A stretch of 64,000 nucleotides of DNA from Alphaproteobacteria bacterium (GTDB lineage Bacteria; Pseudomonadota; Alphaproteobacteria; Micropepsales; Micropepsaceae): assembly GCA_021325375.1 (NCBI GenBank), contig JAJPHG010000019.1, positions 1 through 64,000 on the forward strand, in the 5' to 3' direction. Positions 1 to 64,000 of the stretch are shown here, piece after piece (position 1 is the first letter of the stretch; each line of letters starts with the position of its first letter). Under the pieces are notes generated by a model that did no database searches, was not told the DNA's origin, and saw only the letters and a list, made by a program, of their open reading frames with translations. Made by a program: the position numbers and the translations under genes.

Positions 1-942
1 ACGGCGCTGGGCGGCCGCGCCTTCACCCTGCCCATCCAGCTCACAGACACCCTCCCACCAACCATCGCCGTCTCCGTCGCTCAAGCAACAAACGACGCAG
101 CCGTGCTCGGCAACATCTCCTCGACCTATCTGCTTTCGATCAGCGGAACCGCCGAGCAACTTGACGGGCTGACGCTCTCTCCGGCGGCAAACGAGAAGGT
201 CGAGCTCGCGCTCACCAGCCTCGATCACGACATCACGATCACTAGCGCCGTTTTCGACGTCGATCTGGCGAAGCTTGCCGTCGCCAACGATGCGGTCACG
301 GTCCAAGCTTATTCCTCCGGCGGCCAGACCGGCACCGAGATCGATCTCACCGGCACCGACGGGATGACGCACAAGATCATCATCCTCGGCGAGGATCCGA
401 ATTCGCTGGAAGCGTACGCGCCGATCGATTCCGGCATGGCGGCAGGCGGGCACGGGGTACCGATCACCGGCGGTCTGACCGTCGCCCAGGCGCTCGCGGG
501 CTCGGGTCCGGAAGCGATCAGCGATACCGCCGCCAACGTCGCGGCCAATTTGGACGCGCTTGAGAGCATTGTCGGACAGATAACCGGCATCGGCTTCACG
601 GATTCCGGAACGCCGGCCCTCAGCCTGACCGAAGCGCAATTCTCGGCCGATCATGACGTGCTTTCGTTGCTCTCCGGCAACTATACACTCAACGTGACAA
701 ACGTCGCCGCAGCCGATGCGCTCGCTATCGCCGCCTACACCGACGTGAACGGAATTTTCGTGGCTGACACCGGCACGGACCTCACAGCGGAACTCGACCA
801 GCTCGAGCACATCTTCAAGGCCGGCAAATTGGAGGGCGTCACGCTCACGAGCGGCACTCTCGGCACGCTTACCGAAACCCAGCTGCTGGCGGACTCCGAC
901 GTGCTGAAGCTTCTCGGCAATTCAGATGTCTTCTTCCACTGA
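1..942 (+). CDS. C-terminal part of a repeat-rich surface/adhesin-like protein (5' truncated by window edge)
   Basis: Frame is open from base 1 (TALGGRAFTLPIQL...). Internal repeats of the type DTxxxLxxxLDxLExI...LTExQxxADxDVLxLLxGN, Thr/Ala/Asp-rich. Confidence 0.6.
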   Translation, partial: TALGGRAFTLPIQLTDTLPPTIAVSVAQATNDAAVLGNISSTYLLSISGTAEQLDGLTLSPAANEKVELALTSLDHDITITSAVFDVDLAKLAVANDAVTVQAYSSGGQTGTEIDLTGTDGMTHKIIILGEDPNSLEAYAPIDSGMAAGGHGVPITGGLTVAQALAGSGPEAISDTAANVAANLDALESIVGQITGIGFTDSGTPALSLTEAQFSADHDVLSLLSGNYTLNVTNVAAADALAIAAYTDVNGIFVADTGTDLTAELDQLEHIFKAGKLEGVTLTSGTLGTLTETQLLADSDVLKLLGNSDVFFH

Positions 943-1231
943 ACGGAGCGTGCCCAATAACATGCTTCGCCCCAAAAACGGGCTTGGTGGCCCGCAACCC
1001 AGGGGTCAATATTCTGAGGCGGTCGCTTTGGAAAACGTTTTTCGACGGCGCGAGTGGTTTGGCTGCTCCGGCTTGAGCATCGCACCATGAGCAGAGTTGG
1101 ACCAGATTTACACCCTGTACCAGTCGAAATCCCGCAAACGGCGACCCTCGGAGTAGCTCGCGGATTTCCGCGCGGCGCGCCGACATTCCGCGTGCTCTGC
1201 GTCTCCGACGGTGCCGCGGAGACTCCCGCTT

Positions 1232-1555
1232 CAGGGAATTTTCGCGCCCTCTGGCCGCCAGTCTCCACCTCCGGATCGGAAACCTCCAGTTCGGGTCCGA
1301 AGTGGAGGTCGAAGTTTCGTGCCCAGCCCGCCCCGCTCGCGGATCGAACTTCTGCTGTCCGAGGCAAGATCCCTGTTTATCAGGGAATTAACAGGGAATT
1401 TTCAGGGCTCAAATGGCAAAAGCCTGGCGCTAGAAAGTGCATTTTATGCCTGGCACCATTGAGTCAAACGACATTCGCGAATTTTTGCAGCTCCGAAAAT
1501 AACAGGGAATTTCAAACCCGGTAACAGGGAGTTTTCCGGCAATATCAGGGGAACG
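1232..1555. repeat. Cluster of short CAGGGAATT repeats (mobile-element or intergenic-repeat relic)
   Basis: CAGGGAATT at 1232, 1381, 1392 and 1503, with partial copies at 1403, 1525 and 1546. 1381/1392/1403 are 11 bp apart. No credible ORF spans the area. Confidence 0.4.
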
Positions 1556-2079
1556 CTGTAAGCGTCGCTTTCTGGCGCGCTAGTTTCGGATGCGGTGTTC
1601 CAATTTGTTCTCGTCTGCGGATTTGCAGGTTGGAAGGGGCGATGGCGGATGAGCGGCGGCGCCCGATGCGGTATGGGGCGGCGTTCCGCCGGGTGCATCG
1701 TAAGGCGTGGCGGCTTGAATCAGCGCGAGTTTGCGAAGCGCAGGGCCTTTCGCTGGAGCCGTTCGGCAATCGGCGCGCGCGGTTCGAGGCCGAGCCACAT
1801 ACATTGCCGAATTGACGGGGGTTCCTGGTTCGAAATATTCAGACCAGGTTGACTCAACGACGCAGGCGCCAGCCTATCTCCGCGAACCCTCTGGCCGCGA
1901 TATTTGGCGTAAGCTCGCAGGACATCCAAAGCGAATGGCAGAATTTGAGCGGCGACTGAGCTACTCCTAAGCAACGTCGGACAATGGCCACGAAGAAGGT
2001 AAGAATGGCCTGTCCGTGAATATTTTGCTGTATTCTGTTCACGGGGACGCAATCGAGGCGAACCTGAACCTATCTTCGT

Positions 2080-2520
2080 TTACTCTAGCGCGGCTGGCAC
2101 ACGTTCGGACGTGACGGGTGCGTGACGGGTCCAACGGTCCCCCGGTTTTGCGATGTAGTTCTGAAACACATATCGCCAAGGGATGAAAGGGATGAGCACA
2201 ATGACCGGTCCGATCTCAAAGAAGCCTTTGCGTGTGTCTGCATCGACCTGATTGGCGAGCCACAGCGGCAGTGCGATGCCCACGAGCCAGATCGATTTCC
2301 ACAGGATTTCGTAAATGAGCAGGGGAAGCATCTTAAGCGGATATCGCACACCCACGATTGAAAGGCTCGCCAGCGCCAGAAGAAAGCAATGCGCTACTCC
2401 GGTCGCCTGAGTCCAATGGCCATGATGAAGGAACAGCCGTATCTGGATAAAGCCTTCCGCGACCGCAAGCAGAGCATAGAGGGCACGTAGCAGGTATAAG
2501 CGGAACAGCGATATGTTCAT
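2080..2520 (-). CDS. Hypothetical integral membrane protein
   Basis: 146 aa with several hydrophobic segments (LLRALYALLAVAEGFI, FLLALASLSIVGV, IVLIPFIPW). Confidence 0.55.
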   Translation of the reverse strand: MNISLFRLYLLRALYALLAVAEGFIQIRLFLHHGHWTQATGVAHCFLLALASLSIVGVRYPLKMLPLLIYEILWKSIWLVGIALPLWLANQVDADTRKGFFEIGPVIVLIPFIPWRYVFQNYIAKPGDRWTRHAPVTSERVPAALE

Positions 2521-2608
2521 TGTTGCAATCCCCCTGGGCGCGATATTTCTCCAAATCGTGCTCTCAGCGCGATCGTGCCCTGTCGCGCAAGCACCTCACC
2601 TACGCATG

Positions 2609-3331
2609 TCAGTCTGAAGCCAGACGCACCTGTTTCGCCCATCCCGTCAGCCTCACGCGGATCATCCAGAAGATGAGAAGGCCAAGCGGCAAGAGCATCG
2701 GCGCGAGGAACATCGGCGGAATATGAAACGGTCCCGGCAGGAGCCGTGCCAGGCCATTGCCGAATCCAGACCCGAAGGAGAGGAAGAGAGCCGTCAACAT
2801 GCGCCAAAGATGGCGTGCCACGCGAGCCGGACCTTCGATTCCGCCTTGAAGGACCAACCTCGCATCTCCTATGGCCGCCACAGCAGCAATCGCGGTGACC
2901 ATGTAGGTGGCGAATAACAGCTGCCCCTTAACTCCGGGCACGGCGCCGGCCGCTGCGGCGATGGACAAACCGCTTAATCCCACGCAAATGCACAGGCTTG
3001 CCGCCAGTGCGAATTTCTCGGCGCGGCCAACGGTGCGTTGCTTTCGTCTCACGATCAGCCAGCCCGTGGCAACGAGATAGAACGTGAGAATTGCGCCCAG
3101 GAGATTCGACATCTGACCGGGTATGATGATCGCGAGCCAGGCCGCGAAGGTAGCCATCACCAGCATCGAAACAACGAACGTCGTTCCGGCAGTGCGATGA
3201 AGCCTTTCGCCTTTCCGTGCGAAGGCTGCGACGGTGCCCGATACAAGCCCAACAGTGCCGCAGCCAACGTGAACGACGTAAGCGAGGCTGGTCGCATCGT
3301 GAAGTGCCGTTTCGGGGAAAGGAAGGTTCAC
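2609..3331 (-). CDS. Multi-TM membrane protein, DUF2306-like
   Basis: About seven hydrophobic segments. A GTG at 3331 is preferred over the 3385 ATG because the upstream extension contains palindromic operator sequence. Confidence 0.55.
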   Translation of the reverse strand: MNLPFPETALHDATSLAYVVHVGCGTVGLVSGTVAAFARKGERLHRTAGTTFVVSMLVMATFAAWLAIIIPGQMSNLLGAILTFYLVATGWLIVRRKQRTVGRAEKFALAASLCICVGLSGLSIAAAAGAVPGVKGQLLFATYMVTAIAAVAAIGDARLVLQGGIEGPARVARHLWRMLTALFLSFGSGFGNGLARLLPGPFHIPPMFLAPMLLPLGLLIFWMIRVRLTGWAKQVRLASD

Positions 3332-3359
3332 GGCTACGACCGCTCCTTGACTTCTACGT

Positions 3360-3391
3360 TGACATATGTCAGTACTGTCTGACACATGTCA
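3360..3391. promoter_or_regulatory. Two tandem dyad operators, TGACATATGTCA and TGACACATGTCA
   Basis: Perfect 12-bp palindrome at 3360-3371 and a near-identical copy at 3380-3391, 20 bp apart, between divergent genes. The second overlaps the regulator start codon. Confidence 0.6.
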
Positions 3392-3715
3392 CAGCGGACA
3401 GATAAGAATGTCAAGTCGTTGAACGGTAGCCAGTTGCTGGCGGCACTGAGCGCTCTCGCGATGCCTCACAGACTAAGGATCATTGCAGCGCTTGCCTTGG
3501 GTGGCCGAAACTATGTCAGCCAGCTCGCACGCGAAGTTGGCATCAGCCGACCGCTGCTGCATCTGCACCTGCAAAAGCTGCAGGAAGCCGGCTTGGTCAC
3601 AAGCAAGCTCGAGCTTTCGAGCGATGGAAAAGCTCTCAACTATTTCGAAGTCACGAGCTTTGACATTGCACTTACGCCTGAAACGATCGTCAAAGCGGTA
3701 AAGACGCTTAATTGA
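3386..3715 (+). CDS. ArsR-like winged-helix transcriptional regulator
   Basis: LLAALSALAMPHRLRIIAALALGGRNYVSQLAREVGISRPLLHLHLQKLQEAGLV is a typical ArsR wHTH. Confidence 0.75.
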   Translation: MSQRTDKNVKSLNGSQLLAALSALAMPHRLRIIAALALGGRNYVSQLAREVGISRPLLHLHLQKLQEAGLVTSKLELSSDGKALNYFEVTSFDIALTPETIVKAVKTLN

Positions 3716-3736
3716 GGTTCGAACGGAGATCCCAAA

Positions 3737-3994
3737 ATGGCTGCGTATATGTACATGCCCACGCTCTTGCTGATTCTCAGCACGGTCTTGATCGTTTTTG
3801 GAATGAAGTACGTCTCCGAGGCACTGCAAGCACGCTCACGCGCGGCCAACGAGCGCTCATTTCGACTCTTTGCCGAAGACGCTCACGCAATCCAATCACA
3901 ACACGTTGCATTGCTCTCGTCGATCCAGTCATCAATTTCGGACATCGGCACACGACTTGGCCAAGTGGAAAGGATTCTGAAGGAGGTCGGCTGA
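3737..3994 (+). CDS. Small membrane-anchored coiled-coil protein
   Basis: 85 aa, N-terminal TM followed by polar helix; 21 bp downstream of the ArsR gene. Confidence 0.45.
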   Translation: MAAYMYMPTLLLILSTVLIVFGMKYVSEALQARSRAANERSFRLFAEDAHAIQSQHVALLSSIQSSISDIGTRLGQVERILKEVG

Positions 3995-4254
3995 AGACTC
4001 TGCCGCGAGTCGCCAGCAAGGGGGCCACGAACACGGGCGTTCATTGGCGAGTTCTCGCAGCCTTGCTCGCAGCGCCGTATCGGGCAGTCTCCTCGACCGA
4101 TACTCATCACCAATCGCGCTCGTGTTAGCAGAGTTGTCTGCTAGCGATAACTTGGAGTTATTGGATATAACTCGTCGCTCGGCTCACGCGATACAAGATA
4201 GCCTGTCGAACCGTGAGTTCGATCTGTCCTACGGCATCGAGGATTTTAATGCCG

Positions 4255-5286
4255 CTAGCGGTTCAGCGAACGCAAAAGGATCGACTGCATCTGTTTGACG
4301 AGCTCGGGCGATAGAGTGCCTAGAACGCCGCGGTCCGCTGGATCGAGATGGGCGGCAGGATCGCCGTTCGTGCCGAACACGTAGTGATCGAACATCGTTC
4401 GCCAGACGGCGCGCTGATCTCGCGGCAGGCTTTTCAACGTCAACAATGCGTGGACGAGGCAATTGAACGGTGAGCTCAAAGGGGCCGTCGCGTCGTTCCA
4501 CCAGTAATTGACCAGCAGGTTGAAGCCGTCCAGGGATTTGACGTGGTGCCACCACATGTAGGGAATGTAGATCGCGTCGCCAGGCTCCAGCTCCGCCTGC
4601 ATCGCGGCATCCAGCGCGTATTCGAAGCGCGGATAACGCGTGAAATCCGGCTCCTCCAGCAGCACCATGCTGGTCGGCGGTCCGGCCGGCGTGTGCTCCA
4701 GCGGCCCGATGTAGAGATTGGGAAGCTGCTCCGGCGGAAACAGGGTGAAGCGGCGGTGCCCCGCCACGACGCAGGCGATGTTGTAGTTGAAATCGAAGTG
4801 CGTCGAGACCGTCACGGAGTTTCCGATCCACACGCGCGGTATCGCGGAAGGGGGCGGCAGGCAGGTCGCGTTCTCCTTCGCAAACCCGGGCAGGTAGTCG
4901 GGCAGGGGCACGGACTGGATCGCGATCGCTGGCTGGTCCGCCGCGTTCTCATGCGCCAGGAGCCAATCGATCACCGCACCGATGGGTTCCTGGCGAAAGA
5001 CGAAATTGAGATTGCGCAGATCGCCGTCCTTATAGAAGAACCGGCCCTTGATCGAGGAAGGCCCCACAAGCGTCTGCGCAGGTTTGCCTGCGTCAAATCG
5101 CTTGATATAGGCGGCGAGCGCTGCGGACGATCTTGCGCCTTCGCGCACGGCGGGCCAATCCACCGCCAGCCCCTTCAGCACCGCCGGCTTGTTCAAGGGC
5201 ACGATGTCGCGCTGAAACGAGGTGACATCGACGTCTCGCCATTGCGGTATCGCAGGCAGAACTCGCCCCATGAAAGACGCCCTCAT
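4255..5286 (-). CDS. Cupin-like (cupin_8/JmjC-type) protein
   Basis: PxVLKGLAxDWPAV, WIGNSVTVSTHFDFNYNIACVVAGHRRFTLFPPEQLPNLYIGPLEHTP, ELEPGDAIYIPYMWWHHVKSL: canonical cupin_8 metal-binding and fold motifs. Confidence 0.85.
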   Translation of the reverse strand: MRASFMGRVLPAIPQWRDVDVTSFQRDIVPLNKPAVLKGLAVDWPAVREGARSSAALAAYIKRFDAGKPAQTLVGPSSIKGRFFYKDGDLRNLNFVFRQEPIGAVIDWLLAHENAADQPAIAIQSVPLPDYLPGFAKENATCLPPPSAIPRVWIGNSVTVSTHFDFNYNIACVVAGHRRFTLFPPEQLPNLYIGPLEHTPAGPPTSMVLLEEPDFTRYPRFEYALDAAMQAELEPGDAIYIPYMWWHHVKSLDGFNLLVNYWWNDATAPLSSPFNCLVHALLTLKSLPRDQRAVWRTMFDHYVFGTNGDPAAHLDPADRGVLGTLSPELVKQMQSILLRSLNR

Positions 5287-5416
5287 CCGGCTCGCCTTCG
5301 ATCTGTCCCGGGCGGCGCCGTCTCTCAGCATAGTACATCAATTCGAGATGCGGACCATAGACGAACGATTTCCCGCGATGCTTCGCACGGCGATCTCCGA
5401 GGCGTTATAAGAAGGC

Positions 5417-6250
5417 ATGTACGTAGATTCCCATCATCACGTCTGGTCGTTGAAGCGCGGCGACTACGGTTGGCTGAGCGAGCGGTCGGGGCCGGTCTTG
5501 TATCGCGACTACATGCCGGCCGACCTCTCGCCGCTGCTGGCGGCGCACGATATCGACAGAACCGTTCTGGTGCAGGCGGCACCGACGATCGCGGAGACGG
5601 AGTTTCTTCTGGGGTTGGCGCGTCGGAACCCGTTCATCGGCGGCGTCGTCGGCTGGGTGGATTTTGAAGCCGGCGACGCACCGCAGACGATCGCGCGCCT
5701 CGCACGTGACGGAAAACTGCGCGGCCTTCGGCCGATGCTGCAGGATCTGGAAGACGATGCATGGATTCTCCGCCGTGAGATAGAACCCGCCATCTCGGCG
5801 ATGGCAGATAGCGGCCTATGCCTGGATCTACTGGTCTTTCCGCGCCACTTGCCTCATGTCGAAAAGTTTCTCTCCCGGCATCCGGAGCTGCGTTGCGTCA
5901 TCGATCACGGCGCCAAACCCGCGATCGCTCGTGATGAAATCGGGCCTTGGGCGACACAGATGGGCCGAATCGCGCGCGGGAGCGCCGCGTTCTGCAAGCT
6001 CTCCGGCTTGGTGACGGAAGCCGGCCCCGGCTGGTCGCTCGCGGCTTTGCGGCCCTATGTCGACGTGCTGCTGGACGCGTTCGGGCCCGAAAGGCTGATG
6101 TGGGGAAGCGATTGGCCGGTGCTGAATCTAGCCGCCGGCTACGGGGATTGGTTCGCTGCCGCACGTGCTTTGACGGCGGGCGTCGATCCGCCGGGCCGCG
6201 ACATGATCTTCGGCGGCACGGCCAAGCTATTCTACCGCATCCGGAACTGA
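5417..6250 (+). CDS. Amidohydrolase family, L-fuconolactone hydrolase-like (COG3618)
   Basis: MYVDSHHHVW start, LRGLRPMLQ, CVIDHGAKP, ERLMWGSDWPV motifs; locus contains other L-fucose genes. Confidence 0.8.
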   Translation: MYVDSHHHVWSLKRGDYGWLSERSGPVLYRDYMPADLSPLLAAHDIDRTVLVQAAPTIAETEFLLGLARRNPFIGGVVGWVDFEAGDAPQTIARLARDGKLRGLRPMLQDLEDDAWILRREIEPAISAMADSGLCLDLLVFPRHLPHVEKFLSRHPELRCVIDHGAKPAIARDEIGPWATQMGRIARGSAAFCKLSGLVTEAGPGWSLAALRPYVDVLLDAFGPERLMWGSDWPVLNLAAGYGDWFAAARALTAGVDPPGRDMIFGGTAKLFYRIRN

Positions 6251-6257
6251 CCGGTCG

Positions 6258-7537
6258 TCACGCCTCGACGCCGACAGGGATCGCATAGCCGGCGCGCGGG
6301 AGCAGCAGGCGCAGCAGCGGCCCCGTCATCACCGTCGTCGCCACTGCCATGATCACGAGCATGGTGAACACGTTCTGCAGGATAAAGCCGAGATCGAAGC
6401 CGATGTTGAGCACGATCAACTCCATCAGCGCGCGCGTGTTCATCAGCGAGCCGAGAATGGTGGATTCCTGGTGCGCGAAGCCGGCGATCCGGCTGGCGAT
6501 ATAGACGGGGATCATCTTGCCCAGGATGGACGCGGCCAGCACCAGCGCTAGCCACTGCCAGTCCGATGCGCTCGTCAGGCCCAGTACGTTCGTGCGCAGG
6601 CCCGTATAAGTGAAGAAGACCGGTAGGAAGAACACCAACACGAATTTTCCGATCTGCGCGCGCCAAGCCTCGACGAAGGCCTTGTTGTGGTGAAACAGCA
6701 ACCCGGTCAGGAAGCCGCCGAAGATCGTGAAGATGCCGAGGAAATACGTGCATATGCCCATCGCGAAGATCAGACAGACGATCACCGTCATCAGGTTCGG
6801 CGGAAGCTGGCCGCCCTTCACCGGGAATCTGGTCAACAACCAGTTCACGGACGGCCTGAGCGCAAACCAGGCGACACAGGCCAGAAGAGCAATTCCCCCG
6901 ATCTGCCAGCCGATCGCTGTCATGGAAAAGCGGGCCGAGGCGTAAGCCGAAATGCCCGCCAGCAATATCCAGCCCGTGACGTCGTTGACGGCGGCGGCCG
7001 AGATGGCGACCACGCCGATCTCCGTTCGCGTCAGGTCGAATTCGCGCAAGATCCGGCCCAGGATCGGCACCGCCGTGATCGCGAGACCGACGCCGAAGAA
7101 CAGGCTGTAGGTCAAAGGATCGATGTGCGGCGCCAGATAGGGCGCGGAAAGATGCCCGATCCCGAAGCCCAAAGCGAAAGGCACCGCCACCGACGCCGCC
7201 GCGATTCCGATCGTGCCGTTGCGGTTCTTCGGGCGCGTCAGGTGGCCAACTCGAAATCAGTTCCGATCTGGAACATCAAAAGGACCAGCCCGATCTGGCT
7301 GATGATGGTGATCGGCGCCGACGCCTTCGCGCCGAACAGGAACACCGAAGCGCCGGGAAAGAAGTGGCCGAACAGGGATGGGCCGAGAATCAGGCCGGCG
7401 AGGATCTCCCCGATCACCCCGGGCTGACCAAGCCGCCGCAGAATCTGGTTTCCGGCGCGCGCCGCCGCCATCATCACGATCAGCTGGAGCAAGGTGACGA
7501 AAAGCAGGTTCTCGGTCTGATGGACGGATGAATGCAC
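6258..7537 (-). pseudogene. CPA2-type cation:proton antiporter split by a frameshift near 7240
   Basis: N-terminal ORF 7238-7537 (..GLVLLMFQIGTDFELAT*) continues in another frame as LTRPKNRNGTIGIAAASVAVPFALGFGIGH... (ORF 6258-7190). Together they read as one transporter. Confidence 0.75.
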
Positions 7538-7581
7538 GGCGCCCCCTCGGCGATTGTCGGTCAGCCGGAATATTGCTCTTA

Positions 7582-7595
7582 TGATAGCGTTACCA
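7582..7595. promoter_or_regulatory. LacI-type operator TGATAGCGTTACCA
   Basis: Matches the locus consensus TGGTAnCGnTACCA; upstream of the LacI gene at 7795. Confidence 0.7.
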
Positions 7596-7794
7596 AAAGT
7601 TTATTGAAAGGGGCCGAGCGCGCGAGTCGGAGGCAGTTTCCAAGCTTGGTTTACGCCGCAGCGCAACGTGTGGCAGCTTGTGGAAAGACGTGGATAACGC
7701 ATCCAGGCCTTCCATATGGTTGGCGCCTACGCTCAACGACTATGACGACTCACCAACCACGGCCTAGACTACCCGGCGCTAACTGGCTTTCACG

Positions 7795-8874
7795 ATGACC
7801 CGAAAAATTCCATCTCAGCAAAAGACCGGACGGAAGAATCCCGCCGCCGCGACCATCCACGACGTGGCGCGTCTTGCCGGGGTCTCACCGATGACCGTGT
7901 CACGGGTCGTGAACGGCGAGAAGAATGTGCGCGAGGCCACGCGCGCGAATGTGCTGTCCGCCGTCAAGGATCTGCAATACGCGCCGAATGCGGCGGCGCG
8001 CACCCTGGCAGGCGCCGGCGGCGCGCGCATCGGCCTTCTCTACAGCAACCCGAGCGCCGCCTATCTGAGCGAGTTCCTCGTCGGCGCGCTGGACGAAGCG
8101 AGCCGCGACGGCGCGCAATTGGTGCTGGAGAAATGCGAGGCCGAGGACGTGGCGGCGGAATGCACCGCGATCCGGAAACTGGTGAAGGGTGGTGTCGCGG
8201 CCGTCATCCTGCCGCCGCCGCTGTGCGAATCCGTCACCGTCATCTCCGAGCTGAAACAGGCCGGCGTTCCCGCAGTATTCGTGGCCACGGGACGGTTTCG
8301 CGGAGAAGGCTCATGCGTGCGCATCGACGATTTCCGCGCCGCTCACGAGATGACGCGATATCTGCTGGACCTCGGGCACAACCGCATCGGCTTCATCACC
8401 GGCCACCCCAACCAGACGGCCAGCGGTGAGCGGCAATTCGGGTTCGAGACGGCGTTGCGCGAAGCCAACGTCAAGCTCGACAAGACGATGATCGCGCAAG
8501 GCTACTTCAGCTATCGCTCCGGGCTCGCGGCGGCTGAGAAGCTGCTGTCGCGCAAGATCCCGCCGACCGCGATCTTCGCGAGCAATGACGACATGGCGGC
8601 CGCCGTCGTGTCGGTCGCCCATCGCAAGGGCATGGACGTGCCGCGCGATCTGTCGGTCGTCGGTTTCGACGACACCGCCATCGCCACGACGGTATGGCCC
8701 GAGCTCACCACCATCCGTCAGCCGATCGCCGCGATGGCGGAGATCGCGCTGGAGCTGGTCGTGCGCGAAATCCGCCGCAGCAAGGAAGGCATCGAGATAA
8801 AGCCGCTCGACCATTTGGTCGTCCACGCCCTCATAAAACGGCAATCCGCAGCCGCCCCAAGGGACTCGGCCTAA
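7795..8874 (+). CDS. LacI-family transcriptional regulator (XylR-like)
   Basis: TIHDVARLAGVSPMTVSRVVNGEKNVREATR HTH plus periplasmic-binding-like domain (ASNDDMAAAVVSVAHRKGMDVPRDLSVVGFDDTAIA). Confidence 0.93.
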   Translation: MTRKIPSQQKTGRKNPAAATIHDVARLAGVSPMTVSRVVNGEKNVREATRANVLSAVKDLQYAPNAAARTLAGAGGARIGLLYSNPSAAYLSEFLVGALDEASRDGAQLVLEKCEAEDVAAECTAIRKLVKGGVAAVILPPPLCESVTVISELKQAGVPAVFVATGRFRGEGSCVRIDDFRAAHEMTRYLLDLGHNRIGFITGHPNQTASGERQFGFETALREANVKLDKTMIAQGYFSYRSGLAAAEKLLSRKIPPTAIFASNDDMAAAVVSVAHRKGMDVPRDLSVVGFDDTAIATTVWPELTTIRQPIAAMAEIALELVVREIRRSKEGIEIKPLDHLVVHALIKRQSAAAPRDSA

Positions 8875-8907
8875 CCATCGCCCACGAAATGACTTGAGCC
8901 GACGCGA

Positions 8908-8921
8908 TGTTAGCGATAACA
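8908..8921. promoter_or_regulatory. LacI-type operator TGTTAGCGATAACA
   Basis: Member of the seven-site operator set; overlaps the ATG used by the ORF track. Confidence 0.7.
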
Positions 8922-8972
8922 ATCGCGTTCGGCCAGGGTTTGACGGCTGGTGGGTATGGGCGGGAACAACAG

Positions 8973-10133
8973 GTGCGTCTGATCGGTCATCTGCCGGGCG
9001 ATTGGCAGGAGGCGATGTTGCTTGGCCGCCTCCAATCGGCCGAAGGGCCGACGCCCGTCCTGGTGAAGGACGGCCGCGTTCTCGATGTATCCGCGCAGGC
9101 GCCGACCTCGGCGGAAGTGCTCAGGTTGTGGGGGGAAGGCGTACGGCCGCCCGGTCGTGATCTGGGTGCACTGGAAGATATGGATTTCGCGTGCGCCTGG
9201 GAGGACGCGGATGCTCCCCTGAAGCTTCTCGCGCCGATCGATCTGCAGTGCATCAAGGCGGCGGGCGTGACCTTCGCAGTCTCGGCGATCGAGCGGGTCA
9301 TCGAGGAGCGGGCTCGCGGCGAGCCCGCGCGCGCCGATGAGATTCGTGCAGGTCTGCGCGAACGGGTCGGCGCGGACATCCGCGCTGTCAGGCCGGGATC
9401 GGAAGAGGCCAAGCGGCTGAAGGCTGCGCTCATCGCCGATGGTCTGTGGTCGCAATATCTGGAAGTGGCCATCGGTCCGGACGCGGAAATCTTCACCAAG
9501 TCGCCGGTGCTGTCGTCGGTGGGTTGGGGCGAATGGATCGGCATCCGCTCGGATTCGGCCTGGAACAATCCCGAGCCGGAGATCGTGATCGCCTGCGACC
9601 GCAAGGGTCGCGCGCTCGGAGCCGCGCTCGGCAACGACGTCAATCTGCGCGATATCGAAGGGCGTAGCGCGCTGCTGCTCGGTAAGGCCAAGGACAACAA
9701 TGCCTCGTGCGCCATTGGGCCTTTCATCCGCCTGTTCGACGACACGTTCGCGATGGACGACGTGCGCATGGCCGAGATCGTTCTCGAAGTCCTGGGCGAG
9801 GACAATTTCCGCCTCGAGGGCAGGAGTTCGATGAGCCTCATAAGCCGCGATCCGCTCGACCTGGTGGGCCAGACGCTCGGCAGGCATCATCAGTACCCGG
9901 ACGGCTTCGTGCTGTTCCTAGGTACGATGTTCGCCCCGATCGAGGATCGCGGCGCACCAGGCGCCGGGTTCACGCATAAGACGGGCGATATCGTGCGCGT
10001 CGCGTCCGACAGGCTCGGAACGCTCGAAAACAGGGTCGCCTATTGCGAGGATGCGCCGGCGTGGCGCTTCGGGATTTCGGATCTCATGGCCAATCTCGCG
10101 AGCCGCGGGCTTCTGGGAGGCGCCGCCGCATGA
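8973..10133 (+). CDS. Fumarylacetoacetate hydrolase family protein, XylX-like (2-keto-3-deoxy-sugar-acid dehydratase)
   Basis: FTKSPVLSSVGWGEWIGIRSDSAWNNPEPEIVIACDRKGRALGAALGNDVNLRDIEGRSALLLGKAKDNNASCAIGPFIRLFDD is FAH-family. GTG at 8973 preferred as start. Confidence 0.85.
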   Translation: MRLIGHLPGDWQEAMLLGRLQSAEGPTPVLVKDGRVLDVSAQAPTSAEVLRLWGEGVRPPGRDLGALEDMDFACAWEDADAPLKLLAPIDLQCIKAAGVTFAVSAIERVIEERARGEPARADEIRAGLRERVGADIRAVRPGSEEAKRLKAALIADGLWSQYLEVAIGPDAEIFTKSPVLSSVGWGEWIGIRSDSAWNNPEPEIVIACDRKGRALGAALGNDVNLRDIEGRSALLLGKAKDNNASCAIGPFIRLFDDTFAMDDVRMAEIVLEVLGEDNFRLEGRSSMSLISRDPLDLVGQTLGRHHQYPDGFVLFLGTMFAPIEDRGAPGAGFTHKTGDIVRVASDRLGTLENRVAYCEDAPAWRFGISDLMANLASRGLLGGAAA

Positions 10134-10176
10134 GCCGGACGAAATCGCCACAGCATGCAATCAGCGGCAAGTGGGC

Positions 10177-10944
10177 ATGACGATGCAGCACGCAACGTAC
10201 AGCTGTCTGCGCGGAAAGCGCATCGTGATCACCGGCGGGGGCTCGGGCATCGGGGCTGCGTTCGTCGAGGCGTTCGCGCGTCAGGGCTCGCAGGTGATTT
10301 TTCTAGACATCGCCGACAACGAGTCGCGCTCTCTGGAACGGAAGCTGTCCTCGATCACGCCCACGCCGCGGTTCATGCACTGCGACCTGCGCGATGTGCA
10401 TGCGATCGAGAGCACCTTCGCCCAGATCACGGACAAGTTCGGCCCCGTCGAGGTGCTGGTGAACAACGCCGCCAACGACGACCGGCACGCGCTGGACAAG
10501 GTGACGGCGGAATATTGGGACGAGCGCATCGCGACCAATCTGCGCCACGTTTTCTTCTGCACCCAGGCGGTAATGCCGGCGATGAAAGCGGCGGGCAGGG
10601 GGATCATCCTCAACATGGGCTCGGTATCGTGGCACCTCGCGCTCGCCGACCTCACCGTCTACCAGACGGCGAAGGCCGGCATCGAGGGCCTCACGCGCGC
10701 GCTCGCCCGCGATCTGGGAGTTCACGGAATCCGGGTCGCATGCATCGTGCCCGGCGGAGTGCGTACGCCGCGCCAGACGCGGCTGTGGCACACGCCCGAG
10801 GAAGAGGCGCGCATCCTCGAGCAGCAATGCCTCAAGACGCGGGTCGAGCCGGAAGACGTAGCCGCCATGGCGCTGTTCCTCGCCTCCGATGGCGCGCGCA
10901 TGTGCACCGGACATGAATATTTCGTCGATGCCGGCTGGCGCTGA
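10177..10944 (+). CDS. SDR-family oxidoreductase, XylB-like sugar dehydrogenase
   Basis: GKRIVITGGGSGIGAAFVEAF, NNAAND, YQTAKAGIEGLTRALARDLG; terminal DAGWR. Confidence 0.88.
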   Translation: MTMQHATYSCLRGKRIVITGGGSGIGAAFVEAFARQGSQVIFLDIADNESRSLERKLSSITPTPRFMHCDLRDVHAIESTFAQITDKFGPVEVLVNNAANDDRHALDKVTAEYWDERIATNLRHVFFCTQAVMPAMKAAGRGIILNMGSVSWHLALADLTVYQTAKAGIEGLTRALARDLGVHGIRVACIVPGGVRTPRQTRLWHTPEEEARILEQQCLKTRVEPEDVAAMALFLASDGARMCTGHEYFVDAGWR

Positions 10945-10956
10945 CATGCTGCCGCG

Positions 10957-12741
10957 ATGACCCAGGAGCGCAAGCCCAAGCGGCCGTTCCGCTCGCGCGA
11001 ATGGTTCGACAATCCTGCCCGCATCGACATGACGGCCCTCTATCTCGAGCGCTTCATGAACTACGGCATGACGGCGGACGAGTTCCGCTCCGGCAGGCCC
11101 ATCATCGGCATTGCCCAGTCCGGCAGCGACATCAATCCCTGCAACCGCATCCACCTGGAGACCGTCAAGCGCGCGAAGGATGGCGTGCGCGACGCAGGCG
11201 GGGTGCCGCTGGAATTTCCCACTCATCCCATCTTCGAGGAGTGCCGGCGTCCGACCGCAGCCATCGACCGCAATCTTGCCTATCTCGGCCTCGTCGAGAT
11301 CCTTCATGGCTATCCGCTCGACGCCGTCGTGCTGACGACGGGTTGCGACAAGACGGCGCCGGCGGCGATCATGGCCGCCGCCACCGTCGATATTCCCGCC
11401 ATCGTACTTTCCGGCGGCCCGATGCTCGACGGACATTTCGAGGGCGAGCTGGTCGGCTCGGGCTCGGTGATCTGGAAGAACCGGCGGCGCCTCAGCATGG
11501 GCGAGATCGATGAAGACGCGTTCATCGAGGCTGCGGTCGCGGCGGCGCCCTCGCTCGGGCACTGCAATACTATGGGGACCGCGTCGACGATGAACGCGGT
11601 TGCCGAAGCGCTGGGACTGTCGCTGCCCGGGTGCTCGGCCATTCCCGCGCCTTATCGCGAGCGCGGGCAGATGGCCTATGAAACCGGCCGGCGCATCGTC
11701 GCGATGGCCTATGAGGATCTGAGACCGTCGCAAATTCTCAACCCTGCGTCCCTTCGAAACGCCATCGCCGTCATCGCGGCGATCGGCGGCTCCACCAATG
11801 CCCAGCCGCATCTGAACGCGATCGCCCGTCACGCCGGTTTCGAGCTTGCGCCGCGGGATTGGGTCGGGTACGGCCGCGACGTCCCGCTGCTGGTGAACAT
11901 GCAGCCGGCGGGAAAATATCTGGGCGAGCGCTTCCATCGCGCCGGCGGCGTCCCTGCCGTCATGCACGAATTGCTGCGCGCGGGAAGGATCGACGGAACC
12001 GCGTTGACCGTTACCGGAATGAGCGTGGCCGACACCCTCGAAGGCCGCGCCAGCAAGGACCGCGAGATGATCGCCGCCTATGAGGCGCCGCTGCAGGAGC
12101 GTGCCGGCTTCATGGTCCTAAGCGGCAATCTGTTCGATTTCGCCATCATGAAGGCGAGCGTGATCTCGCAGGAGTTCCGTGCGCGTTATCTCTCGCGCCC
12201 CGGCCGCGAGAACGTGTTCGAGGGGCGCGCTGTCGTCTTCGACGGTTCGGAGGACTATCACGCGCGCATCAACGATCCGGCGCTCGGAATCGACGCGCAA
12301 TCCATCCTCGTCATGCGCTCATCGGGACCCGTCGGCTGGCCCGGCTCGGCCGAGGTCGTGAACATGCAGCCACCGGACGCGCTGTTGAAACAAGGGATCG
12401 CCAGCCTGCCAACCATAGGCGACGGCCGGCAATCCGGAACCTCGGACAGCCCGTCGATCCTGAACGCGTCGCCGGAAAGCGCGATCGGCGGCGGCCTCTC
12501 GTGGCTCAGGACCGGCGACATCATCCGGATCGACCTGAATGAAGGACGCTGCGACGCATTGGTGCCTGACGACGAGATCGCGCGGCGCAAGCGCGGGGCA
12601 CCCCTTGCGATCCCGGAAAGCCAGACACCCTGGCAGGAGCTGTTCCGCGCGACGACGGGCCAGCTCGATACCGGCGCGGTCATGGAGATGGCGGTGAAGT
12701 ACCGCGCCGTGGCGCGCAAGACGCCCCGGCACAATCATTGA
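10957..12741 (+). CDS. IlvD/Edd-family dehydratase, D-xylonate dehydratase-like
   Basis: IGIAQSGSDINPCNRIH, TTGCDKTAPAAIMAAATVDIPAIVLSGGPM, GHCNTMGTASTMNAVAEALGLSLPG: Fe-S dehydratase signatures. Confidence 0.92.
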   Translation: MTQERKPKRPFRSREWFDNPARIDMTALYLERFMNYGMTADEFRSGRPIIGIAQSGSDINPCNRIHLETVKRAKDGVRDAGGVPLEFPTHPIFEECRRPTAAIDRNLAYLGLVEILHGYPLDAVVLTTGCDKTAPAAIMAAATVDIPAIVLSGGPMLDGHFEGELVGSGSVIWKNRRRLSMGEIDEDAFIEAAVAAAPSLGHCNTMGTASTMNAVAEALGLSLPGCSAIPAPYRERGQMAYETGRRIVAMAYEDLRPSQILNPASLRNAIAVIAAIGGSTNAQPHLNAIARHAGFELAPRDWVGYGRDVPLLVNMQPAGKYLGERFHRAGGVPAVMHELLRAGRIDGTALTVTGMSVADTLEGRASKDREMIAAYEAPLQERAGFMVLSGNLFDFAIMKASVISQEFRARYLSRPGRENVFEGRAVVFDGSEDYHARINDPALGIDAQSILVMRSSGPVGWPGSAEVVNMQPPDALLKQGIASLPTIGDGRQSGTSDSPSILNASPESAIGGGLSWLRTGDIIRIDLNEGRCDALVPDDEIARRKRGAPLAIPESQTPWQELFRATTGQLDTGAVMEMAVKYRAVARKTPRHNH

Positions 12742-12787
12742 CGGTGCCGTGGCGCCTTGTAGTGTCCCGGTTCGGCCGCTTGCGCAT

Positions 12788-12801
12788 TGGTAGCGCTACC
12801 A
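12788..12801. promoter_or_regulatory. LacI-type operator TGGTAGCGCTACCA (perfect palindrome)
   Basis: 14-bp perfect dyad upstream of the MFS/GH3 pair. Confidence 0.8.
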
Positions 12802-12889
12802 TTAGGGTCGGGGAGCCGGAGGACGAGACCGCAGAGTCCTCAACTCCGGTCGAGGAAATCGCTGAAGCTTCGGCACACCGGGGGGCCTG

Positions 12890-14332
12890 ATGGCGAAAGC
12901 CAATTACGCGCTTGTCACCGCATTGACCTTGAGCGCGACGCTCGGGGGATTGCTGTTCGGCTACGATACCGCCGTCATCTCCGGCGCGGTCAATGCGATC
13001 GACGTGAATTTCATCGATCCGCGCGGCCTCGCCGAGGGCGCGCGCAACTGGCTGTCCGGTTTCACCATCGGCTGCGCGCTGCTCGGCTGCGTGATGGGTG
13101 CCGCGCTCGCCGGACCGCTTTCGACCGGGATCGGGCGCAAGGGCGGATTGTTCATCGCGGCGCTGCTGTTCTTCATCTCGTCCCTCGGCTCCGCGTTTCC
13201 GGAAGTCTTGTGGGGCGCGTTTGGCGCGCGCGGCGCGGACGCGCTGTGGCCCTTCATCGGCTACCGCCTGATGGGCGGCGTCGCGATCGGCATGGCTTCG
13301 ATGCTGGCGCCGATGTATATCGCCGAAATCGCGCCCGCGAAATCGCGCGGCCTGTTCGTGACGATGCAGCAGATCGCGATCGTGGGCGGCATCAATCTCG
13401 TCTACTATGTGAACTACCTCATCCAGACGCGCGGCGACCATGCATGGCTGATGTCCACGGGCTGGCGCTACATGCTCGCCTCCGCGGCGTTGCCGGCCGC
13501 CCTGCTGCTGGTCTGCATGCTGCTGGTGCCCGACACGCCGCGCTACCTGGTGATGAAGGGGCGCATCGACGAGGCTTTGAAGCTGCTTCAGCGCCTGGGC
13601 GGCGACGATCCGGCCACCACGCTGAAGGAGATCGAGGGCACGCTCGTGGTGCGCAACGAGCGCATCATGAAGTTCGGTGGGCTGGTTCTTTTCGTCGGCA
13701 TCATGCTTTCGGTGTTCCAGCAAATCGTCGGCATCAACGCCGTGCTGTACTACGCGCCGCTGATGTTCGAGAACATGGGCGCATCCACCGATTCCGCCTT
13801 CCTCCAGGCCGTCATCGTCGGGGCCGCCAACACCATCTTCACGCTGGTCGCGTTCTTCACCGTCGACATACTCGGCCGCAAGCCGCTGCTCGTCATCGGC
13901 GCGCTGATCATGGGGGCTGCGATGATCACGCTGGGTGTCCTGTTCGACCGGCACGCGGTCGGGTTTTGGGCGGTCGTCGCGGTCGTCGTCTATATCGCGG
14001 GCTTCGCCCTGTCCTGGGGCCCGGTGGTCTGGGTGCTGCTCGCCGAGATCTTCCCGAACTCGATCAAGGGCAAGGCGATGTCGCTCGCGGTGGCCGCGCA
14101 GTGGATCTCGAATTTCCTCGTGACCCAGACCTTCAAGGTGCTGGATGGCAGCACGGCGCTCAACACCATGTTCAATCACGGTCTGGCCTATTTCCTCTAC
14201 GGCGGCGCGAGCATCCTGGCGGCGCTGTTCGTGATCCGCTACGTGCCCGAGACCAAGGGGCACAGCCTCGAAGCCATCCAGCTTCTGTGGCAGGGCGGCC
14301 GCGCGGCCTGGGCGAAGAAAGCGGCGCCGTGA
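12890..14332 (+). CDS. MFS sugar porter (XylE-like)
   Basis: TLGGLLFGYDTAVISGAVNAI, PDTPRYLVMKGR, FQQIVGINAVLYYAPLMFENMG, VPETKGHSLE motifs. Confidence 0.93.
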   Translation: MAKANYALVTALTLSATLGGLLFGYDTAVISGAVNAIDVNFIDPRGLAEGARNWLSGFTIGCALLGCVMGAALAGPLSTGIGRKGGLFIAALLFFISSLGSAFPEVLWGAFGARGADALWPFIGYRLMGGVAIGMASMLAPMYIAEIAPAKSRGLFVTMQQIAIVGGINLVYYVNYLIQTRGDHAWLMSTGWRYMLASAALPAALLLVCMLLVPDTPRYLVMKGRIDEALKLLQRLGGDDPATTLKEIEGTLVVRNERIMKFGGLVLFVGIMLSVFQQIVGINAVLYYAPLMFENMGASTDSAFLQAVIVGAANTIFTLVAFFTVDILGRKPLLVIGALIMGAAMITLGVLFDRHAVGFWAVVAVVVYIAGFALSWGPVVWVLLAEIFPNSIKGKAMSLAVAAQWISNFLVTQTFKVLDGSTALNTMFNHGLAYFLYGGASILAALFVIRYVPETKGHSLEAIQLLWQGGRAAWAKKAAP

Positions 14333-16749
14333 CGTCTCCTGTGACGCGGAATGTTTCCATCCTGGCTGTCGCGCTGGCGCTTTCGGCGTGTTCGTCGCTG
14401 AACCTCGTCTCGGAAAAGCCCGAGGCTGCGGCGCTGGACGCGACCGGCGCGGTGATCCACCCCGCGCTCTGGCCGACGGGGCATAGTGGCGTCGCCGCCG
14501 ACGCGAAAGTCGATGCCCAAGTCGCGGACCTTCTCGCGAAGATGAGCGTCGAGGATAAGGTCGGGCAGATCATCCAGCCGGACATCAATTCCATCACCGT
14601 GGACGACGTGCGAAAATACCGCTTCGGCTCGATCCTGAACGGCGGCAATTCGGGACCGGGCGGGAACGACCGCGCGCTCGCACCCGAATGGCTGAAGGCG
14701 GCGGATGCGTTCTGGGCGGCCGAGATGGACGCGCCCGAGGGCCGTCCCGCGATCCCGCTCATCTGGGGATCGGACGCGGTTCACGGCAATTCCAACATCA
14801 TCGGCGCGACCGTCTTTCCGCACAATATCGGATTGGGCGCGATGCGCGATCCGGACCTCATGCGCGAGATCGGCGCGGTGACGGCGAAGGAATTGCGCGT
14901 CATTGGCGGCGACTGGACCTTCGCGCCGACCATCGCGGTGGTGCGCGACGACCGCTGGGGCCGTACTTACGAGGGCTATTCCGAAGACCCGCGCATCGTG
15001 AAGGACTACGCCTCCGCCATTGTCGAAGGCATCCAGGGCAGGCCCGGTGACGCCGATTTCATGGCCGGCGCGCATGTCATGGCGACGGCCAAGCACTTCC
15101 TGGGCGACGGCGGCACCGACGGCGGCGTCGATCAGGGCGACAACGTCTATGGCGAGGAAGGCCTGCGCAACGTCTTTGCGCCGCCCTACGAGTCCGCGAT
15201 CGCCGCGGGCGTGCAGACCGTGATGGCGTCCTACTCGACCTGGCGCGGCCAGAAGATGCATGGCAACCATGCGCTGCTCAGCGACGTGCTGGTCGGGCGC
15301 CTCGGATTCAACGGCTTCGTCGTCGGCGATTGGAACGGCTATGCGCAATTGCCGGGCTGCTCGAAAGAGAGTTGTCCGCAGGCGCTGCTTGCCGGCATCG
15401 ACATGTACATGGCGCCCGACGGTTGGAAGGCGCTCTACGCGAATACATTGGCGCAGGTGAAGTCCGGTGAGATTCCGATGGTGCGGCTGGACGAGGCGGT
15501 GACGCGCATCCTGCGCGTGAAGCTGCGTGCCGGCGTGTTGGGGGAGCCGAAGCCGTCCGCACGGGCTTATGCGGGGCAGTGGGATCTGCTGGGCGCGCCG
15601 GAGCATCGCGCGGTCGCACGTCGTGCGGTGCGTGAATCGCTGGTGCTGCTCAAGAACGAGAACCGAATCCTGCCGCTGCCGCCGAAGCTGAATGTGCTCG
15701 TCGCCGGCGATGGGGCCGACAATCTCCCCAAGCAGAGCGGTGGCTGGACGATCTCGTGGCAGGGCGACGGCAACAGCCGAGCCGATTTCCCAAACGGCTC
15801 GACGATCTTCGAAGGCATCCGTGATGCGGTGAGCGCAGCGGGCGGAACGGCAACGCTGAGCGTGGACGGCAGCGCAGCGGCAAAGCCGGACGTGGCCATC
15901 GTCGTGTTCGGCGAGAATCCGTATGCGGAGTTCCAGGGCGACCGCGCGAATGTCGACTACCAGTCCGGCAACCGGCGTGACCTGAAGCTGCTCCAGGAGC
16001 TTAAAGCGCGCGGGATTCCCGTGGTGTCCGTCTTTCTTTCGGGCCGGCCGCTTTATGTGAGCCCCGAGATCAACGCGTCCGACGCATTCGTTTCCGCGTG
16101 GCTTCCGGGCTCGGAAGGCGCGGGCGTCGCCGACATGCTGTTCAAGAAGGCGGACGGCACGATTGCCTATGATTTTCACGGCCGTCTCTCTTATTCCTGG
16201 CCGCGCGCACCGGAGCAGACGCCACTCAATGTGGGGACGGAGCCTTACTATCCGCTGTTCGCCTATGGCGACGGCATGGACTACGCCCATCCCAGGAATA
16301 TCGGGATCATTCCGGAGGCGCCGGAGCTCCAGGCCTCGATCGCCAATACCGACCGCTATGTCGAGGGCGGCCAAGCGCTCGCGCCGTGGAAGCTTGCCGC
16401 CACGCGGGACGCGATCACCGTCACCGGGCCCAAGATCAATCTCACGCGCAACACCGACGGCGACATGGCTCTGGTCGTAACGTTGCATGTGGGCAAGACG
16501 CCCACGGCGCCTACCTCGCTGGGCGTAGCCGGCGGCGTGGTGGACGTGACAGAGATGCTGCGCAGCGCGGGCGTTACCGCGACCGTCGCGGTGAGGCTCT
16601 CCTGCTTCCGCGCGGCCGGGGCCGACATGCGCGCCGTCGATACGCCGCTTCTGCTTTCGTCGCGCGGCGGGGTTACGGCGACGATCGTGTCGGCGGGGCT
16701 TTCACCGGGCGTGGGGGCGCCCGTCTGTCCGCCCGCGCCGCAGACGTGA
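14329..16749 (+). CDS. Glycoside hydrolase family 3, beta-glucosidase-like, lipoprotein-type signal
   Basis: KMSVEDKVGQIIQPDINS, DRWGRTYEGYSEDP, ATAKHFLGDGGTDGGVDQGDN, GFVVGDWNG nucleophile region. GTG start overlaps the preceding stop (GTGA). Confidence 0.92.
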   Translation: MTSPVTRNVSILAVALALSACSSLNLVSEKPEAAALDATGAVIHPALWPTGHSGVAADAKVDAQVADLLAKMSVEDKVGQIIQPDINSITVDDVRKYRFGSILNGGNSGPGGNDRALAPEWLKAADAFWAAEMDAPEGRPAIPLIWGSDAVHGNSNIIGATVFPHNIGLGAMRDPDLMREIGAVTAKELRVIGGDWTFAPTIAVVRDDRWGRTYEGYSEDPRIVKDYASAIVEGIQGRPGDADFMAGAHVMATAKHFLGDGGTDGGVDQGDNVYGEEGLRNVFAPPYESAIAAGVQTVMASYSTWRGQKMHGNHALLSDVLVGRLGFNGFVVGDWNGYAQLPGCSKESCPQALLAGIDMYMAPDGWKALYANTLAQVKSGEIPMVRLDEAVTRILRVKLRAGVLGEPKPSARAYAGQWDLLGAPEHRAVARRAVRESLVLLKNENRILPLPPKLNVLVAGDGADNLPKQSGGWTISWQGDGNSRADFPNGSTIFEGIRDAVSAAGGTATLSVDGSAAAKPDVAIVVFGENPYAEFQGDRANVDYQSGNRRDLKLLQELKARGIPVVSVFLSGRPLYVSPEINASDAFVSAWLPGSEGAGVADMLFKKADGTIAYDFHGRLSYSWPRAPEQTPLNVGTEPYYPLFAYGDGMDYAHPRNIGIIPEAPELQASIANTDRYVEGGQALAPWKLAATRDAITVTGPKINLTRNTDGDMALVVTLHVGKTPTAPTSLGVAGGVVDVTEMLRSAGVTATVAVRLSCFRAAGADMRAVDTPLLLSSRGGVTATIVSAGLSPGVGAPVCPPAPQT

Positions 16750-18682
16750 CCGCCATCTCGAACGGCACCGCCGGCAGCGCCGCCGGATTGTAGAGATTGC
16801 ACACCGGGCTGTCGGCCCAGCAGAAGCGTACACGCGCGGGGAGGATTCCTTTCGGCGCGTCGAGCACGACGCTGTCCTTCGCGACATGTGCTTGCGCATA
16901 GTCGCAGCGCTTCGCGTCGCAGAGCTGGAACCCGATGGGCCGCCGATCCCCATAGACCACGAGCGGCGTGTTGGAGAAAGCGACGACGACCTGCTTGCCC
17001 TTGCGGGTTGCGCTCGCGGGCATCGGTCCGGAATCGACGACGGTCGCACCGTAGATCAGCCGTTCGGCGTTGAGGGCGAGGCGCCGTCCCAGCTCCTGCT
17101 TGTTGGTGGGATGGATGTCGTAACGGTCGCCTATGTCGACGGTAACGGCGAGCGCGGCAAGGCGGTCGGCGGCGACCGCCTTGCGCTGCGCCTCGCGCAG
17201 ATTGGCCCAGGACGAATCCGCCGGCCCGCCGGCCGCGTCGCCGAAATCGGGAAGCTGCGCGATCAGGAAGGGCAGGCCGGGCTCGTCGAACGCGCCGCGC
17301 CAATCGGCCATCAGCCCGCCGAGCAGGCGCGTATATTCCTCGGGTTCGGCCACGTTCGCCTCGCCCTGATACCAGAGCACGCCGCGCAACTGATAAGGCG
17401 CGATGGGCGCGATCATGCCGTTGTACAGCAGCGTCGTTCCGGTCGCGTCCGACCATGGCGCATGCGGCGCCGCGCGCGTCTCGATCAGCGGCGCGGCGAT
17501 CCTGTAGCGCCAGCGTTCGGGGAGCTGCAGCGTCTCGCCGCCGGAGAATTTCAGTGTACGGACGGACGGAGAACCCCACAACCCGCCGCCCCCGCCGGTG
17601 TCCAGCACGCCGACCGCGATGATGTTCGCGCCCGGCTTGAGCGTGCCCACGGGCAGCGCATAGACGCGCGGCTGGTCCCAGCCTTCTGAGCCGCCGAGAT
17701 GGACGCCGTTCACCCAGGTGTCGTCGATGTCGTCGACGGGACCGAGCGACAGTATCGCTGGCTGCGCCGCCTGGACGGGCGTCAGCTCGACGGTCGTGCG
17801 GAACCAGGCGATCCCGTCGAAATTCTTGAACGCGGCGATGCCGGAGCTTTCCCACCAGCCGTTGAGCTTCATCGTGTCCCAATGCGAGTCGTCGAAATCG
17901 GGCGCGCTCCACGTCGGCGAGGCCATGTGGCCGGGATCGTGCGCCATCCACCACGCGTCCATCAGCGTGCGCCATTTCGCGCGCGCCGTGTCGGGCGTCT
18001 TCTGATATTCGGCGAGGATCGCGAGGGTGCGCTCGTAGCCGCCCACCGCGCGCGTGCCGCTGTCGCTGAGCCAGGCCTGGATGGTCGAACCGCCCCAGGA
18101 ACTTTCGATCAGGCCCAAAGGCACATTCACGTCCTTCTGCAACTCCCGTGCGAAAAAGAAGCAGGCAGCCGAGAAATCCTTCACTGTCGCGGGCGAAGCG
18201 GCCGCCCATTTCGCGCCGGCGTCTGTCGTCGCGACGGGGGTAACGCTGCCGGCACGCGCAAGATGGAAAAGGCGGATCGTGTCGTTGGTGGAATTGGCGA
18301 GCTCGGTGTCGGTGTTGGACGCCGCGCGAACCGGCAGCTCCATATTCGACTGGCCGGAGCACAGATACACGTCGCCGACCAGGATGTCGTGCAGCGTCTC
18401 GCTGTTCTTTCCCGATTGCACTGTGAGGTCATAGGGGCCGCCGGCCGCGAGCGGCGCAAGCTCGATGTGCCAGGCTCCGCTCGTGTCCGCAATGGCACTC
18501 GCGGTTTCGCCCGCAAGGGTTGTGCTGACCGTCTGCGACGGCAGTGCCGTGCCCCAGAGGCGGATCGGCTTGCCGCGCTGGAGGACCGCGTGATCCTGGA
18601 ACGGCGGGGCGAGAAGCGCGGCCTGCGCCGGGCCGCACGCCAACAACGCCGCGAATAGCGCTGGCCACAGTCTCTCAAACAT
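16673..18682 (-). CDS. Sialate O-acetylesterase-like (SGNH with beta-sandwich insertion; CE20-like xyloglucan acetylesterase)
   Basis: LVGDVYLCSGQSNMELPV (Gly-Gln-Ser-Asn-Met), IQAWLSDSGT, DIHPTNKQELGRRLAL (SGNH Asp-His). Start ATG at 18682 with signal peptide. Confidence 0.85.
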   Translation of the reverse strand: MFERLWPALFAALLACGPAQAALLAPPFQDHAVLQRGKPIRLWGTALPSQTVSTTLAGETASAIADTSGAWHIELAPLAAGGPYDLTVQSGKNSETLHDILVGDVYLCSGQSNMELPVRAASNTDTELANSTNDTIRLFHLARAGSVTPVATTDAGAKWAAASPATVKDFSAACFFFARELQKDVNVPLGLIESSWGGSTIQAWLSDSGTRAVGGYERTLAILAEYQKTPDTARAKWRTLMDAWWMAHDPGHMASPTWSAPDFDDSHWDTMKLNGWWESSGIAAFKNFDGIAWFRTTVELTPVQAAQPAILSLGPVDDIDDTWVNGVHLGGSEGWDQPRVYALPVGTLKPGANIIAVGVLDTGGGGGLWGSPSVRTLKFSGGETLQLPERWRYRIAAPLIETRAAPHAPWSDATGTTLLYNGMIAPIAPYQLRGVLWYQGEANVAEPEEYTRLLGGLMADWRGAFDEPGLPFLIAQLPDFGDAAGGPADSSWANLREAQRKAVAADRLAALAVTVDIGDRYDIHPTNKQELGRRLALNAERLIYGATVVDSGPMPASATRKGKQVVVAFSNTPLVVYGDRRPIGFQLCDAKRCDYAQAHVAKDSVVLDAPKGILPARVRFCWADSPVCNLYNPAALPAVPFEMAVTSAARADRRAPPRPVKAPPTRSSP

Positions 18683-18706
18683 TCTGTCCCCACCCCGGCT
18701 TGCCAA

Positions 18707-18720
18707 TGGTAGCGCTAACA
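18707..18720. promoter_or_regulatory. LacI-type operator TGGTAGCGCTAACA
   Basis: Between divergent acetylesterase and 18764 genes. Confidence 0.75.
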
Positions 18721-18763
18721 ATCTAGCGTATCGGCGGCCGCAGACAACACCTCGGGGTCGGAT

Positions 18764-20659
18764 GTGAACGGATTCAAACTCACTGCGGCATTGTGCGCCT
18801 GTCTTCTCCTCGGCACCCCTGCCGGAGCCGCCCCAAGCCAGTACAAGAATTTCCGCGTCGCGGTCTATGTCGTGGTCAACGCAACCGAGGCGCTGTCCGA
18901 CGCGGACGAATTCGCGCGGGAATACGCGCGCGTCGCGTCCCAAGTGAAGTTCGACCGTGTCTATATAGAAGTATATCGCAGCCACAATTTCGCGAGTGAT
19001 GCGCAGATCGAGGCGGTGAAATCGTTCTTCCGCGCCAAGGGCATTACCGTCTCGGGCGGCGTGACGCTGGCCGCTGGCGGGCAGGGCGGCCAGTTCGGCA
19101 CCTTCGATTACGAGAAGGCGCAGGACCGCGCGGAATGCCGCAAAGCCGTCGAACTCGCCGCGCGCCATTTCGACGACATCATCATGGACGACTTCTTCTT
19201 CTATAACTCCAAGAGCGATGCCGACATCAAGGCCAAGGGCAAACGCAGCTGGACGCAATACCGGCTCGACACCATGCGCCGGGTCTCGCGCGAGCTGGTG
19301 CTCGGCCCTGCCAAGGCGGCCAATCCGCGCGTGCGCATGATCATAAAATATCCGAACTGGTACGAGCATTTCCAGGGGCTGGGATATGACCTGGAGAAGC
19401 AGTCGCAGATGTTCGCCGGCATCTATGCCGGCACCGAGACGCGCGACCCCGAGATCACCGATCAACTGCTCCAGCAATATGAGAGTTACGAGATCGTTCG
19501 CTACTTCGGCAACATCCGGCCCGGCGGCAATGGCGGCGGTTGGGTGGACACTTTCAGCACGCGCTACGCCGACCGCTATGCCGAGCAGCTCTGGGACACC
19601 CTGTTCGCCAAGGCGCCGGAAATCACCCTGTTCAGCTGGGGCGGCCTTGCGGACGCGCACGCCATCGAGCCGGGAGAACGGCCGTGGAAGGACCAGAAGA
19701 CGAGTTTTGACTGGAAGGCCGCAATGTCGTCGGTGCCCAACGCCGGATGGGCGCGCGTCGCGGGGGCAGCGCTGGAGAATGTCGATCCGGTGATCGGGCT
19801 CCTCGGCAATCCGACCGGCATCGCGAGCTACAAGCCCTATCAGTCCAGCAGCGACGAGGATTTCCTGCAGAACTATCTGGGCAATATCGGCTTGCCGGTC
19901 GAGATGACGCCGGTCTATCCGGTTGAGGCGCGTACGGTCCTGCTCACCGAGAACGCGAAGGCCGATCCGGGGATCGTGGCGAAGATCGAAACTTCATTGC
20001 GGGCGGGACACAATGTCGTCATCACGTCCGGCTTGCTGCGCGCGTTGCAGGGCAATGGCATCGAGGACGTCGTCGAATGGAGCGTCACCGGTCAATTCGC
20101 GGCCGTGCGCGATTTCCTCAACGGTTACGGCGCGGGCAACGGCACGAGCCTGAATGATCCCGGCCGCGAGGCCAAGGCGATCGTGTTCCCGGAAATCCAT
20201 TTCTACACCAATGATTCCTGGCCGATCGTGCGAGACGTCGCGGGCGCGAAGGGCTACCCGCTCCTGCTAATGAACCGCTATTCCAACGGGATCATCTATG
20301 TGCTCGCGGTACCGCAGAACATCGGCGATCTCTACGATTTGCCGACGGGTGCATTGACCCAGATCAAGACTTATCTGCAGGACGGCGCGGCCGTTCGCAT
20401 CGACGCGCCGGCGCATGTGAGCCTCTTCACTTATGACAACGGCACGTTCGTCGTGGAGTCGTTCCGCGACACCGCCATGCCGGTAACGATCTCGCTGGAG
20501 GGAAGCGGTCGATCGCTACGCAACGCGATGACGGGCAAGCCGCTGGTGCCGGTTGCGGAGCCGGAGACGCCGCGCCGACAGCTTCAGCCGTCCGCGCGAA
20601 CGGCTTTCGCAACGATGGTCCCGCCCCATAGCTGGCAAGTATTCCGCGTCGTGAAATAG
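18764..20659 (+). CDS. Secreted protein of unknown family, possibly a TIM-barrel glycoside hydrolase
   Basis: Signal peptide, FDDIIMDDFFFYNSKSD, MIIKYPNWYEHFQG, C-terminal beta-rich region; lies inside the polysaccharide locus. Confidence 0.6.
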   Translation: MNGFKLTAALCACLLLGTPAGAAPSQYKNFRVAVYVVVNATEALSDADEFAREYARVASQVKFDRVYIEVYRSHNFASDAQIEAVKSFFRAKGITVSGGVTLAAGGQGGQFGTFDYEKAQDRAECRKAVELAARHFDDIIMDDFFFYNSKSDADIKAKGKRSWTQYRLDTMRRVSRELVLGPAKAANPRVRMIIKYPNWYEHFQGLGYDLEKQSQMFAGIYAGTETRDPEITDQLLQQYESYEIVRYFGNIRPGGNGGGWVDTFSTRYADRYAEQLWDTLFAKAPEITLFSWGGLADAHAIEPGERPWKDQKTSFDWKAAMSSVPNAGWARVAGAALENVDPVIGLLGNPTGIASYKPYQSSSDEDFLQNYLGNIGLPVEMTPVYPVEARTVLLTENAKADPGIVAKIETSLRAGHNVVITSGLLRALQGNGIEDVVEWSVTGQFAAVRDFLNGYGAGNGTSLNDPGREAKAIVFPEIHFYTNDSWPIVRDVAGAKGYPLLLMNRYSNGIIYVLAVPQNIGDLYDLPTGALTQIKTYLQDGAAVRIDAPAHVSLFTYDNGTFVVESFRDTAMPVTISLEGSGRSLRNAMTGKPLVPVAEPETPRRQLQPSARTAFATMVPPHSWQVFRVVK

Positions 20660-20666
20660 CCGTGCT

Positions 20667-21599
20667 ATGCTCGCGCTCATGAGCGGCAGGCTTTCGCGGC
20701 GTGCATTGCTGGGCTGTGGCGCAGCCGCCTGGACTTTTCCGGCCGCGGCTCTCACCGGCGAAACGGCCTTCGTCGAAAACGCGGTCAATCTTATGACGAT
20801 CGGCGTGTCGGTCGCGGGGCAGGGACCCTATCGCTTCGTCGTCGATACCGGCGCGGACCGCACGGTGATCGCGCAGGAGGTTGCCGAGGCGCTGAACCTG
20901 CCGCGCGGAGACAAGGCGGCCGTCGCCGGTATAGCCCGCACGGTGGTTGCCGACACCGTGCACGCCGGCAGGCTCCGCCTGGGTGCGATGGAGACGGAGG
21001 AATTGAACACGCCGGTGCTGCCGCGCACATGGCTAGGCGCGGACGGCTATCTCGGTCTCGACGTGATCGATGGTCACCGGATCATCTTCGATTTCCGCAA
21101 CCGCGTGATGACGTTCGGCGGGGCGCCGTCGAGCTACTTCTTCGACTACGTCAAAGCGGACGAGACCGTGCTGCACGGCAGTGGCAGCGGAGGGCATCTG
21201 CGTTCCGTCGACTGCCGCGTGGACGGCGTCCATGCGGCGACCTTCCTCGATACCGGCGCGGACGTTTCGGTGGGAAATTCGAAACTGTTCGAAGCGCTTT
21301 CGCGGGCGGGCAATGGCTTCCTTCCGACAGAGCCGGTGATGTTGAGCGGCGTCACCGGCGGCAGCGTCGCCGGCCGCGCGCTCGCCATCGAACGGGCGCG
21401 GCTCGGCGGTTTCGACCTCAGCACCAGCGGTCTGGTGATCGCGGACCTGCCGATCTTCGAGCTGTGGAACCTCGCGGACAAGCCGGCATTGTTCATCGGC
21501 ATGGATTTCCTGAGCCATTTTTCCAAGCTCACGATCGACTACGGCCGCAAGCAGTACCGCCTCGAACTCGCAAGCCTCATGCTGGCGAGCCAGACGTAG
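20667..21599 (+). CDS. Two-domain retropepsin-like aspartyl protease, secreted/TAT-like signal
   Basis: Two DTGA motifs: YRFVVDTGADRTVIAQEVAEAL and ATFLDTGADVSVGNSKLFE. N-terminus has SRRALLGCGAAAW. Confidence 0.8.
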   Translation: MLALMSGRLSRRALLGCGAAAWTFPAAALTGETAFVENAVNLMTIGVSVAGQGPYRFVVDTGADRTVIAQEVAEALNLPRGDKAAVAGIARTVVADTVHAGRLRLGAMETEELNTPVLPRTWLGADGYLGLDVIDGHRIIFDFRNRVMTFGGAPSSYFFDYVKADETVLHGSGSGGHLRSVDCRVDGVHAATFLDTGADVSVGNSKLFEALSRAGNGFLPTEPVMLSGVTGGSVAGRALAIERARLGGFDLSTSGLVIADLPIFELWNLADKPALFIGMDFLSHFSKLTIDYGRKQYRLELASLMLASQT

Positions 21600-22890
21600 A
21601 CCGCCAATAGCTGCCATCCGGATAACGATACATCTCGGCGCTCTCGCGCAGGAATTCCACGCTGAAGCCGGGCTTCGCGCTCGGCCAATACGCGCCGTCG
21701 TGCACGTCGACGGGGTCGACGAAATGCTCGTGCAGATGGCCCGCAAACTCGACCATGCGATCGTCGCGCTCGCCGCCGATCGCGATCAGGTCGATGGCGC
21801 CGATATGCTGCACGTATTCGCACAACCCGACGCCACCGGCATGCGGGCACACGGCCTTGCCGAACTTCGCCGCCATCAGCAATACGGCGAGATTCTCGTT
21901 GAGGCCGGCGAGCCTGCAGGCGTCGACCTGCACCACGTCGATCGCGTCGGCCTGCAGGAACTGCTTGAACATGACGCGGTTGTGGCAGTGCTCGCCGGTG
22001 GCCACGCGCACCGGCCGCACCGCCTCGGCGACCCTGCGGTGGCCGAGTATGTCGTCGGGGCTGAGCGGTTCCTCTATCCACCACGGATCCGTCGACATGA
22101 GGTGACGTACGCGGGCGATCGCCTCGTCGATCTCCCATACCTGGTTGGCGTCGATCATCAGGTGGCGGCCGCCGCCCAATTCCTCGCGCGCGATCCTGCA
22201 GCGCGCCAGGTTCTGTGCGTCGTCCCTGCCGACCTTGAACTTGAGCGCCTGCCAGCCTGATGCCACCGCCTCGCGGCACAGCAGGCGGATCTTCTCGTCG
22301 CCGTAGCCGAGCCAGCCGGCAGAGGTGGTGTAGGCGTCGAGCCCGCCGGTCTTCATGCGCGCGAGCCGTTCGGCGCGCCCGGCACATTTGTCCTGCAGCA
22401 GCTCGACCGCTTCCTCGCGCGTCAGTGCGTCGGTGATGTGGCGATAGTCGATGAGCGTGGCGATCTCCTGCGGGCTCATGTCGCAGACGAGTTGCCACAC
22501 CGGCTTGGCTGCGACCTTCGCCCAGAGGTCCCATGCCGCGTTGATCACCGCCGCGGCCGCAAGGTGCACGACACCCTTCTCCGGTCCCAGCCAGCGCAAC
22601 TGGCTGTCGCCGGTGACGCGGCGGGAGAACGCAGCCATGTCCGCTTGGATCTCCTCCAGCGACAGGCCGGTGACGAAGGGTGCGAGCGCGCGGATCGCCG
22701 CCGCGCAGATCTCGTTACCTCGGCCGATGGTGAAGGTCATGCCGTGACCTTCAAGGCCATCGACCGAGGTCTTGAGGACGCAAACCGCGGCCGAATAGTC
22801 CGGATCGGGGTTCATCGCGTCCGAGCCGTCGAGAAGCTTCGACGTCGGAAAGCGCAGATCCAGCGTTTCGACGCCCGTGATGCGGATCAT
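21577..22890 (-). CDS. L-fuconate dehydratase (enolase superfamily)
   Basis: DLRFPTSKLLDGSDAMNPDPDYSAAVCVLKT, ALKFKVGRDDAQNLARCRIAREE, HLMIDANQVWEIDEAI, VATGEHCHNRVMFKQFLQADAIDVVQVDACR. Confidence 0.93.
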   Translation of the reverse strand: MIRITGVETLDLRFPTSKLLDGSDAMNPDPDYSAAVCVLKTSVDGLEGHGMTFTIGRGNEICAAAIRALAPFVTGLSLEEIQADMAAFSRRVTGDSQLRWLGPEKGVVHLAAAAVINAAWDLWAKVAAKPVWQLVCDMSPQEIATLIDYRHITDALTREEAVELLQDKCAGRAERLARMKTGGLDAYTTSAGWLGYGDEKIRLLCREAVASGWQALKFKVGRDDAQNLARCRIAREELGGGRHLMIDANQVWEIDEAIARVRHLMSTDPWWIEEPLSPDDILGHRRVAEAVRPVRVATGEHCHNRVMFKQFLQADAIDVVQVDACRLAGLNENLAVLLMAAKFGKAVCPHAGGVGLCEYVQHIGAIDLIAIGGERDDRMVEFAGHLHEHFVDPVDVHDGAYWPSAKPGFSVEFLRESAEMYRYPDGSYWRSTSGSPA

Positions 22891-22900
22891 GCGTCCGGCC

Positions 22901-23230
22901 TCACGGCGCTTTCTTGGGCGGCGGCGTGTAGGGGGTGAACCCGCCGAGGAAGCAGAAATTGTTCCGCCGCAGAACGGTGAACTTCTGCGTGTTCTCGCAG
23001 ATCGTGCCCCCCTCGATGTCCCATTTGACGCCGTTCTCGAATTTCAGGCCCGGACAGGTCGTCTTCAGCGTATTCTTCCACACCTTGCCGTCGTTCATGT
23101 AGATCAGCAGCTCGTTGTCGCTGAGCGACGTCGTATGGTCGATCTGCGTGGCGGTAAGGCAGATGTCCTTCGCTTGCGCCGCGGCCGGAACCGCAAGCAA
23201 AAGTGCGAGAACGAATATTGTAGGTCTCAT
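22901..23230 (-). CDS. Small secreted protein of unknown function
   Basis: MRPTIFVLALLLAVPAAAQA signal peptide then about 90 aa with four Cys. Confidence 0.55.
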   Translation of the reverse strand: MRPTIFVLALLLAVPAAAQAKDICLTATQIDHTTSLSDNELLIYMNDGKVWKNTLKTTCPGLKFENGVKWDIEGGTICENTQKFTVLRRNNFCFLGGFTPYTPPPKKAP

Positions 23231-23285
23231 GGCGTTTTTCCTCCTGTGCGCGTGCATTGTGCCCCTTCAGTGATTTCCATGGCCG

Positions 23286-25544
23286 TCATTTCACCGGATC
23301 GCCGTAGAATAAGCCACGTCCGTCCGTGCCGAGATAGACCCTGCCGAAGATGCGCGGGTCGCCGCAGATCGAGCGGAAGCGGCGGCCATATTGATGCGCG
23401 TCGTCGTTGATCCGCTTCCAGTCGCGGCCGGCGTCGTCGGAGCGCCATACGCCGCGGATCTGACCCTGCCAGCCGAACGAGAACAGCGCTGGATAAGTCG
23501 AAGCCGGGGGCGCCTTGCCGAAGCCGAGCGCCTCGATGTTCATATGGATGACGACTTCGCGGAACGATCTTCCGCCGTCGGCCGAATGCAGCAGCCTGCC
23601 GGCACCCGTGCGGAACCACAGATCGCCCGCGATCCCAGGCGTCGCCATCAGCGGCCACTGGGCCTCGCGCCAGGTGGGCCAGTCGGTGTGGGGATCGACA
23701 GAGAGGCCGGTCGTATCCAGCGTCGCGAAGGTCGCGCCGCCATCATCGCTCGCGCGGATCGTGCCGTTGGCGAAATCCACAGCATAGAAGCGTTTCGAAT
23801 CGACACGGTCGGCGACGACATGCGCCCACATGGGAAGCGTGCTCAGCGCTGTCCAGGTCGCTCCTCTATCGCGTGTCAGAAGGGGAACCGGCGTCATAAC
23901 GACGAAGGTTGCTCCGTCCGCGGAGACGACGACGGCTGCATCGCCCTCGGCATCGTAGTGGCGTGCTTCGATCTCGCCTTTGTCGTTGGTGCCTCTCAAG
24001 GGCGGCACGACAAGCGGTGCCCAGCTTTTCCCGCTATCGAGCGAATAGGCCAGGGTCGGCGAATAGCCTTTCGCGCGCGGCGCGGCCGTGCCGCCGCGCA
24101 CCAGCACGTTGGGCGCCATCCCGGCATAGTCGATCGTGTTGGTGTTGGAAAAGATCGGATCGGTGAAAAGCGTGTCCGGCGAGCGGTCGAGATCGTCATG
24201 CACGAAGCCGGCGATGTCGCCGAAGCCGCTGACGAGATGCGGGCCGGATGCCGGGCTGGTCAGGGCGAGGATCGCCGTCTCTTCCACGCCTGCAACCCAC
24301 GGCTTCCAAATCAGCGGCTGGCGCGCGTCGGCGTTCCGTAGCTCGTCCGTCGCGTAGACGGTCGCACCGGTTGTGTAGGCGACATGACCGGAGTCGAAGG
24401 GGTCGATGGCCAGCGCGGCGATCCACCAGCCGAAATCCGCTTCGGTGTTTCCCCATTGATGGCCCCAAATGAGGAAAGGTGTCGCCGATACGTCTCGGTG
24501 GCTGAGCTCCTCGAGGCTTTTCCAAGTGATGCCGCCATCGGTCGTGCGCCACACCGTGTCCTTGGGATGATAGCGGTTCAAGGTCGCGACAACAGCCGTG
24601 CCGGGATGCGCGCGGTCGGCATCGATCGCCATGTAGCCGCCCGGCGGGCGCTTTGCATCCCTGTCCGGCGTGATGTCGGTCATCCTGTTCGATGCGACGT
24701 CGAGCTTGAAGACGGCGCCGTCGGTCGCGCCGTTCGGGCCGATGCTATTGGAATAGGCGATATAGACGGTGTTCTTGCCGTCGAACGCGGCTTTCACCGG
24801 AAGCAGGTCCCCGCGCGGTTCTCCCGGGACCGGCGTCCAGCTCTCGCCGGCATCGTCGCTGCGGAACAGGTGCCGTACGCCCGGATCGGCGCTCGCGACG
24901 ACGATGGTGCGCGTGGGTATGTTCTTCTTCTCGCCGCTTGGGACAAAGAGCACAAAACTCAATCCGGCGTTGGGCGCATCTCCCCGAGGCCGTATACCGA
25001 GGCCCTTCTGCGGAAAGGACAAGATGGGCGACCAGTTCGCCCCGGCGTCGGCGCTCTTTTCGAGCCCGTCGTTGCGCGAGCCGAAATAGAGAAGGGATGT
25101 GTCGTTGGGGTCGACGGCCAGCCTCTCTCCCAGGCCGCGGCCCGCCTCGTTGCCGCCCATCTTGAAACGCGTCGGGAATATCTGCCAGTGCGTGCCGCGG
25201 TCGCGGCTTCGCAGGATGGCTGCGGCTTCACGCGTTCCCGCCGCGAGATAGACGACGTTCGGATCGGCGGGGTCGGGCGCTATGCTTTCGACTTCCATAT
25301 ATTCGCCACGGTCGATGCCGTCTTCGATCGGTATCCATCGCTTTGCACGATCGTCCCAGCGATAGGCGCCTCCGATATCGGTGCGCAAATAGGCGAGCCC
25401 TTTCTCCGCCGGGCTGAAGGCGATCCCCGGCGAGAACCCGCCGCCGCCGACCGTCACGTTCTTCCATGTATAGGGTTCGTCGGCCTGTGCCGCGCCGGCG
25501 GCCGCCAACAGAAAGAATCCCAGACAGCGAAAGGCGGAAATCAC
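23286..25544 (-). CDS. GH74 xyloglucanase-like (BNR/sialidase-type propeller repeats)
   Basis: YTWKNVTVGGGGFSPGIAFSPAEKGLAYLRTDIGGAYRWDDRAKRWIPI N-terminus and multiple SxDxGxxW repeats. Confidence 0.93.
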   Translation of the reverse strand: MISAFRCLGFFLLAAAGAAQADEPYTWKNVTVGGGGFSPGIAFSPAEKGLAYLRTDIGGAYRWDDRAKRWIPIEDGIDRGEYMEVESIAPDPADPNVVYLAAGTREAAAILRSRDRGTHWQIFPTRFKMGGNEAGRGLGERLAVDPNDTSLLYFGSRNDGLEKSADAGANWSPILSFPQKGLGIRPRGDAPNAGLSFVLFVPSGEKKNIPTRTIVVASADPGVRHLFRSDDAGESWTPVPGEPRGDLLPVKAAFDGKNTVYIAYSNSIGPNGATDGAVFKLDVASNRMTDITPDRDAKRPPGGYMAIDADRAHPGTAVVATLNRYHPKDTVWRTTDGGITWKSLEELSHRDVSATPFLIWGHQWGNTEADFGWWIAALAIDPFDSGHVAYTTGATVYATDELRNADARQPLIWKPWVAGVEETAILALTSPASGPHLVSGFGDIAGFVHDDLDRSPDTLFTDPIFSNTNTIDYAGMAPNVLVRGGTAAPRAKGYSPTLAYSLDSGKSWAPLVVPPLRGTNDKGEIEARHYDAEGDAAVVVSADGATFVVMTPVPLLTRDRGATWTALSTLPMWAHVVADRVDSKRFYAVDFANGTIRASDDGGATFATLDTTGLSVDPHTDWPTWREAQWPLMATPGIAGDLWFRTGAGRLLHSADGGRSFREVVIHMNIEALGFGKAPPASTYPALFSFGWQGQIRGVWRSDDAGRDWKRINDDAHQYGRRFRSICGDPRIFGRVYLGTDGRGLFYGDPVK

Positions 25545-25558
25545 GTTTCAATCCGTTC

Positions 25559-25572
25559 TGGTAACGTTACCA
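25559..25572. promoter_or_regulatory. LacI-type operator TGGTAACGTTACCA (perfect palindrome)
   Basis: Between divergent GH74 and GH95 genes. Confidence 0.8.
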
Positions 25573-25623
25573 TAACCATCGTCCAAATCGGCCGGACGTG
25601 CAAGAATGACGAGGGGACGAGCC

Positions 25624-27981
25624 ATGCGTTCAAGCTTTGCGATCGTCGTGCTGCTGCTCTGCGCGGCAGCGCCGGCGCGCGCCGCTTCCGTGCTTACGCT
25701 GTGGTACGAGCGTCCGGCGGCGGATTGGGAGCGAGAGGGCCTGCCCATCGGCAACGGCGCCATGGGCGCGATGATCACCGGCGGCGTCGCGGAAGAGCGC
25801 GTCCAGTTCAACGAGAAGACGCTGTGGACTGGCGGACCCGGTTCGGCGCAAGGCTATGATTTCGGCCTGCCGGACCGTTCGTTGGCCGGAGCCGTCAAGC
25901 AGGTGCAGGCGCAGATCGCGCGTGACGGCCGGATGGAGCCTGAAGCGGTCGCAAAGATCCTCGGTCACAAGGCGCGGGGTTACGGCGATTATCAGAGCTT
26001 CGGCGATGTCGTGTTGGTGTTCGCCGGGCTCGATGGCCCTGCATCGAACTATCGCCGCGAGCTGGACATCGAGCACGCGGTCGCACGGGTGAGCTTCACC
26101 GCGGGCGGCGCACACTACACCCGAGAGTATATCGCGAGCTTTCCGGGTCACGTCGTCGTCGAGCGCATCTCCTGCGATCATCCGGGAAGAATCGGCTTTC
26201 GCACGTCGTTCGCGATCCCCGAAAACCGCACGGTTTCGTCATCCGCGAGGGACGGGCTCATCACGGCATCGGGCGCGCTCAAGGACAACGGCTTGAGATA
26301 TGAGTCCGAGATGCAGGTCATCGCGTCGGGCGGAACGCGCAGCGACGGCCCGGACGGCAGCGTCACGGTGGCGGGCGCCGACAGCGCGGTGCTCATTCTG
26401 GCCGCGGGCACGAACTATGCACTCCACTATCCGGACTATCGCGGACCCGACCCGCACGCTGACGTCGCCGCGCGCGTGCGCGAAGCGGTCGCGCAAGGCT
26501 ACGACGCGCTGCTCGTCGATCACGAGCGCGACTATCGCGCCCTGTTCGATCGCGTGACGCTTGATCTCGGGCAGGCGATGCCGGACGTGCCGACCGACAG
26601 GCTGCTCGCACAGTACCGGGACGGCAGTTCCACCACGGACCGCGCGCTGGAGGCGCTGTATTTCCAGTACGGACGCTATCTTCTCATCTCGGCATCCCGC
26701 GCCGGTTCCCTCCCGGCCAATCTGCAAGGCGTCTGGAACGATTCTGCGACGCCGCCATGGAACGCCGACTATCACGTCAACATCAATTTGCAGATGAACT
26801 ATTGGCTCGCCGAAACCGCCAACCTTTCCGACACCACACCGCCTTTCTTCGCGCTCGTCGACGGTCTGGTGGCGCCGGGACGGCTCGCCGCGCGGCGGAT
26901 ATTCGGCGCGGAAGGCTGGATCGCCAACCTCAATACGAATCCGTGGGGCTATGCCGGGCTGATCGATTGGCCCACTGCGTTCTGGCAGCCGGAAGCCGCG
27001 GCATGGCTGGCGCAGCATTATTACGAGCACTACCGCTTCTCGCGGGACCGGTCGTTTCTCAAGACGCGCGCCTATCCGTTGATGAAGGAAGCGGCGCAGT
27101 TCTGGCTCGAGGCGCTTGTCACGGATCCGCGCGACGGAAGACTCGTCGTCTCGCCGAGCTATTCGCCCGAGCACGGCCCGTTCTCCGCTGGAGCATCGAT
27201 GTCGCAGGAGATCGTGTTCGACCTGCTGACGAATACGTCCGAGGCTGCGGGGCTCTTGGGCGACAACGCTTTCCGCGTGAAGATCCGCGCGGCGCTTGCG
27301 AAGCTCGATCCCGGATTGCGTGAAGGCTCCTGGGGACAACTGCGCGAATGGAAAGAAGACTGGGACGACCGTTCGGACGATCACCGCCATGTCTCTCATC
27401 TTTTCGCGCTTCATCCCGGCCGGCAAATCTCGCCGGGAGCGACGCCCAATCTCGCCGAGGCGGCGCGGATGTCTCTGCTGGCGCGCGGAGACGGCGGCAC
27501 CGGTTGGAGCAAGGCCTGGAAGATAAATTTCTGGGCGCGCCTTCGGGATGGCGATCACGCGCACAAGATGCTGGCGGAACAATTGCGGGGAAGCACGATG
27601 TCGAACCTGTGGGATACGCACCCGCCCTTCCAGATCGACGGGAATTTCGGCGCGACCGCAGGCGTGGTCGAGATGCTGCTGCAGAGCCAGAACGGCGAGA
27701 TCGACATCCTGCCAGCTCTGCCCACCGTCTGGGCCGCCGGCGGCGTGAAAGGTCTGCGGGCTCGCGGCGACGTGACGGTCGACATCGATTGGTTTCGTGG
27801 TGCAGCGCAGCGAGTTGTTGTGACGGCGGTACACAGCGGTGAGGTCGTCCTGCGAAGCACGATCTTTCAAGGCAAGTTCGTTTTCGGCGGAAAGCGGCCA
27901 ATAGCCCTGAAAGGTGCGGGAAACTGCCGTCGGTTTTATGCAACGCGGGGAGAGCGTTACGTGATCGAGCGTGCTCTCTGA
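25624..27981 (+). CDS. GH95 alpha-L-fucosidase
   Basis: LTLWYERPAADWEREGLPIGNGAMGAMITGGVAEERVQFNEKTLWTGGPGS and PANLQGVWNDSATPPWNADYHVNINLQMNYWLAE. Confidence 0.94.
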   Translation: MRSSFAIVVLLLCAAAPARAASVLTLWYERPAADWEREGLPIGNGAMGAMITGGVAEERVQFNEKTLWTGGPGSAQGYDFGLPDRSLAGAVKQVQAQIARDGRMEPEAVAKILGHKARGYGDYQSFGDVVLVFAGLDGPASNYRRELDIEHAVARVSFTAGGAHYTREYIASFPGHVVVERISCDHPGRIGFRTSFAIPENRTVSSSARDGLITASGALKDNGLRYESEMQVIASGGTRSDGPDGSVTVAGADSAVLILAAGTNYALHYPDYRGPDPHADVAARVREAVAQGYDALLVDHERDYRALFDRVTLDLGQAMPDVPTDRLLAQYRDGSSTTDRALEALYFQYGRYLLISASRAGSLPANLQGVWNDSATPPWNADYHVNINLQMNYWLAETANLSDTTPPFFALVDGLVAPGRLAARRIFGAEGWIANLNTNPWGYAGLIDWPTAFWQPEAAAWLAQHYYEHYRFSRDRSFLKTRAYPLMKEAAQFWLEALVTDPRDGRLVVSPSYSPEHGPFSAGASMSQEIVFDLLTNTSEAAGLLGDNAFRVKIRAALAKLDPGLREGSWGQLREWKEDWDDRSDDHRHVSHLFALHPGRQISPGATPNLAEAARMSLLARGDGGTGWSKAWKINFWARLRDGDHAHKMLAEQLRGSTMSNLWDTHPPFQIDGNFGATAGVVEMLLQSQNGEIDILPALPTVWAAGGVKGLRARGDVTVDIDWFRGAAQRVVVTAVHSGEVVLRSTIFQGKFVFGGKRPIALKGAGNCRRFYATRGERYVIERAL

Positions 27982-28077
27982 TTGTGCGGTGCAGCAAGAG
28001 AAAAGCGGCAGGCGTTACAAATTTGCGGCGGTTTTGAGCAATTTTTCTCAAGGGGACTAGTGACGCTCAAGAATCTA

Positions 28078-28091
28078 TGATACCGCTACCA
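28078..28091. promoter_or_regulatory. LacI-type operator TGATACCGCTACCA
   Basis: Upstream of the TonB-dependent receptor; a weaker related dyad TGTGATCGATAACA lies at 28271-28284. Confidence 0.7.
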
Positions 28092-28333
28092 TTGATGAGG
28101 CAGCGGGGGGCCACCTTCTCAAAAATAATCGCACGGCACGAGTGGACGGCGGGCTTCGCCGTTCGCCTGGAGGCGCGAGAAAATCCGCGAATGTTATCGG
28201 GGTTTTTCGAGCCTGCGTGAGCGTAATCCGCGATACTTCCGGGTTTCGTTTCGAGTTTCGGCTTCGGGCGTGTGATCGATAACACTGCGAGCGCGAAATC
28301 AGGCGCCGGGGAAACCTTACGGAGGGATTGCAA

Positions 28334-31300
28334 GTGTTCAGGACTACTCGGTCGACAAGAATAACGTTGCATGCGGCACTGTTGACGGGCGCGTCCGCGT
28401 TCGCGATGGCGCTTTCTTCGGCGGCGTTCGCGCAGAGTTCGGGATCGGTCGCCACGGGGCAGGCGGTCGCTGACGCGACCAAGAAGGGCGACATCGAAAC
28501 CGTCGTCGTCACCGGCACGCGCGCCAGCCTGAAGACCTCGCAGGGGATCAAGAAGAACTCCGATCAGGTCGTCGATTCGGTGACGGCCGTCGATATCGGC
28601 AGCCTGCCGGACCGCAACGTGGCCGACGCGCTGCAACGCGTCCCCGGCGTCACGCTCCAGCGCACGGACGCCAACCGCGACCCGGTTCGCTACGGCGGCA
28701 CCGGCAACGGCATCTACATCCGCGGCCTGGCCTGGGTGCAGAGCCTGACGAACGGGCGTGACGAGTTCTCGGCCGCGAACGGCCGTGCCTTGAGTTTCGC
28801 AGATGTGTCCGCCGACCTGCTGTCGGGTGTCGACGTGTACAAGAACCCCGATGCGGAGATGATCGAGGGCGGTGTCGGCGGCACAGTCAACCTGAAGACC
28901 CGCAAGCCGTTCGATCAGGACGGCGAGTTGCTCGCGGTGTCTGCCGACTACACGGACGGCGATCTGATCAACAAGGGCACGCCGTCCGTCAACGGGCTCT
29001 ACAGCAATCGCTGGAGCACGCCCATGGGCGAGATCGGCGCGCTGATTTCGGTCGACTACCAGGACCAGACCAACCGCACGAACGGCTTTTCGCTCGATCA
29101 CTATGACTGCGTGGACGTGACATTGATCGGCAGTGCGGCCACGCGTTCCCAGCGCGACTCCGATGCTTGCAACTCCATTCCGGAGGCGAACCGGCGCTAT
29201 ATCCCGGACTATCTCGGCTGGCGCCAGATCGATTGGGAACAGAAGCGCCTGGCGTTCGACGGCTCTGTCCAGTGGCGTCCGAATGCGGCCTGGGAGGTGA
29301 CTGCCGAGGGGTTCTATTCCAAGGCCGACCCGCACGACACCGAGCACACGCTGCCCTTCGTTCCGCAGCCGGAGAACTATCTCGGCGAAGGCTCGTATGA
29401 CTATCACTACAACAAGAACGGCGTGTGGACTGGCGGCACGATCAACGATATCGCGAGCGGCGGCATCGATACCCGCATCGGCCAGCATCACGACACCAAC
29501 GCCGATTTCTCGCTGAACGCCAAATTCAACCCGAACAACAACTGGTCGTTCTCGGCCGACGCGCAATATGCCGAATCCTCGGCGACGAATTTCAGCATGA
29601 CGGCGTTCACCGACAAGATGGATCCGTTCGACTGCACCGACGGTTCGGTGGGCACCTGCGCGGCCACCGGCGGCGCGACGAACGGTTATTCCGGCGAAAA
29701 CCTGACGATCAACCTGTCGCCCACCGGCGTGCCGCAGGTGTCGTTGAGCGATCCCGCGGGAATGAAGCAGCGCGACAATTACTATTACGGCGCCGCCATG
29801 GACCACATGGAGGACAACTTCGCCCATTCCTGGGCCTATCGGGCCGACGGAACCTATACTTTCGACGACAATTCGTGGCTGAAGACGGTCGATTTTGGCT
29901 TCCGCGGCGACGACAAGCAGGCCGTAACGCGCCAGACCGGCTACAACTGGAGCATTCTCAGCCATCAGGGCTGGGGCGGTGGGCCGACCCAGTTCCTGAA
30001 CAGCACGGGCTACGACGCCAATCACCAGAACGCGGGCCTGCCCAACCAGGTGGGAGAGTTCGATTTCGGCAGTTTCTTCGGCGGCAACGGCCCGTCGGCA
30101 TGGTTCATCAATTCGTCCCTGCTGCGGCAACCCACGTCCAACATCTATTCCTATCTCGTGGACACGGAGTCGATGGGCTGGGGCTGGGTTCCTTATGCCA
30201 CGCAGCACGGCTGTCCCGCCGGACAGGACGTGAAGTGCCTGGCCATCTATGGCAGCGGCAATCCGGAGGCCGACAACGTCAGTGCCGGCATCAACAATCA
30301 GCACGAGACGACCTACGCCGGCTACACGCAGGTCAACTACTCGCACGAAAATTTCCTGGGCACGGGCGTTCCCGTCGACGGAAACATCGGCGTTCGCGTC
30401 ATCCAGACCCAGGACGCCACGGCCGCGGGCAAGATGATCCTGCCGGCGGTTCCCGGCCTCTGCGTCACCGATCCGACGCTGGGCGATTGCCCGACTGCGA
30501 TCCAGTTCATCAATGGCGGCGGGTCGCAGACCTTGTCGCCGGCGACGGATACCTACACCGACGTCCTGCCGAGCTTCAATTTCCGGGCACATATGAGCGA
30601 CGAGCTCCAGCTGCGGCTGGCGTTCTCGCAAGGTATCGTCCGTCCCGACTTCGCCAACACGCAGAATTTCCAGACGCTGGGAATGGCCGTCGGTCCGGAC
30701 GGCAAGTTCGACGACGCCCCGAACAACATGCCGTTCTCGGGCTCGGCGGGTAACACCAACCTGAAACCGATGCATGCCAACAACTACGATGCCAGCCTGG
30801 AATGGTATTTCGCGCCCACCGGCAGCATGACGCTCGCCCTATTCCACAAGGATCTGTCGGACTACTTCCTCACGGGCACGGTGGGCGTGCCGGTTACCAG
30901 GAACGGCGTGACCGAGACGTTCGGCCTGATCGAAACGGTCAACGGCAGCAAGGGCAAGGTCGAGGGCTTCGAGCTCGCCTATCAGCAGTATTACGACTCG
31001 CTGCCTGGTCCTCTGAGCGGTCTCGGGCTGCAGGCGAACTACACCAAGATCTACAACAGCGGCGGCGCCAATCCGACCGTCAACCTGTTCGAGACGGTGG
31101 AGATCGCGAACGCCCAGAAACCGTTGCCGCTCGAGGGCATGTCGCCGGACAGCTACAACGTCGCGCTGCTCTATCAGAAATTCGGGATCGACGCCCGCCT
31201 GGCCTACAACTGGCGCTCGACCTTCCTGCTGACGAGCTCGGCGGCGAATGTCAATCAGCCGGTCTGGTCCGAGAACTACGGCCAACTGGACGGATCGATC

Positions 31301-31459
31301 TTCTATACCTTCATGGACCACTACAAGATCGGCATCCAGGCGACCAATCTGCTCAAACCCACGACGCATCTGGACGTCGGCTATGCCGACTTCCATCCGC
31401 GCTACGATTGGATCGAGACCGACCGCAAGATCGCACTCGTGCTGCGCGCGCAATGGTAG
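28334..31459 (+). CDS. TonB-dependent receptor (Caulobacter-type carbohydrate receptor)
   Basis: Signal peptide, plug VDSVTAVDIGSLPDRNVADALQRVPGVTLQR, beta-barrel, terminal YDWIETDRKIALVLRAQW. GTG 28334 sits about 8 nt after GGAGGG. Confidence 0.95.
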   Translation: MFRTTRSTRITLHAALLTGASAFAMALSSAAFAQSSGSVATGQAVADATKKGDIETVVVTGTRASLKTSQGIKKNSDQVVDSVTAVDIGSLPDRNVADALQRVPGVTLQRTDANRDPVRYGGTGNGIYIRGLAWVQSLTNGRDEFSAANGRALSFADVSADLLSGVDVYKNPDAEMIEGGVGGTVNLKTRKPFDQDGELLAVSADYTDGDLINKGTPSVNGLYSNRWSTPMGEIGALISVDYQDQTNRTNGFSLDHYDCVDVTLIGSAATRSQRDSDACNSIPEANRRYIPDYLGWRQIDWEQKRLAFDGSVQWRPNAAWEVTAEGFYSKADPHDTEHTLPFVPQPENYLGEGSYDYHYNKNGVWTGGTINDIASGGIDTRIGQHHDTNADFSLNAKFNPNNNWSFSADAQYAESSATNFSMTAFTDKMDPFDCTDGSVGTCAATGGATNGYSGENLTINLSPTGVPQVSLSDPAGMKQRDNYYYGAAMDHMEDNFAHSWAYRADGTYTFDDNSWLKTVDFGFRGDDKQAVTRQTGYNWSILSHQGWGGGPTQFLNSTGYDANHQNAGLPNQVGEFDFGSFFGGNGPSAWFINSSLLRQPTSNIYSYLVDTESMGWGWVPYATQHGCPAGQDVKCLAIYGSGNPEADNVSAGINNQHETTYAGYTQVNYSHENFLGTGVPVDGNIGVRVIQTQDATAAGKMILPAVPGLCVTDPTLGDCPTAIQFINGGGSQTLSPATDTYTDVLPSFNFRAHMSDELQLRLAFSQGIVRPDFANTQNFQTLGMAVGPDGKFDDAPNNMPFSGSAGNTNLKPMHANNYDASLEWYFAPTGSMTLALFHKDLSDYFLTGTVGVPVTRNGVTETFGLIETVNGSKGKVEGFELAYQQYYDSLPGPLSGLGLQANYTKIYNSGGANPTVNLFETVEIANAQKPLPLEGMSPDSYNVALLYQKFGIDARLAYNWRSTFLLTSSAANVNQPVWSENYGQLDGSIFYTFMDHYKIGIQATNLLKPTTHLDVGYADFHPRYDWIETDRKIALVLRAQW

Positions 31460-31672
31460 GGGCTCGCAGGCTCTAGCGTTGGGCGGCGCAACGATACCCT
31501 TCCGGTGTTCTGTCGAGGTTTCGATGGGACACCGGAGGGGACCCATTCACGGGGTACGTTCGCGCACCGGTGGCTGCCGGCGCGGCGGCGGAATGAATGC
31601 CCGCGAATGAATTTCGTGGTGTAGCATCGTGCCCGTCGAACGCATCGTTTCGTGCAGACGGAAAGTCGCAGA

Positions 31673-33205
31673 ATGACCGCCATCGCGTCGCCAAGGCCCA
31701 TCAGCAAGGTCGTCATCGTCGGCGGGGGAACGGCCGGCTGGATGACGGCGGCTGCGATGCAGAAATTCTTCCAGCCCGGCTTCGCCAAGATAGAGCTCGT
31801 CGAATCCGAGGAGATCGGTACCGTCGGCGTCGGCGAGGCGACGCTGCCCACGATCTACATCTTCAACAACCGGCTCGGCATCAACGAAGCCGATTTCATG
31901 CGCAAGACGATGGCCACCTTCAAGGTCGGCATAGAGTTCTGCGACTGGGGGCACATCGGCAATCGCTTCTTCCACGGCTTCGGCGATTTCGGCGCGCCCA
32001 TCGACGCCATCACGCCCTATCAATACTGGCTGAAGCTTCGCGGCCTCGGCGTGGACATGGACCTGGGCGAGCTCTGCGTGCCGTCCGTGATGGCGCAGCT
32101 GAACCGCTTTGCTCAGCCGCATCCGGACCCCAAGAACCCGTTCTCGGCGTTCCTCTACGCCTATCATTTCGATGCGATGCTCTACGCCCGTTACTTGCGG
32201 GAATATTCCGAGCAGCTCGGCGTCAAGCGCACCAACGCCAGGATCGTGGATGTGAAGCTTCGCGGCGAGGACGGCTTCATCCGCTCCGTCGTGCTCGACG
32301 ACGGAAGCGAGATCGAAGGCGATCTGTTCATCGATTGCTCCGGCTTCATCGGCCTGCTGATCGAGAAAGCCCTCAAGACGGGTTACGAGGACTGGACGCA
32401 TTGGCTGCCCTGCGACCGCGCGCTCGCGGTGCCGTGCGAAAGCGCGGGCCGGCTGACGCCCTTCACGCGGTCGACGGCGCGCGAGGCCGGCTGGCAGTGG
32501 CGCATCCCGCTGCAGCACCGCATCGGCAACGGCTATGTCTACAGCAGCAAGTTCATCGGCGACGACGATGCGTCCCGTACGCTGCTCGCCAATCTGGACG
32601 GCAAGACGCTCGCCGAACCGAGGGGACTGCGCTTCACGACCGGACGGCGCCGCAAGTTCTGGAACAGGAACTGCGTCGCCATCGGTCTTGCCGCGGGATT
32701 CCTGGAACCGCTCGAATCCACCTCCATCGCCCTCATCCAGAACGCCATCGGCCGGCTGCTGGAGCTGTTTCCCGACCGTGATTTCCATCCCATGCTCGAG
32801 GCGGAGTTCAACCGCCAGTCCGAGCAGGAATTCGAACGCGTGCGGGACTTCATCATCCTGCACTACGCGTTCAGCAAGCGAACCGACTCCGCGCTTTGGG
32901 ACTATTGCCGCGGCATGTCCCTGCCGGACAGCCTGAAATTCAAGATCGATCTGTTCCGCGCGCGAGGCCGGCCGGCGATCTACGACGGCGAAGGCTTCAA
33001 GGAGCCGAGCTGGATCGCGATCTACAACGGCCTGAACGTCACGCCGCAGGCTTACGACTCCCTGGTCGACCGGCGCAGCGAGGCGGACATCCGCAGCCTG
33101 CTCGAGGAGCGCCGGACGGCGTTGCGCCGCATCGTGGAGACGATGCCGACCCACGAGCAATTCATCGAGCGCAACATCCAGGCGAAACCCGCGAAGGTGA
33201 CGTGA
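31673..33205 (+). CDS. Flavin-dependent 'tryptophan' halogenase family protein 1
   Basis: [17 protein letters not shown] (GxGxxG) and [20 protein letters not shown] (WxWxIP motif). Confidence 0.92.
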
Positions 33206-34749
33206 GCGATAACCGGCCCGCAAACGACATCGGGACGCCGCGGCACGTCCGCAAGATCGTCATCGTCGGCGGCGGAACCGCGGGCTGGATGGCGGCGGCG
33301 ATGCTGTCCGTCCTGCTGCCGGCCCAGCAGCGCGAGATCGTCCTGATCGAATCCGACGAGATCGGCACCATCGGGGTCGGCGAGGCGACGATCCCGATCA
33401 TCCTGAACTTCAATGCCATTCTTGGGATCGACGAGGCCGATTTCGTCCGCAAGACCCAGGGCTCGTTCAAGCTCGGTATCCAGTTCATCGACTGGCGGCA
33501 CAAGGGCGACAGGTATTTCCATCCCTTCGGCCGCTACGGCGGCGATTTCGGGCCGGTGCCGTTCCACCAGTATCTGCTGAAACTGCGCGCCATGGGAGAA
33601 GCGCCCGATCTGGACGACTACGTCCTGTCGGGCTCCGCGGCGCGCGCCAATCGTTTCGACCGGCCCGCCGCGGGAGCAGGCTCGGTGTTCTCGACCTACA
33701 GCTATGCCTACCATTTCGACGCGTCGCTCTACGCAAGATACCTGCGCGACTACGCCGAACGGCGCGGCGTGATGCGCGTCGAAGGCAGGATCGTGGATGT
33801 CGCGCTGCGCGGCACCGACGGCTTCGTGGAGAGCGTCGCGCTCGAAGGCGGCCGGCGCATCGGCGGCGAGTTCTTCATCGACTGCTCGGGCTTTCGCGGC
33901 CTGCTGATCGAACAGGCGCTCAAGACCGGCTTCGAGAGCTGGACGCATTGGCTGCCCTGCGACCGCGCGGTGGCCGTGCCGTGCGACAGCGCTCCCGTGC
34001 TGACGCCTTATACGCGGGCGACGGCGCGCGACGCGGGCTGGCAGTGGCGAATTCCCCTGCAGCACCGCATCGGCAATGGCTATGTCTACTCAAGCGCGAT
34101 GCTCGGCGACGATGAAGCCGTTGCGACGCTTATGGCCAATCTCGACGGCAAGCCGCGCGCCGAGCCGCGCATGATCCGGATTAATACCGGCCGCCGCAGG
34201 AAGGCATGGAACAAAAACTGCCTGGCGCTGGGTCTGGCCGCCGGTTTCATGGAGCCGCTGGAATCGACCAGCATCCACCTGATCCAAACGGGCATCGCCA
34301 AGCTGGGCGCGTTCTTTCCCGATCTCGACTTCGATCCGTTGCCGATCGAGCAGTACAACAAGCGCGTCGCCTACGAGTGGGAGCGCATCCGCGATTTCCT
34401 GATCCTTCACTATCACCAGACCGAACGCGAGGACACGAAGTTTTGGGCCTATTGCCGGAACATGTCGATCCCCGACACGCTGCGCAACAAGATGGAGATG
34501 TTCCGCCGCCATGGACGATTGATGGTGGAGCCGGACGAGTTGTTCAAGGAGGCGAGCTGGCTCGCGGTGATGCTGGGGCAGGGGCTGATCCCGCAGCGTT
34601 ACGACCCGCTGACCGATGCGTTCGACGAGGGCACGATGCGCGGCCTGATGGCCAACATCCGAAGCGCGGTCCGCCAGACGACCGAGCGTATGCCGCTTCA
34701 TTCCGACTTCATCGCCAGGAATTGTCGCGCAGACGCGCTGCCGGCGTGA
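33202..34749 (+). CDS. Flavin-dependent 'tryptophan' halogenase family protein 2
   Basis: [17 protein letters not shown] and [23 protein letters not shown] start overlapping the previous stop. Confidence 0.92.
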
Positions 34750-34766
34750 CATAAGGGAGAACACTC

Positions 34767-35780
34767 ATGAAATGGCCGGTTCAATTCGCCGCTCTCTGTC
34801 TCGCACTGGTCGTGCTGGCGACGCCCGCCTCGGCGCAGTCCGGCGGCGCAGGCGGCGCGCTGCAGAGCTCGGGCGCGCAGCCGCTGGGCGATCACATGGG
34901 CCAGAACAACATGACCCAGGACCAATTCAACCAGCTGAGCGACTATGTGGACCAAGCCAAGCGGCTCACAAAGGAAGACAAGGCCAAGGGCAAGACCAAG
35001 GATGATCTCAAGAAGGAGGACAGCGCGGCGGCCGCCGATCTCGCCCAGGCGCTTGCCGTGCCCTGCGAGGTGACCGACGCCGAGCTCGTGGCGCAAAGCT
35101 CCGCCGGCATGAAAGGCTATGAGGCCGCGTGCGGCAACGGCATGGGATATTTCCTGGTCTCGGAGCCATCGAAGCAACCTTACGGCATCTCCTGCTTCAC
35201 AGCGCGCGCCAAACACGACCTTGACGCGGCGAAGGGCAAGACCGCCGATGCGCAGTGCCAGCTTCCGGCGAACGCCGACATCGACGCCGTCGCCGGGCGC
35301 GTGCTGGCGGGCCTGAACGTGACGTGCGCCGTGCGGAAGCTATCCTGGATGGGGCGCAGCGACACCACCAACTCCGAATACAACGAAGTGTCCTGCGCCG
35401 ATGGGAAAGGCTACATACTTGTCACTCCCGAGCCGGGCTCTGCCACTGCGCCGCATGCGCTCGGCTGCGCCGACGCGGCCGTGCAGGGCATCCGTTGCAA
35501 GCTCACTGCCGTGGCGCAAAGCGCCCAACCGGCGCTGACGCTGCAGACGTTCAAGGACGCGCTGAAGCAGCACAACGTGTCCTGCGACGCCGGCGGCGAG
35601 CGCGTGATCGGCCAGGAGAACGTGCAGAAGCGCTACGTCGTCGAGTTCAAATGTCCGCAGCAGCCGCGCGGCCTGGTCGCATTCATTCCGATCGGCGCGA
35701 ACACCACGCCGTTCGAGACTACCGATTGCGCGACGGCGGCCAAGCGCGGTCTGGCCTGCAAGTTGAACGCGGCGCAGTAA
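34767..35780 (+). CDS. Secreted protein with three Cys-containing internal repeats, unknown family
   Basis: Signal peptide, linker, then three modules of the form xC-V...Y..xC..G.GY.LV....P....C..A. Confidence 0.7.
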   Translation: MKWPVQFAALCLALVVLATPASAQSGGAGGALQSSGAQPLGDHMGQNNMTQDQFNQLSDYVDQAKRLTKEDKAKGKTKDDLKKEDSAAAADLAQALAVPCEVTDAELVAQSSAGMKGYEAACGNGMGYFLVSEPSKQPYGISCFTARAKHDLDAAKGKTADAQCQLPANADIDAVAGRVLAGLNVTCAVRKLSWMGRSDTTNSEYNEVSCADGKGYILVTPEPGSATAPHALGCADAAVQGIRCKLTAVAQSAQPALTLQTFKDALKQHNVSCDAGGERVIGQENVQKRYVVEFKCPQQPRGLVAFIPIGANTTPFETTDCATAAKRGLACKLNAAQ

Positions 35781-35817
35781 CGGCGCACGGTCTTGCAAAG
35801 TGGTCTGGGGCGCGGCA

Positions 35818-35831
35818 TGGTAACGCTACCA
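35818..35831. promoter_or_regulatory. LacI-type operator TGGTAACGCTACCA
   Basis: Upstream of GH35/GH31/MFS operon. Confidence 0.78.
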
Positions 35832-35888
35832 TTGCGGCTTGAAAGCGGATTCCATACAGCCGCGACCGCGGGGCGCGGGAGGGACGAA

Positions 35889-37538
35889 ATGCGGGACTCC
35901 AACATGTGCCTGCGCGCGCTTGCGGCATGCCTGGTTCTTGCTTCGATGAGCCTGCCGCCGGCACAGGCCGCCGCGCGCAGGCTGCCAGCCTCGGCGTCAC
36001 GTTCCATGCCGCAATTCGTGGAGCGCAACGGCCATTTCGCGCTGATGGTGGACGGCGCTCCATTCCTCATTCTTGGCGGTCAGGCGAACAATTCGAGCAA
36101 CTACCCGTCCATGCTGCCCAAGGTCTGGCCGGCGATGGAGAAGCTCCACGCCAACACGCTCGAGATCCCGGTGGCTTGGGAACAGATCGAGCCCGCGGAG
36201 GGACGGTTCGACTTCTCCTATGTCGACACGCTGCTGAAGCAGGCGCGCGCCCATGGTCTGCGACTCGTCCTGCTTTGGTTCGGCGCCTACAAGAACACGT
36301 CGCCGAGCTACACGCCGTCCTGGGTGAAGCGCGATCACGCGCGCTTTCCGCATCTCGTCAACAGCAAGGGAGAGACCTGGTACGCGTTGACGCCGATCGC
36401 GCAGGCGACCATCGACGCCGACTCGAGGGCGTTCGCCGCGCTGATGCGGCATCTGAAGGAGAACGATCCGCAGCGCACCGTCATCCTCATGCAAGTCGAG
36501 AACGAGACGGGCACTTATGGCAGCGTGCGCGATTTCTCTCCCGCCGCACAGACGTTGTTCGACGCTCCGGTGCCCGAGGCGCTGCTCAGGAAATTCGGCA
36601 AGCAGCCGGGGACCTGGTCGCAGGTGTTCGGCAAGGACGCCGACGAGTTCTTCTACGCATGGTACATGGCGCGTTATGTCGGCAAGGTCGCGGTCGCGGG
36701 CAAGAGCGAATATCCGTTGCCGATGTACGTGAACGTGGCGCTGCGCGATCCGATCAACGACCAGGACCCGAATACCTATTCGAGCGGCGGTCCCGAATGG
36801 AACGTGCTCGACATCTGGAAGGTCGCCGCCCCGGATATCTTCCTCGCAGCGCCCGACATCTACGAGCCGAAATTCGACGTCGTGATGGCGCATATCGGCC
36901 GTTTCAAGCGGCCGGACAATGCGCTGCTGGACGTGGAGATCGGCAACAAGCCCGCCCATGCGCGCTATTTCTTCGCGATCCTGGGCAATCAGGGATTGGG
37001 CTTCGGACCTTTCGGCATGGATTACACCGGCTACGCCAACGCGCCGCTTGGCGCGGGGCCGATGACGGATGAGGGGCTGGCGCCCTTCGCCGCAAACTAC
37101 GCCCTGCTCGGTCCGTGGCAGCGCGAATGGGCGAAGCTCAGCTTCGAGAACGACGTGTGGGGCGTGGCCGAGCCCGATGACGGCCATCAGCAGACCATCA
37201 GTCTGGGACGCTGGACCGCGACCGTCACATACGGCCAGCCGCAATTCGGTCCGACCAAGCCGGCTCCGCTTGCCCCCGACGCGGCGCCGAGCGGCGGCGT
37301 GCTGATAGCCCGGCTGGGTCCGGACGAATTCCTGCTCACCGGCCGCGACGCGCGCGTGGAATTCTCGCTGACCGAGAAGACGGCCGATCTCCACTCCATG
37401 TTCGACCGCGTCGAGGAAGGCCGTTTCGAGAACGGGAAATGGGTTTTCGATCGCATGTGGAACGGCGATCAGACGGATTGGGGATTGAACCTGCGTGCTC
37501 TGCCGCAGGTCCTGAAGGTCAGCCTCGCCACCTATTGA
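35889..37538 (+). CDS. GH35 beta-galactosidase
   Basis: PFLILGGQANNSSNYP, NTLEIPVAWEQIEPAEGRFDFSYVDTLLKQARAHGLRLVLLWFGAYKN, ILMQVENETGTYG. Confidence 0.92.
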   Translation: MRDSNMCLRALAACLVLASMSLPPAQAAARRLPASASRSMPQFVERNGHFALMVDGAPFLILGGQANNSSNYPSMLPKVWPAMEKLHANTLEIPVAWEQIEPAEGRFDFSYVDTLLKQARAHGLRLVLLWFGAYKNTSPSYTPSWVKRDHARFPHLVNSKGETWYALTPIAQATIDADSRAFAALMRHLKENDPQRTVILMQVENETGTYGSVRDFSPAAQTLFDAPVPEALLRKFGKQPGTWSQVFGKDADEFFYAWYMARYVGKVAVAGKSEYPLPMYVNVALRDPINDQDPNTYSSGGPEWNVLDIWKVAAPDIFLAAPDIYEPKFDVVMAHIGRFKRPDNALLDVEIGNKPAHARYFFAILGNQGLGFGPFGMDYTGYANAPLGAGPMTDEGLAPFAANYALLGPWQREWAKLSFENDVWGVAEPDDGHQQTISLGRWTATVTYGQPQFGPTKPAPLAPDAAPSGGVLIARLGPDEFLLTGRDARVEFSLTEKTADLHSMFDRVEEGRFENGKWVFDRMWNGDQTDWGLNLRALPQVLKVSLATY

Positions 37539-37547
37539 GAGACGCCG

Positions 37548-40403
37548 ATGTTGGGGATGTATCGGAAGGGGTTGGCCGCGGCGCTGCTCTTGCTCGCGAG
37601 CTCGTCCGCCATGAGGGCCGACGACCGCGGCGCCTGGCGGCAGACCGACGACGGCGTGATCGTCAATCCATCGCGGGGCGCCGCGCGCGCGGTACGGCTG
37701 CTTGTCGCGAGCGACCGCGTCATTCGGGTCACGGCTTCGCCGACGGCCGAGATCGATACGTCGAAGAGCCTGATGGTCGTGGCGGCACCGCAAGCGGCAG
37801 TGAAATTCCATGTGATGCAGAGTGGCGACATCCTGACGCTCAGCGCGCCGCGAGTCTCCACCGACGTCTCGCTCACGAGCGGCGCCGTCAGATTTCGCGA
37901 CGCGAGCGGAAAGGTGGTCCTCGCGGAAGAGAATTCCGGGACCTTCGCGCCGGTGAAAGTAGAGGGGCAGGACTTCTATGCGATCCGCCAGGAGTTCAAT
38001 CGCGGCACGGACGAGGGCTTCTACGGCCTCGGCCAGCACGAGAACGGCCAGTACAATTACAACGGCGAGGACGTCGACCTCGCGCAGCACAACATGGACA
38101 TCGCCGTGCCCTTCGTGGTGTCCAGCCGCAACTACGGCGTCCTGTGGGACAACGACGCGATCACGCGCTTCGGCGATCCGCGCGAATACCGTCCGATCTC
38201 GCAGGAACTGAAGGTCACCGACGCCGATGGCAAGCCCGGCGGCCTGACCGCGCGTTACGCGGTCGACGGACAGGTGAAGGTCGCGCGCGACGAGAGCGAC
38301 GTGAACTATCAATACATCAAGGATCTTGCGAACTGGCCCGTGTCACTGATCGACCTGACCGGCAACAGCCCCCAGATCGCGAAAAACCAGACCGTCACCT
38401 GGGAGGGCAAGCTCGAGACCGGGAAAACCGGCGTCCACAAATTCCGACTCTATGTCAGCTCCTATGTGAAGCTCTATGTTAACGGCAAGCTCGTCATCGA
38501 TGCATGGCGTCAGAACTGGAACCCCTGGTACCGCAATTTCGACGTCGCGATGACGGCGGGCGTGCCGGTCTCTGTCCGCATCGAGTGGATCCCGAACGAC
38601 GGCTATATCCGCCTGCTGCACGCCGATCCGCTGCCTTCTGACGAACGTCACGAGCTGTCGTTGTCGTCGGAGGTGGCCAAGACCATCGACTACTATTTCA
38701 TCGCCGGCCGGGACTACGACGATGTGATCTCCGGCTATCGCGGCCTTACCGGCAAGGCCGCGATGCTGCCGCGCTGGGCCTATGGCTTCTGGCAGAGCCG
38801 CGACCACTACGAGACCCAGGACCAGCTTCTCGACACCGTGCGCGAATACCGCAGGCAGCACCTGCCGCTGGACGTGATCGTGCAGGACTGGCGCTATTGG
38901 GCCGATCCCGCCTGGGGCTCGCACGAATTCGAGGCCTCGCGCTACCCCGATCCCGCGGCGATGGTGAAGGACGTGCACGATATGCACGCCCATATCATGA
39001 TCTCGGTGTGGCCGAAATTCTATCCGACCACGGACAATTACAAGGAGCTGGATGCTGTCGGCGGCGTCTATCACGGCAATATCGACGCGGGCGCGAAGGA
39101 TTGGGTGGGTCCGGGCTACCTCTCGACCTACTACGATCCCTACAACGCCAAGGCGGCCGATATCTATTGGCGCCAGATCCAGGACAAGCTGGGCCAGCTC
39201 GGCTTCGACGCCTGGTGGCTGGACAATGACGAGCCGGACATCCGCTCGAATTTGAGCATCCCCGAACGCGAGGCGATCATGGGGCCGACTGCGATCGGGT
39301 CTGGCGCGGAATATTTCAACACCTTCCCGCTGGTGCACGTTGCGGGCGTCTATGATCATTGGCACGCGCTGCATCCCGACACGCGCACGCTGCTCTTCAC
39401 GCGTTCGGGTTATGCCGGCATCCAACGCTATTCCGCGGCCTTGTGGAGCGGCGATCTTCCGGCGCGCTGGCAGGACCTGCGAAACCAGGTGGCGGCCGGG
39501 CTCGGGCTCTCGATGGCGGGCGTGCCCAACTGGACCTTCGACATCGGTGGCTATGTCGTCGAGGACCGCTATCTCCATCCAGGCGAGGCCGATCTCGCGG
39601 AGTGGCGCGAAATCTATACGCGCTGGTTCCAGTTCGGTGCCTTCGTGCCGGTCTTCCGCAGCCACGGGCAGGGGCAATTGCGGGAGATCTACAACGTCGC
39701 GCCGCCGGGCAGCGAGGTCTACGAAACGCTCGCCCGATACGACCGCCTGCGTTACCGCCTGATGCCTTATATCTATACGCTGGCGGGCGAGACCTATCGC
39801 GACGACTACACGATGATGCGTGGTCTGGTCATGGACTTCCCGTCCGACCCCAACGTTTCGAATTTGGCCGACGAGTACATGTTCGGTCCGGCATTCCTTG
39901 TCGCGCCCGTCGGCGAATACAAGGCGCGGTCGCGCGAGGTCTATCTGCCCGCGAACGCGCGATGGTACGATTTCCACACGGGCAGGCGCTTCGACGGCGG
40001 GCAGAAGGTCATGGCCGATGCGCCGCTCTCGCGCATGCCGCTGTTCGTCAAGGCCGGATCGATCGTGCCCGTGGGACCGGCCGTCGAATACACAAGCGAG
40101 AAGCCCGCGGCGCCGGTCACGCTGTTCGTCTACACCGGCGCGAATGGACGGTTCGAGCTCTACAGCGACGACGGCGAGAGCTACGCCTATCAGAAAGGCG
40201 GCTTCGCGCGCATTCCCATCGCCTATGACGACGCCCATCGCCGGCTTACGATCGGCGCGCGGCGGGGAAGCTTCAAGGGCATGGTCAAGAACCGTGTTTT
40301 CAATATCCGTTGGATCTCCGGGCCCGGAACGGCCGATCTCGACGCCAAGCCGGACAAACGCGTCGCCTATTCCGGAGCGGCGATCGTCGTAAAGCGGCCG
40401 TGA
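37548..40403 (+). CDS. GH31 alpha-xylosidase with PA14-like insertion
   Basis: GFYGLGQHENGQYNYNGE, WLDNDEPDI, FGAFVPVFRSHG; insertion KLETGKTGVHKFRLYVSSYVKLYVNGKLVIDAWRQNWNPW resembles PA14. Confidence 0.93.
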   Translation: MLGMYRKGLAAALLLLASSSAMRADDRGAWRQTDDGVIVNPSRGAARAVRLLVASDRVIRVTASPTAEIDTSKSLMVVAAPQAAVKFHVMQSGDILTLSAPRVSTDVSLTSGAVRFRDASGKVVLAEENSGTFAPVKVEGQDFYAIRQEFNRGTDEGFYGLGQHENGQYNYNGEDVDLAQHNMDIAVPFVVSSRNYGVLWDNDAITRFGDPREYRPISQELKVTDADGKPGGLTARYAVDGQVKVARDESDVNYQYIKDLANWPVSLIDLTGNSPQIAKNQTVTWEGKLETGKTGVHKFRLYVSSYVKLYVNGKLVIDAWRQNWNPWYRNFDVAMTAGVPVSVRIEWIPNDGYIRLLHADPLPSDERHELSLSSEVAKTIDYYFIAGRDYDDVISGYRGLTGKAAMLPRWAYGFWQSRDHYETQDQLLDTVREYRRQHLPLDVIVQDWRYWADPAWGSHEFEASRYPDPAAMVKDVHDMHAHIMISVWPKFYPTTDNYKELDAVGGVYHGNIDAGAKDWVGPGYLSTYYDPYNAKAADIYWRQIQDKLGQLGFDAWWLDNDEPDIRSNLSIPEREAIMGPTAIGSGAEYFNTFPLVHVAGVYDHWHALHPDTRTLLFTRSGYAGIQRYSAALWSGDLPARWQDLRNQVAAGLGLSMAGVPNWTFDIGGYVVEDRYLHPGEADLAEWREIYTRWFQFGAFVPVFRSHGQGQLREIYNVAPPGSEVYETLARYDRLRYRLMPYIYTLAGETYRDDYTMMRGLVMDFPSDPNVSNLADEYMFGPAFLVAPVGEYKARSREVYLPANARWYDFHTGRRFDGGQKVMADAPLSRMPLFVKAGSIVPVGPAVEYTSEKPAAPVTLFVYTGANGRFELYSDDGESYAYQKGGFARIPIAYDDAHRRLTIGARRGSFKGMVKNRVFNIRWISGPGTADLDAKPDKRVAYSGAAIVVKRP

Positions 40404-41668
40404 GCGCTCGAGAAGAGCCCACGGCGACTCCGCCGTCGCGCACGGCGCTGACGGCGTTCGTCCTCATCGTGAGCCTGTTCGCGTTCTGGGGACTGGCGAA
40501 CGGCTTCAACGGCATCCTGGTCAAGCAGTTCCGCAAGGCCTTCACGCTCGACTACGGCGAGGCGATCCTCGTCGATACCGCATTCTATATCGCCTATTTC
40601 GTGTTCGCGATTCCCGCGGGCCTCTTCATCCGGCGGTTCGGCTACAAGTCCGCGGTGGTCTTCGGCCTCTTGCTCTACGCAGCGGGGGCGCTGCTGTTCT
40701 ACCCCGCGGCCGCCTTGCGCGAGTACTACGTGTTCCTCGGCGCACTGTTCGTGATCGCGAGCGGGCTGGCATTCCTGGAGACGTCCGCCAATCCGCTGGT
40801 GACCCTTCTAGGGCCGCCGGAGACCGCGGCGCGGCGGCTGAACTTCGCGCAGTCCTTCAACGCTTTCGGCCCGATCAGCGCGGTGCTCATCGGCCGCAGC
40901 TTCATCCTGTCCAACAGGGAGTTCACGCCCGCCCAGCTCGCGGCGATGCCCGCCGCGGACGCCACGCGCTACTATGCCGGCGAAGCCCATGCCGTGCAGC
41001 TTCCCTATCTCGTGCTCGGCATCGTCGTGCTCTTGTGGGCGCTGTTCGTCGCCTGCGTGAGTTTTCCGCCCATCGCGACGAATGTCGAGCCGCAGCAGAA
41101 CGCACCGCCGGCCTCGCTTCTCCTGCGCAAGCCGCATTTCCTGTTCGGCGTCGTGGCGCAATTCTTCTACGTCGGCGCGCAGGCGGGAACATGGGGGCTC
41201 ATCATCCCTTATGCGCAGCACGCGATCCCGGGCATGGCGGAGCGTTCGGCGGCCTATTGTCTGCTGGCGTCCTTCGTCGCGTTTGCGGTGGGTCGGTTCG
41301 CGGGCACCGCGCTGATGGGCCGGATCGATGCGAACCGGCTGATGACGTTGGCCGCGCTAGCCAATTTGGCGCTGACGCTGGTCGCCGCGCTGGCCGGCGG
41401 CTGGATCGGGCTCTGCGCGCTGGCGGCAACGAGCTTCTTCATGTCGATCATGTTCCCGACTATCTTCGCGTCGGCGATCCGCGGCTTGGGGGCGCTGACC
41501 AAGATCGCATCCTCGTTTCTCATCATGTCGATCATCGGCGGCGCGCTGCTGCCGCTTGCGATGGGACAGATTGCCGACCGAAGCGCGCTTCCCTATGCGA
41601 TGCTGGTGCCGACGCTCTGCTACGCAGTCATTTTCGCGTTCGCGCGAGGCTCGCGCGGTCATGCGTGA
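40400..41668 (+). CDS. FucP-like MFS L-fucose permease
   Basis: SLFAFWGLANGFNGILVKQFRKAF, FLGALFVIASGLAFLETSANPLVTLLGPPETAARRLNFAQSFNAFGP. GTG start overlapping GH31 stop. Confidence 0.92.
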   Translation: MSAREEPTATPPSRTALTAFVLIVSLFAFWGLANGFNGILVKQFRKAFTLDYGEAILVDTAFYIAYFVFAIPAGLFIRRFGYKSAVVFGLLLYAAGALLFYPAAALREYYVFLGALFVIASGLAFLETSANPLVTLLGPPETAARRLNFAQSFNAFGPISAVLIGRSFILSNREFTPAQLAAMPAADATRYYAGEAHAVQLPYLVLGIVVLLWALFVACVSFPPIATNVEPQQNAPPASLLLRKPHFLFGVVAQFFYVGAQAGTWGLIIPYAQHAIPGMAERSAAYCLLASFVAFAVGRFAGTALMGRIDANRLMTLAALANLALTLVAALAGGWIGLCALAATSFFMSIMFPTIFASAIRGLGALTKIASSFLIMSIIGGALLPLAMGQIADRSALPYAMLVPTLCYAVIFAFARGSRGHA

Positions 41669-42671
41669 GCCGCTTCCCGTCCATGGGTTTGGCGGTGCCG
41701 CCATCGGCAACCTCTACCGCGCGGTCGCCAACGAAGAGGCCATCGCCGCGGTCCACGCAGCGCTCGACGGCGGTTTCGGCCTGATCGATACCGCGCCCTA
41801 TTACGGCCACGGCCTGAGCGAGATGCGGATCGGCGCGGCGCTTGCCGCGTGGCAGGGCGGGCGTCCCGTGATTTCAACGAAAGTCGGCCGCGTGCTCGAG
41901 CCGGCGGAACCCGGCGACGCCGGCGATTTCGGCTTCGTCGAGCCGCTGCCCCTGCGGCCGCGCTTCGACTATTCGCGCGACGGCATAAGACGCAGCCTGC
42001 ACGACAGCCTCGCGCGACTGGGCGTGCAAAAGCTCGACATCGCCTTGATTCACGACATTGGTGCGCTCACGCACGGCGCGTCGGCGGACGTGATCCTGCG
42101 CCAGGTCCTGGGTGAGGCGCTTCCCGCGCTGCGGGACGCCCGCGCGGAGGGGCTGGTCGACCGCATCGGCATCGGCGTGAATGAATGGGAGGTATGCCTG
42201 GAAGTGCTTGCGCATGCCGATATCGACGTCATCCTCCTGGCCGGGCGCTATACGCTGTTCGAGCAGCCGGTCCTGCGGTCGCCTCTGTTCGACGTCTGCC
42301 TGGCGCGGGGGATTCGCGTCATGGCCGCCGGGGTCTTCAATTCGGGCCTTCTAGCGTCGCGGCCGTCTCATACGAGCACTTACGACTACAAGCCCGCGTC
42401 CGACGAAGCAGTCGCGCGCGCCGGGATGCTGTGGGGCATCTGCGCGCGGCATGGCGTGGCGCCACAGGCAGCGGCATTGCAGTTCCCGGCAGCCCATCCT
42501 GCCGTCTCGACCGTGCTGGTGGGCGCTCGCAGTCCGGTGGAAATCGCCGAAATATTGGCGTGGCGCGGCATGAACATCCCGGCGGAGCTTTGGCGGGAAT
42601 TGAAACAGGCGGGCCTCATCGCCGACAATGCGCCCGTTCCCGATCTTCAGGAGAAGCAGCGTTGCGTTTGA
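41661..42671 (+). CDS. Aldo/keto reductase, L-fucose dehydrogenase-like
   Basis: VHGFGGAAIGNLYRAV, GGFGLIDTAPYYGHGLSEMRIGAAL, GVNEWEVCLE. Confidence 0.88.
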   Translation: MREPLPVHGFGGAAIGNLYRAVANEEAIAAVHAALDGGFGLIDTAPYYGHGLSEMRIGAALAAWQGGRPVISTKVGRVLEPAEPGDAGDFGFVEPLPLRPRFDYSRDGIRRSLHDSLARLGVQKLDIALIHDIGALTHGASADVILRQVLGEALPALRDARAEGLVDRIGIGVNEWEVCLEVLAHADIDVILLAGRYTLFEQPVLRSPLFDVCLARGIRVMAAGVFNSGLLASRPSHTSTYDYKPASDEAVARAGMLWGICARHGVAPQAAALQFPAAHPAVSTVLVGARSPVEIAEILAWRGMNIPAELWRELKQAGLIADNAPVPDLQEKQRCV

Positions 42672-43390
42672 AGGACAAGATCGCCGTCGTGACGGCGGCG
42701 GGCGCGGGCATCGGCCGCGCCACGGCTTTGGCGTTCGCGCGTGAGGGTGCGCAAGTCTGGGCCGCCGATATCGATGCAGCCGCGCTGCGGTCGCTGGAGC
42801 CGCATGTCCGGACCATCCCACTCGACGTCCGGGATGAGGGCCAGATCGCGGGGGCTTTCGCAAAGATCGGCCGCCTCGACGTCCTTTTCAACTGCGCGGG
42901 AATGGTCCCGGGTGGAACGGTGCTCGACGGCGAACTGGGGATTTATGGCACGGCTTGGGACCTGAACCTGATGTCGATGGTGCGGACCATCCGTCATGCC
43001 TTGCCGGCGATGCTCGAGGCGAAGTCCGGCTCCATCATCAACATGTCGTCCATCGCCTCGAGCGTGAAGGGCGTTCAGAACCGCTGTGCCTACAGCGTCA
43101 CCAAGGCGGCGGTGATCGGGCTGACGAAATCGGTTGCGGCCGATTTCGTGACCGGTGGCGTGCGCTGCAATGCTCTTTGCCCGGGAACCGTCGATACGCC
43201 TTCCCTGCGCGAGCGGATCGCGGCGTCGCCGGAGCCCGAGGCCGCGATGCAGGCCTTCATCGCGCGCCAACCGATGGGGCGCCTGGGAACGGCGGAGGAG
43301 ATCGCGGCGGCGGCAGTCTATCTCGCGAGCGACGAGACGAAGTTTCTGACCGGCCAATGCCTCGTCATCGACGGCGGTTGGACGGCGTGA
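42662..43390 (+). CDS. SDR oxidoreductase, 2-keto-3-deoxy-L-fuconate dehydrogenase-like
   Basis: LKDKIAVVTAAGAGIGRATALAFAREGAQVWAADID, CAYSVTKAAVIGLTKSVAADF; TTG start overlapping the AKR gene. Confidence 0.87.
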   Translation: MRLKDKIAVVTAAGAGIGRATALAFAREGAQVWAADIDAAALRSLEPHVRTIPLDVRDEGQIAGAFAKIGRLDVLFNCAGMVPGGTVLDGELGIYGTAWDLNLMSMVRTIRHALPAMLEAKSGSIINMSSIASSVKGVQNRCAYSVTKAAVIGLTKSVAADFVTGGVRCNALCPGTVDTPSLRERIAASPEPEAAMQAFIARQPMGRLGTAEEIAAAAVYLASDETKFLTGQCLVIDGGWTA

Positions 43391-43492
43391 GCGTGTCCGG
43401 CCTTTAGTCTCCGCACCGCGCGAGGGAGACTCGAAACAGGGAAATTTCGCCGGCTTTATCCCTGCTGATGCAGGAGATCGCCGTGAAGTTCC

Positions 43493-44578
43493 TCATCGGT
43501 CGGCGAGGGCTGAAGCGGTTGCGGCCTCCTGAAAGGAAACCAGCTTCTGTCTCGATTCATCCCACAGTGCCAGACGAATACCGCGTAGACTTTCGCCGAG
43601 CGTCACGCGGCCGACCGTTTGCAGTTGGGGGTGATCGCGCAGCGCCTCGCGCAGCCGGTAAAAGGGGATGCGGCTCGACAGGTGATGGATGTGATGAATG
43701 CCGATGTTGGCGGTGAACCACCTGAACAGGGCTGGCAAGTCGTAGTGCGAGCTTCCCAGGAGTGCCCCTTCCGGCAACGACCAGTCAGGGTCGCGCGACC
43801 AGACCACAGCCTCAAACTGATGCTGGACGTAGAACAGCCATACACCGATCGATGCGGCGAGCAGCATCACCGGCAGATACACGGCAAGGAACGGCCCGGC
43901 GCCGATGAACCAGATGCAGACCGCTGCGATCACGGTTATTCCGAGGTTCGTGGCGGTTACGTTCACCCAAGGCCGCCAGCCCTGGCGCATCTGTTCGAAC
44001 GGCAGACGGTGCTGGAGGAGGAACAGATAAGCGGGCCCGATCCCGAACATCACAACAGGGTGGCGATAAGCGCGATAGGCGAACCGGCCCCAGGGCGAGC
44101 GCGACAGATACTCGCTCAAAGTGAGGGTGAGAATATCCCCAATGCCGCGCCGGTCGAGATTGGCCGAAGTCGCATGATGAAGTGCGTGATTGCGCTTCCA
44201 GTAATCGTAAGGCGTCAAGGTCAGAACGCCGATCACGCGGCCGATCAAGTCGTTCGCGAAGCGCCGGCCGAAAAAGGCGCCGTGGCCGCAATCGTGCTGG
44301 ATCATGAACAGCCGGACAAGAAACCCCGCTGTCGGGATCGCGAGCAGAAGCGTAAGCCAGTAACCCACGCCAAGAGAGAGCCACATCAGGCCCCAACCCA
44401 GCGACAGGGAGCAGCCCGTTACGCTGAGCTCGAATACGGCGCGCGGCCAGCTTGGGTCGCGGTATCGAACGAGCGCTTGGATGAGAGACCCGCAGAGGGG
44501 AGTTGGGTTCGTGCCCGGATCGTTGCCGCTGGCTCCGGGCACGGCCCGAGATTCTCTTTTGGCTGTTGACCTCGGCAT
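43493..44578 (-). CDS. Fatty acid desaturase
   Basis: HDCGHGAFF, HALHHATSANLDRRG and IHHIHHLSSRIPFYRL histidine boxes. Confidence 0.93.
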   Translation of the reverse strand: MPRSTAKRESRAVPGASGNDPGTNPTPLCGSLIQALVRYRDPSWPRAVFELSVTGCSLSLGWGLMWLSLGVGYWLTLLLAIPTAGFLVRLFMIQHDCGHGAFFGRRFANDLIGRVIGVLTLTPYDYWKRNHALHHATSANLDRRGIGDILTLTLSEYLSRSPWGRFAYRAYRHPVVMFGIGPAYLFLLQHRLPFEQMRQGWRPWVNVTATNLGITVIAAVCIWFIGAGPFLAVYLPVMLLAASIGVWLFYVQHQFEAVVWSRDPDWSLPEGALLGSSHYDLPALFRWFTANIGIHHIHHLSSRIPFYRLREALRDHPQLQTVGRVTLGESLRGIRLALWDESRQKLVSFQEAATASALADR

Positions 44579-44610
44579 AGCCGCCTCCTGCAGACGCTAT
44601 GAGCTGGGCA

Positions 44611-44644
44611 GGAGGCGCGAAGAATTCTTGTCCTCGACGCCTCC
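44611..44644 (-). other. Hairpin downstream of the cold-shock gene (possible terminator or attenuator; no U-tract)
   Basis: GGAGGCG(CGA)...(TCGA)CGCCTCC inverted repeat between cspA-like stop and desaturase start. Confidence 0.35.
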
Positions 44645-44662
44645 ACCCAAAGCAGGCGAGTC

Positions 44663-44866
44663 TTACGCCGCTTGCAGATTGACGGCTTTTGAACCTTTGG
44701 CATCTGGCTGAATGTCAAAGGTCACGCGTTGACCTTCTCCCAGGCTGCTCAGGCCCGCCATCTCAACGGCCGTCGCATGGACGAACACGTCCTTGCCGCC
44801 GCCCTCGGGCGTGATGAAGCCGAAGCCCTTTGATGAATTGAAAAACTTCACTGTTCCGATCGTCAT
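44663..44866 (-). CDS. CspA-family cold-shock protein
   Basis: [35 protein letters not shown]1/RNP2 motifs. Confidence 0.96.
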
Positions 44867-45526
44867 GATTGCACCTGGTTAATCGGGTTTCGCCCAAGCA
44901 AAGGCCCGGCGCCGCCAGCGGGGACAATCAGATTTGAAAGTTCGGCTGTCTCGGCCAGGCGCGCTTGTGTGCGAGTGGGGAGTACAACAGTGCGCTTCAA
45001 CTGACAGAACGCCGCGACTAGCTCTATATGGGCGCTTGCGCCGTCCAATACAAGGCTGGGGATCGGCCAGGCCCGGCTCACCTCAATCAAATTGCGGAAA
45101 GACCCGGCATGTAGCCATCCTTGATTTGCGATCCACTGTCGAGCGCTGAGCTTCGGCGTTGCGGCGGCCGGACCGATGCCGTGTTCTTCACTCCCGAGGC
45201 GGTGGGTTCAAATCCCGGTGAGATGATCCCAGACCTGCATGAGGCGGATCTCTTTCCCGCGGGTTTACCATTTCGTCAACATCGTCTTCCGTCAGGCTGA
45301 ACCGCGCCGACGGTGCGGATGGGCTATGGCAGAAGAGCATCGATCTCGGCTGACGGGCCGGGCACGGCCATGGTTGAGATTACGTCCGTGAAATGCGCGC
45401 GAAGCCAAGCACGGAATATGTTCGCCGGATTGCGGAATTATGCCTGATGTAGCATATTCCCCCGGAATTCGATCGATCGCGGGTTTCGTGGCGGCTGCCG
45501 CAGTGGGACATTCGGGAATCCGGCGC

Positions 45527-45874
45527 ATGGGCTTGGCGCGGCGTCTCGTCGTGCTTGTCGTGGCTTTCACCCTGGCGCTGCAATGCTATATCGCCCAAAC
45601 GCATATCCACAGCCTGCCTCAGGGCCTCGACGGTGCCGTCAAAGCCGCGACTGAACAGTCGCCGGCACCCGCAAAGACACCCATCGATCATGGTCCGATG
45701 GAATGCCCGCTTTGCCAGGCCGTCATGCATGCCGGTGCGGTCGTCGTATCGGCGACGCCGATTCTCAATCTGCCTCTCGCCTGGGTCAGAACAGTCAGGC
45801 TTACCTTCACGGTGCGGCCGTCGTCCGACGTGACCGCACATGAGTGGCAGAGCCGCGCACCGCCGCGCCTTTAA
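45527..45874 (+). CDS. DUF2946-like small exported protein
   Basis: Hydrophobic N-terminus, QTHIHS, and MECPLCQAVMHAG Cys/His motif; precedes a CusCBA-like operon. Confidence 0.65.
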   Translation: MGLARRLVVLVVAFTLALQCYIAQTHIHSLPQGLDGAVKAATEQSPAPAKTPIDHGPMECPLCQAVMHAGAVVVSATPILNLPLAWVRTVRLTFTVRPSSDVTAHEWQSRAPPRL

Positions 45875-46027
45875 ACCCCAAAGCTCTTTCGAGTCGCGCT
45901 GGTCACGGTGACGCGCGGCCATTTTTCCAAATATTCGGCACTCGCCCTTGGCGTGGGCCGCTCGGAAAATCCAAGTTCCATGAAAAGCACGAGAATCAGG
46001 CGCGCGAAGCGCCGCACCAAGACCCAT

Positions 46028-47560
46028 ATGAGCGAATTGAGCAAAGAGCGGATTTTGGATTCGCTCGCCGATTCGCCACGATCACGGACAGGGCTGCTCC
46101 TCGCGGCTCTTGCCTGTTTGATGATCGCAGGTTGCGCGGTAGGGCCGGATTTCAAGAAGCCTGCCGCACCGAATGTCAGCAACTATACCCGCGAGCCGCT
46201 CTCGACCACCGTCGCGAGCCCCGATGTCTCCGGTGGCGAGGCCCAGCACTTCGTGGAAGGAGGCGACATTCCTGCGGACTGGTGGACCCTGTTTCACTCC
46301 AAGCCGCTCAACGACCTCATCGAACAGTCGCTCGCGAACAATCACGACCTCAAAGCGGCGCAGGCTGCGTTGTCGGTGGCGAGGGAAGCCGCCCTGGCGC
46401 AGCGAGGGGCCTACTATCCCAGCGTCACCGCGGGCTTTTCCGCCAGCCGGCAGCAGCAGCCGGGATCGCTCGCCCCCGTGCCCATCAACAACTCCTTCCA
46501 ATACGACCTGTTCACGCCGCAGGTCAGCGTTTCGTATACGCCCGACATCTTCGGCCTGAACCGGCGAACCGTGGAGTCTTTGGACGCGCAGGAACAGTCG
46601 GTTCGCTTCCAGATGATCGCAGCGCATATCACGTTGAGCACCAATGTGGCGGCTGCCGCGATCCAGGAAGCGTCGTTGGAAGCGCAAGTCGACGCGACGC
46701 GCGAGCTCATCGCCGCCAACACCGACATGGTCCGGATCCTGCGATATCAGCTGGACAAGGGCTACGCCGGCCGGCTCGATCTTGCCGCGCAGCAAGCGCA
46801 ACTCGCGCAAGCCGTCGCCGCGTTGCCGCCGCTCCTCAAGCAATTGGCTCAGCAACACGATCTTCTGGCGGTTCTGGCAGGCCGGTTTCCGAGCCAGGCG
46901 CCTGCCGAAAAATTCGAGCTTTCGAGTTTGAATTTGCCGCAGGATCTTCCGGTAAGCCTTCCGTCCGCGCTCGTGGCGCAGCGTCCGGACGTGCGCCAGG
47001 CCGAAGCCAACATGCACGCGGCCAGTGCCCAGATCGGCATCGCCGTCGCGAACCGGCTGCCGAATATCCAACTGACCGCGAATGCCGGCAGCACGGCGCT
47101 GGCCATCGGCCAGGTGTTCGGGCCGGGCACGGGCTTTTGGAGTCTTGGGGCGGCGCTCGCGGCTCCCGTTTTCGACGGCGGAACGCTGATGCATCAGGAG
47201 CGTGGCGCGCGCGCAGCCTATGTCGAGGCTTCCGAACAATATCGCAGCACCGTGCTGGGCGCCGTCCAGAATGTCGCCGACACGTTGACGGCGCTCGAAC
47301 AGGACGCCGAGGGGCTGAAGGCGGCTGCCGCCGCCGAGGACGCCGCCAGGGTGACGCTGGATTTGTCTCAGCGGCAATATAAGGACGGCTACGCCAGCTA
47401 TCTTTCGCTCCTGAGCGCCGAGCAAGCCTATCAGCAGGCACGCATCAATCTCGTGCTGGCTCAGGCCAATCGTTACGCCGACACCGCGGCGTTGTTTCAG
47501 GCGCTCGGTGGCGGGTGGTGGCATCGCGCGGATCTGACCAATGACAAACATGGCCAATAA
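46028..47560 (+). CDS. RND efflux outer-membrane lipoprotein (NodT/CusC-like)
   Basis: LIAGCAVGPDFKKPAAP lipobox, DWWTLFHSKPLNDLIEQSLANNHDLKAAQAAL, RPDVRQAEANMHAASAQIGIAVANRLPNIQL. Confidence 0.93.
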   Translation: MSELSKERILDSLADSPRSRTGLLLAALACLMIAGCAVGPDFKKPAAPNVSNYTREPLSTTVASPDVSGGEAQHFVEGGDIPADWWTLFHSKPLNDLIEQSLANNHDLKAAQAALSVAREAALAQRGAYYPSVTAGFSASRQQQPGSLAPVPINNSFQYDLFTPQVSVSYTPDIFGLNRRTVESLDAQEQSVRFQMIAAHITLSTNVAAAAIQEASLEAQVDATRELIAANTDMVRILRYQLDKGYAGRLDLAAQQAQLAQAVAALPPLLKQLAQQHDLLAVLAGRFPSQAPAEKFELSSLNLPQDLPVSLPSALVAQRPDVRQAEANMHAASAQIGIAVANRLPNIQLTANAGSTALAIGQVFGPGTGFWSLGAALAAPVFDGGTLMHQERGARAAYVEASEQYRSTVLGAVQNVADTLTALEQDAEGLKAAAAAEDAARVTLDLSQRQYKDGYASYLSLLSAEQAYQQARINLVLAQANRYADTAALFQALGGGWWHRADLTNDKHGQ

Positions 47561-48716
47561 ATCGATTCATCGGAAATTTCCGCGCGCCGGCGCCGTCGCC
47601 ATCCTGGCAGCGGCGGCATTCGTGTCGTTCGCCGGCTGTTCGCCCAAGACCGACAGCGGTGAACAACCGTCTGTGACGGCCAGCAACGTGACCCTGACGG
47701 CCGCCCAGCGGCAGCACATCCGCCTCTACACCGTCGCACCGTCGCGGGTCCGCAAGACGATCGAGACTTCCGGCGCGGTCGATTTCGACAACGATCAGGC
47801 AACGAGCGTGCTGGCGCCTTTCTCCGGTCCGGTATCGCGGCTGCTTGTTTCCCCCGGTGACCGGGTCAAGAAAGGCCAACCGCTGGCGGTGGTGGATTCG
47901 CCTGACTTCGCGGCGGCCATCGGCGCCTACCGCAAGGCCCTCACCGCAGCGCAGACGCTGCGCCGGCTCGCCGACATGGACAAGGATCTCGTCCAGCATC
48001 AAGGCGTTTCCCAGCGCGAGGAGGCGCAGGCGCAAACCGATGCCGCCAGCGCCGAGGCCGATCGCGAGGCCGCCCGGCAAGCGCTCGTGTCGCTGAACGT
48101 CGATGCCCGAACCATCGAGAACATTCGCAAAGGCCGCGCGGTTTCGCACGTCGAGGGCATCATCCGCTCACCGATAGCGGGGACCGTGGCCGAAAAGCTG
48201 ATCACGCCAGGACAACTTTTACAGGCCGGTACCACGCCGTGCTTCACCGTCGCCGATCTTTCGCGCGTCTGGGTCATGGCGCAAATCTTCGATTCCGATC
48301 TTTCTTCCGTCAGTGTCGGCGACACGGCAGAAGTGGAAGTCGGCACGGGTTCAGCTCATCTCGCCGGAACGGTGGACAACATTTCCGCCTTGGTGAACCC
48401 GGATACCCGTTCGGTCGTTGCGCGCGTCGTCGTCGAAAATCCCGGAAACTCCCTCAAGAAGCAGATGTATGTCCGCGTGGCGATCAAATCCCGCCAGGAA
48501 AGCGACGGGATGCTGGTCCCGGTTTCAGCGATCCTCCGCGACGATGAGAACCTGCCGTTTGTCTATGTCGCCCAGCGCGACGGCGCCTTCGCGCGACAGC
48601 ATGTGACCCTGGGTTATCGCACCGGCGACCAGTACGATATTGCCGCCGGCCTCAAAGCCGGTGATCGGATCGTGGTCGACGGCGGTATCTTCCTCCAGTT
48701 CATGCAAAGTCAATGA
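47541..48716 (+). CDS. Periplasmic adaptor (CusB/HlyD-like)
   Basis: GAVDFDNDQATSVLAPFSGPVSRLLVSPGDRVKKGQPLAVVDSPDF; lipobox FAGCS. Confidence 0.92.
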   Translation: MTNMANKSIHRKFPRAGAVAILAAAAFVSFAGCSPKTDSGEQPSVTASNVTLTAAQRQHIRLYTVAPSRVRKTIETSGAVDFDNDQATSVLAPFSGPVSRLLVSPGDRVKKGQPLAVVDSPDFAAAIGAYRKALTAAQTLRRLADMDKDLVQHQGVSQREEAQAQTDAASAEADREAARQALVSLNVDARTIENIRKGRAVSHVEGIIRSPIAGTVAEKLITPGQLLQAGTTPCFTVADLSRVWVMAQIFDSDLSSVSVGDTAEVEVGTGSAHLAGTVDNISALVNPDTRSVVARVVVENPGNSLKKQMYVRVAIKSRQESDGMLVPVSAILRDDENLPFVYVAQRDGAFARQHVTLGYRTGDQYDIAAGLKAGDRIVVDGGIFLQFMQSQ

Positions 48717-51700
48717 GCGACGATCTGCCGCCAATGCCGCCACGCACGGCCTCGATCATGAATCGGGTCGTGGCCTCTTCGCTGGGGCAGCCCCTTCTCG
48801 TCGGGCTGGTGACGCTCATTCTGCTCGTCGCGGGGACGCGCTCGCTCGACCGCCTGCCGGTGGATGCCTATCCCGATCTTTCGCCGCCCCTGGTCGAGAT
48901 CATAACCCAATGGCCCGGACACGCCGCGGAGGAAGTGGAGCGGCTGATCACCGTTCCGGTCGAGATCGGGATGAACGGCATTCCGCAGACGACCACCATC
49001 CGCTCGATCTCGCTCTATGGATTGTCCGACGTCATCATCACGTTTCGTGACCGCACCGACAACAATTTCGCGCGCCAGGAAGTCTTCAATCGCATGTCGG
49101 GCCTCAGCCTGCCGGGCGGCGTGGCGCCTTCCGTGTCGCCGCTGTCGTCGCCTTCGGGACTGATCTATCGCTACGTCCTGCAAAGCCCGGACCGGTCGCC
49201 GATGGAACTCAAGACCCTCGAGGCCTGGACCATCGAGCCGCAATACAAATCGGTTCCCGGCGTGGCTGACGATTCCGGCTTTGGCGGCGGCACGATGCAA
49301 TATCAGGTGCTGCTGGATCCGGCGAAGATCGCGGCGATCGGCATGTCCGCGCCGCAAGTGGAAGCCGCCCTGGCGGCAAACAACAGCAATGCAGGCGGCG
49401 GGTTCTATACGCAAGGTGCCCAATTCTACTACGTGCGCGGCGAGGGGCGCCTGACCACGGTTGAGGACATCGGCAACGTGGTGCTGGCGGTGCACAACGG
49501 CACCCCGGTGTTGCTGAAGGATGTCGGCCGGGTGGTCATCGGCATCGCGCCGCGCCTGGGCGAGTTCGGCTACGAGAAACAGGACGACGCCGTCGAGGGC
49601 GTCATCTTGCTGCGCACCGGCGAGAAGACCCAGGACGTCCTGAACAGGGTCGAAGCGAAGACCAAGCAACTCAACGAACAGTTCCTGCCCAAGGACGTCA
49701 AGATTCTTCCGTTCTACGACCTGAGCAGCCTGATCGCGCTGACGACCCAAATCGTGGAGCAAAACCTGCTGCGCGGGATGCTGCTCGTCCTCGTGGTCCT
49801 CATTTTCTTCCTGTACGATTTCCGGGCCGGGCTGATCGTCGCCGTGACCATTCCGTTGTCTCTGTTGTTCGCGTTCGTTTGCCTCGATATCCAGAACGCC
49901 TCCGCCAACCTGCTTTCCATCGGCGCGATTGATTTCGGGATCCTTGTGGATGGCGCGATCTTCATGGTGGAAAACATTTTCCGCCAGATCGCCGCGCGCC
50001 AGGGAACCCGGTTCGATCTTCTGGAAATCATCAAGGACGCGGCGGCGGAGGTGGATCGGCCGCTCGTCTATGCCGTCGCGGTGATCGTGGTCAGCTTCCT
50101 GCCGATCTATGTCTTGTCCGGGCCTTCGGGCACGCTGTTCAAGCCCATGGCCGACACGATGATCTTCGCGTTGGTCGGATCCTTGATCGTCACGCTGACC
50201 CTGCTACCGGTGCTGTGCTCGTGGTTCATGCGCAAGGGCGTGCGTGAGCGGCACAACGTCGTTTTCGAATGGATCAAGTCGGCCTATGTCAAAGGCCTCG
50301 ATGCTTGCCTCGCCCATCCGTGGTGGACGATTTCGGCTTCGGCGATCCTGCTGGCGGGCTCCCTGCTGCTCATCCCGTTCGTCGGCGCCGAGTTCATGCC
50401 GCATTTGGACGAAGGCGCACTGTGGGTGCGCGCGACGATGCCCTACACGATTTCGTTCGACGAAGCGGCGAAGGTCACGCCCAAGATTCGGGACATATTG
50501 CACTCATTTCCCGACGTCACCACCGTGACCTCGGAACTGGGCCGGCCCGACGACGGGACGGATTCGACCGGCTTCTTCAACGTCGAGTTTTTTGTCGGTC
50601 TTAAACCTTACGCGGAATGGACCGGCCCTTATCGCACCAAAGCCACGCTGATCGAGGCCATCGACAAGAAGCTCCAGGCCTTTCCCGGAATCATTTTCAA
50701 CTACACGCAGCCCGCGGAGGACGCGGTGGACGAGGCGGAAACAGGCTTGAAAAGTGCCCTGGCCGTCAAAGTCTTCGGTTCCGACCTGGACACGCTCCAG
50801 CAAAAGGGCAAAGCCATCAAGCAAGTGCTGGAGCGGGTTCGCGGAATTGGCGATGTGACTCTCGTGCAGGAGTTGGGGCAGCCCAGTCTGGCCATAAAGA
50901 TCAACCGCGCCGCGATTGCGCGCTACGGTTTGAATGCCGACGACATCAATGGCGTGATCCAGACGGCTATCGGCGGGGACGTAGCCACGCAGGTGGTGCA
51001 GGGAGAAAAGCAGTTCGATCTCGTCGTCCGCCTCGAGCGCCAGTACAGGGAAAACCCCGAGGAGATCGGAAATATCCCGATCGCAACGCCGGCCGGGCAA
51101 CAAATCCCGCTCAAGGAGTTCGCGGACATCCAGGTGACGAACGGCGCCTCGTTCATCTACCGCGAGGACAATTCGCGGTATATCGGCGTCCAGTTCTCGG
51201 TGGAAGGACGCGATCTGGCCGGCGCGGTCGGCGACGCCATTCAGCAAGTGAACGCGAAAGTCACTTTACCGCAGGGCTACCGCTTGGACTGGGGTGGCGA
51301 ATACACGGAATACACGGCTTCGCGCGCGCAAATGAACGTCATTCTGCCGCTGACCTTGTTCCTGATCTTCCTTCTGCTTTTCGTGCTCTACAGCAATTTC
51401 AAGTTTCCGTTCATCACCGTGCTCGGCGTGCTGCTGTCCGCCCCGGTCGGCGGCATCGTGGCGCTCTGGGTCACCGATACGCCGTTCTCCGCGTCTTCCG
51501 GCGTCGGCTTCCTCGCCCTGTTCGGCGTCTCGGTTCTGACGGCCGTCGTCTATATCTCCTATGTCAATGAGCTCCGCCGCAACGGCACGCCCGTCGCGGA
51601 CGCCATCAGGGAAGGCGCGATCCTGCGGCTGCGTCCGATCATGATGACCGCGCTGGTGGCGGCGCTGGGCCTGTTGCCCGCGGCGCTGGCTACGGGTGTC

Positions 51701-51832
51701 GGCACCGACACCCAAAGGCCATTTGCGTTGGTCATTGTCAGCGGCCTTCTTACGCGGCTGTTGATCAGTATTTTCCTGATGCCGGCTCTCTATGCCCTTG
51801 TGGCACGTTCCGGAGACCGGCTGGAAGTGTGA
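48713..51832 (+). CDS. HME-type RND transporter (CusA/CzcA-like)
   Basis: SLDRLPVDAYPDLSPPLVEIITQWPGHAAEEVERLITVPVEIGMNGIPQ and multiple RND TM motifs. Confidence 0.95.
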   Translation: MSDDLPPMPPRTASIMNRVVASSLGQPLLVGLVTLILLVAGTRSLDRLPVDAYPDLSPPLVEIITQWPGHAAEEVERLITVPVEIGMNGIPQTTTIRSISLYGLSDVIITFRDRTDNNFARQEVFNRMSGLSLPGGVAPSVSPLSSPSGLIYRYVLQSPDRSPMELKTLEAWTIEPQYKSVPGVADDSGFGGGTMQYQVLLDPAKIAAIGMSAPQVEAALAANNSNAGGGFYTQGAQFYYVRGEGRLTTVEDIGNVVLAVHNGTPVLLKDVGRVVIGIAPRLGEFGYEKQDDAVEGVILLRTGEKTQDVLNRVEAKTKQLNEQFLPKDVKILPFYDLSSLIALTTQIVEQNLLRGMLLVLVVLIFFLYDFRAGLIVAVTIPLSLLFAFVCLDIQNASANLLSIGAIDFGILVDGAIFMVENIFRQIAARQGTRFDLLEIIKDAAAEVDRPLVYAVAVIVVSFLPIYVLSGPSGTLFKPMADTMIFALVGSLIVTLTLLPVLCSWFMRKGVRERHNVVFEWIKSAYVKGLDACLAHPWWTISASAILLAGSLLLIPFVGAEFMPHLDEGALWVRATMPYTISFDEAAKVTPKIRDILHSFPDVTTVTSELGRPDDGTDSTGFFNVEFFVGLKPYAEWTGPYRTKATLIEAIDKKLQAFPGIIFNYTQPAEDAVDEAETGLKSALAVKVFGSDLDTLQQKGKAIKQVLERVRGIGDVTLVQELGQPSLAIKINRAAIARYGLNADDINGVIQTAIGGDVATQVVQGEKQFDLVVRLERQYRENPEEIGNIPIATPAGQQIPLKEFADIQVTNGASFIYREDNSRYIGVQFSVEGRDLAGAVGDAIQQVNAKVTLPQGYRLDWGGEYTEYTASRAQMNVILPLTLFLIFLLLFVLYSNFKFPFITVLGVLLSAPVGGIVALWVTDTPFSASSGVGFLALFGVSVLTAVVYISYVNELRRNGTPVADAIREGAILRLRPIMMTALVAALGLLPAALATGVGTDTQRPFALVIVSGLLTRLLISIFLMPALYALVARSGDRLEV

Positions 51833-52263
51833 GTCCAAATTGGCGACGAAAGTGCAGGGCGGTATATGCGAATGCCGCCGCACCAGTCGGATTCCAGCGA
51901 ATTCCTCTCAGTCGCTTCCGGAAACCTTATTCGCGGACGTTGTGGCGGAAGCTCCTCGGTGCAAGACATGCATAACACGCCGCCGCTAACCACGCTCACC
52001 GCCGAAGCTCCTGTCCAATCTCAATCATCACACTGGACGATCCCTTTCGCTCGACGCGAGGCCATGGCGGCGAAATGGCGGGCCTCAATCTCTGCAACCA
52101 TTGCATGGCCGCCTGCCGATCGCGGCACAATGATCCTATTGCAATGCAATATGCTGCAATGAGCTGCAATTGCGGAGAGTGGAATTCACTGAAATCTTGT
52201 CCTGTACCATCTCCCACCAGTTTCCGCGCGGCGGCTGGCGGGCTTGCGACATCGCCTTCACGG

Positions 52264-55200
52264 CTAACCTAGCCGTTCACGTACGATCTCGTAGAACAAT
52301 GGAACGAAGAAGATCGCAAGCACCGTCGCCGACAGCATGCCGCCGATGACGCCGGTGCCGATGTCGTTCTGGCTGGCCGCGCCCGCGCCGGTCGAGACCG
52401 CAAGCGGGATGACGCCGGCAATGAAGGCGAGCGACGTCATCAGGATGGGACGGAGCCTGAGCCGCGCTCCTTCGACCGCGGCGTCGCGGATGGATTCGCC
52501 GCGCTTCTGCGCGTCGACCGCGAACTCCACGATGAGGATCGCGTTCTTCGCCGCGAGACCCATGGTCGTGAGCAGGCCGACCTGGAAGTAGATGTCGTTG
52601 TAGAGGCCGCGCGCGGTGGCGGCGAGGATCGCTCCCACGATGCCGAGCGGAATGACAAGCATCACCGAAAGCGGAATGGACCAGCTCTCATACAGGGCCG
52701 ACAGCAGGAGGAAGACGACCAGCGCCGAAATCGCATAAAGCGCTGCGGTTTGGGAGCCGGCCTGGCGTTCCTGATAGGACAGGCCCGTCCACTCCAGGCC
52801 CACGCCCTTGGGAAGCTGCTGGAAAAGTCTCTCGACTTCCTCCATCGCGGTGCCGGAGCTTTTCCCCGGCGCAGGCGTGCCCTGCAATTCGAGGGATCCG
52901 ACGCCGTTGAAGCGCTCGAGCTTCGCGGGACCCAACGTCCAATGATAGGTGGCGAAGGATGAGAACGGCGCCATCTCGCCCGACGCGCTGCGCACATACC
53001 AGCGATAGAGATCGTCGGGCACCATGCGATAGGGCGCGTCTGCCTGCATATAGACCTGCTTCACGCGGCCGCGATCGACGAAGTCGTTCACGAACAGGCC
53101 GCCCCAGGCGGTGCTCAGCGTGCTGTCGATGTCGGCCAGCGGCAGGCCCAGCGCGGTCGCCTTGTCCTTGTCGATGTCGATGTGCAGCTGTGCGGTGTCG
53201 TCGAGCCCGTTGGGGCGCACGCCGGCGAGCAGTGGGTCTTTCGCGGCCAGTTGCAGGAACTGGTCGCGGGCCTTCATCAATCCATCGTGACCCAGATTGC
53301 CGCGGTCCTCCATTTCCACGTCGAAGCCGGACGATTGGCCGAGCTCCTGGACCGCCGGCGGCACGAGCGCGAACACCATCGCGTCGCGATATTTGGAGAA
53401 GCTCCCCATGGCGCGCTGCACGACGCCTTCCGCGTGGTTCGATGCGCCGGAGCGCTCGTTCCAGGGCCTCAAATGCACGAAGGCGATGCCGGAATTCTGG
53501 CCGGCGCCTGCGAAGCTGAAGCCCGCAACGATGAACGTGGTCTCGACGTTTTTTGCCTCGTCGACCATGTAGTGGTGCTCGACCTGCTTGGCGACGGCGA
53601 GCGTGCGCGACTGCGTGGCGCCGACCGGAAGCGTGATCTGGGTGAGAACGATGCCCTGGTCCTCTTCCGGCAGGAACGCGGTCGGAAGGCGGATGAAAAG
53701 CAAAACCAGGACCACGATGATCGCGCCGTAGATGAGCAGCGCCGGGCGCACCCAGCCGAGAAGCCGCTCCAGCGCGCGATGATAGCGGTCGCGGCCGTAC
53801 TCGAAGGTCTCGTTGAACCAGGTGAAGAAGCGGCCATGCATCTCCTTGCCGCCCTGTGGTATCGGCTTGAGAAGCGTGGCGCACAACGCGGGCGTCAGGA
53901 TGAGCGCTACCGTGATGGACAGCACCATCGCGGAAACGATGGTGACCGAGAACTGACGGTAGATGACGCCGGTAGATCCGCCGAAGAACGCCATCGGCAG
54001 GAACACGGCCGAGAGCACCAGCGCAATGCCGACGAGCGCGCCGGTGATCTCCTGCATCGATTTCTTGGTGGCTTCCTTGGGCGAAAGGCCTTCCTCGCGC
54101 ATCAGCCGCTCGACGTTCTCCACCACCACGATGGCGTCGTCGACCAGAAGACCGATGGCAAGGACCAGCGCGAACATGGTGAGCGTGTTGATCGAATAAC
54201 CGAAGGCCGCGAGGACGGCGAAGGTACCCAGCAGGACGACGGGCACGGCGATCGCCGGGATCAGCGTCGTGCGCCAGTTCTGCAGGAACACGAACATCAC
54301 GACGATGACGAGGATCGTCGCCTCGACCAGCGTCTTGATCACGTCGTTGATCGAGAGGCGGATGAAGGTCGTGTTGTCGACGGGAAAGGCGAGCTTCACG
54401 CCGGGCGGAAAGGTCGCGGCCAGCTCCGTCGCCTTGGCCTTCACCGCGTCGGCGGTCTTGAGCGCGTTGGCACCGGGCGCGAGCTGGATGGCGATGCCGG
54501 CCGCGGGCTTGCCGTTCATGCGGCTGACCACCGCATAGCTTTGCGCCCCCAGCTCGACGCGGGCGACGTCCTTGAGCCGGACGATGGCCCCAGTCGTATT
54601 GGTTTTGAGCACGATGTTCTTGAACTGCTCGGGCGTCTCCAGGCGCGATTGCGCGGTGACCGTCGCGTCGAGCTGCTGCCCCGGGATGGTCGGCTGGGCA
54701 CCGAGTTCGCCGGCCGAGACCTGGACGTTCTGCGCCAGGACGGCGTTCTGCACGTCGACGGGTGTCAGTGCGAAGCTGTTTAGCTTGAACGGATCGAGCC
54801 AGATACGCATGGCGTAGGGCGAGCCGAACACCTGTGCCTGGCCGACACCCGACACGCGGCTTAGCGGGTCCTGCATCTTGCTCGCCATGAAGTCGGAGAT
54901 GTCGATGTTGGTGTACCGTCCGCTGTCGTCGTAGAGCGCGACGACGAGCAGGAAGCTGCTCTGCGATTTGAGGACGACGACGCCCTGCTGCTGCACTTCC
55001 TGCGGCAGGATCGGCAGCGCCTGCTGCACCTTGTTCTGCACCTGCACCTGGGCGATGTCGGGATTGGTGCCCGGCGCGAAGGTCGCGGTGATGGAGACCT
55101 GTCCGTTGGAGCTGCTGGACGACGAGAAATAGAGCAGGTTGTCGACGCCGGTCAGCTGCTGCTCGATCACTTGCGTTACGGAGTTCTGCACCGTTTCCGC

Positions 55201-55365
55201 CGCGGCGCCCGGATAGTTGGCCACGATCGTCACGGCGGGCGGTGCGATGGTGGGGTATTGTGTGATCGGCAAGGTCTGGGTCGCCAGCACACCCATCAGC
55301 GCGATGACGATCGCGATCACCCAAGCGAAGACCGGCCGTTCGATGAAGAACTGCGACAGTCCCAT
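52264..55365 (-). CDS. HAE1-type RND multidrug transporter (AcrB-like)
   Basis: [77 protein letters not shown]. Confidence 0.95.
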
Positions 55366-56462
55366 CAGGCACCTTTGCCCGATTTCGCGAACGACGCGGG
55401 CACGGGATGCACGGGCGCATCCGGCATCGCTTTCTGCAGGCCTTCGACGATCAGCCTGTCGCCGGGCTTCAGCCCATCCGTGACAAGCCATTTGTCGCCG
55501 ACGGCGCGCGACGTCTTGAGCAAGCGCAGCCGCGCGACGTTCCCGGCGTCGACGACGAGTGCGGTGGGGTCGCCTTTTTCGTTGTGTCCGACGCCTTGCT
55601 GGGGCGCGAGGATCGCGTTCTGCTCCACGCCTTCGATGATGGTGGCGCGCACGAACATGCCCGGCAGCAGGATGCCGTTCGGATTGGGGAAGATGGCGCG
55701 TAGCGTCACCGCGCCCGTCGTCTGATCGACGGTCACCTCGCTGAATTGCAGATTGCCGGCTTGCGGATAGCTCGATCCGTTGTCGAGCGACAGCGTGGCC
55801 GGCGTATCGGAAGGCTCGCTGTTCACGCTGCCATGCTGCACCGCCTGCTTCAGCGTGAGCACTTCGTTGCTCGATTGCGTGATGTCCACATAGATGGGAT
55901 CGAGCGTCTGGATCGTGGCGAGGGCCGTGGTCTGGTCCGCCGTGAGCAGCGCGCCTGCCGTCACCGATGACCGGCCGATGCGGCCCGCGATGGGCGCCGT
56001 GATCCGCGTGTAGCCGAGATTGATGCGCGCCGCCTCGACGTTGGCGAGCGCCTGCTTGTAGGCGGCGACGGCGTCGTCATAGTCCTGCGGCGCGACCGCC
56101 CCCTGCTTCACCAAGGCGGCGTAGCGCTCCGACTTCGCCTTCGCGGTGGCGAGGGCGGCGGCGGCGTTGTCATAAGCTGCTTTGTAAGGCGCCGGGTCGA
56201 TTTGATAGAGTGCCTGTCCTTTTTGGACCAGCGCACCTTCCGTAAATAGGCGCGCCTTCAGGATGCCGCCGACCTGCGGGCGGACATCCGAGACCGCGTA
56301 AGGCGAGGTGCGGCCGGGAAGGACGGCGGTCAGCTGCACCGGCTCGGCCCTGATCACGACGACGCCGACATCGGGCGGCGGACGTTTCGGAGGGGCGCCC
56401 GGACCGCATCCCAAGAGTGAAAGCCCCGCGAGGCCGGTAGCCAAAACGCTGCGAATGGTCAT
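55365..56462 (-). CDS. RND periplasmic adaptor (AcrA/MexA-like)
   Basis: [53 protein letters not shown]; lipobox LLGCG. Confidence 0.95.
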
Positions 56463-56641
56463 GGAAACTCAAATCCGAAAGGCAGATGCAAATGGAGCGC
56501 GCCGGAGCAATCCGACACGACCTAAGTAGTCTTCGCAACTGCAATATTCTATGTCCAATGTACGATTTTATCGGGGACGGGGGAACGATTTCGCTTCCCG
56601 CGAAATTGCTTTCGCGAAAGCCAGCGGCCCTTTGCTGCGTT

Positions 56642-57295
56642 CTACCGGAAAATTCCGAAGCAGAAATCCACGCAGAACTTCAGAAAAGGTACCGCCGCCG
56701 CAATGATAGCGATCACGACCAATGCCAGTCCGACCAGCGCCAAGTCGCGCGATCGTTCCGGTTCATGGTGATGAACCAGCGCCATGGCTTCCTCCGCGCG
56801 GACTCTTTCGGCCCGCCTTGGAGGGATGTTGCGCGCCATCAGGCGCAAAATCCACACAAATTTTATGACTTTGGCACCGGCGCCACAGAGGCGTGGTTCA
56901 CGCTGTGGAGTCAGTTTGAACAGCGTGCCGCCGCTTCCGTTCGCGCCGTCGTCCGACGTCGTGCCATAGATGTTGCCGCTCCGGTCGACGATCACGGGCG
57001 TCCCCGGGCCTCCGCCGTTGGTGCAATTCTGTTCGCTGCAAAAGCTGTACAGCACCTGCTCGGTCCAGCCGTTGCCGTGACTCAGCGTGTAGACTGTTCC
57101 AAGAATTCCCGCGCCGCCGATATGGGGCGTGCCCAGGAAGTTGCCGCTGGCGTCGAGGGCCGGGCCCGCTGCGGGCTCGAGTCCGTCTTTGCAATTCGTT
57201 TTCGAGCAGAAATCGTAAATCACTTTGCATTTGTCGCATCGTATCGGCCTCGCCTGGGCGTCGACGGCGTCGTCAAGTCGCGAGCTTACCCTCAT
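56642..57295 (-). pseudogene. GloVer-type choice-anchor repeat protein remnant, fused to or overlapping a small membrane protein
   Basis: GTVYTLSHGNGWTEQVLYSFCSEQNCTNGGGPGTPVIVDRSGNIYGTTSDDGANGSGGTLFKL is a repeat unit of this family. An independent ATG at 56839 gives MARNIPPRRAERVRAEEAM...+TM. Confidence 0.55.
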
Positions 57296-57450
57296 CCATA
57301 TTTGCCAGCGTGAAAAAATTCAGGTTCAATGAGTGGTTGCGTCACCAGGGGCCCTGGTCGGGCGAGAAATTCTCCGGATCAAGACCAAGGAAAGCATCCC
57401 GGTCCAGTCCGGTTTCATGATGCCGAGCCGTCCAGACGGAAATTCCAGTC

Positions 57451-59247
57451 ATGTTCGAACCTCAATCGGTGAACGAGTTCGGCTCCGATCTTCCCGAGCC
57501 GATCTCCCGGCATGTGTGGAGAGAACGCTATCGTGCTCACTCGCCCGAAGGTCACCCGCTCGAAGCGGAGATCGGTCAATCCTGGCGCCGGGTCGCACGC
57601 AGCATTGCCGCTTCGGAAAACGACAGCCATCGCTGGGCGGAGGAATACCGTCAACTGTTCGATGACTTCAAATTCCTTCCAGGAGGTCGCATCCTTGCGT
57701 CCGCCGGCACGACCCACCGCGCGACGCTGTTCAACTGCTTCGTCATGGGAGCGATCGAGGACGATCTCGGCGCGATATTCAGTCATCTGCGGGAAGGAGC
57801 TCTTACTCTCCAGCACGGCGGCGGCGTTGGGTACAACTTTTCCACCCTTCGGCCGCGAGGCGCGCTGATACGCGGCCAGGGGGCGACTTCATCCGGCCCC
57901 GTCTCGTTCATGCAGATATGGAACGAAGCGTGCGCGACCATCATGAGCGGCGGCGCGCGGCGCGGCGCGATGATGGCTTTGCTGTCGTGCAGCCATCCCG
58001 ACATCGCCGAATTCGTCGCGTCGAAACGCGTCGGCGGCCGCCTCACGAATTTCAACATCTCCGTGGGGCTGTCGGACGCATTCATGGCGGCGGTCCGGCG
58101 TGACGAGACATGGCCGCTCGTTTTCGACGGTCAGGTTTTCGCCGAAGTGACGGCGCGCACCTTGTGGAACCAGATGATGGAGGCCGCGTACGAGTCGGGA
58201 GAACCCGGCGTTGTTTTCCTCGAACGCATGAATGCCAGGAACAATCTCTATTATTGCGAGGAGATCGTCGGCACCAATCCGTGCGGCGAGGTTCCACTGC
58301 CGAACTACGGGGCCTGCCTGCTTGGATCGTTGAACTTGGCGGCCTTCGTGCGCGATCCGTTCACTTGCCATGCGCAGCTCGACGAGGCCCGGCTCGTGGA
58401 ATCCACGCATAAAGCCGTGCGGTTTCTGGATTCCACCATCGATCAATCCCGTTTTCCTCTCCCGCAGCAGAGAGACGAGGCCCGCGCGAAACGGCGGCTT
58501 GGTCTTGGCATCACCGGTCTGGCCGACGCGTTGCTCATGTGCAATGTCCGCTACGATGCGCCCGAAGGATTGGAGCTCCTCCAGCGCTGGATGTCGCATG
58601 TGCGCAATGAAAGCTTCAGGGCGTCCGCGATGCTTGCCGAGGAAAAGGGCCCGTTCCCGTTGTTCGATCGCGACAAGTTCCTGGACGGCGCAAACGTCCG
58701 CAGGCTTCCCGCTGACATTCGCGACCAGATCGCGCGTGGTGGAATCCGCAACGGCGTCCTCAACTCCATTGCTCCGGCGGGTTCGATTTCGCTTCTGGCC
58801 AACAACGTGTCTTCGGGTGTGGAGCCGATATTCAGCGCCGACTGCGTCCGTCGCGTCAGGACATCCGACGGCTCGTTCCAAAGTGTCCGCGTGACGGACT
58901 ATGCCGTCGCCCTGTATCGCGGGATGCGCGGACAGCGCGACGGCATTCCAGACGCATACACGGACGCGTCGTCCATCGGCGTTCGGGCGCACATCGCCAT
59001 GCAAGCCATGGCACAGTCATTGACGGACGGCGCGGTGTCGAAAACCGTGAACGTTCCGCAGGACTATCCATATCCGGAATTCGAGCGTCTTTATCTCGAG
59101 GCGTTCGACGCCGGCTGCAAGGGGTGCACGGCTTTTCGGCCCAATGGCGTGCGCCCATCGATTCTACATGGTCTCGACAGCTTGGACGCCAAACCCGAGG
59201 GCGAATGCCGCCAACCGGAGCGGGTGGAATGCGCCGTATGCCTCTGA
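57451..59247 (+). CDS. nrdJ: Adenosylcobalamin-dependent (class II) ribonucleotide reductase
   Basis: LPGGRILASAGT, TLFNCFVMG, GGGVGYNFSTLRPRGA, NLYYCEEIVGTNPCGEVPLPNYGACLLGSLNLA, C-terminal ECAVC Cys pair. Confidence 0.92.
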   Translation: MFEPQSVNEFGSDLPEPISRHVWRERYRAHSPEGHPLEAEIGQSWRRVARSIAASENDSHRWAEEYRQLFDDFKFLPGGRILASAGTTHRATLFNCFVMGAIEDDLGAIFSHLREGALTLQHGGGVGYNFSTLRPRGALIRGQGATSSGPVSFMQIWNEACATIMSGGARRGAMMALLSCSHPDIAEFVASKRVGGRLTNFNISVGLSDAFMAAVRRDETWPLVFDGQVFAEVTARTLWNQMMEAAYESGEPGVVFLERMNARNNLYYCEEIVGTNPCGEVPLPNYGACLLGSLNLAAFVRDPFTCHAQLDEARLVESTHKAVRFLDSTIDQSRFPLPQQRDEARAKRRLGLGITGLADALLMCNVRYDAPEGLELLQRWMSHVRNESFRASAMLAEEKGPFPLFDRDKFLDGANVRRLPADIRDQIARGGIRNGVLNSIAPAGSISLLANNVSSGVEPIFSADCVRRVRTSDGSFQSVRVTDYAVALYRGMRGQRDGIPDAYTDASSIGVRAHIAMQAMAQSLTDGAVSKTVNVPQDYPYPEFERLYLEAFDAGCKGCTAFRPNGVRPSILHGLDSLDAKPEGECRQPERVECAVCL

Positions 59248-59321
59248 ACCTTGCTCGTCTCGCCGAAGGGCAGACGCTTTCGTGACGGCATGTATAGCGT
59301 GATGCGCGTGCCACGACGCTA

Positions 59322-59350
59322 GATGTCGTGCACGGTGATAACACGACATC
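59322..59350. promoter_or_regulatory. Perfect 9-bp inverted repeat GATGTCGTG-N11-CACGACATC
   Basis: Exact arms at 59322-59330 and 59342-59350, between the RNR stop and the radical SAM start. Confidence 0.6.
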
Positions 59351-59468
59351 AAAGGCCGTCATTTCACCCGAAAATCCGTATAAGGCGCTTTTATTGCTTG
59401 TTGCCAGGTGAAAGCGAAAATAGGATTGTACTTCTTGAGGTTGATCTGTCGAAGCAGGAGCTGAAGGA

Positions 59469-60815
59469 ATGCCCGCCCCGCGATTCTTCGCACGCGAAGA
59501 GTTTTTCGGCTGGCTTCTATTCGACCCGCGCACGCATCAATACGTCGTCCCGGTCACCTCGGCGGCGATATGCGCATTTCGTAGAGTCATCGAAGACGGC
59601 GACCTTCCGTTGGCGGACGAGTTGCCCGGCGACGACCGCGATCACGCCGCCGACATTGCCCGCTGGCTGCGCGACAACGATTGCATCCCGGGCTCGATCC
59701 GCATTTCCTGCCGCGCGCCGAAGCCCGGAATGCTGTCCGCGCCGCTCAACGTCTATTTCGACTTCACCAGCATCTGCAATCTCGCCTGCACGATGTGCTA
59801 CGACGAGCCGAAGCGGGCCGGCACCAAGCGTAGTTCGGAGCTGACCGTTGCCGAGATCGACGGCGTGTTCGCTCAGCTGGGCGAGATGGGGGTGTTTCGC
59901 GTCGATCTCGCCGGCGGCGAGCCGACGCTCCTGCCGGACGTGCTGGAGGCTTATCTCGCGGCGGCGGACAAGCATCACATATCGGTCAGCATGACCACGA
60001 ACGGCACGCGCCTTTCCTACGATCTCTCGCGGCGCATTCTGGGACACGGGCTCAAGACGGTTACCGTCAGCATCGACGGCCACGATGCCGGCATGAACGA
60101 CCGTGTCCGCGGCGCGGGTGCTTTCGAAAAAGCGGTCCTCGGCCTTCAAAATCTTCTGACGGCCAAACGCGATCTGGGCAGCGATACCGTCATCGCCATC
60201 AAGAACACATTCCGTCCGACCATCACTGCGGAGGAGATCGGCGGCTTTGTCGAGCTCGGAAGGAGCTTGGGCGTCGACAAGGTCAAGTTCAACTCCATGC
60301 GGCCATCCGGCGAAGCGGCCGCGGACAGGGAGCTGATCTCGGCAGTCCCGGCCTACTACGCGGCGCTGCGCGAGATGAAGCGCCTGGCCGATCTGTCCGA
60401 CGATGTCGAGATCAGCGGGCCCGTGAATCCGGCCACCTGCTTCGGCGGGCGCATCTCTCACCTGACCGACTGGGGCTGCGTCGCCGGCAAGGAGCTCATG
60501 ACGATCGACTCGATCGGAAACGTGCGTCCCTGCTCGATGATGAACGATTTCGTGGTTGGCAATGTGCGCTCGAACTCTCTTCGCGAAATCTACTTCAACA
60601 GCCGTATCAACTCCCTGCGAAATGTCGAAAAGGCGGAGTGCAGTTCGTGTTCCGCCTTCATGACGTGCCGCGGGGGATGTCGCGTCCGCAGCCAGGCCGC
60701 CGGGGACTTTTTCGCCAAGGATCCGTTGTGCCCCAAAGACGCCGGTCAGGACATGGTGCATGCCGCGGAACGTGCTCGGCCATTCCAATACCTCGGGCTT
60801 CCACATTCGCTCTGA
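59469..60815 (+). CDS. Radical SAM/SPASM peptide-maturase-like protein
   Basis: CNLACTMC (CxxxCxxC), DLAGGEPTL, SPASM region CVAGKELMTIDSIGNVRPCSMMNDF...CSSCSAFMTCRGGCRVRS; about 90-aa N-terminal extension. Confidence 0.92.
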   Translation: MPAPRFFAREEFFGWLLFDPRTHQYVVPVTSAAICAFRRVIEDGDLPLADELPGDDRDHAADIARWLRDNDCIPGSIRISCRAPKPGMLSAPLNVYFDFTSICNLACTMCYDEPKRAGTKRSSELTVAEIDGVFAQLGEMGVFRVDLAGGEPTLLPDVLEAYLAAADKHHISVSMTTNGTRLSYDLSRRILGHGLKTVTVSIDGHDAGMNDRVRGAGAFEKAVLGLQNLLTAKRDLGSDTVIAIKNTFRPTITAEEIGGFVELGRSLGVDKVKFNSMRPSGEAAADRELISAVPAYYAALREMKRLADLSDDVEISGPVNPATCFGGRISHLTDWGCVAGKELMTIDSIGNVRPCSMMNDFVVGNVRSNSLREIYFNSRINSLRNVEKAECSSCSAFMTCRGGCRVRSQAAGDFFAKDPLCPKDAGQDMVHAAERARPFQYLGLPHSL

Positions 60816-60824
60816 AAGGCAAAG

Positions 60825-62444
60825 ATGATGGCAAAGGTCAGGGTCTCTCTTCCCACGGTCTACGATCCGCGCGAATGGCCGCAGCCCTATTCCGCCGCGT
60901 CCATGTTCCTGGCCGCCGCCGCAGAGCGGCGTCCGGCTTTGGGCGAACGTCTGGAATTCGATTTCCAGAGCTTCGGCAGCAGTTCCGATCCCGCCGAATT
61001 CGCGCGGGCCATAGTCGCCGCGAAGCCGGACATCCTGGGGCTCGGCATCTATACCTGGAACGAGACCGTGCTCGAGACCGCCATCCCGATCATCCATGCC
61101 CTGTCGCCGCACACCCGCATCCTTCTTGGCGGTCTATCCGTGCTCTACAGCGATGCCGAATACTTCAGAAAATTCCCCGAGGTCGACCTGTTCTTCCGCG
61201 GTGACGGCGAGAAATCGTTCCCGGACGTGCTGGAGCATTACGTCGACGGCACTTACGAGGAAGTGCTGAACGGCAACATCCTCATCAGCGGCGTCGCCTC
61301 GCACGCGAACTTCCCGCAGCGGGTGAACGACCGCTCGGCCGTGAAGATGCCGGAGGTCGTGTCGTACTATCTGCGCGACGAGAGCGGGACCTGCTTCTTC
61401 GAGCGTCACGCGGATCAACATTGGAACTGCGTATGGTGGGAGCTTTCGCGCGGCTGCGTCTATACCTGCGCATTCTGTGGCTTTGACGCCCAGGAACTCG
61501 GGTTCCGCCATCACTCCGTCGAACGCGTGCTGCAGGAATTCGACGTCTTCATCGAAAAGAAAGTGAAGCGCGTCTTCATCACCGACGCCATTCTCGGCGG
61601 CAAGCGCGCCAACGCGAAGGAGATCCTCAAGGGTCTCTCCGAACCGCACCGCCGCGACCACAACATGTACATCTACGGTTTCATCCGTCCCGAGCTGGTC
61701 GACGAGGAGTTCGCACGTCTTCTGCACACGTCGAATTTCGCGTTCGTCAATGTCGGGCTGCAGACCGTCAATCCCGACGTGCCGAAAGAGATGCGCGCCA
61801 ACAACCTTTCGCAGATCCGTAAGAATCTGCCCTGGTTGAGCCGCTACGGCGTGCGCTACCAGACGGACCTGATCGCGGGATTCCCCGGTGACACCTATGA
61901 CGGCTTCCTGGATTCGGTGCGCTTCATCATCGAGGAAGCGAAGCCCACGCGCTTCCGCGTCTACCAGCTCAGCGTTCTGCCGGGAACGCCGCTCTACCGG
62001 CTGGCGAAGGAAAAGGGTCCTGAATGGGTTACTTACGACCCGAAGGACGGGTCTGTGACGAGCTCCTACAGCTGGGACGGTCCCGAGCTGAAGCGCATGC
62101 TCAGCTTCGCGAACTTCTCCGTCGCGCTTTACAATTATTTCACGCAGCACGACTGGCTTGGCGACGAAGACCGCTTCCGCAGCCTCGATCTTTTCCATCA
62201 CCTCTATGAGCGCACCCTCCGAGATGAGGAGGAGTTCGGCAAATGGGATCAGAAAGCCGCCTCCTTGAACCAAGACGAGGAGTCGAATATGTGGATCGAG
62301 GCGTTCCTCAAGCGCGAAGGCATAGAGCAGCTGCATCTGCCGAAGAAGAAACGCTCCAAGACGCGCGCTTCGATACCGGTCGAGATGCACGATCCCGCCG
62401 CTTATGCGGCCGCCTATATGCGGGCCGATTCGGTCTACGACTAG
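60825..62444 (+). CDS. B12-binding-domain radical SAM protein
   Basis: N-terminal PDILGLGIYTWNETVLETAIPIIHAL..RILLGGLSV (B12-binding-like) and SRGCVYTCAFCGF (CxxxCxxC). Confidence 0.92.
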   Translation: MMAKVRVSLPTVYDPREWPQPYSAASMFLAAAAERRPALGERLEFDFQSFGSSSDPAEFARAIVAAKPDILGLGIYTWNETVLETAIPIIHALSPHTRILLGGLSVLYSDAEYFRKFPEVDLFFRGDGEKSFPDVLEHYVDGTYEEVLNGNILISGVASHANFPQRVNDRSAVKMPEVVSYYLRDESGTCFFERHADQHWNCVWWELSRGCVYTCAFCGFDAQELGFRHHSVERVLQEFDVFIEKKVKRVFITDAILGGKRANAKEILKGLSEPHRRDHNMYIYGFIRPELVDEEFARLLHTSNFAFVNVGLQTVNPDVPKEMRANNLSQIRKNLPWLSRYGVRYQTDLIAGFPGDTYDGFLDSVRFIIEEAKPTRFRVYQLSVLPGTPLYRLAKEKGPEWVTYDPKDGSVTSSYSWDGPELKRMLSFANFSVALYNYFTQHDWLGDEDRFRSLDLFHHLYERTLRDEEEFGKWDQKAASLNQDEESNMWIEAFLKREGIEQLHLPKKKRSKTRASIPVEMHDPAAYAAAYMRADSVYD

Positions 62445-62449
62445 AAGCC

Positions 62450-62959
62450 ATGGTTATGATCCACCGCTACGATATCGCAGCGCCGGAGGCCCGAAACCTC
62501 GAAGCTGTCGCCGTTCGCGTGGGAAGCGTGATCGTGGTGGATGAGCTGGAAAGAGTGCTTGTCGGGCAGCGCCATCCGGCCGAGGAGTTCGAGTCCGGCA
62601 GATGGGATCTGCCGGGCGGCAAATGCGAGAGCGGCGAGCCCTACGAGGCGACGGCGCTGCGCGAATTGCGGGAGGAGTTCGGCATTGCCTTGTCGCCGGA
62701 CGACCTGCACTATTTGCGCGGCTATTGCTGCGTGTATGACGACCGTATCGTCAACGCGATCTATTTCAGGGCCCATGTGGAATCCGACGCGCGGATCCTC
62801 ATCGCGGCCGATGAGTTCTCGGGTGGCGGCTTCCGGCCCCTTGCGGAGGTCGCCCAATGGGACCTCGCCTTTGGGCAACAGAGTGTCATTCGGGATTACC
62901 TCGCCACTATCGGCAGGTACAATGAGGAAGGACGCAGCCATGGCATATCAGAGCAGTAG
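62450..62959 (+). CDS. Nudix hydrolase
   Basis: Complete Nudix box GKCESGEPYEATALRELREEFGI (Gx5Ex7REUxEExGU). Confidence 0.92.
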   Translation: MVMIHRYDIAAPEARNLEAVAVRVGSVIVVDELERVLVGQRHPAEEFESGRWDLPGGKCESGEPYEATALRELREEFGIALSPDDLHYLRGYCCVYDDRIVNAIYFRAHVESDARILIAADEFSGGGFRPLAEVAQWDLAFGQQSVIRDYLATIGRYNEEGRSHGISEQ

Positions 62960-63620
62960 ACAGGCGAGTCTCAAGGTGCGGAAACTGGCCAGCGCGGTGG
63001 CCGCGCGGCTGGGCCGCGGCGGAAGCAGCGCATCGGGCATGAATGCGCGCTTGGTCAGCGCCATAGCAGGCAAATTGGCCGCCGCCCGGGGCGCTTCCGC
63101 CCGCGCCGCTTCGGCCAGGACGGCCTCCGCCAAGAACGTGACGCTTGCGAGCATGGTCGCCAAGAAGCTTAGCGCCGCCCGTAGCGCGTCGGCTCGCGCC
63201 GCCGCAGGCGCCGGCGCCTCGGCCAAGAGCGCATCGGCGAAGAACGTTAAGCTCGCAAGCCTGGTCGCGAAGAAGCTTGGTGCCGCCCGTGGTGCGTCGG
63301 CTCGCGCCGCAGCAGGTGCCGGCGCCTCGGCCAAGAGCGCATCGGCGAAGAACCTCAAGCTCGCGAGCCTTGTCGCCAGGAAACTCGCCGTCAGCGGGGC
63401 GGGAGCGAGCCGCGCGGCGCCCGGCGGTGCTGCGCATGCGGACGTCATCAACAAGCTCGCCAGCAAAGTGGCCCACCGTCTGGGCGGCGGCAAAACCAGT
63501 TCCGATCAGGTGCGCGAACTGGCCGAGCACTTCGAACGCATCGCCGGCGCGGCGGGTTCCGGCGGCGCGGCGCAGGATGACCTTCCGACCTCGGACGAGA
63601 CCGCGAGGGGATCGAAGTAG
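62940..63620 (+). CDS. Repetitive Ala/Ser/Lys/Leu peptide (candidate substrate/precursor of the adjacent enzymes)
   Basis: ATG 62940 after GAGGAAGGA. Six LASxVAxKL-like modules with GASARAAAGAGASAKSASAKN linkers; no Cys. Confidence 0.75.
   Translation: MAYQSSRQASLKVRKLASAVAARLGRGGSSASGMNARLVSAIAGKLAAARGASARAASARTASAKNVTLASMVAKKLSAARSASARAAAGAGASAKSASAKNVKLASLVAKKLGAARGASARAAAGAGASAKSASAKNLKLASLVARKLAVSGAGASRAAPGGAAHADVINKLASKVAHRLGGGKTSSDQVRELAEHFERIAGAAGSGGAAQDDLPTSDETARGSK
63123..63400 (+). repeat. 108-bp tandem coding repeats within the 62940-63620 gene
   Basis: Units begin at 63123, 63231 and 63339 (last one diverges after about 60 bp). Confidence 0.85.
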
Positions 63621-63623
63621 CCC

Positions 63624-64000
63624 TTGGCATCGACCGGCGCAGAGAGTGCGGGCCGCTTCGTCTGGCTCCTTGCGCCGACCGCGCCGCCTTCCAGGTCGCC
63701 GCGCTCGGAGGCAGAGGCGCGCGATGCCTGCGCGTTTGCCTACGACAATTGGCGCGTACTGCCGGCATTGCTGCCGCGGCTTGAGCGCTGGCTCGGCAAG
63801 CGTGCGTCTGCCGCGCTGCTCGATCCGCTGCGCCATCGCGCCGCAGCGGCGCGGGCGTTGGCGGAGCTTGAAGAGACCTGCCAGCGGCAATTTCGCGACG
63901 CGTTCGAGCGCCGGGACATCCCGCACGTCTTTCTGAAATCGAGCGCCGTGCGGTGGCTGGCCTATGATGATCCGCACGAGCGCTGTGGTTGGGACGTCGA
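63624..64000 (+). CDS. Partial ORF, nucleotidyltransferase-like (PF14907-type), runs off window
   Basis: Open from TTG 63624 to the window end; translation ends ...FRDAFERRDIPHVFLKSSAVRWLAYDDPHERCGWDV, resembling the VLLKGxAL...DxDL region of that family. Not in the ORF track because there is no ATG. Confidence 0.5.
   Translation, partial: MASTGAESAGRFVWLLAPTAPPSRSPRSEAEARDACAFAYDNWRVLPALLPRLERWLGKRASAALLDPLRHRAAAARALAELEETCQRQFRDAFERRDIPHVFLKSSAVRWLAYDDPHERCGWDV

Follow-up and report, generated by a model that had tools for sequence, protein, structure and literature searches.

Loci for xyloglucan utilization pass for well-understood systems in which each enzyme belongs to a named family. 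Among the closest described systems is the Xanthomonas xyloglucan locus, which comprises GH74, GH31, GH35, GH95 and CE20 enzymes together with TonB receptors, xylose genes and an MFS transporter (PMC8245568). The xyl-box through which XylR acts in Xanthomonas citri is TGGTAGCGCTAACA, and the xyloglucan operon of that species has its own xylA copy, reportedly with no xyl-box 5' of it (PMC10380989). In Caulobacter, XylR is a LacI-family repressor that recognizes a 14-base operator (PMC7198004).

The window considered here, meaning the whole 64,000-nucleotide stretch of DNA that was analysed, holds what its predicted genes describe as a full fucogalactoxyloglucan locus of the Xanthomonas kind (Table 1). 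The enzyme families, receptor, transporter and nearby xylose genes are the same as those in the accessible part of the Xanthomonas description, and the window adds a secreted 631-residue protein, a GH3 enzyme and two Trp-halogenase-like genes, with no counterpart of the 631-residue protein named for Xanthomonas in that part of the source (PMC8245568). The xylose routes appear to differ as well, being isomerase/kinase in the Xanthomonas locus as covered there and oxidative in the window (PMC8245568): the D-xylose 1-dehydrogenase gene and the putative FAA-hydrolase and IlvD/EDD assignments would fit the oxidative (Weimberg) pathway.

The xyloglucan locus and its shared operator

Table 1. Features of the xyloglucan locus and of the 631-residue protein, in window coordinates
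Feature	Coordinates	Strand	Basis or remark
Operator, 5' of LacI regulator gene	7582..7595	.
LacI-family regulator, predicted XylR-like by operator and neighbourhood	7795..8874	+	PF00356, PF13377
FAA-hydrolase family protein, putatively XylX-like	8907..10133	+	PF01557
Operator, at start of FAA-hydrolase-type gene	8908..8921	.
D-xylose 1-dehydrogenase, XylB type	10051..10944	+	NCBIfam NF053674, 430 bits (cut-off 400)
IlvD/EDD dehydratase, putatively D-xylonate dehydratase-like	10957..12741	+
Operator, 5' of MFS transporter and GH3 genes	12788..12801	.
MFS sugar transporter	12890..14332	+	PF00083
GH3 beta-glycosidase	14341..16749	+
Carbohydrate acetylesterase of CE20 kind, SASA domain	16673..18683	-	closest solved relatives 9h4u, 7kmm (Xanthomonas esterase)
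Operator TGGTAGCGCTAACA, LacI-type, common to CE20 and 631-residue protein genes	18707..18720	.	starts 57 bases 5' of GTG
631-residue secreted protein, candidate glycoside hydrolase	18764..20659	+	ORF and homologues; GTG start, 631 codons
Predicted Sec signal peptide, residues 1-22	18764..18829	+	cut after AGA; read from sequence
N-terminal domain, residues 25-348, predicted TIM barrel	18836..19807	+	AlphaFold2 of domain; PDB fold matches
D142-D143, end of predicted strand 4	19187..19192	+	D143 invariant, D142 in 16/17
E225, end of predicted strand 6 (GTETRDP), invariant	19436..19438	+	candidate second catalytic residue
Middle alpha/beta domain, ~residues 350-540, amidotransferase-like by pattern only	19811..20383	+	motif reading, weak model
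C-terminal beta-strand domain, ~residues 545-631	20396..20656	+	strands, pLDDT about 75 in part
Retropepsin-like aspartyl protease	20667..21599	+
Enolase-superfamily sugar-acid dehydratase, putatively fuconate dehydratase-like	21577..22890	-	no NCBIfam cut-off passed
GH74 xyloglucanase	23286..25544	-	best relatives xyloglucanases, E down to 2e-142
Operator, between divergent GH74 and GH95 genes	25559..25572	.
GH95 alpha-L-fucosidase	25606..27981	+
Operator, upstream of TonB-dependent receptor	28078..28091	.
TonB-dependent receptor	28328..31459	+
GH35/GH42-like beta-galactosidase with DUF5597	35793..37538	+	weak Pfam GH35/GH42 match
Operator, at GH35-like/GH31 genes	35818..35831	.
GH31 xyloglucan alpha-xylosidase	37548..40403	+	2xvg, 7kmp, 5jou; closest: Cellvibrio, Xanthomonas, Bacteroides enzymes
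L-fucose permease FucP, true start probably inside ORF	40310..41668	+	TIGR00885 above cut-off

The initial annotation had placed the gene of the 631-residue protein under a LacI-type operator and divergent from an acetylesterase, and both observations hold. The roughly 80 bases that separate its start from that of the CE20-related gene contain a 14-base palindrome, one of seven perfect copies of the pattern TGNTANCGNTANCA in the window, where shuffled windows gave a mean of 0.35 even with one mismatch permitted. The palindrome is letter-identical to the Xanthomonas xyl-box (PMC10380989). As in the described XylR/xyl-box regulons (PMC10380989, PMC7198004), the same 14-base operator accompanies a LacI-family gene and xylose genes; unlike the XylR regulons of Xanthomonas and Caulobacter, the regulon predicted here spans the whole xyloglucan locus. 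The seven sites would place this locus and the Weimberg-type xylose pathway under one putative LacI-type regulator, and the gene of the 631-residue protein appears to belong in a single regulon with those for GH74, GH95, the GH35-like enzyme, GH31, GH3, CE20, the TonB receptor and oxidative D-xylose metabolism. The XylR xylose switch would then extend to an entire xyloglucan locus in Alphaproteobacteria. A xyloglucan setting had already been suspected, and the evidence for it goes well beyond what the initial annotation had available.

Operators also occur shortly 5' of some homologous genes, including genes from other orders, without mismatch at -65 in locus L030 and with one mismatch each at -52 in L031 and -87 in L001. 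In L023 and L025 a weak site with two mismatches lies at -60, a score reached by 7-11% of shuffles, and two perfect operators precede a xylose isomerase gene that is followed directly downstream, in the same direction, by the homologue. For the homologues in L002, L003, L018-L022, L024, L026 and L027, a search of the adjoining 400 bases gave no good operator.

Several other genes of the window deserve mention. Two Trp-halogenase family genes (PF04820) at 31652-34749 have no obvious role in a sugar locus, and relatives of them lie in other xyloglucan loci (L003 2348-5280; L031 18279-19784). A 337-residue secreted protein with no Pfam match is encoded at 34767-35780, between the halogenase and GH35-like genes, and a Cupin_8 gene at 4255-5331 recurs in L031. 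A gene for a retropepsin-like protease adjoins that of the 631-residue protein or its homologue in three genomes (the window; L018 2723-3649; L027 11105-12088).

A secreted protein with full-length homologues

The open reading frame of the 631-residue protein is a real gene, because the alignment with its homologues spans the entire protein and the 17 full-length rows share 108 invariant residues. For the same reason the protein is no orphan, as it had been called: 16 other sequences, from Alphaproteobacteria, Gammaproteobacteria and a human-gut Bacteroidota polysaccharide utilization locus (PUL), align full length without large gaps and are 42-64% identical to the protein of the window. Its description as secreted is borne out by a Sec-type leader, read from the sequence as MNGFKLTAALCACLLLGTPAGA / APSQYKN with no lipobox. 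A similar hydrophobic leader begins the full-length homologues, and the leaders inspected show no lipobox.

The initial annotation could name no family for the protein, and searches of Pfam, NCBIfam and the PDB with single sequences, and of the PDB with profiles as well, returned none. No Pfam or NCBIfam family rose above its curated cut-off, the best being a chance match of 13 bits (cut-off 33), and phmmer and two profiles gave chance matches only in the PDB. Profile comparison with hhalign, which scored 88.7% for GH42 against the GH35-like enzyme as a positive control, gave probabilities of 1.1% for similarity to GH42 proteins, 0.2% for GH31 and 0.3% for GHL10 (represented by a single sequence). 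Nothing linked the protein to the GH35-like enzyme of the locus, all comparisons reaching at most 1.1%, and hhalign gave no support for a relation of the middle domain to GH42 proteins. GHL6 had no match in the genome, the gene studied here included. The family is thus unnamed in Pfam, NCBIfam and the PDB by these searches, and it may correspond to a recent CAZy family.

Distribution and genomic neighbourhoods

The family is widespread yet patchy. Homologues were found in 11 of 96 genomes of the same family (Micropepsaceae), in 2 of 301 genomes from a second alphaproteobacterial family and in 2 of 399 of a phylum sample; the single match among 385 genomes of a class sample, in a single-sequence search, was the source genome itself. 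Further copies occur in Nitrospirillum, in three gammaproteobacterial MAGs and in MT836551.1, a record from human faeces labelled 'Bacteriophage sp.', and Firmicutes may hold relatives too. Searches of viral contigs with the protein, with two alignments and with a DNA pattern yielded no relative, and none was found on plasmids. In the tree the window copy clusters with Nitrospirillum and the second alphaproteobacterial family instead of its congeners, at a support of 91/91 that stays under the starred level, a placement that hints at transfer. One genome carries a second fragment of the family at a contig end (L028, G441:C1, ~8906-9081), with genes for a TonB receptor and a pectate-lyase-like protein close by.

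Homologues in other lineages have xyloglucan genes as neighbours: TonB, GH35-like, GH31 and LacI genes in L003; GH31, GH35-like, GH3, CE20 and LacI genes in L031; and TonB, GH74 and GH95 genes in L018 and L019. A TonB receptor directly adjoins the homologue in L018, L019 and L030. Seven same-genus homologues (L020-L026) lie outside any xyloglucan locus. In their slot the gene is mostly followed by DUF3617, ClpP-like and GH13 genes, and a xylose isomerase gene lies 5' in two.

Co-occurrence across genomes extends the association beyond adjacency. Among the 96 genomes of the family, 11 carry the gene, 10 a full-length xyloglucan GH31 and 8 both, so that GH31 is present in 8 of 11 carriers and 2 of 85 non-carriers (Fisher p = 5e-8, inflated by shared ancestry); restricted to the approximately 70 same-genus genomes the value is 7e-7, inflated likewise. 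In five of the eight double carriers (G400, G407, G432, G443, G445) the gene stands apart from the xyloglucan genes of the same genome. GH74 is present in 13 of 16 carrier genomes, with G403, G409 and G1120 lacking it, and GH95 in 10 of 16; the genomes of L031, L030 and L003 have GH74 and no GH95. Because GH74 is the commoner of the two in carriers, the gene tracks the backbone of xyloglucan and its xylose rather than fucose. Several carriers do without GH95, which makes a fucose-related role unlikely.

The homologue in MT836551.1 (18608-20503) is 42% identical over 95% of the length and retains all candidate catalytic residues. It follows genes for SusD, an N-acylglucosamine-epimerase-family protein and GH9, in a stretch without GH31. 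That a second phylum has the family in a PUL independently supports a function in glycan degradation. The record itself (12958-20503) appears to be a Bacteroidota PUL segment next to mobile-element-like genes, and its phage label looks wrong.

Predicted fold and candidate catalytic residues

AlphaFold had been proposed as a check on the fold, and it gave a qualified answer. The full-length model, built from the window protein and the homologues of four loci (five rows), had a mean pLDDT of 43.5 and was not used for fold claims. The N-terminal domain modelled alone with AlphaFold2 reached pLDDT 55.0 and pTM 0.57 and is barrel-like, with beta-alpha alternation. Most of the first four beta-alpha units scored well; strands lie near residues 33-36, 65-69, 95-101, 138-142 and 191-195, followed by a short sixth one at 219-221. 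When this weak model was compared with the PDB by Foldseek, most of the matches were TIM-barrel glycoside hydrolases, at TM-scores of at most 0.44: GH10 xylanase (best, E 2.7e-4), Cwp19, GH164 mannosidase, GH20, GH13 and GH5. The N-terminal domain is therefore probably, rather than demonstrably, a glycosidase-like TIM barrel, because the models are weak and the TM-scores do not exceed 0.44. This agrees with the barrel-like start proposed by the initial annotation, whose three quoted motifs are all present in the translation. Its beta-rich C-terminal part is confined to about residues 545-631; the preceding stretch, about 350-540, is alpha/beta in appearance.

The resemblance is not taken as membership of GH10, GH164, GH20, GH13 or GH5. 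For GH10 and GH164 the predicted barrel half is alike, and GH164 (Bs164, 655 residues) is similar in length to the 631-residue protein, but TM-scores from the weak model are 0.32-0.44, identities are 8-18% and there is no sequence link. Enzymes of clan GH-A carry Glu at strands 4 and 7. In the 631-residue protein, unlike that clan, predicted strand 4 ends in Asp-Asp, a pair that may resemble that of GH84. The initial annotation had proposed this pair for mutation; D143 is invariant, but the divergent homologue of L027 has Gly in place of D142. The invariant acidic residues of the 17 full-length rows are E69, D143, E225, D228, D262 and E274. From the model, D143 and E225 might form the catalytic pair, although we regard this pairing as doubtful, and a retaining mechanism would be a guess. 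A strand-4 Asp with a strand-6 acid is a layout that recalls clan GH-D and GH66, which we note as a lead only.

Proposed function

The 631-residue protein is probably an undescribed sugar-cutting enzyme of the xyloglucan pathway, because it shares its xylose-type switch with the complete enzyme set. We infer a barrel fold, a hydrolase activity and a xyloglucan substrate, and our main reading, at a probability of a little under 60%, is that it acts in the periplasm on xylose-bearing xyloglucan oligosaccharides, as a glycoside hydrolase whose family Pfam and NCBIfam do not name. GH74 would cut xyloglucan extracellularly, CE20 would strip acetyl groups, and the oligosaccharides would pass in through the TonB receptor to be trimmed by GH95, GH35, GH31 and GH3. 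The 631-residue protein would act in the periplasm, most likely on a bond in the xylose-bearing core. As xylose accumulates, the XylR-like LacI repressor would leave the operator, so that the protein would be made during xylose release. No missing step calls for it, since the locus already has all the enzymes of the characterised Xanthomonas system; it might supply a second endo- or exo-activity, an activity at the reducing end, or the removal of a rarer branch.

A bolder form of this reading, which we hold as less likely than not, is that the protein founds a glycoside hydrolase family not described before, shared by Proteobacteria and gut Bacteroidota, whose active site pairs an Asp at strand 4 with a Glu at strand 6 and which performs a xyloglucan step absent from described loci. 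The possible new family of the initial annotation is borne out in part, by the setting, the lack of a name in Pfam, NCBIfam and the PDB and the suggestive fold, while the word orphan falls. A conserved, co-regulated, secreted and familyless protein that recurs in xyloglucan loci and in a PUL of another phylum points to an activity missing from current models.

The protein could instead hydrolyse another xylose glycan or a rare decoration, such as xylan fragments or beta-xylosyl or arabinosyl branches, and belong to the XylR regulon for freeing xylose. The operator is of the xylose type, copies in congeners either follow xylA or occupy a slot that has no xyloglucan genes, and the gene tracks GH74 and GH31 better than GH95, which 6 of 16 carriers lack. 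The genomes with slot copies, however, mostly hold GH74 and a xyloglucan GH31 elsewhere, and we judge this substrate unlikely. Less likely again is a role without catalysis, in which the protein would bind glycans in the periplasm or at the cell surface and pass oligosaccharides between the TonB receptor and the enzymes. The receptor adjacency in L018, L019 and L030, the full complement of enzymes for all known steps and the homologue of L027 would suit such a carrier; a simple binder would not usually have 108 invariant positions, with charged or aromatic residues at the ends of predicted strands accounting for many, and the inspected leaders lack the lipobox. Another barrel enzyme of the pathway (esterase, epimerase, lyase or transglycosidase) is improbable even with a fold so weakly modelled and an epimerase gene beside the Bacteroidota homologue, given nearest folds that are mostly glycoside hydrolases and a CE20 enzyme that already handles acetyl removal.

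One homologue may differ in function. The protein of L027 (9130-10983) has lost both D142 and the PNW motif and keeps D143 and E225, and its neighbours are LacI, MFS and GH3 genes only.
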